Source: Paracoccaceae bacterium
GTDB lineage: Bacteria > Pseudomonadota > Alphaproteobacteria > Rhodobacterales > Rhodobacteraceae
Assembly (NCBI GenBank): GCA_019911965.1
Contig: JAIOJF010000007.1
Location: 1-36,692 of the forward strand
Reading direction: 5' to 3'
Length of the DNA: 36,692 nucleotides
In this document: piece by piece, positions 1-36,692 of the stretch
How positions within the stretch are numbered: position 1 is the first letter of the stretch
Layout of the letters: every line of letters begins with the position of its first letter
Made by a program: the position numbers and the translations under genes
The notes under the pieces: model-generated
The model's database searches: none
Told to the model about the DNA's origin: nothing
What the model saw: the letters and a program-made list of their open reading frames with translations, nothing else

Positions 1-825
1 GATTCCAGCTGCTTCCATCGCCGCGATCTTGTCTTCCGCGCCGCCCTTGCCGCCGGAGATCACCGCGCCCGCGTGACCCATCGTGCGGCCTTCCGGCGCC
101 GTGCGCCCCGCGATGAAGCCGGCCATCGGCTTGGAACGGCCGCGCTTGGCCTCGTCGCGGATAAACTGCGCTGCGTCTTCTTCGGCCGAACCGCCGATCT
201 CGCCGATCATGATGATCGACTGCGTCTCGTCATCGGCCAGGAACCATTCCAGCACGTCGATATGCTCGGTGCCCTTGATCGGATCGCCGCCGATGCCGAC
301 GCAGGTGGACTGGCCAAGGCCGACATCGGTTGTCTGCTTCACCGCCTCATAGGTCAGCGTGCCGGAGCGTGACACCACCCCGACCGAGCCGCGCTTGTGG
401 ATATGGCCGGGCATGATGCCGATCTTGCAGGCATCCGGCGTGATGATGCCGGGGCAGTTCGGGCCGATCAGGCGGCTGGCGGAACCTTCCAGCGCGCGTT
501 TCACCTTCATCATGTCCAGGACCGGGATGCCTTCGGTGATGCAGACGATCAGCGGCATTTCCGCATCAATCGCCTCCAGGATGGAATCCGCGGCAAAGGG
601 CGGCGGCACGTAGATCACCGAGGCATTGGCCCCGGTCGTCTGCATCGCCTCGTGGACCGAGTTGAACACCGGCAGGCCGATATGCGTGATCCCGCCCTTG
701 CCCGGAGTCACCCCGCCGACCATTCTGGTGCCATAGGCGATGGCCTGCTCGGAATGGAAGGTCCCCTGCGAGCCGGTGAAGCCCTGACAGATCACCCTGG
801 TGTTTTCATCGACAAGAACGGCCAT
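1..825 (-). CDS. sucD: Succinyl-CoA synthetase alpha subunit (3' end outside window)
   Basis: This is the ADP/GDP-forming succinyl-CoA ligase alpha subunit, which binds CoA and carries the phosphohistidine intermediate in the TCA cycle step succinyl-CoA to succinate. It works as a complex with SucC, encoded upstream on the same strand. The first 275 codons are present, starting [18 protein letters not shown], and the reading frame runs off the left edge. The phosphorylated histidine is recognisable in the MGHAGA motif (about His251), so the catalytic core is inside the window and only roughly 15-20 C-terminal residues are missing, judged by the usual length near 290. The start at 825 follows AGGAG with 7-nt spacing; an overlapping ATG at 829 is out of frame. 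It is separated from sucC by about 2.2 kb of other genes, which is unusual for this pair. Confidence 0.95.
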
Positions 826-999
826 TCATTTTCTCCTGCGTGGTGCGGGATGCTCCCCGCGCTGTTGTTGCGGTTGCGCCTGTAAGGGCGCGGTGTTCGA
901 TCACGTTGCCGCCCGGGCAGAATGCAAGCATTGCCAGAAGGTGCCGCAGGCGGGCCTGTGGTGTTCCGTTACGGCGGTATTGATCACCTTGGTCAAGTC

Positions 1000-1794
1000 T
1001 CAGTCCTTGTGCGCCAGCAGCGCATTGATGTTGTCGTCAAATGGCAGGCGGACCGGGTTCAGCAACTGAACCTTCAGCCCGGCCTTGCCGGCAATCCGCC
1101 CAAGATCGGCGGTGGTGAAATAGTTGACGTGATCGGGCCAGCGGAACCCGCACCATTTCTGCCCGGTCACCTTGCGGCTGAGACAGCCGAAATTCGGCAC
1201 CCGGACGTAGATCCTGCCGCCCGGTTTCAGCGCCCGCGCCGCGCCTTGCAGCACTTTCAGCGGTTCTTCCTCATGTTCCAGATAGGACGACATGACGATG
1301 CCGTCGAACATCGCGGCGTCGAATTTCCAGATCGCCTCGGCCCCCGGTCCGAAGATGCAGAAACCCCCGGCGGCGCGCATGTTGCGGTCGGCCTCCACCG
1401 CCAGTTCCTTGGATATCTCGATACCGTAGGGCGTGAAGCCATTGTAATCGTTTCCGGAATTGGCACAGCCGATATCCAGCACCGCGCCCGAACCGAACCA
1501 GGCGCGCCACTTGTCCTCCATCGACTTGCGGAACGCGGTGTGGCGGATGCGGGTGGCGACATCCAGGCGATAGACCACCGGGCTTTCCTTCAGGCGACGC
1601 TGATGCTCATCCACATAGGTCTTTTCCCAGGCGAAATCCTCAACCAATGCGCCATAGCCGGGCGGGTTCTTGAGGTAGACATGGGCGCAGGCATCGCATT
1701 GCTCGACCGACCAGCCGTCGCGCGAATATTGCGGCAGTTTTGTCGAGGCCAGTTCAGAGCAGATCGGGCAAGGGCGGGCGGGATTTGTCATCAT
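1000..1794 (-). CDS. Zinc-ribbon class I SAM-dependent methyltransferase
   Basis: A 264-residue protein with an N-terminal zinc ribbon (Cys9, Cys12, Cys33, Cys36: CPIC and CDAC knuckles) and a Rossmann methyltransferase domain of the Methyltransf_11/23 type. The SAM-binding motif reads VLDIGC near residue 105, an acidic YGIEIS strand end follows, and the post-motif LKPGGRIYVRVPN is typical of the family. Such zinc-ribbon methyltransferases often modify sugars or small molecules in surface-polysaccharide or secondary pathways; the substrate here cannot be told. The start overlaps the stop of the upstream lipoprotein gene by ATGA, so the two are translationally coupled. A second ATG follows directly. 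The 174 bp between its stop and sucD hold the sucD ribosome binding site and no other gene that I can see. Confidence 0.8.
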   Translation of the reverse strand: MMTNPARPCPICSELASTKLPQYSRDGWSVEQCDACAHVYLKNPPGYGALVEDFAWEKTYVDEHQRRLKESPVVYRLDVATRIRHTAFRKSMEDKWRAWFGSGAVLDIGCANSGNDYNGFTPYGIEISKELAVEADRNMRAAGGFCIFGPGAEAIWKFDAAMFDGIVMSSYLEHEEEPLKVLQGAARALKPGGRIYVRVPNFGCLSRKVTGQKWCGFRWPDHVNYFTTADLGRIAGKAGLKVQLLNPVRLPFDDNINALLAHKD

Positions 1795-2354
1795 GCACCT
1801 GCCGTGCCGGGGCGGAACAGGATGATCGAATAGCGGCTGCGATTGCTGGCATCCATTCGCCGTTCGGTGGCCAGAATGCCGCCCGGAATGGCCCAGGCCT
1901 GTTCGACATGGCGGCCAAGATCGGCGGTTCCGATCGGTTTTGCCTCAGGGAAGGTCTCGGCAACATAGGCGTGCGCGCGTTCGGTCTGGCCGGTGCGCGC
2001 CATCGCCTGCACCAGACACATCCGCGCCGAGATCGCGACCGCGGGGCGGCGATCATCGACCACATAAAGACGCGCCCCGTTGCGCGGCGTATCAACGGCC
2101 GGGACATAGCCGGCAGCGCGAAGATCACCATCCTGCGCCGCCAATGTCGGCCCGGCATTCACGCAATGGCGGTCAAACGCCATGACCAGCGCAGAGGGAG
2201 AACTTCGGGGCACAATGTTGGCGGGGTAGATATTCGCCCGTTCCGCCGCATCCGGCCCCAGCCCGCCAGCGGTGCACCCGGCCAGCAAGGCCAGCGCCAC
2301 CGCTGCGTGAAGCGGGCGGGGGGTGGCAAAGCTGTGGCTGAGGGCGAGCGCCAT
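1791..2354 (-). CDS. Putative lipoprotein, unknown function
   Basis: A 187-residue protein with an N-terminal hydrophobic stretch ending in the lipobox LLAGC (Cys about residue 27), so it is probably a lipoprotein anchored in the envelope. The mature part is not one I recognise. It contains a run that looks like a bacteriocin- or sugar-domain-like beta-rich segment (ARLYVVDDRRPAVAI) and a C-terminal helix with AETFPEAKPIG, but no catalytic motif. I chose the ATG at 2354 because it precedes the signal peptide; a longer frame to 2516 exists but would bury the signal. The Shine-Dalgarno is weak (GGGA about 11 nt away), and a possible small ORF ends 4 nt upstream, suggesting coupled translation. 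The gene overlaps the methyltransferase start by 4 nt. It sits inside the sucC-sucD interval. Confidence 0.7.
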   Translation of the reverse strand: MALALSHSFATPRPLHAAVALALLAGCTAGGLGPDAAERANIYPANIVPRSSPSALVMAFDRHCVNAGPTLAAQDGDLRAAGYVPAVDTPRNGARLYVVDDRRPAVAISARMCLVQAMARTGQTERAHAYVAETFPEAKPIGTADLGRHVEQAWAIPGGILATERRMDASNRSRYSIILFRPGTAGA

Positions 2355-2358
2355 GTTT

Positions 2359-2484
2359 CTAGTAATCCCGGGCCAGAGGCGAACAGGCGACGACGGGCAT
2401 CGGCAATGCCAAGGAAGCGCAGAACTCCCCTGCGTCACCGCAACGGATGCCAGCCCGAATGTCGTCTTCAACCGGAATTGCCAT
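2359..2484 (-). CDS. Possible 41-residue small ORF
   Basis: A short frame starting MAIPVEDDIRAG and ending SPLARDY. It has a good ribosome binding site (GGAAAGG, about 6 nt before the ATG) and its stop lies 4 nt upstream of the lipoprotein start, whose own binding site is weak. This arrangement is what a small coupled or leader-type cistron would look like. It has three cysteines but no recognisable domain or membrane segment. Composition alone does not distinguish it from chance in GC-rich DNA, so it remains tentative. Confidence 0.3.
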   Translation of the reverse strand: MAIPVEDDIRAGIRCGDAGEFCASLALPMPVVACSPLARDY

Positions 2485-2537
2485 AGGGCGCCTTTCCTGT
2501 CCTGGCCTGACCGCAACCGGGGTCTGGCATTGCGGCC

Positions 2538-3026
2538 TCACCTGCTGCGGGCGAGAAACTTGACCATCAGCGTATTGTCCGTATTGCGCACCTTGAACCA
2601 CATGCTGACCGGACCCTTTTCAACAATGGATTTGACGGCTGGAGCATGGAATTGGCCCTTGGTGATGACAAACCCATGCGCGGCCATGATTTTCCTTGCC
2701 AGATCAAAGGCGTCCGGTTCGATATTGAACCGCGTGTAATTGCTGTGAATTTCGCATTCAAAGGTTCGCTCGATCAGGACCCTTACCCAGAAGGGCCTCT
2801 TGATGCCGGTTTCGGCGGATAGATCAACCTTGATCTCCATCCACAAAGGCTTGGACACATAGCCAATTGCCGCCAGCGACGAGATGCTTTCGCCGCGTTC
2901 ATAAAACGCCATGCAGGCCTTCACGCCTTCTTCGATCCGCGCGACAAGGCCAGCCGGCAGATCGCGCGCATCGGCAGTTCCCGCCAACATGACGAGGGCT
3001 GTAACCGATGCGGTAAGCCAACGCAT
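2538..3026 (-). CDS. Secreted protein of unknown function
   Basis: A 162-residue protein that begins with a clear Sec signal peptide (MRWLTASVTALVMLAGTADA, cleavage likely after ADA) and is therefore probably periplasmic. The mature region carries two cysteines that could pair and ends in a basic tail (KFLARSR); I recognise no family. An alternative GTG start at 3068 overlaps the sucC stop as GTGA and would add 14 residues before the signal. Either start gives a secreted product. The direct abutment with sucC points to cotranscription with the succinyl-CoA synthetase genes, but nothing in the sequence links it to that reaction. Confidence 0.7.
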   Translation of the reverse strand: MRWLTASVTALVMLAGTADARDLPAGLVARIEEGVKACMAFYERGESISSLAAIGYVSKPLWMEIKVDLSAETGIKRPFWVRVLIERTFECEIHSNYTRFNIEPDAFDLARKIMAAHGFVITKGQFHAPAVKSIVEKGPVSMWFKVRNTDNTLMVKFLARSR

Positions 3027-3064
3027 CGCTGCGTTTCTCGCAGTCGGCTGCGCCAAACCGGCGC

Positions 3065-4258
3065 TCACCCCTTCACCGCTTTCACGATCTTGCGGGCGGC
3101 GTCGCCAAGGTCGTCCGCCGCGATAACGTCAAGGCCCGAGCCGTTGATGATCGCCTTGCCCTGCTCGACATTGGTGCCTTCCAGCCGCACCACCAGCGGC
3201 ACTTTCAGGCCAACCTCCTTGACCGCCTCGACCACGCCTTCCGCGATCACGTCGCAACGCATGATGCCGCCGAAAATGTTCACCAGGATGCCTTTGACAT
3301 TGGGGTCCGACGTGATGATCTTGAACGCCTCGGTCACTTTTTCGGTGGTCGCGCCGCCGCCGACATCCAGGAAATTGGCCGGTTCCGAGCCGAACAGCTT
3401 GATGATGTCCATCGTCGCCATCGCCAGCCCGGCCCCGTTCACCATGCAGCCGATCTCGCCATCCAGCGCGATATAGTTCAGGTCGTGCTTGGAGGCGGCC
3501 AGTTCCTTGGGGTCTTCCTCGGTCTCGTCGCGCAGGCCGAGGATTTCCGTCTGGCGATACAGAGCGTTGGAATCAAACCCCATCTTGGCATCGAGGCATT
3601 TCAGATCGCCGCTGTCGGAGACGATCAGCGGGTTGATCTCCAGCATTTCCATGTCACGCTCGACGAACATGCGGTACAATGCACCGACCAGTTTTTCGCA
3701 TTGCCGGATCTGCTTGCCTTCCAGCCCCAGCGCGAAGGCGATGCGCCGGCCGTGGAAGCCGGAAAACCCGGTCGCCGGATCAATCGAGAAGGACAGGATT
3801 TTCTCCGGCGTCGAGGCCGCGACCTCCTCGATATCCATGCCGCCTTCGGTGGAACAGACGAAGGCGATGCGGCTGGTCTGCCGGTCCACCAGCAGCGCCA
3901 GGTACAATTCACGCTCGATGCCCGAGCCTTCCTCGATATAGACGCGGTTCACCTGCTTGCCGGCGGGACCGGTCTGGTGCGTGACCAGCGTGCGGCCCAG
4001 CATCTTTTCGGCCTCGACCGCTGCCTCGCCAACCGATTTGGTCAGCCGCACGCCGCCCTTTTCGCCGGCCTCGCGTTCCTTGAAGCTGCCCTTACCGCGT
4101 CCGCCGGCATGGATCTGCGCCTTCACCACCCAGAGCGGGCCGCCAAGTTCGCCGGCCATTGTCTTGGCTTCGTCGGATTTCAGCACGACCCGGCCGTCGG
4201 AAACCGGAACGCCGTAGTCGCGCAGAAGCCGTTTGGCCTGATATTCGTGGATATTCAT
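3065..4258 (-). CDS. sucC: Succinyl-CoA synthetase beta subunit
   Basis: A full-length (397-residue) beta subunit of succinyl-CoA ligase, with the ATP-grasp nucleotide-binding domain in the N-terminal two thirds and the CoA-ligase Rossmann domain at the C-terminus. Diagnostic stretches include the start [12 protein letters not shown], the lysine/glycine segment [11 protein letters not shown], the metal-binding LEINPLIV and the phosphohistidine-loop segment [12 protein letters not shown]. It forms the TCA-cycle enzyme with SucD. The start at 4258 has AGGAG about 7 nt upstream. Its stop overlaps or abuts a small secreted-protein gene. The gene is first in its transcript and has a 308-bp leader with paired palindromes that may be an operator. 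Confidence 0.97.
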
Positions 4259-4376
4259 TGCTGGCTCCTGTCGGTGCGGTTCTGGATCGGGTCTGGCCCG
4301 GACCCTGTCACATTGACGCGGGCTGAAAAAGGCAAATCACGGAAATGCCCGGAGTTTCCGGCGATTATCGGTATTT

Positions 4377-4407
4377 TGTGATCACTTATTTCATCTGTGT
4401 GATCACA
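4377..4407. promoter_or_regulatory. Paired GTGATCAC palindromes upstream of sucC
   Basis: Two copies of the perfect palindrome GTGATCAC lie at 4378-4385 and 4399-4406, with starts exactly 21 bp apart (two helical turns). Each is extended by T on the 5' side or A on the 3' side, and the outer flanks are AT-rich mirror images (ATTTT and AAATT). The whole array is therefore an inverted repeat with a 13-bp spacer. The same-face spacing fits cooperative binding by a dimeric regulator. The regulator is not identifiable from the window. Confidence 0.5.
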
Positions 4408-4512
4408 AATTTTTCACCTATTGTATCCAAAGGTATACAAATGCTGAAGTTGCGCGCATTTGGCAGAATCATTGGCTGTGCCAACCGGATTTCAATGCCC
4501 CATCACCATACG

Positions 4513-4545
4513 CGAAAAGGGCGCGCCCGGTCAGGCACGCCCTTT
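4513..4545 (-). terminator. Intrinsic terminator after mdh
   Basis: Eight-base stem AAAGGGCG (4516-4523) pairing with CGCCCTTT (4538-4545), with further inner pairs. On the minus strand it is followed by a short T run (AAAA on the plus strand at 4515-4518). It lies 20 nt after the mdh stop codon. Confidence 0.75.
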
Positions 4546-4566
4546 GCAAATCCACGGCAGCGGCGA

Positions 4567-5577
<1,011 letters not shown>

Positions 5578-5683
5578 TCACTCTATGTTCTGCAAGGGAT
5601 AAGACATGCGTGATATTTGCCCCATCGCGGGTTTGTATACCGTTGTGTTCAGACATTCCGGCCATATTGCAGGAGGTTATCGG

Positions 5684-6448
5684 ATGACAACAGGTTTGGA
5701 GCTGAACCTGATGTTCTTCGCCGTAACCGTTCCGGCGGTGCTGTGGGCGGGAATATCCAAGGGTGGCTTCGGGTCCGGCGCGTCATTTGCCGCAACCCCG
5801 CTGCTGGCACTGATTCTCGATCCCGGGCTGGCGGTGGGGCTGATGCTGCCCCTGCTGATGGTGATGGATGTATCGCTGTTGCGGCCCTATTGGGGCAAAT
5901 GGGACGCGCGCAATGCCCGGGTGCTGATCCTCGGCGCGGTGCCGGGAACCGCCATCGGAGCCGCGATCTACGGCGCGGTCGATGCCGATACGTTCCGCGT
6001 GATGATCGGCGTCGTGGCGCTTGGATTTGTGCTGTTTCAGGGCGCGCGCAAGATCGGCCTGCTGCGGGTGAAACAGCACGAGTTCCGCCCACTTGCCGGG
6101 GCGATCTGGGGCATGGTCGGCGGGTTCACCAGCTTCATCAGCCATGCCGGCGGCCCGCCGGTGGCGATGCATCTTCTGTCGCAAAAGCTGGACAAGCTGA
6201 CCTATCAGGCAACATCGGTGATCGTGTTCTGGATCATCAATATCCTGAAATTCATCCCCTATGCCTGGCTTGGCATCTTCACCTGGGAAACCGCGCTGGC
6301 GGATATCTATCTGGTTCCGGTGGCGGTGATCGGAACCTGGGCCGGGGTCTACGCGCACCGGCTGGTGCCGGAGCGCGTCTATTTCGCCATCGCCTATGCG
6401 ATGCTGGTGCTGGCGGGCGGCAAATTGCTGTTCGACGGGTTGACCTGA
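5684..6448 (+). CDS. TSUP (TauE/SafE) family membrane permease
   Basis: A 254-residue integral membrane protein of the TauE/SafE (sulfite exporter / TSUP) family. The two family repeats are visible: GGFGSGASFAATPLL near residue 25 and GGFTSFISHAGGPPVA near residue 150, with about eight hydrophobic segments. Members move small organic or sulfur anions such as sulfite, sulfoacetate or 3-sulfolactate; the substrate here cannot be inferred. The ATG at 5684 was chosen over an upstream in-frame start at 5606 because AGGAGG (5671-5676) lies 7 nt before it and the upstream extension is not membrane-like. It is divergent from mdh across a 154-bp gap and converges on a small secreted-protein gene 19 nt downstream. 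Confidence 0.85.
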   Translation: MTTGLELNLMFFAVTVPAVLWAGISKGGFGSGASFAATPLLALILDPGLAVGLMLPLLMVMDVSLLRPYWGKWDARNARVLILGAVPGTAIGAAIYGAVDADTFRVMIGVVALGFVLFQGARKIGLLRVKQHEFRPLAGAIWGMVGGFTSFISHAGGPPVAMHLLSQKLDKLTYQATSVIVFWIINILKFIPYAWLGIFTWETALADIYLVPVAVIGTWAGVYAHRLVPERVYFAIAYAMLVLAGGKLLFDGLT

Positions 6449-6467
6449 GCCGAACCCTTGTCGGCCA

Positions 6468-6791
6468 TCATGCCTCGCTGCCCTTCAGCCGCGCCACGTC
6501 GCCGGCCTGCGCTTCCCAGCTTTCGCCCGAGGCGACAAGGCAGGTCATGCCCGAGGGCAGCGTCACCACGATGGTCCAGGTGCCGGTATCGGCCGAGGCG
6601 AACACCTCGACCACCGCGTTGTTCTGGCCCAGCCCCATGCTTTGCCGGGTTTCGCCGTAGCGTTCCTGCAACTGCGCCACCACGGTGGCGCGTTCGGCGC
6701 AGGTTGTCTGCTGTTGCGCCTGTGCCTGCTGGGTTGCCCAGATTACCCCGCCAAGTCCGAGCGAGAATGCGAATAGGTAATTCTTCATCAT
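6468..6791 (-). CDS. Small secreted protein, unknown function
   Basis: A 107-residue protein with a signal peptide (MMKNYLFAFSLGLGGVIWAT, then QQAQA as likely cleavage region), a glutamine-rich junction and a short mature domain. The mature part has two cysteines (CAERATVV and MTCLVA) and the run TGTWTIVVTLPSGMTCL. I do not know a function for it. The start at 6791 follows AAGGTG with about 6-nt spacing; two ATGs stand in tandem and either could be used. A longer frame to 6815 would add eight residues before the signal peptide. It converges with the TSUP gene and has a 343-bp gene-free stretch upstream. Confidence 0.65.
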   Translation of the reverse strand: MMKNYLFAFSLGLGGVIWATQQAQAQQQTTCAERATVVAQLQERYGETRQSMGLGQNNAVVEVFASADTGTWTIVVTLPSGMTCLVASGESWEAQAGDVARLKGSEA

Positions 6792-7134
6792 GATCACACC
6801 TTTTGATGCCTGCATGGATGCGTGAGTTCAGCCTGATCGGATTTCTTCCGACACACCGCGCCACCCTGCGGTTTCCTTGAAGCCGGGGCATTTTGCCTGT
6901 CGGGTTCCCGGCGGCCAACCGGGAGGATTTCCAGATCAGGCTCCCGGTGGTGCGATCACATTGTGGCCGAGATGCGAATATGCGGTAAACGCACCGTGCG
7001 CCGAACCGGCCAGGATGCAACGCTTTTGCCGATAATCCTTGGCAATCCATCGCCGCAAACCGGTGCGCGAATGCCTTGAAAACCGATCCTGTCTGTGGTC
7101 CTAAGGCGGCGGATGCCAACAGACGGGGACAATC
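6792..7134. other. Intergenic region between a secreted-protein gene and mcl2
   Basis: A 343-bp divergent promoter region with no credible gene. It holds a GC-rich inverted repeat TCCCGG (6906-6911) with CCGGGA (6919-6924), and an inverted repeat TTGCC (7026-7030) with GGCAA (7041-7045) about 90 nt upstream of mcl2. I could not place confident -35/-10 elements. Confidence 0.4.
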
Positions 7135-8007
7135 ATGCTCGACACCGCCAAACCCTACCGCTCGGTCCTGTACATGCCGGGCTCCAAGGAACGCGCATTG
7201 GAAAAGGCCACGACGCTGGCCACGGATGCGATCATCTTCGATCTGGAAGATGCGGTGGCGGCGGATGAAAAGGCCAATGCACGTGCGCTGGTGGCGGCAT
7301 CGCTGACCAGCCGCGATTATGGGCGGCGCGGGCTGATGGTGCGGATCAACGGTTTCGACACGCCCTGGGCAATGGACGATCTGGCGGCGATCTGCGACGT
7401 GGCGCCCGAGGCGATCCTGCTGCCGAAGGTCAACGCTGCAAGCGATATCGCGCGGCTGGCGGATATCCTCGATCAGCGTCCCGCCTGCGCCGCGACCGGC
7501 ATCTGGGCGATGATGGAAACGCCTATGGGCATCCTGAATGCCGCCGAGATCGCCGCCGCGCCCCGGATGCGCGGCATGGTGCTGGGCACCAATGATCTGG
7601 TGAAGGACCTCGGTGCCCGCCACACCGAAGGCCGGGCCGAGGTGATGACGAGCCTATCGCTCTGCCTGCTGGCGGCGCGGGCTTACGGGCTGGTCTGCGT
7701 CGATGGGGTTTACAACAAGTTTCAGGATACCGAGACGCTTCGTACCCTGTGCGAACAGGCCCGCGACATGGGCTTTGACGGCAAGACCCTGATCCATCCC
7801 GCCCAGATCGACGTGACCAACGAGGTTTTCGCACCGTCAAAGGCCGATATCACCCTGGCCAACCGCCAGATCGCCGCCTTTGACGAGGCCGAGGCCAAGG
7901 GCCTTGGCATCGCCGTGCTGGACGGCAATATCGTGGAAAACCTGCATGTCGCATCCGCGCGGAAACTGCTGGCCAAGGTCGAGGCGATCCGCGCGATTGC
8001 TGGGTAG
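7135..8007 (+). CDS. mcl2: CitE/HpcH-like (3S)-malyl-CoA thioesterase
   Basis: A 290-residue protein of the CitE/HpcH aldolase superfamily. Family signatures are the RSVLYMPGS start (Arg9), the FDLEDAV strand (about 35-41), VRINGFDTPW, LLPKVN, METPMG and the GTNDLVKDL stretch, followed by GKTLIHPAQI. In Rhodobacter sphaeroides the paralog Mcl2 hydrolyses (3S)-malyl-CoA to malate and CoA, completing the ethylmalonyl-CoA pathway; its gene lies close to mdh and sucCD there, as far as I recall, and the same neighbourhood here supports the assignment. A citrate-lyase beta-like or citramalyl-CoA lyase role is the alternative. The ATG follows GGGGA with 5-nt spacing. It converges with a phosphotransferase gene 29 nt downstream. 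Confidence 0.75.
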   Translation: MLDTAKPYRSVLYMPGSKERALEKATTLATDAIIFDLEDAVAADEKANARALVAASLTSRDYGRRGLMVRINGFDTPWAMDDLAAICDVAPEAILLPKVNAASDIARLADILDQRPACAATGIWAMMETPMGILNAAEIAAAPRMRGMVLGTNDLVKDLGARHTEGRAEVMTSLSLCLLAARAYGLVCVDGVYNKFQDTETLRTLCEQARDMGFDGKTLIHPAQIDVTNEVFAPSKADITLANRQIAAFDEAEAKGLGIAVLDGNIVENLHVASARKLLAKVEAIRAIAG

Positions 8008-8036
8008 GGAAACGTAAACCAATACGCATTCCCGCC

Positions 8037-9041
8037 CTATTCCCTCGGCATGGCCGCAATCGCCGCGCCACAGGCGTTGAACCAGGCCACCATCGGCCTT
8101 GTCAGCGCCGCCCGCGCTGCCCAGTCGGCACCGTGATCACATAGCCGTATCGCCAGATCGGGATCGGTGCCTATCTTGTCATAGCGCATCGCCTTGTCGG
8201 CATTGACCCAGCCATATTTCCGGTGCCGACGGTGGATGATGGTCAGCCGCTGCACGATATGAAAGGTGATGAAATGGATCAGGTAATCCAGATTGTCGTC
8301 CCGCCCCGCCTCGGGCAGCGATTCCGCCAGCGGTGCCAGCACCGCCTCGGCCCCGAGGGGCCAGAATTCATCACCCGCCATCCAGGCGAAATCCTCCATC
8401 CCATGGCGCTTGCCGCAATGCTCCCAGTCGAACCAGAAAACCCGGTCGTTCTTGCCCACCGCGGCATTGCCGGGCCGCGCATCCCATTTGATGAAGACTT
8501 TCGCGGGCACATGCAGCCGCGCCACCAGCGCGGAGTGATCCAGATCGGGCACATCAATTCCGAATTTTTCGGACGACGTGATCGCCGTGCCGACGAACCC
8601 CTTCACCCAATCCTCGCGCTCGCCCAGGCCCGGCACGATCTCGGCCAGCCCGGCATCGCGCCCGGCCTGATGGATTTCCAGCAGGCTTTCCACCGCCCGG
8701 CGCGCTACCTTCGCCTGCTGATCCGCCTTGCCCGCCGCCATCTCGCCCGACAGGCGGCGCGAGCCGACATCGGCCTGGAAGAATACCTTTTCCGTGCCCC
8801 CCAGAAACCGCGGCACCGGCGCACCGCGCCCCGACAGGCGGCGCAGCACCTCGACCTCCATGCGCATCCGCCCGGGATAGCTGCGCTGGGTCGCCACCAT
8901 CGTGCGTTTGGGAAAATGCACCCGCAGGCTTTCGCGTGATCGCCCGCCGGGGGCTGTCACCTTGTCAACCTCGGCCCCGAACATCTGCCCGGCCAGAAGT
9001 GCCACCTCCTCGGGCGCCAGTCTGTCGTCCTGCTCTGCCAT
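8037..9041 (-). CDS. Phosphotransferase-like (APH/choline-kinase fold) protein
   Basis: A 334-residue protein with the aminoglycoside-phosphotransferase fold. The catalytic loop, normally HxDxxxxN, reads KWDARPGN: catalytic Asp187 and metal ligand Asn192 are kept while the leading His is Lys185. The metal-binding motif follows as FDWE (Asp205). The N-terminal lobe has ESLRVHFPKRTMVA and GAPVPRFLGG, consistent with nucleotide binding. Enzymes of this fold phosphorylate sugars, choline or antibiotics; the substrate is unknown. I chose the ATG at 9041, with GGGG a few nt upstream, over a GTG at 9059. It is divergent from deoC across a 156-bp gap that holds a strong inverted repeat. Confidence 0.7.
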   Translation of the reverse strand: MAEQDDRLAPEEVALLAGQMFGAEVDKVTAPGGRSRESLRVHFPKRTMVATQRSYPGRMRMEVEVLRRLSGRGAPVPRFLGGTEKVFFQADVGSRRLSGEMAAGKADQQAKVARRAVESLLEIHQAGRDAGLAEIVPGLGEREDWVKGFVGTAITSSEKFGIDVPDLDHSALVARLHVPAKVFIKWDARPGNAAVGKNDRVFWFDWEHCGKRHGMEDFAWMAGDEFWPLGAEAVLAPLAESLPEAGRDDNLDYLIHFITFHIVQRLTIIHRRHRKYGWVNADKAMRYDKIGTDPDLAIRLCDHGADWAARAALTRPMVAWFNACGAAIAAMPRE

Positions 9042-9120
9042 TTTGCCCCGCGTTTTCACCTGTTTTAGCGCGTTGCGGGCGGTCTGTGAATCCTGTTTCG
9101 CAGCAAATCCACAATCGGCG

Positions 9121-9157
9121 CGGTTTTCTTGACCCTTCGGTCAAACCGTGCCAGATT
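9121..9157 (+). promoter_or_regulatory. Inverted repeat and possible promoter upstream of deoC
   Basis: TTGACC (9129-9134), a 4-base loop CTTC and GGTCAA (9139-9144) form a perfect inverted repeat. CGGT (9121-9124 region) and ACCG (9145-9148) can extend it around a small bulge. TTGACC could also act as a -35 box with CAGATT (9152-9157) as a weak -10 at 17-bp spacing, which would put the repeat inside the promoter about 40 nt before the deoC start. Confidence 0.4.
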
Positions 9158-9197
9158 CGGATGTCCGATCACGGCCTGTTAAGGGGGAGCGACGCAA

Positions 9198-10214
9198 GTG
9201 TCCGAACAATCGCTGACCGCGCCAGCCAAAGGGCAGACCGGACAGAGCGGCCTGCCGCAACTGCATCTGGCGCGCAATCCCGGCATGCCGCTGGATCTGG
9301 ACTGGGTGCGCGGCGTGCAGGCCAATACTTCCGCGATCGAGCGGCGCTGCGCCAGCCTGCCCGGCCGGCGCTCGGTCAAGAAGGACTGGCAGGCGGCCTG
9401 GCTGTTGAAGGCGATTTCCCTGATCGACCTCACCACCCTGGCCGGCGACGATACCGAGGCGCGGGTGCAACGCCTCTGCCGCAAGGCCATGCAGCCGGTC
9501 CGCCCGGACCTTCTGGACGCGCTCGGCATGGGGGATCGCCGCCTGACCACCGGCGCGGTCTGTGTCTATCACGAGATGGTGCCGGAGGCGGTTCGCGCGC
9601 TGGAAGGCTCCGGCGTGCCGGTGGCGGCAGTATCCACCGGCTTTCCCGCCGGGTTGTCGCCATACAAGCTGCGGCTGGCCGAGATCGGCCAATCGGTCGC
9701 CGCCGGGGCGGATGAAATCGACATCGTGATTTCCCGCCGCCATGTGCTGGGCCAGAACTGGCAGGCGCTTTACGACGAGATGCGCGAAATGCGCGCCGCA
9801 TGCGGCCATGCGCATGTGAAGGCGATCCTGGCCACCGGCGAATTGCAGACCTTGCGCAATGTCGCCCGCGCCTCGCTGGTCTGCATGATGGCCGGGGCGG
9901 ATTTCATCAAGACCTCGACCGGCAAGGAAGCCGTCAACGCCACCCTGCCGGTCAGCCTGGTGATGATCCGCGCCATCCGCGACTATGAGGCGCGAACCGG
10001 CTTCAGGATCGGCTACAAACCGGCGGGCGGGATTTCCAAAGCCAAGGATTCGCTGGTATATCTGGCGCTGATCAAGGAAGAGCTGGGCAATCGCTGGCTG
10101 CAGCCCGACCTGTTCCGCTTCGGCGCATCCTCGCTTCTGGGCGATATCGAACGGCAGTTGGAACATCAGGTAACCGGGCGCTATTCGGCGTCCTGGCGAC
10201 ATGCAATGGGGTAG
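9198..10214 (+). CDS. deoC: Deoxyribose-phosphate aldolase
   Basis: A 338-residue DeoC of the longer (type II-like) form. It cleaves 2-deoxy-D-ribose 5-phosphate to acetaldehyde and glyceraldehyde 3-phosphate in deoxynucleoside catabolism. The Schiff-base lysine is Lys238 in FIKTSTG, the proton-relay lysine is Lys274 in YKPAGGI, and DEIDIV (about 172-177) supplies the active-site aspartate. The start is GTG at 9198, preceded by GGGGAG. The gene is followed after 2 nt by a small membrane-protein gene and then by a coupled ALDH16 gene, a sensible partner because it could oxidise the acetaldehyde product. No other deoxynucleoside genes (deoA, deoD, cdd) are in the window. Confidence 0.92.
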   Translation: MSEQSLTAPAKGQTGQSGLPQLHLARNPGMPLDLDWVRGVQANTSAIERRCASLPGRRSVKKDWQAAWLLKAISLIDLTTLAGDDTEARVQRLCRKAMQPVRPDLLDALGMGDRRLTTGAVCVYHEMVPEAVRALEGSGVPVAAVSTGFPAGLSPYKLRLAEIGQSVAAGADEIDIVISRRHVLGQNWQALYDEMREMRAACGHAHVKAILATGELQTLRNVARASLVCMMAGADFIKTSTGKEAVNATLPVSLVMIRAIRDYEARTGFRIGYKPAGGISKAKDSLVYLALIKEELGNRWLQPDLFRFGASSLLGDIERQLEHQVTGRYSASWRHAMG

Positions 10215-10216
10215 AG

Positions 10217-10471
10217 ATGAGCAATCAAGACAACAATTCAAACAACGGCAATCCCGGCCCGAATTTCGCGCTGGAAGCATCGGCAACGCTGATCACCTTC
10301 ATCTTCATCCCGGCACTTTTGATGCTGGTCCTGTGGATCCCCCTGCAACGCCTCGCCGGGACCGAGGCCGCCATCGCCGTCGGTCTGATATTGCAGGCGG
10401 TCTGCCTGTTCGCCTTTCGCGAGAACGTCGCAGGCTTCCTGAAGCGCAAGTTCGGCGGCACGCGGAAATGA
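10217..10471 (+). CDS. Small two-TM membrane protein in the deoC operon
   Basis: An 84-residue protein with a polar Asn-rich N-terminus (residues 1-17), two hydrophobic segments (about 22-45 and 48-68) and a short basic C-terminus (LKRKFGGTRK). I recognise no family. It starts 2 nt after the deoC stop and its own stop overlaps the ALDH16 start as ATGA, so it is embedded in a tightly coupled three-gene unit. It could localise or assist the flanking enzymes at the membrane, but that is speculation. Confidence 0.7.
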   Translation: MSNQDNNSNNGNPGPNFALEASATLITFIFIPALLMLVLWIPLQRLAGTEAAIAVGLILQAVCLFAFRENVAGFLKRKFGGTRK

Positions 10472-12822
10472 CCATCCCCGGATTGTTCGATTCGATGGAA
10501 TGGGGCCCCGCCCCGGAAAGCACCGCCGAGGCAATGGCCTGGCTGGACACGCATGAACGCACCTTCGGGCTGTTCATCGGCGGTGAGTTCCGCGCCGCCC
10601 AATCGGGCGGTGGTTTTGACACGCGCAATCCGGCCAATGGCCAGGTGCTGGCCCGCATCGCCGAGGCCGGTGCCGCGGATATCGACGTTGCCGTCGCCGC
10701 CGCCCGCAAGGCCCAGCCGAAATGGCAGGCGCTCGGCGGGCATGGCCGCGCCCGCCATCTCTATGCACTGGCGCGATTGGTGCAGAAGCATTCCCGCCTG
10801 CTGGCGGTGGTCGAGACACTGGATAACGGCAAGCCGATCCGCGAAAGCCGCGATATCGACGTGCCCCTGGTGGCGCGGCATTTCTACTATCACGCCGGTG
10901 CGGCGCAACTGATGGATGCCCAGATGCCGGGCCGCGAGGCTCTGGGCGTCTGCGGTCAGGTGATCCCGTGGAACTTCCCGCTGCTGATGCTGGCCTGGAA
11001 GATCGCCCCGGCACTGGCGATGGGCAATACCGTTGTGCTGAAACCGGCGGAATATACCTCGCTGTCGGCGCTTTTGTTCGCCGAAATCTGCATCGAGGCT
11101 GGCCTGCCGGCGGGTGTTGTCAATATCGTGACCGGCGACGGGCGCACCGGCGAATTGATCAGCCTGCATCCCGGCATCGGCAAGATCGCCTTCACCGGTT
11201 CGACCGATGTGGGCCGCAGGATACGCCAGGCCACCGCCGGCAGCGGCAAGGCGCTGACGCTGGAACTGGGCGGAAAATCGCCCTATATCGTGTTCGATGA
11301 CGCCGATCTCGACAGCGCCGTCGAAGGCCTTGTCGATGCGATCTGGTTCAATCAGGGGCAGGTCTGCTGCGCCGGTTCGCGCCTGTTGGTGCAGGAAGGC
11401 GTTGCCGAGGCGTTCACCGCCAAGCTGATCGCCCGGATGAACAAGCTGCGCGTCGGCGATCCGATGGACAAGGCGATCGACATGGGCGCGATCGTCGATC
11501 CTGTGCAACTGGACGCGATCACCCGCATGGTCGCCTCCGCCCCTGAAGGCGCACAGGTCCACCACGCCACCTGTGCGATCCCGAACGAGGGCTGTTTCTA
11601 CCCGCCGACCCTGATCACCGGGCTGGCCCCGGCGGATCGCCTGATGCAGGAGGAAATCTTCGGCCCGGTGCTGGTGGCAACCACCTTCCGCACGCCCTCC
11701 GAAGCCGTTGCCTTGGCCAATGACAGCCGCTACGGGCTGGCCGCCACGATCTGGAGCGAGAACATCAACCTCGCCCTCGATATCGCACCGAAACTGGTCT
11801 CGGGCGTGGTCTGGATCAACGCCACCAACTTGTTCGACGCCGCTGCCGGATTCGGCGGACGCCGCGAAAGCGGTTTCGGGCGCGAAGGCGGCAGGGAAGG
11901 GCTTTACGCCTACACGAAACCGGCAGGCAATCGCAAACCTCTGAAGCGCGTGCTGCCGTATGACGGCATTGCCCTGGGCGCAAGCGGGCTGGACCGCACC
12001 GCGAAGAACTATGTCGGCGGCAAACAGGCCCGCCCCGATGGCGGCTATTCAACTCCGGTCTTCGGGCCAAAGGGCGCGTTTCTGGGTCATGTCGGCACCG
12101 GCAACCGCAAGGATATCCGCAACGCGGTCGAAGCCGCCCGCGCCGCCACCGGCTGGGCCAGGACCACCGGGCATCTGCGTGCGCAGATCCTCTATTACAT
12201 CGCCGAGAACCTGTCGGCCCGCGGCGACGAATTCGCCGCCCGGCTGAAAGCCATGCAGGGCGGCGGCGACAAGGCGGCCCGTGCGGAAGTGGACACCGCG
12301 ATTGCCCGCCTGTTTTCCGCTGCCGCCTGGGCCGACAAATACGACGGCGCGGTACATGATGTGCCGATCCGTGGCGTTGCGCTGGCGATGAATGAACCGG
12401 TCGGGGTGATCGGCATGGTCTGCCCGGACGAAGCCCCCTTGCTGGGGCTGATCTCGCTGATCGCACCGGCGATTGCGATGGGCAATACCTGCGTTGCGGT
12501 GCCGTCGGCGGCCTTCCCGCTGGCGGCAAGCGATTTCTACCAGGTGCTGGACACCTCCGATCTGCCCGGCGGTGTGGTCAATATCGTAACCGGCGCGCAT
12601 GGCGATCTGGCACCGGTGCTGGCGGCGCATGACGATGTCGATGCGCTGTGGTATTTCGGCTCGGACGACCTGTCGGGGGCAATCGAACGCGCCTCTGCCG
12701 GCAATCTGAAACGAACGCTGGTCAATGACGGCTACGCGACCGACTGGTTCAAGGCCGACACCCAGCATTTCCTGCGCCACGCAACCGAGGTCAAGAATAT
12801 CTGGATTCCCTACGGCGAATAG
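10468..12822 (+). CDS. ALDH16-type double-domain aldehyde dehydrogenase
   Basis: A 784-residue aldehyde dehydrogenase with a complete N-terminal ALDH unit (about 1-490) and a second, non-catalytic ALDH-like unit (about 512-784). In the first unit the general base is Glu266 (LELGGK) and the nucleophile is Cys300 in NQGQVCC, with PWNFP and the GSTDVG NAD-binding loop. The second unit keeps the fold signatures (GNTCVAVPS, GGVVNIVTG) but has no nucleophile motif. This is the architecture of the ALDH16 family, whose bacterial members are active whereas mammalian ALDH16A1 has lost its cysteine. An upstream in-frame start at 10201 was rejected because it overlaps deoC and the small membrane protein; the ATG at 10468 gives the coupled ATGA overlap. 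The likely role, from context, is oxidation of acetaldehyde made by DeoC. Confidence 0.88.
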   Translation: MTIPGLFDSMEWGPAPESTAEAMAWLDTHERTFGLFIGGEFRAAQSGGGFDTRNPANGQVLARIAEAGAADIDVAVAAARKAQPKWQALGGHGRARHLYALARLVQKHSRLLAVVETLDNGKPIRESRDIDVPLVARHFYYHAGAAQLMDAQMPGREALGVCGQVIPWNFPLLMLAWKIAPALAMGNTVVLKPAEYTSLSALLFAEICIEAGLPAGVVNIVTGDGRTGELISLHPGIGKIAFTGSTDVGRRIRQATAGSGKALTLELGGKSPYIVFDDADLDSAVEGLVDAIWFNQGQVCCAGSRLLVQEGVAEAFTAKLIARMNKLRVGDPMDKAIDMGAIVDPVQLDAITRMVASAPEGAQVHHATCAIPNEGCFYPPTLITGLAPADRLMQEEIFGPVLVATTFRTPSEAVALANDSRYGLAATIWSENINLALDIAPKLVSGVVWINATNLFDAAAGFGGRRESGFGREGGREGLYAYTKPAGNRKPLKRVLPYDGIALGASGLDRTAKNYVGGKQARPDGGYSTPVFGPKGAFLGHVGTGNRKDIRNAVEAARAATGWARTTGHLRAQILYYIAENLSARGDEFAARLKAMQGGGDKAARAEVDTAIARLFSAAAWADKYDGAVHDVPIRGVALAMNEPVGVIGMVCPDEAPLLGLISLIAPAIAMGNTCVAVPSAAFPLAASDFYQVLDTSDLPGGVVNIVTGAHGDLAPVLAAHDDVDALWYFGSDDLSGAIERASAGNLKRTLVNDGYATDWFKADTQHFLRHATEVKNIWIPYGE

Positions 12823-12841
12823 GCCCAGCTTCCGGCCTTTT
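12821..12841 (+). terminator. Intrinsic terminator of the deoC-ALDH16 operon
   Basis: Stem AGGCC (12821-12825, overlapping the stop codon) and GGCCT (12834-12838) around an 8-base loop, followed by a short T run at 12838-12841. Confidence 0.6.
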
Positions 12842-12872
12842 CCCGTCCTACAGGCTTCTTTTTGGTACAAAT

Positions 12873-12885
12873 ACTCAAACTGAGT
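12873..12885 (-). terminator. Small AT-rich hairpin after pbpC
   Basis: ACTCA (12873-12877) and TGAGT (12881-12885) with a 3-base loop lie 3 nt after the pbpC stop in the direction of its transcription. They are followed on the minus strand by an AT-rich run ending in CCAAAAAG. This is a plausible weak 3'-end signal. Confidence 0.4.
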
Positions 12886-12888
12886 TTC

Positions 12889-14949
12889 TTACTGCACCTC
12901 GATCCGGGCCTGCCTCGATCGCCCGGTCGCGTCGATCACCGACAGATCGACAAAGCCGCGCCCTGACGGGGCTAGCTCGACTTCCCGTTCGTTGGTGGCG
13001 ATCACCTGCGGCACGCCATCGGTGATCCAGGTAAAGGGCGGCGTTCCGTTGCGCACCTTGACCACCAGCGGCAGGCTGGGGCCAAGGTCCAGCCGCGCCC
13101 CGTCGGGCGGAAAGGCGATTTCCGGGCCCTGCAATCCGGCCTCGGCAGAGGCCCCGAACTGGCGCAGCGGCGGCGGCAATTCGGCGTTGGAAACGATCAG
13201 CGTCGCCGGGGGTGGCGGCGGCAAAGGTTCCAGCCGGGTTTTCAGCCGGCTGAAGGCATCGAACAGCAGCGGCGCCGCTGATTCCGCCCCCGATATCCCC
13301 GGCACCGAGGCACCGTCCGGCCTGCCGATCCACACCGCGATCACATGGCGGCCATCATACCCAACCGCCCAGGCATCGCGGTAGCCGTAGGACGTGCCGG
13401 TCTTGAAGGCGAGATCAGTATCGGGCGCAAGATAGGGCCGCTCCACCCGGCCAAGGATATTGCCCACCTGCCAGGCCGCCTCGGCGCTCAGGAGGCGTTT
13501 CGACGCTGGCGCAGCCGCCTCAACCAGCCGGTATCGCAGCGCCGCCGCCTGCCCGCCATTGGCCATCGCGCCGTAAAGCCGCACCAGATCCTCCAGCCTG
13601 AGGCCAAGGCCGCCGAGCGCAATCGCCAGCCCCGGTGCGGCCTCGCCCGGCAATTCCGCGTCCACCCCGATGCGCGCCATGCGCGAGAGCATCTGCGCCG
13701 GGCCGACTGCCTCCAGCAGTTTCACCGCCGGGATATTCAGCGAATAGCGCAACGCATCGCGCAGGCTGATCGTGCCGTAGAACCTTCCATCGAAATTCAG
13801 GGGCGCATAGGTGCCGAACGCGGCCGGGCGGTCTTCGATCACGGTGTCGGGATGGGCAATACCGGCCTCGAAGGCCAGCCCGTAGATCAGCGGCTTCAGG
13901 GTCGATCCCGGCGAGCGTATGGCGCTGGTCATGTCCACCGCACCTTGCCGCGCGGTATCGAGGTACCCGGCCGAACCGACCGAGGCCAGCACCTCGCCGC
14001 TTCGGTGATCCGCCACGATGATCGCCGCCGACAGCCCCGCCGCCGCATGGGCGACATGCGCCGCCGCCAGCGCCTCCAGCCGCGCCTGCAAGTCACGCTC
14101 GATGCTCAGGCGGTGGCGCGGGGTTGTCGGGTGATCGGCCAGCATGCGGTCGGCCAGATGCGGTGCGATGGCGGGAAAGGGCACGCGGGCGACCGGCACC
14201 GCCTCGCGCCGCGCTGCCAGTGCCTCGTCGCCCGGCAATATCCCCGACTCGGCCAGGCGCGCCAGCACGCGGTTGCGCGCGGCCTCGGCGGCGGCGGCAT
14301 CGCGGTCCGGGCGGCGGGCTTCGGGCGATTGCGGCAGCGCGATCAGCAGCGCCATCTGCGCCGCCGTCAGCCGCCCTGGCTCCTTGCCGAAATAGCCCAG
14401 GGTGGCCGCCCTGACGCCCTCCAGATTGCCGCCGAACGGGGCGAGTTTCAGGTACAGATCCAGAATGCCGGATTTCGGCAATCGCCGCTCCAGTGCCAGC
14501 GCCAGCCGTATCTGGCGGAACTTGCCGCCCCATTGCCCGGTGCCGCCGTCTTCCAGCAGCCGCGCCACCTGCATCGTCAGGGTGGAACCGCCCGAGACGA
14601 CGCGGCCATGCCAAAGCGCCTGGCCGAGCGCCCGTGCCATCGCCACCGGATCGACACCGGCATGGCGGTAGAACCGCTTGTCCTCGTATGCCACCAGCAT
14701 CGCCAGATAGCGCGGATCGACATCATCCACCCCGGCAGGCAACCGCCAGCGGCCATCGGCCACGGTATAGGCCCGCAGCAGATCACCGTTGCGATCCTCG
14801 ACCACCACCGATGTTTCCATCACCAATGGCGGCAGGATCGTCGCCGCGACCCAGCGATCAAGCGCCAGCGCCGCAACGACGGCAAGGCAAACGACACCGG
14901 CAAGCGATACCGCCCCCGCCCGAAGCCAAAGCTGCCTGCGCCGGCTCAC
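12889..14949 (-). CDS. pbpC: Penicillin-binding protein 1C
   Basis: A 686-residue class A penicillin-binding protein of the PBP1C type. Order: an N-terminal transmembrane anchor (about 10-30), a GT51 peptidoglycan glycosyltransferase with catalytic Glu89 in YEDKRFYRHAGVD, a transpeptidase domain with Ser349 in SPGSTLKP, the SLN motif at 403-405 and KTGTS at 516-520, and a C-terminal BiPBP_C domain (about 600-686). It synthesises or repairs peptidoglycan in the periplasm. The GTG start overlaps the stop of the upstream alpha-2-macroglobulin gene as GTGA, the conserved yfhM-pbpC pairing seen in many proteobacteria. In that pairing the macroglobulin is thought to trap attacking proteases while PBP1C repairs the breached wall. 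Confidence 0.93.
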   Translation of the reverse strand: MSRRRQLWLRAGAVSLAGVVCLAVVAALALDRWVAATILPPLVMETSVVVEDRNGDLLRAYTVADGRWRLPAGVDDVDPRYLAMLVAYEDKRFYRHAGVDPVAMARALGQALWHGRVVSGGSTLTMQVARLLEDGGTGQWGGKFRQIRLALALERRLPKSGILDLYLKLAPFGGNLEGVRAATLGYFGKEPGRLTAAQMALLIALPQSPEARRPDRDAAAAEAARNRVLARLAESGILPGDEALAARREAVPVARVPFPAIAPHLADRMLADHPTTPRHRLSIERDLQARLEALAAAHVAHAAAGLSAAIIVADHRSGEVLASVGSAGYLDTARQGAVDMTSAIRSPGSTLKPLIYGLAFEAGIAHPDTVIEDRPAAFGTYAPLNFDGRFYGTISLRDALRYSLNIPAVKLLEAVGPAQMLSRMARIGVDAELPGEAAPGLAIALGGLGLRLEDLVRLYGAMANGGQAAALRYRLVEAAAPASKRLLSAEAAWQVGNILGRVERPYLAPDTDLAFKTGTSYGYRDAWAVGYDGRHVIAVWIGRPDGASVPGISGAESAAPLLFDAFSRLKTRLEPLPPPPPATLIVSNAELPPPLRQFGASAEAGLQGPEIAFPPDGARLDLGPSLPLVVKVRNGTPPFTWITDGVPQVIATNEREVELAPSGRGFVDLSVIDATGRSRQARIEVQ

Positions 14950-17900
14950 TCCGATATCGTGACCCGGCCAACGCCGGTCCGGGCGCGGTATTCCGGGCGG
15001 TACATGTCTTCGACGCTGGCCGCCGGATGGCGGAACGTACCCGGAGAGATTGCCCGTACGACATAGGCAAGCTGGAACGCCTCTTTCGACGACCAGTCAA
15101 CCGCCGCCACGAAGCGTTCGGCGCGGAACTCGGCATGTTGCGGCTCGGTGCCCAGTTGCAGCCAGTCCAGCGCCTTCACGTCGCCCGATTGCAGAAGGTT
15201 CGGATTGTCGATCTCGAACCCAGCCGGCAACGGATCGTTGACGATCAGCCGCGCCTCGGAATAGCGCGACGGCGTGACCTTGACCACCACCACCAGCCGC
15301 TGGTTCAGGGCCACGCGCTCGGGCGTCACCGGCTTGCCGTCCATCGTGAAATAGAACCGGTCGATGAAATAGCCGTTGCCGCCCGCCGGTTCCGGTTCTG
15401 CCGGGATGCCGAAGGTGGTCAGCACCGTCACGCTGTCGCGCCCGGAATTGTTCATCACCTCGACTTGCCGGTTGCCGCCGGTCTGGGCATCCAGCACCTC
15501 GACCACCGGGCCATTGGCCGGGCTGCCGTTGATCAGGAAGGCATCGGGCGCGGTATCCTCGATCAGCGCATTGGCGGCCAGCAAGGACCACATGTTTTCC
15601 TGGGTCGAGCGGTAGCGGTCCACCATGTTGTCCGGCGCGATCCGTGCTGCCAGTGCCGGCTGGTCCAGCACCGCGCTGCCCGCCTCGACCGCCAGTGTCA
15701 GGACGGCAGCGGTGTCGCGCAGATTGGTGCCATAATCGACCCGCCAGAGCTGTTCCTCGGCCCTTGCTCGCTGTTCATCCAGCCGCGCACCCGCCTGTCG
15801 GAACATCGCATCGGCGCGCATCTGATCGCCGTAGAATGCCAGTGCCGTGCCCAGTTGCGCCAGCGCCAGCGGCGTGGCGAAATCACCGGACTTTGTGTCG
15901 GCATAGTAGCGCAGATCGCCGATATTGGCGGTGCCTTCGCGCGCCATCACCATCAGCGCATAGGCGATATCCTCGCCGCCATTTTCGAAATCCCCGGCAT
16001 AGTTCACACGGTTGCGGATATTGTCCATCGCCAGGCGGAAGGCCTGCGCGGGCACATCAAACCCCTTGGCGCGGGCGCGGCTGAGGAAATCCGAAACATA
16101 GGCATCCAGCCACAGATCGCCCGATCCGGGGCTCCACAGCCCGAAAGAGCCGCTGGAGGACTGGTTGGACAGCACCTCGCCAATCGCCTGCTCGATACGC
16201 GTGCGGACATTCTTCTTGCCCGCCAGCCCCATCGAGCTTGCCACCTGTTCAAAATACAACAAGGGCAGCGCCTTCGAGGTGATCTGCTCGGTACAGCCAT
16301 AAGGATAGCGATCCAGCGCCGACAACAGCCCGGGCGCATCGAACCGTGCCACCGGGCCAACCGCCAGCGTGGCGCGGCCGGTGCCCGGCAGATAGGACGC
16401 GAAGACATCGGAATCCAGCCGGAAGGTATCGCCCGCCGCCAGCGCCACCCGCGCGGTGCGCGAAATCTCCGGATCAAGCGCGCGGATCGGCAGGATCAGC
16501 GTCTTGGTCAGGCGCTCGCCGTCCGGCGTGGTCAGGGTCACGGTGATCTCGGGCGTGCCCGAGGCCGGGGCCGCGATCGGCACGCTGAGCGTGGCGCGGC
16601 CCTGATCGGCCAGCGTCACGGAACCGGGCAGACGCGCGGTGTCGAGATAAAGTCCCCCGTTCGCGGCAACCTCGATCCCCACCTTGCCTGCGGGACCCTT
16701 GGCATGCGCCAGTTCCAGCAGCACGCGGCTTTCGTCATAAGGAGCCAGGAAACGCGGCAGGCTGGCGGTCAGCACCACCGGATCGCGTGCCAGCACGTCC
16801 TTTTCGGCCTGCCCGATTCCGGTTTCCGACCAGACCACCGCCATCAGGCGGATGGTGCCGTTGAACTCGGGAATATCGAAATCGGTACTGACCATGCCAT
16901 CCGCGCCAACCACCAGCGGGCCGGAGAAATAGGCCACCAGCTCCTCGGTCGGCGGCGGGCTTTGCAAGCGGTCGCCGAGCGCGCCGTCACCGCCGGAACG
17001 CACCTGTCCCGGTGCCCCCTGCATCCCGTCGATCAGGCGGCCATACATGTCGCGGATATCCATCCCCAGCCGTTGCTGGCCGAAATAATGGCCATCGGGA
17101 TCGGGCGATTTGAAGCCGGTCAGGTTCAGGATACCGAGATCGACCGCCGCAATGGTGGCATAGGCGGTATCGCCGGGGGCGACGCCCTCCACCTGCAGGC
17201 TGGCGGTCATGGTGGCCCGCGGGCTGACCTCATCCGGCCCGAGGAACCGCGCCGTCAGGCGGTGCGCACCGGGATCGACCGATGCCCAGTTCAACCCGAG
17301 CGAGCGCGCCGGATTGCGCCCGGCGGCAACGTTCATCGGGCGGATCACGCTGGCGCTGACATAGGCACCGGCACCCCAATCCTCGTTCACTTCCAGATCA
17401 ATCAGGTTCTCGCCTTCCGTCACCTCGACGGATTTCATCGCGATCAGCCGGTTCGACATCACCGTCACCAAGGCGGTGCCGGCATAGCGCGGCACGATGC
17501 GCAGACGCGCGGTATCGCCCACGCGGTAGCCGTCGCGGTCCAGCGCCAGTTCCAGCGTGTCGGGCGTATCGACGCTTTCCGCCGGGGCGTACCAGCCGGC
17601 ATAGAATTCATGCGCCGCCGCGATGTAATCCCCGTCAAGGGTTTCCAGCTTCAACTCGTAGCGGCCCCAATCGACACCGGCCTCGATGCGCACCGGATCG
17701 CCAGTACCCAAGGCCACCTCGCCCGAGGCGATGCGGGTGCGGGTCGTTACCGGTTCGTAATTCCAGTTGCCGTAGCTTTCATACCATTGATAGCGCGTGC
17801 GCACCCGGCTGAGGGTCCAGCCCACCTTCGGCAGGCCCACCCGTTGCAGATCGGTGCCCACCGCCAGCAGATCGAACGCCGCGGTGCCGCCTTCGGGCAC

Positions 17901-20438
17901 CACATCGTCAAACAGCGGCTTGACGCCGATCATGGTTGCCGCCGGGGCCAGCGGGGCCTCGATCAGGCGCTCGACAGGGCGGCCCGAGCCTTCGGTCACC
18001 CGCACCAAAGCCTTCAGTTGCAGCGGCACCTGCGCGTCGCTCAGATCGGGCATGGCAAGGCCGAAGCGGACATGCCCCTTGGCATCGGTGACGATGTCGC
18101 CGCCGGTGAATTCCAGCCTTGTGCCGAAATATTCCGTGGCCCGGCCGAAATGATAGCCCGGATAGCCGTCCAGCCCGGGCGCGGGTGAAATCCGCGCCTC
18201 GGCCTCGACCTTCAATCCGCCGCCGGGCGCGCCGTAAAGGTAGCGGGCCTCCAGATCAATCATTGGCACATCGGCCACGCGGACCGGCCCGTCCGGCAGG
18301 TTGAGTGTGAAATCGATCCGCTCGGGGATCAGGTCTTCCACCAGGAATTTCTGCGCCACCAGGGCAGGCGCATCGACATCCGCATGCAGGCGGATGTTCC
18401 ACGCCCCGCGCTGCGCGGCATTCGGCAGATGCACCGCGAACACCCGGCCACCGGCCCCGGCATCGTCCAGCAATTCGCGGCTGAACTCCACCCCGTCGGG
18501 GCGCAGGATGATGGCGGTCAGCGGCAGGCCCTCGATCGCCTCGGCCTTGCCATCGCGCGCCAGGGCGGTGGCATAGACGGTTTCACCGGCGCGGTAGGCC
18601 CCGCGATCGGTGGTCAGGAACACATCCATCGGCGGCGGCGAGACGCGCCCGCCAACGCCGCGATCGGACAGATCGAACGCCGCCGATTTCAGGTCGAGGA
18701 AGGCGAAATCGCCGCCCTCATCCGCTGCCGTCACCATCGACGGCGCGCGCGCACCTTCACCTCTGGTCAGGCCCGGCGCGAACCGGGCATAGCCCATCGC
18801 ATCGCTGAACGCCTCGCCCAGCACCTCGTTATTGCGGGCCACCAACCGTACCTTTACGCCAGCCTTGGCCACCGCATCACCCAACCCGCGCACGAAGACA
18901 TGCAGGCCATCGCCGCCCGACAATGTGGCCAGCCCGAGATCGGTAACGATGAACCATTGCGCGGCGGCGCTGGAATCCCAGGGGTCCGCCCCCGGCACGC
19001 GGGCGCTCAGCACGTAGACGCCCGGCTCGAACGACGCCACCGCATCGCCGATCGGCAGGGCGGTGGTGACATCGCGGTTGACCTCGCGTGCAACGATGCC
19101 CTTGCCCGACCAGACCTCCTGGCCGATATCGTCGCGGATGTTGTTTTCATCCCAGAGCGACAGGGGCGCGTTGAAATAGCCCTGTTCGATGGTCCGCACC
19201 AGGTTGCGCTCGCCCACCCGGTGGATCGCGAGATCAACCTCGGACAGGTTGACCGTGACAATCGGGATCGACGCCCCGGCCCCGCGCGGCAGCACGTAGG
19301 CCCGGCCAACGAACCGCGCCGAGGGGTCACGATCCTTGATGTATAGGTCAAGATCGACCGACTTGATCAGCTTTTCGCCGCTCTGCGCCGGCAGGCCCTC
19401 GCGGAAGGTCAGCCGGTAGCGCTCGCCGTGGCGCACGCCGTCGATGCACAATTGGTTGCCCTCGGCCTCGACCACCATGCCACTGTCCGGCAGGCGCACG
19501 AAGTCACCGTAATTGACGCCGGCGGCCACCAGGGCCTCGCTGAACTGGGCGCAGACGCGGGGTTGTGCGGCGTTGTTGTCAACGCTGTGTTCGGTGATGC
19601 GAAAACCGTACAGCCCGACCAGCCTGGTCAGCGCATCCTCGGTATCCAGCCGGGGCGCGATGGATTGCGCCAGCCGCAACACGCTGATCGCCAGCCGCCC
19701 GCTGCCGCGCTGTTCGACAGCGCGCGCCAGCGTGTTCAGCGCCGTCACTTCAAGCCCCTTGTTGGTGCTGCGCAGATAGGCATTGATCGCCGCCGCGCTG
19801 GCAATCCGCTGCATGTCGCGCTTGTCCGAGCTTTTCTCGGTCTTTACCTCAAGCGCCAGCGCCGCCATCTCGGCCCAGCCATCGGCGGCATCGCTGAGAT
19901 TGAGCGCCGCACCCATGAACCTGAGCGCATTCAGGTGGTTGCCGGCGCTGCGCGCATTGCGCGAGGCCTCGATCAGTTGCTCGGCGGTCCATTGGTTGGT
20001 GATGTAATCCTGCGCCAGCCGGGTGGCCTGATCGCGCGCCTCGTTCAGATACCTCTCGGGCAGGAAGCCGAGTTTCATCAGCTTGTCGCCCTGGCGCGCC
20101 AGCACCTTTGCATCGGTCGCGAAAACCTGTGCCGAGGCGGCCCCCTCGAACGGCACGCGCTCGCTGATATCGGATTTCGGGAAGCAGGAATTGGCCTTGA
20201 AATTGAACGTGAAGGCGCGGCAGGCGCTATCGGCCAGGCAGATGCGCATGCAGGTGTCAAAAGTGGTCTCGAAGACCGGCTGCAGGTCCGATCCGTAGAA
20301 ATCCATGTTCTGGGTGATCGCCAGCCGCCGCTCGGGCACAACGTTGTCCGCCGCCGAGGCAGGTGACAGGCCGATCAGCATCAGGGCCAGCGGGGCAAGG
20401 GTGCAGCGGATTATCTTGCGAAACGAGGGGCGGACCAT
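14946..20438 (-). CDS. Bacterial alpha-2-macroglobulin with N-terminal PAN/apple-like domain
   Basis: A 1830-residue periplasmic protease trap. A Sec signal peptide (residues 1-30) ends SPASA-AD with no lipobox cysteine, so the protein is probably soluble, unlike E. coli YfhM. Residues about 37-108 form a cysteine-rich PAN/apple-like domain (Cys63, Cys67, Cys73, Cys85). The macroglobulin MG domains follow, and the thioester motif GCTEQ has Cys1382 and Gln1385; this is the site that covalently captures a protease. Alpha-helical complement-like and receptor-binding-like segments follow. I chose the ATG at 20438 because it precedes the signal peptide and has GGAG 8 nt upstream; a longer frame to 20558 adds 40 unlikely residues. 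It is coupled to pbpC downstream and divergent from a histidine kinase gene. Confidence 0.9.
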   Translation of the reverse strand: MVRPSFRKIIRCTLAPLALMLIGLSPASAADNVVPERRLAITQNMDFYGSDLQPVFETTFDTCMRICLADSACRAFTFNFKANSCFPKSDISERVPFEGAASAQVFATDAKVLARQGDKLMKLGFLPERYLNEARDQATRLAQDYITNQWTAEQLIEASRNARSAGNHLNALRFMGAALNLSDAADGWAEMAALALEVKTEKSSDKRDMQRIASAAAINAYLRSTNKGLEVTALNTLARAVEQRGSGRLAISVLRLAQSIAPRLDTEDALTRLVGLYGFRITEHSVDNNAAQPRVCAQFSEALVAAGVNYGDFVRLPDSGMVVEAEGNQLCIDGVRHGERYRLTFREGLPAQSGEKLIKSVDLDLYIKDRDPSARFVGRAYVLPRGAGASIPIVTVNLSEVDLAIHRVGERNLVRTIEQGYFNAPLSLWDENNIRDDIGQEVWSGKGIVAREVNRDVTTALPIGDAVASFEPGVYVLSARVPGADPWDSSAAAQWFIVTDLGLATLSGGDGLHVFVRGLGDAVAKAGVKVRLVARNNEVLGEAFSDAMGYARFAPGLTRGEGARAPSMVTAADEGGDFAFLDLKSAAFDLSDRGVGGRVSPPPMDVFLTTDRGAYRAGETVYATALARDGKAEAIEGLPLTAIILRPDGVEFSRELLDDAGAGGRVFAVHLPNAAQRGAWNIRLHADVDAPALVAQKFLVEDLIPERIDFTLNLPDGPVRVADVPMIDLEARYLYGAPGGGLKVEAEARISPAPGLDGYPGYHFGRATEYFGTRLEFTGGDIVTDAKGHVRFGLAMPDLSDAQVPLQLKALVRVTEGSGRPVERLIEAPLAPAATMIGVKPLFDDVVPEGGTAAFDLLAVGTDLQRVGLPKVGWTLSRVRTRYQWYESYGNWNYEPVTTRTRIASGEVALGTGDPVRIEAGVDWGRYELKLETLDGDYIAAAHEFYAGWYAPAESVDTPDTLELALDRDGYRVGDTARLRIVPRYAGTALVTVMSNRLIAMKSVEVTEGENLIDLEVNEDWGAGAYVSASVIRPMNVAAGRNPARSLGLNWASVDPGAHRLTARFLGPDEVSPRATMTASLQVEGVAPGDTAYATIAAVDLGILNLTGFKSPDPDGHYFGQQRLGMDIRDMYGRLIDGMQGAPGQVRSGGDGALGDRLQSPPPTEELVAYFSGPLVVGADGMVSTDFDIPEFNGTIRLMAVVWSETGIGQAEKDVLARDPVVLTASLPRFLAPYDESRVLLELAHAKGPAGKVGIEVAANGGLYLDTARLPGSVTLADQGRATLSVPIAAPASGTPEITVTLTTPDGERLTKTLILPIRALDPEISRTARVALAAGDTFRLDSDVFASYLPGTGRATLAVGPVARFDAPGLLSALDRYPYGCTEQITSKALPLLYFEQVASSMGLAGKKNVRTRIEQAIGEVLSNQSSSGSFGLWSPGSGDLWLDAYVSDFLSRARAKGFDVPAQAFRLAMDNIRNRVNYAGDFENGGEDIAYALMVMAREGTANIGDLRYYADTKSGDFATPLALAQLGTALAFYGDQMRADAMFRQAGARLDEQRARAEEQLWRVDYGTNLRDTAAVLTLAVEAGSAVLDQPALAARIAPDNMVDRYRSTQENMWSLLAANALIEDTAPDAFLINGSPANGPVVEVLDAQTGGNRQVEVMNNSGRDSVTVLTTFGIPAEPEPAGGNGYFIDRFYFTMDGKPVTPERVALNQRLVVVVKVTPSRYSEARLIVNDPLPAGFEIDNPNLLQSGDVKALDWLQLGTEPQHAEFRAERFVAAVDWSSKEAFQLAYVVRAISPGTFRHPAASVEDMYRPEYRARTGVGRVTISE

Positions 20439-20539
20439 GAATCGACTCCGGAACTGACTGAAAAACTGGCCCGATGCTGACACAGAACACCGCGTCAGGC
20501 AATGATTGCCCCGGTCCGCCCCCCCTGCCGCAAGGTATT

Positions 20540-20580
20540 GTGAACGAAGCCAATGCAATTCACGCTGCGGTTAAGACCGC
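20540..20580. promoter_or_regulatory. Inverted repeats in the macroglobulin / kinase divergent region
   Basis: In the 236-bp gap between the divergent genes, GTGAA (20540-20544) and TTCAC (20559-20563) form an inverted repeat with a 14-bp spacer. GCGGT (20567-20571) and ACCGC (20576-20580) form a small hairpin right beside it. Either could be an operator; I found no clear -35/-10 pair. The rest of the gap shows nothing I can support. Confidence 0.25.
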
Positions 20581-20674
20581 ATTCAGGTTTTGCCGTCAAT
20601 GTGCCTACCGGAAACAGGTGAAAGGGAACATCCATGCCGCCAACGGGCTGGAACAATAGGTCGGAAGGCGCGGC

Positions 20675-22960
<2,286 letters not shown>

Positions 22961-22995
22961 TCCGGGGCGCGCACGCGCACGCCGGGTCTGCCAGG

Positions 22996-23649
22996 TCACA
23001 GGCCCCGCATCTGCAATTCCTTGCCGTCATGGATATGCAGGATCATCTTTTCCGCCGCCGCCCAGCCATCGCCGGTTTCGATCGCGTCGATCAGCGACAT
23101 GTGATCGCCCAGCGATTTCGACAGATCGACGAACTGGATCGACGCGAACAGCGTGAAGGATGAGCCACGGTTCCAGATATTGTCGAAGAACTCCAGCAGG
23201 AAGCGGTTGCGGGTGGCCTCGACAATGGCGCGGTGGATCGACCTGTTGGCATCGAAATAGGCCTGCACGGTGTTTTCCGTCATGTCCTCGGCCCGCGTGA
23301 TCCGGGCACGCAGCGCCGCGCAGGTGGCCTTGTCGCCGGCTTCGGCCAGCATCCGCGCCGCCGATCCCTCGATGGCTGACCGCGCGCCATACATTTCCGC
23401 AATCTCCGCCTCGTCCAGCTTGCGGATGCGAAACCCGCCGCGCCCGGCCAGTTCCAGAATACCCTCCTGCTCCATTCGGAACAGCGCTTCGCGGATCGGC
23501 GTGCGGCTGATTTCAAACTCGTCCGCCAGCTTTTCCTGAACGATTCGGTCCTCGGTCGAGATCGAGCCATCGCGAATCGCCTGCATGATCTGGTCATAGA
23601 CCTGATCGGCCAGTCGGATACGCGGTTGCGACAGGGACTTGAACGCCAT
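22996..23649 (-). CDS. GntR-family (FCD subfamily) transcriptional regulator
   Basis: A 217-residue regulator with an N-terminal winged helix (about 12-75, including VQEKLADEFEISRTPIREAL) and a C-terminal all-helical FCD ligand domain (about 85-205). The FCD metal/ligand residues are visible as an Asp-x3-His pair in FDANRSIH, a His in GDHMSL and a His in LHIHDG, so it probably binds a small carboxylate or amino acid effector, possibly through a metal. The ATG at 23649 has GGGGAAG about 6 nt upstream; a longer frame to 23751 was rejected. It is divergent from the amidotransferase gene across 159 bp containing a perfect palindrome and a second imperfect copy, so it very probably regulates that cluster and itself. 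Confidence 0.88.
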   Translation of the reverse strand: MAFKSLSQPRIRLADQVYDQIMQAIRDGSISTEDRIVQEKLADEFEISRTPIREALFRMEQEGILELAGRGGFRIRKLDEAEIAEMYGARSAIEGSAARMLAEAGDKATCAALRARITRAEDMTENTVQAYFDANRSIHRAIVEATRNRFLLEFFDNIWNRGSSFTLFASIQFVDLSKSLGDHMSLIDAIETGDGWAAAEKMILHIHDGKELQMRGL

Positions 23650-23691
23650 GTTGTCTTCCCCCGGGGCCGGTGCTGTGCTGCATTTGCCTGT

Positions 23692-23707
23692 TTCTTGTAC
23701 ACGGTAT
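23692..23707. promoter_or_regulatory. Second, imperfect GntR-type operator copy
   Basis: This 16-bp stretch matches the perfect palindrome at 23770-23785 at 11 of 16 positions. It is centred 78 bp from it and ends 43 nt upstream of the GntR start codon, where binding would give autoregulation. Between the two copies lies another inverted repeat, TCTTGC-CGC-GCAAGA (23731-23745). Confidence 0.45.
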
Positions 23708-23769
23708 TCAAAAGCCAGGGAATAGATGTCTCTTGCCGCGCAAGAATCCAATTGCCATCGCGATTGAGA

Positions 23770-23785
23770 ATACTGTATACAGTAT
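23770..23785. promoter_or_regulatory. Perfect 16-bp palindrome, likely GntR operator
   Basis: ATACTGTATACAGTAT is a perfect inverted repeat centred between 23777 and 23778, ending 23 nt before the start codon of the amidotransferase gene. Its size and GTATAC core fit sites bound by FCD-type GntR dimers, and the regulator gene is directly divergent. At this position it would overlap the transcription start and most simply act as a repressor site. Confidence 0.7.
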
Positions 23786-23808
23786 ACTACCAGTCAAAGG
23801 GGACGTTC

Positions 23809-24756
23809 ATGTGTGGAATCGCCGGGAGAATACTGAATGCGCCGGGCAAGGTCGGGGCCGACCTGGTCGAGCTGATGGATGCGCAGGAACACAGGGGCGC
23901 TGATTCGACCGGCTTCGCGGTCTGGGGCGTGCCGCGCGATGACGGTTACATCGTCCGCGCGATTGGGTTCGACCGTACCCGCATGGCCGCCGATCTCGAA
24001 GATTTTCGCGCCATCCTGAAACAGCACGGCTCGGACTTCATCGAGGATCCGACCTGGGACAATGATCGCAGCAAGCATTACTCGGTGCGCATGATCATCC
24101 GCGATCCCGCCGACATGGCCGAATGGGTCAGGGCGGCGGACGAGATCTGCACCCGCCTGGAAATGCAGTCGGTCGGCCGGTCGCTGGAGATCATCAAGGA
24201 TACCGGCGGTGCCTATGCGGTGGCCGACAAGCACGGCGTGCGCGACATGATCGGCACGCACGGGCTGGGCCATGCCCGCCTGGCCACCGAAAGCGACGTG
24301 CGCCCGAATGCCAGCCACCCGTTCTGGGCCCGTCCCTTCCCGGATGTGGCGATCGTGCATAACGGCCAGATCACCGATTACTATACCTGGCGCAACCGGC
24401 TGACCCGGCAGGGCTATCGCTTCCTGACCTATAACGACAGCGAACTGATCGCGGTCTGGGTTTCGGACCGCATGAAACAGGGCCTCAGCATGGAACAGGC
24501 GCTGACCCGCTCGATCGACGAGATCGACGGTGTCTTCACCTTCATGATCGGCACCCCGGAAACCATCGGTTTCGCCAAGGACCGCTTCGCGATGAAGCCG
24601 CTGGTCGTGGTCAACGAATTGGGCAGGATCGCCGCCGCCACCGAGGAACAGGCGGTGCGCCGCGTCGTGCTCGACGAAGATTGCGACATCATCAACTACG
24701 ATGGCCCGTGCCAGTTCGGCACCTGGGGCGTCGGCAACCGGAGGGCCGCGGCATGA
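23809..24756 (+). CDS. glxB: GlxB/MgsA-like class II glutamine amidotransferase
   Basis: A 315-residue protein of the class II (Ntn-hydrolase) glutamine amidotransferase family, with the nucleophile Cys2 exposed after removal of the initiator Met (MCGIAGRILN). Further motifs are EHRGADSTGFAVWG, the GHARLATES segment and VHNGQITDY. It corresponds to the first subunit of the split glutamate-synthase-like enzymes GlxBCD and MgsABC; in MgsABC (N-methylglutamate synthase) this subunit works with the next two gene products. The ATG at 23809 is fixed by the catalytic Cys and by AAGGGG 7 nt upstream. It is first in a cluster running to 30267 and overlaps the next gene by ATGA. Confidence 0.9.
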   Translation: MCGIAGRILNAPGKVGADLVELMDAQEHRGADSTGFAVWGVPRDDGYIVRAIGFDRTRMAADLEDFRAILKQHGSDFIEDPTWDNDRSKHYSVRMIIRDPADMAEWVRAADEICTRLEMQSVGRSLEIIKDTGGAYAVADKHGVRDMIGTHGLGHARLATESDVRPNASHPFWARPFPDVAIVHNGQITDYYTWRNRLTRQGYRFLTYNDSELIAVWVSDRMKQGLSMEQALTRSIDEIDGVFTFMIGTPETIGFAKDRFAMKPLVVVNELGRIAAATEEQAVRRVVLDEDCDIINYDGPCQFGTWGVGNRRAAA

Positions 24757-25445
24757 GCGAGACCATCATCACCGTCGCCGACCGCCCGATCCGCGAAGTG
24801 CACCAGGAAATCCAGGCCGCGGCGCAGGCGGGTGGTTCGATCCTGATCCGGGATGCGCGCTCGCGCCATAACCTCGGCGTCGGGCTGCCGCCGGGATGCT
24901 CGGTCCGTTTTGAAGGCTCGGTCGGCTATTATTGCGGCGGGCTGAATACCGGCGCGCGGATCGAGATCGAACGCAACGCCGGCTGGGGCTGCGGCGAGGC
25001 GATGAGCGACGGCCATGTCACCATCGGCGGCTATGCCGGCATGTCGGTCGGCGCGGCAATGCTGGGCGGCACCATCCATGTCAAGGGCGATTGCGGCCCG
25101 CGCGTCGGCGTCGCCATGAAGGGCGGCCATATCGTCGTGGAAGGCAAGATCGGCTATCAGTCGGGCTTCATGGCGCATGGCGGCAAGATCATCGCGCTGG
25201 GCGGTGCGGGCGGAAGCTGTGCCGATGCGCTGTGGGAGGGCGAGGTCTGGGTAACCGGCGATATCCAGGACCTGGGCGTCGATGCCGTGGTGACCGAGCC
25301 GACCGCCGAACAGGTGGCCGAAGTGGATGCCATCCTCGATCCGCTTGGCCTGAAGGACACATCGCGCGACTGGCGTCGGATCGTCGCTGGCAAGAGACTT
25401 TGGTATTTTGAAAGCAGGGACGCAAAAGCATGGCTGATGATATAA
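24753..25445 (+). CDS. glxC: GlxC/MgsB-like GXGXG-motif subunit
   Basis: A 230-residue protein made mostly of a right-handed beta-helix of glycine-rich repeats (residues about 45-190; for example VGYYCGGLNTGARIEIE, GGYAGMSVGAAMLGG and GGHIVVEGKIGYQSG). It is equivalent to the C-terminal GXGXG domain of the glutamate synthase large subunit, present here as a separate chain. It is thought to be structural, joining the amidotransferase and synthase subunits. Its start overlaps the previous stop as ATGA and its end overlaps the next gene by 16 nt, so stoichiometric coupled translation is likely. Confidence 0.9.
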   Translation: MSETIITVADRPIREVHQEIQAAAQAGGSILIRDARSRHNLGVGLPPGCSVRFEGSVGYYCGGLNTGARIEIERNAGWGCGEAMSDGHVTIGGYAGMSVGAAMLGGTIHVKGDCGPRVGVAMKGGHIVVEGKIGYQSGFMAHGGKIIALGGAGGSCADALWEGEVWVTGDIQDLGVDAVVTEPTAEQVAEVDAILDPLGLKDTSRDWRRIVAGKRLWYFESRDAKAWLMI

Positions 25446-26869
25446 AACCGACCTACGAATATCCGTTCGAGGAAGCCAGCGAAGAAATGATCGCCTTTGG
25501 CGACGGTGCCATCGAAGGCCGTCCCGCCGGTGCACCGGCCTCGTATGACAGGGGCGGTTCGACCCGCTGGACGCCCGAGGCAATCTCGGAAGTTCACGCG
25601 CTGGCGCAGCTTGGCCGCTACCAGGTGCGGGGCTGGAACAGCTTCAACCACCGCCTGCCGTCCTGGGACGACCTGACATTCGTTCCCGCCACCATGACCC
25701 GCCTGCCGCTGGAAGGCTACCGTGAGAAATGCGAAACCAAGACGGTGCTGGGCGGCGGTCGCGGGCTGGTTGAAAAACCGATCGAGATCGACATTCCGAT
25801 CTACATCGCCTCGATGTCGTTCGGGGCCTTGTCGGCCAGCGCCAAGGAGGCGCTGGGCCACGGTGCCTCCAAGGTCGGCACCCTCACCTGCACCGGCGAA
25901 GGCGGAATGCTGGAAGAGGAACGCGCCGCCTCGCGCACGCTGGTCTACCAGATGTCACCGGCACGTTACGGGCTTGATCTGGACCATCTGCGCCGCGCCA
26001 ACGGGCTGGAACTGGTGGTTGGCCAGGGGGCCAAGCCCGGCACCGGCGGCCTGCTGCTGGGCATGAAAGTGTCCGAGCGGATTTCAAAGATGCGTACCCT
26101 GCCGGTGGGCGTCGATCAACGCTCGACCATCCGTCACCCCGACTGGCTGGGGGCCGACGATCTGGCCGTCAAGATCGAGGAATTGCGCATCGCCACCAAT
26201 TACCAGGTGCCGATCTTCATCAAGATGGGGGCCACGCGCCCGCGCTATGACGTTGCCGTCGCGGCCAAGGCCGGGGCCGATGTGGTGGTGGTGGACGGGG
26301 CCGAGGGCGGCACCGGGGCCAGCCCGGAAATGCTGCTGAACCATACCGGTATCCCCTGCATGTCGGCGATCCCGGCAGCGCGCGAAGCGCTGGATGAATG
26401 CGGCATGTCGGGCAAGGTATCGCTGGTGGTCGCCGGTGGCATCCGCTCGGGCACCGATGTAGCCAAGGCGCTGGCACTTGGGGCCGATGCGGTGATGATC
26501 GGCAATGCCGCGATGATCGCGCTGGGATGCAATTCGCCGCGCTACGCCGACAGTTACGCGCAGCTTGGCACCAGCCCGGGTGCATGTCATCATTGCCATA
26601 CCGGCCTCTGCCCGGTCGGCATTGCCACGCAGGATGCGGAACTGGAAAAGCGCATGAATATCGCGGCCGGGGCGGAACGCGTGGCACGCTATCTGACCGC
26701 GATGACGATGGAGATCACGGCGCTGGCCAAGGCCTGCGGCAAATCCTCGGTCCACAACCTGGAAACCGAGGATCTGCGGGCGCTGTCGTTCGAGGCATCC
26801 GCCTTTACCGGCGTCAAGATGGCCGGGATCGACCGCCCGTTCGACTGGGCGACCGAGCGCAAAGGATAA
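25430..26869 (+). CDS. glxD: GlxD/MgsC-like FMN-binding glutamate synthase family protein
   Basis: A 479-residue homolog of the central and FMN domains of the glutamate synthase large subunit. Family features are the SFGALSASAKEALGHGA stretch, GEGGML, KPGTGGLL, IKMGATRPR, VVVDGAEGGTGASP and VVAGGIRSGTDVAKALALGAD, plus a 3Fe-4S cluster motif with Cys386, Cys389 and Cys394 (CHHCHTGLC). In N-methylglutamate synthase this subunit joins methylamine to glutamate; in other contexts the family is uncharacterised. With the preceding two subunits it forms a complete three-subunit enzyme. No glutamine synthetase-like partner (gmaS or glnT) accompanies it here, which argues against the standard methylamine pathway. 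Confidence 0.9.
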   Translation: MADDIKPTYEYPFEEASEEMIAFGDGAIEGRPAGAPASYDRGGSTRWTPEAISEVHALAQLGRYQVRGWNSFNHRLPSWDDLTFVPATMTRLPLEGYREKCETKTVLGGGRGLVEKPIEIDIPIYIASMSFGALSASAKEALGHGASKVGTLTCTGEGGMLEEERAASRTLVYQMSPARYGLDLDHLRRANGLELVVGQGAKPGTGGLLLGMKVSERISKMRTLPVGVDQRSTIRHPDWLGADDLAVKIEELRIATNYQVPIFIKMGATRPRYDVAVAAKAGADVVVVDGAEGGTGASPEMLLNHTGIPCMSAIPAAREALDECGMSGKVSLVVAGGIRSGTDVAKALALGADAVMIGNAAMIALGCNSPRYADSYAQLGTSPGACHHCHTGLCPVGIATQDAELEKRMNIAAGAERVARYLTAMTMEITALAKACGKSSVHNLETEDLRALSFEASAFTGVKMAGIDRPFDWATERKG

Positions 26870-26945
26870 GACCGGCGAACGAGGCCGGCCCGAAGACCAC
26901 CCTGGCGCAACCGCGGCGGGGGCAACCAACGAAGCGGAGGAACAG

Positions 26946-28355
26946 ATGTTTCAGAAAATGCTTATCGGCGGCAAGCTGGTCGGAAAAGACAGCGCCAAGA
27001 CCTCGATCAAGATCATCAACCCGGCCAACGAAAAGGTCTTTGCCCGCGTGCCCAAAGGCACCGTCAAGGATATCGACAAGGCGGTGAAGGCCGCCAAGAA
27101 GGCGTTTCCGGCATGGGCCGACACGCCGCTGGCCAAACGCCAGGCTATCGTCAGCAAGATCGCCGACGTGCTCGCCGCCAATGCCGAGATGCTGGCCCGC
27201 ATGATGACCAAGGAACAGGGCAAGCCGCTGGCGGAATCGATGGGCGAAATGGGCTGGACCGAAGGCTATCTGCGCCACTACGCGACGCTGGAAGCCAAGG
27301 GCCGCATGGTCCAGGACGACGACGCGCTCCAGATCGAGATGCGCCGCGTACCGCTGGGCGTGGTCGCCGGTATCTGCCCGTGGAACTTCCCGGTTCTGGT
27401 GCCGTTCTGGAAGATCGGACCGGCGCTGATCACCGGCAATACGATCGTCATCAAGCCGTCGCCGACAACGCCGGTGACGCTGATGAAAATCTTTGAATTG
27501 TGCAATGACTTCGTGCCCGCAGGTGTGATCAACATCGTGCCGGACGAAAACGATCTGGGCAAGGCCCTGACCAGCCACCCCGATGTCGCCAAGGTCAGCT
27601 TCACCGGCTCGACCGAGACCGGCAAGAAGATCATGGCGTCGTCCGCCGGCACCGTCAAACGCCTGACGCTGGAACTGGGCGGCAACGACCCGGCGATCGT
27701 CCTGCCGGATGTCGATGTCAAGAAAACCGCCGAGCAGATTTTCGGCGGTGCCTTCATGAATGCCGGGCAGGTCTGCATGGCGGTCAAGCGGGTCTATGCC
27801 CACAAGAACATCTACGACGAATTGTGCAACGAACTGGCCAAGCTGGCCGAAGCGGTGGTTGTCGATGACGGCCTGCGCCAGGGCGCAACGATGGGGCCGA
27901 TCCAGAACAAGGCGCAGTACAAGAAGGTCAAGGCGCTGATCAAAAGCTCGAAAAAGGACGGCAAGGTCCTTTCGGGCGGCGTGGTCAAGGGCCGCAAGGG
28001 CTATTTCGTGAAGCCGGTGATCGTGCGCGACGTCAAGGATGGCAACGATATCGTCGACAAGGAACAATTCGGCCCGATCCTGCCGGTGGTCAAGTTCTCC
28101 TCCACCAAGGACGTCACCAGGCAGGTCAACAAGTCCGCCTACGGGCTGGGGGCCTCGGTCTGGTCCAAGGATGCCGCCAAGGCAACCAGGATCGCCGGCA
28201 AGATCGAAAGCGGCACGGTCTGGGTGAACCATTGCGTCCATATCGGCCCGCATATCCCGATGGCCGGGTTCAAGTCGTCCGGCCTCGGGGTCGAGCAATC
28301 CACCGAAGGGTTCGAGGAATATACCCAGATCCAGGTTCTCAGCGTCGCCAAGTAA
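26946..28355 (+). CDS. NAD(P)-dependent aldehyde dehydrogenase
   Basis: A 469-residue aldehyde dehydrogenase with the general base Glu243 (TLELGGNDP) and nucleophile Cys277 (NAGQVCMAVKR), PWNFP at 145-149 and the GSTETG cofactor loop. The residues after the cysteine (MAVKR) differ from the common GSR pattern. The substrate is not identifiable; from context it would be the aldehyde released by the FAD oxidase encoded next. The ATG follows GGAGG with 5-nt spacing. It lies 76 bp after the GlxD-like gene, with a small GC hairpin (26872-26888) between, and is probably cotranscribed. Confidence 0.87.
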   Translation: MFQKMLIGGKLVGKDSAKTSIKIINPANEKVFARVPKGTVKDIDKAVKAAKKAFPAWADTPLAKRQAIVSKIADVLAANAEMLARMMTKEQGKPLAESMGEMGWTEGYLRHYATLEAKGRMVQDDDALQIEMRRVPLGVVAGICPWNFPVLVPFWKIGPALITGNTIVIKPSPTTPVTLMKIFELCNDFVPAGVINIVPDENDLGKALTSHPDVAKVSFTGSTETGKKIMASSAGTVKRLTLELGGNDPAIVLPDVDVKKTAEQIFGGAFMNAGQVCMAVKRVYAHKNIYDELCNELAKLAEAVVVDDGLRQGATMGPIQNKAQYKKVKALIKSSKKDGKVLSGGVVKGRKGYFVKPVIVRDVKDGNDIVDKEQFGPILPVVKFSSTKDVTRQVNKSAYGLGASVWSKDAAKATRIAGKIESGTVWVNHCVHIGPHIPMAGFKSSGLGVEQSTEGFEEYTQIQVLSVAK

Positions 28356-28375
28356 GGCGCTGCCACGCACGGCTT

Positions 28376-28399
28376 GGGGCGTTCCGGCGTGAACGCCCC
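28376..28399 (+). repeat. Strong hairpin between ALDH and FAD oxidase genes
   Basis: GGGGCGTTC (28376-28384) and GAACGCCCC (28391-28399) form a perfect 9-bp stem with a 6-base loop. It lies 20 nt after the aldehyde dehydrogenase stop and 27 nt before the next start. There is no T run, so it looks like an mRNA-processing or stability element rather than a terminator. Confidence 0.65.
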
Positions 28400-28426
28400 G
28401 GCGCTGCCGACAGTTCAGGTGAGACA

Positions 28427-29719
28427 ATGCTGAAGACCGATCCCTTCTGGTGGGAAGATTTCGCCGCCTTCGATGGCGGGCCTGCGGAACAACCCGAGGC
28501 CTGCGACGTGGTCGTGGTCGGGGCCGGGCTGACGGGATGTTCGGCGGCGCTGACGCTGGCCAGGGCGGGCCAGAAGGTTCTGGTGCTGGACGCCCAACGC
28601 CCGGGATACGGGGCCTCCACCCGCAATGGCGGCATGATCGGCGGCGGATACCGCCTGTCACAGGCCGAGATGATCGCGCTTTACGGGCCCGAGACCGCCT
28701 CGCGCCTGCTGATGGAATCGCATGTGGAGTCGCTGGCCTTCGCGGTGTCGCGCATCAAGGACGAGGGCATCGACTGCGATTATCACCAATATGGCCGCTT
28801 TCGCGGGCAATGGAACGATGCGGAATACGACGCCACCGCCCGCAGCCTTGACGATCTGCGCAAACTTGTACCGATCAATGTGGAGATGGTGCCGAAAAGC
28901 CGCCAGCGCAGCGAGATCGGCTCGGACCTCTATAGCGGCGGCATGTTGCTGCTGGATCATGGCGGGGTGCATCCGGGCAAATACCTGAACGGCATGCTCG
29001 CCGCCGCCACGCGCGCCGGGTCGCAAGTGATGGGGGATACCCCGGCGCTGGCGGTTGACCGCGCGGGATCGGATTTCCGGGTCACCACACCCCGCGGCAC
29101 GATCCGCGCCGGTGCCGTGCTGATGGCCACCAACGGCTATACCCAGCCGCGCTTTGCCTGGCTGAAGCGGCGCATCATCCCGGTATCGAGCTATCTGATC
29201 GCGACCGAGGAATTGCCCGACGGCATGGCCGATGAATTGTTTCCGACCGGGCGCATGTGCGTCGAAACCCGCTTCCGGCATTGCTATTTCCGCCTGTCGC
29301 CGGATTGCAAGCGCGTGGTTCTGGGCGGGCGCGCCGCGATGGGCAAGATCTCCACCACCAGATCGGCGATAATCCTGCGCAGCCTTCTGGTCGAGATTTT
29401 CCCGCAGCTCAAAAACATCGCCCTGACCCATAGCTGGACCGGCCATACCGGCTTCACCTTCTCCTTCGTGCCCAATATCGGCCAGTCGGACGGTATCTGG
29501 CACGCCCTGGGATATTCCGGCAGCGGCAATGCGCTTGCGCCCTATTTGGGCCACAAGGCGGCGTTACAGATGCTGGGCGATGCGGGTGGCGAAACAGGGT
29601 TCTCCAAAACGACGCTGGAAACCCGCTTCTGGTATCGCAACCGCCCGTGGTACCTGCCCTTCGCGCATGCGCTTTACCGCATGAAGGACATGCAGGACGA
29701 CCGCAGACGAGGCAAATAG
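28427..29719 (+). CDS. PuuB/DAO-type FAD-dependent amine oxidoreductase
   Basis: A 430-residue flavoprotein of the DAO family with the FAD-binding motif GAGLTG (32-37) in DVVVVGAGLTGCSAA, an acidic strand end VLVLDA, the covalent/active-site loop region YGASTRNGGMIGGG, and the C-terminal LGYSGSGNALAPYLG flavin-binding stretch. The best-known relatives are gamma-glutamylputrescine oxidase (PuuB) and other N-substituted amino acid oxidases; these convert a C-N bond to an imine that hydrolyses to an aldehyde. The substrate is not known. The start at 28427 has AGGTGA upstream; a longer frame to 28232 overlaps the aldehyde dehydrogenase and was rejected. Its neighbours suggest an N-alkylglutamate as substrate. 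Confidence 0.85.
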   Translation: MLKTDPFWWEDFAAFDGGPAEQPEACDVVVVGAGLTGCSAALTLARAGQKVLVLDAQRPGYGASTRNGGMIGGGYRLSQAEMIALYGPETASRLLMESHVESLAFAVSRIKDEGIDCDYHQYGRFRGQWNDAEYDATARSLDDLRKLVPINVEMVPKSRQRSEIGSDLYSGGMLLLDHGGVHPGKYLNGMLAAATRAGSQVMGDTPALAVDRAGSDFRVTTPRGTIRAGAVLMATNGYTQPRFAWLKRRIIPVSSYLIATEELPDGMADELFPTGRMCVETRFRHCYFRLSPDCKRVVLGGRAAMGKISTTRSAIILRSLLVEIFPQLKNIALTHSWTGHTGFTFSFVPNIGQSDGIWHALGYSGSGNALAPYLGHKAALQMLGDAGGETGFSKTTLETRFWYRNRPWYLPFAHALYRMKDMQDDRRRGK

Positions 29720-29856
29720 GACCCAGGCCCCCACCGCGCCCGGGATTGACGCAAGACGAAAGACATGAACGGATTACAGGAAGAAAACGGCAGGATCGGC
29801 GGCAAAAGGATTGACCGGGCCGCGATCCCAACCGCAGGGAGGTAACCAGCAAGACC

Positions 29857-30267
29857 ATGACGATCAAGACAATTTCAGGCGGCGGACGGTTCGAGAAAGC
29901 CGGTTCCTACAGCCGCGTCAAACGGGTCGGACCGTTTGTCTATGTTGCCGGGCTGACCTCGATGCAGTCCAACGGCCAGGTTTACGCGCCCTACGATATC
30001 TACGAACAATCGGTGTTCATCTTCGACAAGATCGAAAGCTATCTGGAAGAGGCCGGCGCCAAGATGCGCCATGTTGTCTGCACCCGCGCCTATCTGACCG
30101 ACATGCGCGATGCCGGTGGCTTCATCCGCCGCCACGGCGAGGTGTTTGCCGGGATCGAACCGGTTCTGACCGGCGTTCAGGCCGGGCTGACCACGCCGGG
30201 CATGATGGTCGAGGTCGAGATCGAGGCGATCATCCATTCCGCCAAGGGCAAAATCTCGCTGGATTGA
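29857..30267 (+). CDS. Rid-family (YjgF/YER057c/UK114) protein, probably not RidA
   Basis: A 136-residue single-domain Rid protein (start MTIKTISGGG, core YVAGLTSM, end VEVEIEAIIHSA). RidA hydrolyses reactive enamine/imine intermediates using a conserved arginine near the C-terminus (motif P-x-R before the IEIEAI strand). Here the corresponding segment reads EPVLTGVQAGL, so the arginine seems to be replaced by Leu; this puts the protein in one of the divergent Rid subfamilies often found in amine and amino-acid catabolic operons. Its place downstream of an amine oxidase fits a role with an imine product. It lies 137 bp after the oxidase gene and converges with a small membrane-protein gene. 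Confidence 0.8.
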   Translation: MTIKTISGGGRFEKAGSYSRVKRVGPFVYVAGLTSMQSNGQVYAPYDIYEQSVFIFDKIESYLEEAGAKMRHVVCTRAYLTDMRDAGGFIRRHGEVFAGIEPVLTGVQAGLTTPGMMVEVEIEAIIHSAKGKISLD

Positions 30268-30292
30268 CGTTTCGGCACAGGCCCTGACCGGT

Positions 30293-30532
30293 TTATTTGC
30301 CGGCGATATAGGTCTGCCACAGCCAGATCAGCAGCAAGGCTCCGAGGATCGCGCCCAGAAAACCGGCCGCCATGCCCATGACCGCCAGCAGCATGGTCAG
30401 CACCAGCCCGCCGATCAGCGCCCCGATCACGCCGATTGCGATGGTGACCGGCACCGAGGTGTCGAGGTCCATGATCCGGGTGGCGATATAGCCCGCCGCC
30501 GCGCCGATGATCAGTAGGTATAGAACGCCCAT
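30293..30532 (-). CDS. GlsB/YeaQ/YmgE-family small membrane protein
   Basis: A 79-residue, very hydrophobic protein with three predicted membrane segments and glycine-rich helix contacts (GVIGALIGGLVL, GFLGAILGALLL), typical of the transglycosylase-associated/GlsB family. These proteins are stress-related in several bacteria, but their function is unsettled. The ATG at 30532 has AGGAG 10 nt upstream; an in-frame start at 30583 would add a non-hydrophobic leader. It lies 60 bp downstream of fmt on the same strand and might be cotranscribed with it. Confidence 0.75.
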   Translation of the reverse strand: MGVLYLLIIGAAAGYIATRIMDLDTSVPVTIAIGVIGALIGGLVLTMLLAVMGMAAGFLGAILGALLLIWLWQTYIAGK

Positions 30533-30592
30533 GCGCCAGTCTCCTGCAAGATATCCCGCCCTTATATGGGGTGGCGCGGGCAAAAGAAAAGC

Positions 30593-31501
30593 TTATCGCA
30601 GCCGATCGCCGATGGTCAGGCCGCTGCCGCGCAGAAACGCCCCGGCCTCCATCGCGCCTTTGCCCGCCCGCTGCAGCTTCAGGATTTCAACCGAACCCTC
30701 GCCGCAAGCCACCACCAGCGGTGCCGCCACCACCTCGCCTGGCGCGCCCTGCCCGTCTGCCAGCCTTGAGGCCAGCAGCTTCAGCCGCTCGCCGTTCAGA
30801 ACGCACCAGGCCCCGGGAAAGGGCGAGAGGCCCCGGATCAGCCGGTCAACCCCGACCGCCGGCTGCGTCCAGTCCACCCGCGCTTCCGCCTTGTCGATCT
30901 TGGCGGCATAGGTCACGTCAGCTTCGCCTTGCGGCACCGCCACCAGATCATCCAGCCGCGCCAGCGCCTCGACAATCGCCTCTGCGCCGATACCGGCCAA
31001 GCGGTCATGCAGGCTTGCCGTGGTCTCGTCCGGTGCAATCGCGGTCTGGCGCACATGCAGCACCGGCCCGGTATCCAGCCCGGCCTCCATCTGCATGATC
31101 GAGATGCCGGTCTGCGCGTCACCGGCCAGGATCGCGCGGTGGATCGGTGCCGCCCCCCGCCAGCGCGGCAAAAGCGAGGCGTGGATATTCAGACAGCCCC
31201 GCCGGGGCGCGTCCAGAATGCGCTGCGGCAGGATCAGGCCATAGGCAACCACCACCGCGATATCCGCCTTCAGCGCCGTAAAATCGGCAATATCGGCCTC
31301 GGCGCGGAAATTCAGCGGATGCCGCATCTCCAGCCCGAGGCTTTCCGCGCGTGCCTGCACCGGCGACGGGCGTGGCTTCTGGCCCCGGCCCGCCGGGCGC
31401 GGCGGCTGGCAATAAACCGCGGCAACCTCATGGCCCGCCGCCACCAGCGCCTCCAGCGCCGGGACCGAAAACTCCGGCGTGCCCATGAAGATCAGCCGCA
31501 T
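30593..31501 (-). CDS. fmt: Methionyl-tRNA formyltransferase
   Basis: A 302-residue Fmt, which formylates Met-tRNA(fMet) from 10-formyltetrahydrofolate for initiation of translation. The N-terminal formyltransferase domain has the catalytic triad Asn105, His107 and Asp143 ([16 protein letters not shown] and LDTGP). The C-terminal OB-fold tRNA-binding domain follows from about residue 205. Its start lies 3 nt after the stop of the def-like gene, so it is the third gene of a def, def-like, fmt operon. Confidence 0.96.
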
Positions 31502-31504
31502 CGC

Positions 31505-32008
31505 CTAGGCCCGCCGCTTCAGTTTCGCCGCTTTCGCCAGCAGCATCTTTCGCTTCACCGCGCTCAAGCGATCAAAATACATCACCCCGTTCAGATGGTC
31601 GATCTGGTGCTGGACCGAGGTCGCCCAAAGCCCGACGAGATCCTTTTGCACGCGATTGCCGTCCCGGTCGAGATAGCTCACCGAAACCCCGCGCGGGCGG
31701 CTGATGCGGGCCGCGACGCCCGGCAGGTTCGGGCTGGCCTCGTCATGTTCATTCAGCTTCAGCGAGGCATCGACGATTTCCGGATCGCCCATGCACAAGG
31801 GCTGGCGCTTTGCCGGTTCGGCATCGACCACCGCCAGCCGCAGCATGGTGCCGATCTGCGGCGCGGCAAGCCCGACGCCCGGCATCGCATACATGGTTTC
31901 CAGCATGTCGTCCCAAATGGCGCGGATATCGTCGGTGATCGCCCCCACCGGCTTAGCCTTTTGCCGCAAGCGTTTGTCCGGCCAGGCCAGGAAAGGGCGG
32001 ATCGTCAC
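31505..32008 (-). CDS. Degenerate peptide deformylase-like protein
   Basis: A 167-residue deformylase homolog that has lost catalytic residues. The GVGLAAPQ motif is intact (44-51), but the metal-ligand cysteine motif EGCLS reads EASPN, so Cys becomes Ser92. The catalytic glutamate in HExxH is also replaced: HQIDH (His134, Gln135, His138). It probably cannot deformylate in the usual way. It may bind a nascent peptide or formyl-methionine, or act as a regulator or partner of the intact enzyme. The GTG start overlaps the stop of the intact def gene as GTGA, and the stop is 3 nt before fmt. The open frame and tight coupling argue against a pseudogene. Confidence 0.85.
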   Translation of the reverse strand: MTIRPFLAWPDKRLRQKAKPVGAITDDIRAIWDDMLETMYAMPGVGLAAPQIGTMLRLAVVDAEPAKRQPLCMGDPEIVDASLKLNEHDEASPNLPGVAARISRPRGVSVSYLDRDGNRVQKDLVGLWATSVQHQIDHLNGVMYFDRLSAVKRKMLLAKAAKLKRRA

Positions 32009-32526
32009 AGCGCCCGCGCCCGGTCGGCCTTCAGCTTTTTCATCCGCGTGGTGATCATCGAGCGTTTGATCCGGCTGAGGTAATCAATGAACAATTTGCC
32101 GTTCAGATGATCAATCTCGTGCTGCGCGCAGGTGGCGGCAAGGCCGGCGAAATGCCGCTCCTCGATCTGGCCGTCCAGGTTCAGGTAGCGCACCTTCACC
32201 TCGGCGGGTCGGGTCACCTCCTCGTATTGTTCGGGGATCGACAGGCACCCCTCTTCATGGGTGTTCAGTTCTTCAGAAGCCCAGGTGATTTCCGGGTTGA
32301 TCAGCGCCAGCGGCTCGGGCGTTTCCTCCTTGCCGGCGCAATCCATCACGAACAGCCGCGACAGGATGCCCACCTGCGGTGCCGCCAGCCCGACACCGGG
32401 CGCGTCATACATGGTTTCCAGCATATCATCAGCCAGTTTGCGGGCGGCGGTATCAACACCCTCGAACGGCGTGCAGACCTTTTTCAGGCGCGGGTCGGGA
32501 TGGATCAGGATCGGTCGAATGCTCAT
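32005..32526 (-). CDS. def: Peptide deformylase
   Basis: A 173-residue active-type deformylase, removing the formyl group from nascent N-formyl-methionine. All three signature motifs are intact: GVGLAAPQ (44-51), EGCLS with metal ligand Cys94, and QHEIDHLNG with His136, Glu137 and His140. The start MSIRPILIHPDPRLK at 32526 is the usual family start; an upstream in-frame start at 32562 adds 12 residues. It is first in a def, def-like, fmt unit and divergent from the membrane-protein/XRE module. Confidence 0.94.
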   Translation of the reverse strand: MSIRPILIHPDPRLKKVCTPFEGVDTAARKLADDMLETMYDAPGVGLAAPQVGILSRLFVMDCAGKEETPEPLALINPEITWASEELNTHEEGCLSIPEQYEEVTRPAEVKVRYLNLDGQIEERHFAGLAATCAQHEIDHLNGKLFIDYLSRIKRSMITTRMKKLKADRARAL

Positions 32527-32606
32527 GGCGGCTGATGTAGCGCCAAGCACAGCGAGATTCAACGGGGCAGGATGGCGCTGGCGGCATTTCCGGCAAGTAA
32601 CGCAAA

Positions 32607-32668
32607 GGTGACATATGTAACCTTGACGTTACAATACGATCTGGCTAGATGTCACCCCAAGGTTACAT
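32607..32668 (+). promoter_or_regulatory. Promoter with GGTNACAT half-site array upstream of the XRE module
   Basis: A promoter with -35 TTGACG (32623-32628), a 17-bp spacer and -10 TAGATG (32646-32651) lies among five half-sites of the form GGTNACAT or its complement. These are GGTGACAT (32607-32614), ATGTAACC (32615-32622), a GTTACA (32628-32633), ATGTCACC (32649-32656) and GGTTACAT (32661-32668). TGTAAC and GTTACA at 32616-32633 form a perfect inverted repeat with a 6-bp spacer that overlaps the -35 box. A DNA-binding protein here would repress the promoter, most simply the XRE protein encoded by the transcript. Confidence 0.65.
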
Positions 32669-32698
32669 GAACCTCGAACCAACCCGAAAGGACCCGCC

Positions 32699-33103
32699 AT
32701 GACCGCCCCGACCCTGACCCTGATCCGCAACGGCAGTTTCAGCCTGCTTGGCCTGATCCTGCTGGCCTATGCCGCCGCCGTGCTGGCCACCGGCCGGCCC
32801 GATCCGGTATCGCCGATCCTGCCCGGTGCCGCCGGTATCCTGACCGGCATCATCGTCACCCTGACCGCCCGCATGGCCACCGGCAAGGCCGCCGGTATCG
32901 CCTGGGACGAGTTGACCCGCGCCACCTGGCGGCGCGCCCTGACCGGCGGCTATTGGGTGGCGGTCTGGCTCTATGCGCTGTTCGGCCTTGGCCTTTACCT
33001 CGATCTGGTCACACCGGCGCAATCCTTCGCCGCGATGGGCACGCTGACCGGGGCCGCGCCGTTCCTGATCTTTCTGGCCAATTGGGTCCGGGGCCGGGTG
33101 TGA
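32699..33103 (+). CDS. Four-TM membrane protein paired with an XRE regulator
   Basis: A 134-residue protein with about four hydrophobic segments and a short amphipathic middle (WDELTRATWRRALTGG). Similar small membrane proteins (DUF2178-like) are often encoded directly upstream of a small YozG/YgzD-type HTH regulator. Function is unknown; a sensor or inhibitor of the regulator has been suggested for such pairs but is not shown. AAGGA lies 8 nt before the start. Its stop overlaps the regulator start (TGATG), and its promoter carries the half-site array. Confidence 0.75.
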   Translation: MTAPTLTLIRNGSFSLLGLILLAYAAAVLATGRPDPVSPILPGAAGILTGIIVTLTARMATGKAAGIAWDELTRATWRRALTGGYWVAVWLYALFGLGLYLDLVTPAQSFAAMGTLTGAAPFLIFLANWVRGRV

Positions 33104-33312
33104 TGGCCGGGCTGAGCAATTGCCTGCGCGATCACCGCGACCGCGCGGGCCTGACCCAGGCCGATCTGGCCGAGGCGATCGGCGTCAGTCGCAAGACCAT
33201 CAACACGATCGAAAACAACGTTTTCACGCCATCGACCCTGCTGGCACTGAAACTTGCACGCTGCCTTGGCGTCTCGGTCCATGACATTTTCACGCTTGAA
33301 GACGACGTGTAA
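33103..33312 (+). CDS. Small XRE-family transcriptional regulator (YozG type)
   Basis: A 69-residue protein that is almost entirely a helix-turn-helix domain (LTQADLAEAIGVSRKTINTIENN), with a short acidic tail (IFTLEDDV). This matches the small regulators paired with four-TM membrane proteins. It probably binds as a dimer to the GGTNACAT half-sites upstream of its own operon. Its start overlaps the previous stop by one base. Confidence 0.85.
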   Translation: MAGLSNCLRDHRDRAGLTQADLAEAIGVSRKTINTIENNVFTPSTLLALKLARCLGVSVHDIFTLEDDV

Positions 33313-33355
33313 GGCACTAGGCTGGCCCGGAATTGCAACGCCGGAGCCAGCCCCC

Positions 33356-34528
33356 ATGAATTTCGACCAGATCATCGAACGCCGCGACACCCATTCCGCC
33401 AAATGGGACATGATGGAAACCTTCTACGGCGTGCCCAAATCCGACGGCATCTCGATGTGGGTGGCCGACATGGATTTCCGCCCGCCGAAGGTGGTCAGCG
33501 ACGCGCTGCAGGGCATGGTCGATCACGGCATTTACGGCTATTTCGGCGATGACCGCGATTACCGCGCGTCGATCAACTGGTGGATGACCAACCGCCACGG
33601 CTGGGAGGTCGATCCCGACTGGATCTTCACCGCGCATGGCCTGGTCAACGGCACCGCCATGTGCATCCATGCCTGGTCGGATCCCGGCGATGCGGTATTG
33701 CTGTTTTCGCCGGTCTATTACGTGTTTTACCGGGTGATCACCTCGGCTGGACGCACGGTTACGGAAAGCCCGCTGGTGCTGGAAAACGGCCGCTACCGGA
33801 TGGACCTGGAGGATGCCGAACGCCGCCTGACGGGCCGCGAGAAGATGGTGGTGATCTCGTCGCCGCACAATCCCGGCGGCCAGTGCTGGACGGCTGAGGA
33901 GTTGCGCGCATTGGGCGATTTCTGCATAAAGCACGACCTGATCCTGGTGTCGGACGAAATCCACTGCGATCTGGTCTATCCGGGCCAGAAACACATCCCC
34001 GCCATCACCGTCCTGCCCGACATGCACGACCGGCTGGTGATGATGACCGCCCCGACCAAGACCTTCAACATCGCCGCCGCCCATAACGGCAATATCATCC
34101 TGCCCGATGCGGCAAGGCGCAAGGACATGGAAACCGCGATGATGGGCCTCGGCCTCAGCCCCAATCCGTTCGGTCTGCGCATGGAAACCGCCGCCTATTC
34201 CCCGGCGGGGGCGGAATGGGTCGATGCGCTGATGGCCTATCTCGACGGCAACCGCCAATTGTTCGATCAGGGCATGGCGGCGATCCCGGGCCTGAAATCC
34301 ATGACGCTGGAGGCGACGTATCTGAGCTGGGTCGATTTCAGCGATACCGGCATGGATATGGCCGAGGTGCGGCGGCGGATCGAACAGGATGCGCGGATTG
34401 CCGCCAGCCACGGTTATACCTTCGGTGCCGGTGGCGAGAATTTCATGCGCTTCAACATCGCCACCCCGCGCGCGCGGCTGGAACAGGCGGTGGAACGCCT
34501 GCAAGCGGCGTTCGGCGATCTGCAATAA
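33356..34528 (+). CDS. patB: PatB/MalY-type PLP-dependent C-S lyase (cystathionine beta-lyase)
   Basis: A 390-residue fold-type I PLP enzyme of the MalY/PatB group. It has the WVADMDF start motif, the tyrosine/PLP-ring region SPVYYVF, NPGG at 172-175, VSDEIHCDL at 198-206, and the Schiff-base lysine Lys235 in TAPTKTFN. These enzymes cleave cystathionine or other cysteine conjugates to a thiol, pyruvate and ammonia; some are aminotransferases, so the substrate remains open. GGAG lies 11 nt upstream of the ATG; a longer frame to 33254 overlaps the XRE gene. It is 43 bp after the XRE gene and 3 bp before the L,D-transpeptidase gene. Confidence 0.85.
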   Translation: MNFDQIIERRDTHSAKWDMMETFYGVPKSDGISMWVADMDFRPPKVVSDALQGMVDHGIYGYFGDDRDYRASINWWMTNRHGWEVDPDWIFTAHGLVNGTAMCIHAWSDPGDAVLLFSPVYYVFYRVITSAGRTVTESPLVLENGRYRMDLEDAERRLTGREKMVVISSPHNPGGQCWTAEELRALGDFCIKHDLILVSDEIHCDLVYPGQKHIPAITVLPDMHDRLVMMTAPTKTFNIAAAHNGNIILPDAARRKDMETAMMGLGLSPNPFGLRMETAAYSPAGAEWVDALMAYLDGNRQLFDQGMAAIPGLKSMTLEATYLSWVDFSDTGMDMAEVRRRIEQDARIAASHGYTFGAGGENFMRFNIATPRARLEQAVERLQAAFGDLQ

Positions 34529-34531
34529 ACC

Positions 34532-35074
34532 ATGCTCTGGCCGGCAATCCGACGCGCCGTCCGACGCCTGATCCTGCTGGCCGCCCTGGTGCTGGCAGGG
34601 CTTTGGCTATTGTCGGTTTATGGCCCGGAACCACTGCCGCCACCGCCGGTCAGAGGCCATATCGACCTCGTCGTGATCGAAAAATCCGCCCGCCGGTTAC
34701 TGCTGTTCCAGAACGGCACACAGGTGCGCGAGTACCGGATTGCGCTTGGCTTTACACCGGAGGGAGACAAGGACCGCGAAGGCGATGGACGGACACCGGA
34801 GGGTCGCTTCCGGATCGACCGGCGCAATGCGGCATCGGCCTATCATCTGTCGCTGGGGCTGGACTATCCGCACAGCGAGGACCGCGCACGCGCGGCGGCG
34901 GGCGGCTATAGCCCCGGCGGCGATATCTTCATCCACGGTCAGCCGAATGCGCTGTTCGGACTGGCAACCCTGCCTTACGACTGGACCGCCGGCTGCATTG
35001 CCGTATCCGATGCCGCGATCGAGGAAATCTGGCAACTGACCCCGATCGGCACCGAGGTCGAGATCAGACCCTGA
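34532..35074 (+). CDS. L,D-transpeptidase (YkuD fold)
   Basis: A 180-residue L,D-transpeptidase-family protein with an N-terminal signal anchor (about 12-32), a proline-rich linker (PPPP) and a YkuD catalytic domain. The catalytic His135 (IFIHGQ) and Cys155 (TAGCIAVSD) are present, giving the expected catalytic pair. It would act in the periplasm on peptidoglycan cross-links or on attached lipoproteins. It begins 3 nt after the C-S lyase stop with no strong ribosome binding site, so it is probably coupled. Confidence 0.85.
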   Translation: MLWPAIRRAVRRLILLAALVLAGLWLLSVYGPEPLPPPPVRGHIDLVVIEKSARRLLLFQNGTQVREYRIALGFTPEGDKDREGDGRTPEGRFRIDRRNAASAYHLSLGLDYPHSEDRARAAAGGYSPGGDIFIHGQPNALFGLATLPYDWTAGCIAVSDAAIEEIWQLTPIGTEVEIRP

Positions 35075-35127
35075 TCCGGCCCGGGATTTCTGTTATCCTG
35101 TTGCCGCAATCCGACTGGAGTATTGTC

Positions 35128-35514
35128 ATGGAAACTTCCGTATTCCTCGCGCAGATGCTGGGGCCGGTGCTGGCGGTGGCCGGGCTGGCGATCCTGATCC
35201 GCCCCGATGGCATTGCCAAAGCCGGTCAGGAATTTCTCGACAGCGAGGGGCTGTTGCTGACCTCGGGCCTGCTGGCGCTGGTCACCGGTCTGGCGATGGT
35301 GCTGAGCCATAACCTGTGGGTCGCGGACTGGCGGGTGCTTATCACGCTGTTTGGCTGGATCGCCCTGATCGCAGGCGCGTCGCGGCTGTTGCTGGCCGGG
35401 CCGATGCGGCGGATCGGGGCCTCGATGATTGCCAACCGGACATTGTTCATGGGCCCGGCGGCGCTGATGCTGGCACTCGGGCTGTACCTGAGCTGGCAAG
35501 GCTTCACCCATTGA
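35128..35514 (+). CDS. Four-TM membrane protein, unknown function
   Basis: A 128-residue membrane protein with four hydrophobic segments (about 5-25, 42-63, 68-90 and 103-124) and a single polar loop. I recognise no family. The ATG at 35128 has GGAG 8 nt upstream; an in-frame TTG at 35101 was rejected. The last codon and stop overlap the TTG start of the next gene, which suggests a coupled pair. Confidence 0.65.
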   Translation: METSVFLAQMLGPVLAVAGLAILIRPDGIAKAGQEFLDSEGLLLTSGLLALVTGLAMVLSHNLWVADWRVLITLFGWIALIAGASRLLLAGPMRRIGASMIANRTLFMGPAALMLALGLYLSWQGFTH

Positions 35515-36332
35515 GGTTGCCGCTTGTCCTTGCCGCCGTGATGGCGCTGGCAGATCCTCTGTCCGCACAGGTCGCACCACGCGCCGATGGTCAGGCCACG
35601 CCTTACCGCGAGGTCACAAGTTCGCCCGTACCCTGCCCGCCGCTGGCAATCCTGTCGCATGGCTTTGGCGGGTCCGAAGCCGAATTGCCGCAGCTCGCTT
35701 CAATGCTGGCAGAGCGCGGCTTCCGGGTGATCGTGATGGGCCACCGCGAAAGCGGACCGGCCCAGTTAAGGGCGGTGCGCGCCGCCCCTGACAGATGGGC
35801 CGCCATCGTCGCCGCGGCGGGCGATCCGGCGGCACATCGCGCCCGGTTCCTGGACCTCGATGCCATCTGGGCGATGGCCACCGCCACCTGCCGCCCCGAT
35901 TTCGCGCTGATGGCCGGGCATTCGATGGGGGCGCAGACCACGATCATGGAGGCGGGTGCCGTGGCAAGGTTCGGGCCTGCCGGCAGGAACCGGTTCGATG
36001 CCTATGTCGCGCTGTCGCCGCAAGGCGTGGGCCAGCGGTTTTCGCCGGGGGCCTGGGCGGCGATCACCAGGCCGGTGCTGATGGTCACAGGCACACGCGA
36101 CATGGGGGTGGACGGCGATTACACGACGCGGCTGTCGGCGTTTGAAGGTCTTCCAGGCGGCAACAAGCGGCTGGCGGTCATCAGCGGCGCGACGCATTTC
36201 AATCTGGGCGGCCGCGGCTTCGGGCCGGTGGCGCTGGTTCCCCGTCTGGTCTCGGATTGGCTGGACGATCTGGACGATGGCAGGCTGGATAAACCGCAGC
36301 CGGTTCCGGGGGTGACATTCCGGCAGAAATAG
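35511..36332 (+). CDS. Secreted alpha/beta hydrolase (PAF-acetylhydrolase-like)
   Basis: A 273-residue predicted secreted hydrolase. A Sec signal peptide (about 1-20, ending LSAQ) is present if the TTG at 35511 is used; that codon overlaps the previous stop as TTGA. The oxyanion region reads LSHGFGGSEAELP and the nucleophile Ser138 sits in GHSMG, with the likely acid in GTRDMGVD and the base in GATHFNLGG. The fold is that of dienelactone hydrolase or PAF-acetylhydrolase-like lipases and esterases. The substrate is unknown. An in-frame ATG at 35541 would leave no usable signal peptide. Confidence 0.75.
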   Translation: MRLPLVLAAVMALADPLSAQVAPRADGQATPYREVTSSPVPCPPLAILSHGFGGSEAELPQLASMLAERGFRVIVMGHRESGPAQLRAVRAAPDRWAAIVAAAGDPAAHRARFLDLDAIWAMATATCRPDFALMAGHSMGAQTTIMEAGAVARFGPAGRNRFDAYVALSPQGVGQRFSPGAWAAITRPVLMVTGTRDMGVDGDYTTRLSAFEGLPGGNKRLAVISGATHFNLGGRGFGPVALVPRLVSDWLDDLDDGRLDKPQPVPGVTFRQK

Positions 36333-36396
36333 CCGCGCTTGTTGCCCGGCGCGGGTCGCGCGAGCCGGGAACAGGCAGCCCGGGCCCGCAGCGGCT
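36331..36396. repeat. Nested inverted repeats after the hydrolase gene
   Basis: CCCGGC (36345-36350) and GCCGGG (36364-36369) form a stem with a 13-base loop. An outer pair AGCCGC (36331-36336) and GCGGCT (36391-36396) can enclose it. No T run follows, so this could be a weak terminator or leader structure. Confidence 0.35.
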
Positions 36397-36665
36397 GACC
36401 AAGGCGGAAATGACAGGCAACGATGCCACAGACGGTTGAAGTCTCCGTTCGCCCGGGTTCCTGAATGCCTGCCTTCCCAAGGCCCGCCCCGGTTCCGTGG
36501 AGCCTGCATTTCCCACGCAGCAGCACCTTCAGGCCACACCATCCAGCCGACCCCGGAACCAGCATCGGGAACGACCTTTCTGCACCGCAGCACTTGCACT
36601 TGGCCGCGCAACATCATACCCAAGCACCAACCCCAGACGAAACATACTTGCGACGAGGACCCAAG
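36333..36665. other. Intergenic leader upstream of the putative mcl1
   Basis: This 333-bp gap has no gene I can support. Apart from the nested repeats near its left end, a partial inverted repeat TTGC/GCAA is visible at 36594-36611. It could be an operator, but the match is imperfect. No clear promoter was found. Confidence 0.4.
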
Positions 36666-36692
36666 ATGAGCTTTCGCATCCAGCCCCCTTCC
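36666..36692 (+). CDS. mcl1: Start of probable L-malyl-CoA / beta-methylmalyl-CoA lyase (cut by window end)
   Basis: Only nine codons are present (MSFRIQPPS), after GAGGA with 7-nt spacing. The peptide closely resembles the N-terminus I remember for Rhodobacter Mcl1 (MSFRLQPAP...). Mcl1 splits malyl-CoA and beta-methylmalyl-CoA in the ethylmalonyl-CoA pathway, which would fit with mcl2 elsewhere in the window. With so few residues this is a recognition from memory, not a domain assignment. Confidence 0.55.

Follow-up and report, generated by a model that had tools for sequence, protein, structure and literature searches.

A gene cluster around an MgsABC-like synthase in a Paracoccaceae bacterium as a candidate N-substituted-glutamate shunt for a primary amine

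The window analyzed here, a stretch of 36,692 nucleotides from Paracoccaceae bacterium (contig JAIOJF010000007.1), contains six co-directional genes, glxB, glxC, glxD, an aldehyde dehydrogenase (ALDH) gene, a DAO-family FAD gene, and a Rid gene, behind a divergent GntR gene. We read this cluster as a catabolic shunt in which a primary amine larger than methylamine, R-CH2-NH2, passes through an N-substituted glutamate, and give this reading a probability of roughly 0.55. An earlier note on this DNA had described the same layout and proposed that amine and glutamate are joined to N-alkylglutamate, which is then oxidized by a flavoenzyme to give an aldehyde. The layout was confirmed, since the ORF list and profile searches showed all seven genes to be open frames of the expected families, and the proposed chemistry remains the best reading.

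The regulator gene (positions 22,996–23,649, reverse strand) encodes a GntR/FCD protein (Pfam GntR, 60.2 bits; FCD, 85.8 bits), and all other genes are on the forward strand. The product of glxB (23,809–24,756) is an mgsA-like class-II glutamine amidotransferase subunit with an N-terminal Cys (GATase_6, 57.9 bits; GATase_7, 55.6 bits). It is followed, with an overlap of four bases, by glxC (24,753–25,445; PF01493, 50.5 bits), encoding an mgsB-like GXGXG subunit, which in turn overlaps by 16 bases with glxD (25,430–26,869; PF01645, 321.9 bits). The latter encodes an mgsC-like FMN glutamate-synthase subunit, as indicated by the tree and a motif in addition to the profile. The window thus holds a three-subunit synthase homologous to MgsABC, made of three chains rather than the single long chain of GltB, and the families of all three subunits agree with the homology to N-methylglutamate synthase that the earlier note had claimed. 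The ALDH (26,946–28,355; Aldedh, 510.9 bits) is of the NAD(P) type and by family not acylating; its best NCBIfam match, PRK13473, scores 432.4 against a cut-off of 615. The single-chain FAD oxidoreductase (28,427–29,719; DAO, 200.4 bits) is the proposed N-alkylglutamate oxidase, and the Rid/L-PSP protein (29,857–30,267; PF01042, 70.8 bits) may aid imine hydrolysis. Relative to the nearest relative, dN/dS is 0.05–0.15 for the six genes, at dS values of 1.04–1.48 that are near saturation.

In the proposed pathway, GlxBCD would form N-(R-CH2)-glutamate. GlxB retains the amidotransferase residues (MCGI, HARLAT, VHNG, and NDSE in the alignment), so that a γ-glutamyl amide is the probable amine donor, in the style of GS/GOGAT. 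In relatives of the window strain, this amide would be made by a glutamine-synthetase-like ligase, here called GS4; in the window strain itself, the amide step may be bypassed by use of free amine or carried out by another of its GS-like genes. The DAO-type flavin oxidase would convert the secondary amine to an imine, whose hydrolysis to glutamate and R-CHO would be aided by Rid, and the ALDH would oxidize R-CHO to R-COOH. In relatives, a linked acyl-CoA ligase may activate R-COOH, or an acylating ALDH inside a microcompartment may bypass the acid.

The window GlxD belongs to a distinct clade, which we sampled as 45 loci, including the window, with GlxD at least 78% identical. In the GlxD tree, 16 clade representatives form one side of a branch with support of 96/99. 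They are separate from the gmaS-linked MgsC rows, each group lying on one side of a branch, where the gmaS group consists of three rows and the presence of gmaS was checked for locus L062 only. Among the 45 loci, glxC was found in 44 and glxB in 42, the misses being near contig ends, which marks the linkage as more than a chance arrangement; homologues of the GntR and Rid genes occur in 34 and 25, respectively.

A perfect 16-bp palindrome, ATACTGTATACAGTAT, lies at positions 23,770–23,785, 23 bp upstream of the glxB start codon, and is a putative GntR operator. The same sequence occurs upstream of glxB (37/42), GS4 (33/39), the gene for an MTOX-like oxidase (32/35), and a transporter gene (SBP; 15/26), and it is also present where the genes are unlinked (12 of 13 unlinked GS4 loci). 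Its sole perfect copy in the window genome is the one before glxB; two further matches have three mismatches. The GntR/FCD regulator is the probable ligand of this operator, through which it would control the unit.

The assembly of the window genome is 99.36% complete, in 60 contigs, and was searched for the partners of the known methylamine pathway. The model TIGR03105 (gmaS/type-III glutamine synthetase) gave eight matches genome-wide, none of them over the cut-off (best, 235.7 versus 469.6 bits); two are pieces of one frame, which leaves seven GS-like genes. Three SoxD loci are present elsewhere in the genome, none of them near glx, and no gene matching the glx or GS queries was found within the 17 kb taken around each, so that mgdABCD is not linked to the synthase. 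The absence of gmaS and mgdABCD from the cluster, as noted earlier from the window, therefore holds, and no such set was found just outside the cluster either. At E ≤ 1e-100, a single GlxD-like match was obtained in this genome. The cluster contains no GS gene, opine dehydrogenase, or γ-glutamyl hydrolase, and no transporter is linked to it. Genome-wide searches found no GS4 ortholog, no ortholog of the acyl-CoA ligase (best match, 36%), and no PF00936 match to microcompartment shell genes. Lacking GS4, the ligase, and a linked transporter, the unit could be a remnant or serve another use.

GS4 is a distinct glutamine-synthetase-like ligase that fills the place of gmaS in the genomes of 39 of the 45 clade loci. 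It is linked to glx in 26 of the 45 loci and is encoded elsewhere in the genome for 13 of 17 further genomes; searches of the other four found no GS4. The GS4 proteins of relatives scored 230–238 bits with TIGR03105 and 194–198 bits with NF045547, the model used for γ-glutamylputrescine synthetase (cut-off, 650). Among the matches listed, the nearest GS4 relative bearing a specific name is IpuC, with 35–36% identity. In the known isopropylamine pathway, IpuC, a γ-glutamylisopropylamide synthetase, is likewise a GS-like ligase that caps an amine; it is only a distant relative of GS4, and that pathway is not known to include GlxBCD. Among 147 relatives, GS4 occurs in 7 of 9 genomes with a clade GlxD and in 5 of 138 others (Fisher p 1e-7, for genomes that are not independent); thus, 5 of the 12 GS4-holding relatives have no clade GlxD. 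For the GS4 genes of three genomes (G038, G072, and G030), no partner was recognized in the stretches extracted. Both same-genus genomes with an intact cluster (loci L014 and L017) hold GS4, and its absence from the window genome is probably due to loss. The proposal that oxidase and ALDH together replace both gmaS and mgdABCD is hence upheld for the mgd step, where a single-chain flavin oxidase and an ALDH stand in the place of mgdABCD, but not for gmaS, whose place is taken by GS4, with the window strain as an exception. The missing GS4 need not break the route, since the mgsABC genes of M. extorquens, expressed without gmaS in P. putida, still led to N-methylglutamate, at a 2.5-fold lower level (PMC6237917).

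Two mutually exclusive endings are found among the relatives, namely the window-type oxidase with ALDH, or an MTOX-like oxidase with a microcompartment operon. The window-type oxidase occurs in 6 and the MTOX-like oxidase in 22 of the 45 clade loci, and the ALDH and an acylating ALDH in 5 and 20, respectively; in neither case do both occur together (0/45). This exclusion suggests that the same steps are carried out by non-orthologous enzymes. An acyl-CoA ligase lies beside the window-type set in three of six clade loci, as well as in L185. It is of the PRK12583 type in L014 and MbcS-like, under the cut-off, in L015; that these types hint at a C3–C5 acid is at most a guess. The compartment operon holds an acylating ALDH (pfam00171) and an opine-dehydrogenase-family enzyme, whose best PDB match is 1BG6 (E 3.8e-21 by sequence profile; rank 1 by fold, E 6.4e-24). 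Shell genes are present in 21 (BMC_P), 21 (BMC_H), and 20 (BMC_T) of the 45 clade loci, and shell proteins of relatives match PF03319 and PF00936 over cut-off. Cultured, non-pathogenic strains with the compartment form include Ruegeria sp. ANG-R and Phaeobacter marinintestinus UB-M7. A shell gene is also present in 11 of the 13 unlinked GS4 regions, the contigs of the other two ending before any compartment gene. Known MTOX-like DAO oxidases and members of the opine dehydrogenase family act on N-substituted amino acids, and these families, together with the microcompartment genes, argue for an aldehyde intermediate.

We tentatively suggest, at somewhat less than even odds, that the window represents a compartment-free, ligase-free branch of an undescribed N-alkylglutamate pathway that in its main form supplies a metabolosome of a new kind. 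There, N-alkylglutamate would be assembled by GS4 and GlxBCD, and the aldehyde would be freed within the shell, close to the acylating ALDH, by an encapsulated opine dehydrogenase acting together with the MTOX-like oxidase or in its place; a single GntR operator would govern all of these genes. The compartment catalogues (PMC8217296, PMC4207490) describe metabolosome types without a signature enzyme, and the relatives resemble the catalogued metabolosomes in BMC-P, BMC-H, CcmP-like BMC-T, an acylating ALDH of pfam00171, and a gene resembling lactate/malate dehydrogenase. No compartment gene occurs in the window, and the main-text sections covered do not mention GS4, the MTOX-like oxidase, the opine dehydrogenase, or co-regulated GlxBCD as an aldehyde source. 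No description of an N-alkylglutamate pathway of this kind or of this compartment type was found in the portions of the literature covered, including PMC8217296, PMC4207490, PMC6237917, and PMC5023228, the comparison with the 68 catalogued types being based on main text. If the proposal is true, the GS/GOGAT-like trick of making N-methylglutamate extends beyond C1 amines, with N-alkylglutamate carrying a larger amine in Rhodobacteraceae, Hoeflea, and several gammaproteobacterial lineages, and a substrate route is gained for a type of compartment in which the origin of the aldehyde is not evident; both pathway and compartment become testable through a single operator and a handful of genes.

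An unlikely alternative is a route resembling the γ-glutamylputrescine pathway (PuuABCD), in which an amine or diamine, once capped by a GS-like enzyme, is oxidized directly in its capped form by the FAD protein, and the ALDH acts next, GlxBCD only recycling nitrogen or the γ-glutamyl amide. A DAO-type oxidase, an ALDH, and, in relatives, a GS-like enzyme are shared with that pathway. An FAD gene elsewhere in the same genome, with a class-I GATase gene and two GS-like genes as neighbors, encodes a protein that shares 45% identity with the window oxidase; this set is Puu-like and has no need of GlxBCD, and the identity does not fix the substrate of the window oxidase. The latter is also 53% identical to the product of an Agrobacterium plasmid gene adjoining polyamine-type ABC transporters and an ALDH gene. 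A class-I GATase is present in 21 of the 45 clade loci, and a Mesorhizobium plasmid GS4 adjoins a C26-type hydrolase with no glx gene beside it. Against this stand the constancy of GlxBCD, which recurs in the clade more regularly than any other element, the operator that it shares with GS4 and the MTOX-like oxidase, the lack of a hydrolase and a GS-like gene in the window cluster, and the MTOX-like and opine-dehydrogenase families, which would suit a secondary amine better. The structure model of the window oxidase (pLDDT 55.2, from a six-row alignment) was too poor for use.

We consider it improbable that the cluster serves catabolism of an imported opine-like N-substituted amino acid, split by the oxidase or an opine dehydrogenase, with GS4 and GlxBCD handling the released amine. 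The opine-dehydrogenase-family enzyme of the compartment operon fits this, as does an ABC binding protein of the amino-acid/amide type, which occurs in 18 of the 45 clade loci and for which PDB matches were weak (best E, 1e-7) and no ligand was inferred; the enzymes homologous to GS4 and GlxBCD, however, synthesize such compounds rather than consume them, and the window cluster has neither transporter nor opine dehydrogenase. The methylamine pathway proper was rejected as the best reading because no gmaS exceeds the cut-off and the GlxD clade is separate. A variant of it ending in formaldehyde is a little less probable again than opine import. It would account for the homology of all three subunits to MgsABC and for the 52–57% identity of GlxD to plasmid-borne glnT/sox-linked homologues. 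It is at odds with the separate clade, the low GS4 scores on the gmaS model (cut-off, 469.6 bits), and the lack of linked mgdABCD; judged by their families, the acyl-CoA ligase and EutE-like acylating ALDH of relatives would make no sense for formaldehyde. The cluster and the N-methylglutamate pathway share the order of the three-subunit module, a GS-like ligase as partner (in relatives of the window strain), and a flavin-dependent oxidation step that, in our proposal, regenerates glutamate and yields an aldehyde. They differ in the single-chain oxidase in place of the four-subunit dehydrogenase, in the added ALDH and Rid, and in GntR here versus an XRE gene in both control loci. Least probable among these readings is that GlxBCD is a nitrogen-assimilating glutamate-synthase variant, co-regulated by chance with a set of genes that is unrelated to it and oxidizes an amine or imino acid. 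GlxD does carry the GltB-type cysteine motif, CHHCHTGLCPVG, which makes a GOGAT-like electron supply possible, but the window genome already encodes a full GltB, and the GltB stretch KPGEGGQ at the 2-oxoglutarate site reads KPGTGGL in 16/16 clade GlxD rows.

The window cluster consists of a GntR-type gene on the minus strand, followed on the plus strand by glxB, glxC and glxD, which encode a three-subunit homologue of the N-methylglutamate synthase MgsABC, and by genes for an aldehyde dehydrogenase (ALDH), a single-chain FAD oxidase of the DAO family and a Rid protein. All seven genes thus have the order and strands described in the earlier note. Its claim that the cluster lacks gmaS (the ligase) and mgdABCD (the four-subunit dehydrogenase of the N-methylglutamate pathway) also held when checked against the wider genome, a 3.67-Mb draft that is 99.36% complete: none of eight gmaS model matches genome-wide exceeded the cut-off, and no mgd-type set lies near glx, the three SoxD loci being elsewhere with no glx or glutamine synthetase (GS) genes around any of them. 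Neither a linked transporter nor an acyl-CoA ligase ortholog was found in the window genome. Compared with the nearest relative, locus L014 of a Rhodobacteraceae metagenome-assembled genome (MAG), the window unit has a dN/dS of 0.05–0.15, indicating purifying selection, although this pairwise value does not isolate the window lineage. In a same-genus genome, G003, the GlxD match has the same contig coordinates as L014. Another frame in the window (10201–12822), 873 residues long, matches aldehyde dehydrogenase models in two stretches and seems to be a fused or duplicated ALDH.

Genome contigs were scanned with GlxD, keeping the best 80 of 578 relatives (more exist). GlxD is at least 78% identical in 44 of these 80, the next one having 65% identity and the others at most 60%. 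Including the window, this clade of 45 loci has hosts in at least the Rhodobacteraceae, Hoeflea and other Hyphomicrobiales, Sneathiellales and several gammaproteobacterial groups. A 37-row tree places the 16 clade representatives together on one side of a branch (96/99), with gmaS-linked GlxD lying outside. The GltB-type cysteine motif, presumably providing the 3Fe–4S cluster ligands as in glutamate synthase, is kept in 16/16 clade rows and also in the gmaS-linked locus L062, and therefore does not separate the two groups. It is lost in both plasmid controls (L171, Aminobacter; L172, Thioclava; glxBCD-glnT-soxBDAG), the only aligned GlxD rows without it.

The gene order in L014 is GntR, glxBCD, GS4, acyl-CoA ligase, ALDH, FAD oxidase and Rid, where GS4 is a distinct GS-like ligase. 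Searches with tblastn placed GS4 inside 26 of the 45 clade loci. Thirteen of 17 genomes without GS4 at the locus carry it elsewhere (70–89% identity); it is missing from the other four, where the best identity is 31–34%. The last two loci are L052, which shares its MAG with the GS4-less L051, and the window, whose genome has seven GS-like genes, none more than 33% identical to GS4. Genomes with GS4 account for 39/45 clade loci. Among the matches listed, the nearest specifically named relatives of GS4 are IpuC proteins (35–36%), and a Mesorhizobium gene reaches 67%. The latter, on a Mesorhizobium loti plasmid (L169:10059–17461), adjoins genes for an APC permease, a P450 with its iron–sulfur partner and a gamma-Glu-GABA hydrolase-family protein; the annotation of that stretch includes no glx gene. 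The gmaS model ruled out GS4 as gmaS (230.6 and 238.1 bits versus a cut-off of 469.6).

In many relatives, but not in the window genome, GS4 belongs to a conserved compartment operon (L054:11416–20484; also L156–L162, L164 and L166). It comprises an MTOX-like oxidase divergent from GS4, the shell proteins BMC-P and BMC-H, an opine-dehydrogenase-family protein, an acylating-type ALDH, a CcmP-like BMC-T, a lactate/malate-dehydrogenase-like protein, Rid and an ABC binding protein. Shell genes occur at 21 (BMC-P), 21 (BMC-H) and 20 (BMC-T) of the 45 loci, and all three proteins exceed Pfam cut-offs. In the 13 genomes where GS4 is unlinked to glxBCD, each fetched stretch carries the MTOX-like gene, adjacent to GS4 in all but L158, where 5 kb separate the two; 11 have a shell gene and nine the set from BMC-P to Rid, the remaining contigs stopping too early. 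The closest models to the compartment ALDH are of the acylating EutE type, below cut-off (503.8 versus 620.1 bits). The opine-dehydrogenase-family protein matches Pfam Octopine_DH in 12/12 members at E ≤ 0.1 (two members scored 24.1 and 26.7 bits, below the cut-off of 30), and its profile matches 1BG6, an N-(1-D-carboxylethyl)-L-norvaline dehydrogenase, at E 3.8e-21; the fold of its model (pLDDT 85.0) matches 1BG6 first and octopine dehydrogenases next. Breakdown of an N-alkylglutamate would call for the kind of oxidation that known opine dehydrogenases carry out on N-substituted amino acids. At its N-terminus, F5 and F8 are invariant in 12/12 members, and the model, of low confidence over residues 1–22, has a helix (3–13) followed by a loose stretch, which looks like a candidate encapsulation peptide. 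Many aligned rows of compartment-form MTOX-like oxidases (L054, L055, L029 and others) end in a C-terminal tail, SPKESPSGR or close variants.

The window-type oxidase occurs at six of the 45 loci (window, L014, L015, L017, L033 and L053), of which five have GS4, five ALDH, five Rid and three acyl-CoA ligase. The MTOX-like oxidase occurs at 22, and no locus has both. Likewise, ALDH (5/45) and acylating ALDH (20/45) never occur together. Two extra window-type loci were found among relatives. L181 has GS4; the contig of L185 stops within glxD and does not show whether GS4 is there. In L014, a stretch that ends shortly before the GntR gene (3238–7530) encodes an amidase, a 423-residue protein without an NCBIfam match and a malonyl-CoA synthase scoring above cut-off.

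A palindrome, ATACTGTATACAGTAT, lies 15–50 bases upstream of most glxB genes. Allowing up to three mismatches within 250 bases upstream at 58 loci, this putative operator precedes glxB in 37/42 cases, GS4 in 33/39, the MTOX-like gene in 32/35 and the ABC binding protein gene in 15/26; the GS4 and MTOX-like counts are not independent, since both genes mostly share one divergent spacer. It precedes GntR in 30/34 cases, in the spacer shared with glxB, and otherwise ALDH (1/5), FAD oxidase (1/6), Rid (1/34) and no remaining gene. Seven sites lie elsewhere; one mononucleotide shuffle per locus gave none. The operator is present at 12 of the 13 unlinked GS4 loci, and the sole perfect copy in the window genome precedes glxB, with two more at three mismatches. 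Its position suggests that GntR binds it.

Judged from sequence, the two non-orthologous oxidases, the opine dehydrogenase and the MgsABC-family synthase point to an N-substituted glutamate, and the compartment with acylating ALDH, or ALDH with acyl-CoA ligase, points to an aldehyde bound for acyl-CoA. On this reading, methylamine would be an unlikely substrate and a primary amine of C2 or larger a likely one. Counting against this reading for the window are the lack of the ligase, an acyl-CoA ligase ortholog and a linked transporter in its genome, and the 45% identity of its oxidase to the FAD oxidase of a Puu-like set in the same genome. That set (L124:7666–12799, contig C9) has a class-I GATase between two GS-like genes.

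Only 76 bases, without a gene remnant, separate glxD from ALDH in the window, so an assembly gap there does not explain the missing GS4. Another GS gene of the window strain could replace it. Alternatively, free amine may suffice for GlxBCD, as mgsABC alone made N-methylglutamate in Pseudomonas putida, at a level 2.5-fold lower than with gmaS (PMC6237917); according to that paper, the redox cofactors of the synthase are unknown.

Full-text literature searches listed nothing describing a pathway or compartment with an N-substituted glutamate and an aldehyde bound for acyl-CoA. In its main text, as far as consulted, the 2021 microcompartment catalogue mentions neither glutamine synthetase, glutamate synthase and amidotransferase nor opine; its supplementary locus list may nevertheless include the compartment among types with no assigned function.

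Among 147 relatives, clade GlxD occurs in nine genomes (one a fragment) and GS4 in 12, with both in seven (Fisher p = 1e-7, kinship ignored) and GS4 without clade GlxD in five. One of these five, the same-genus genome G004 (77% complete), carries a cluster in decay (L176:9044–12492), with glxB over two frames, a shortened GS4 and no clade glxD seen in that stretch. Acylating ALDH occurs in two of the 147 genomes, both among the nine with clade GlxD.
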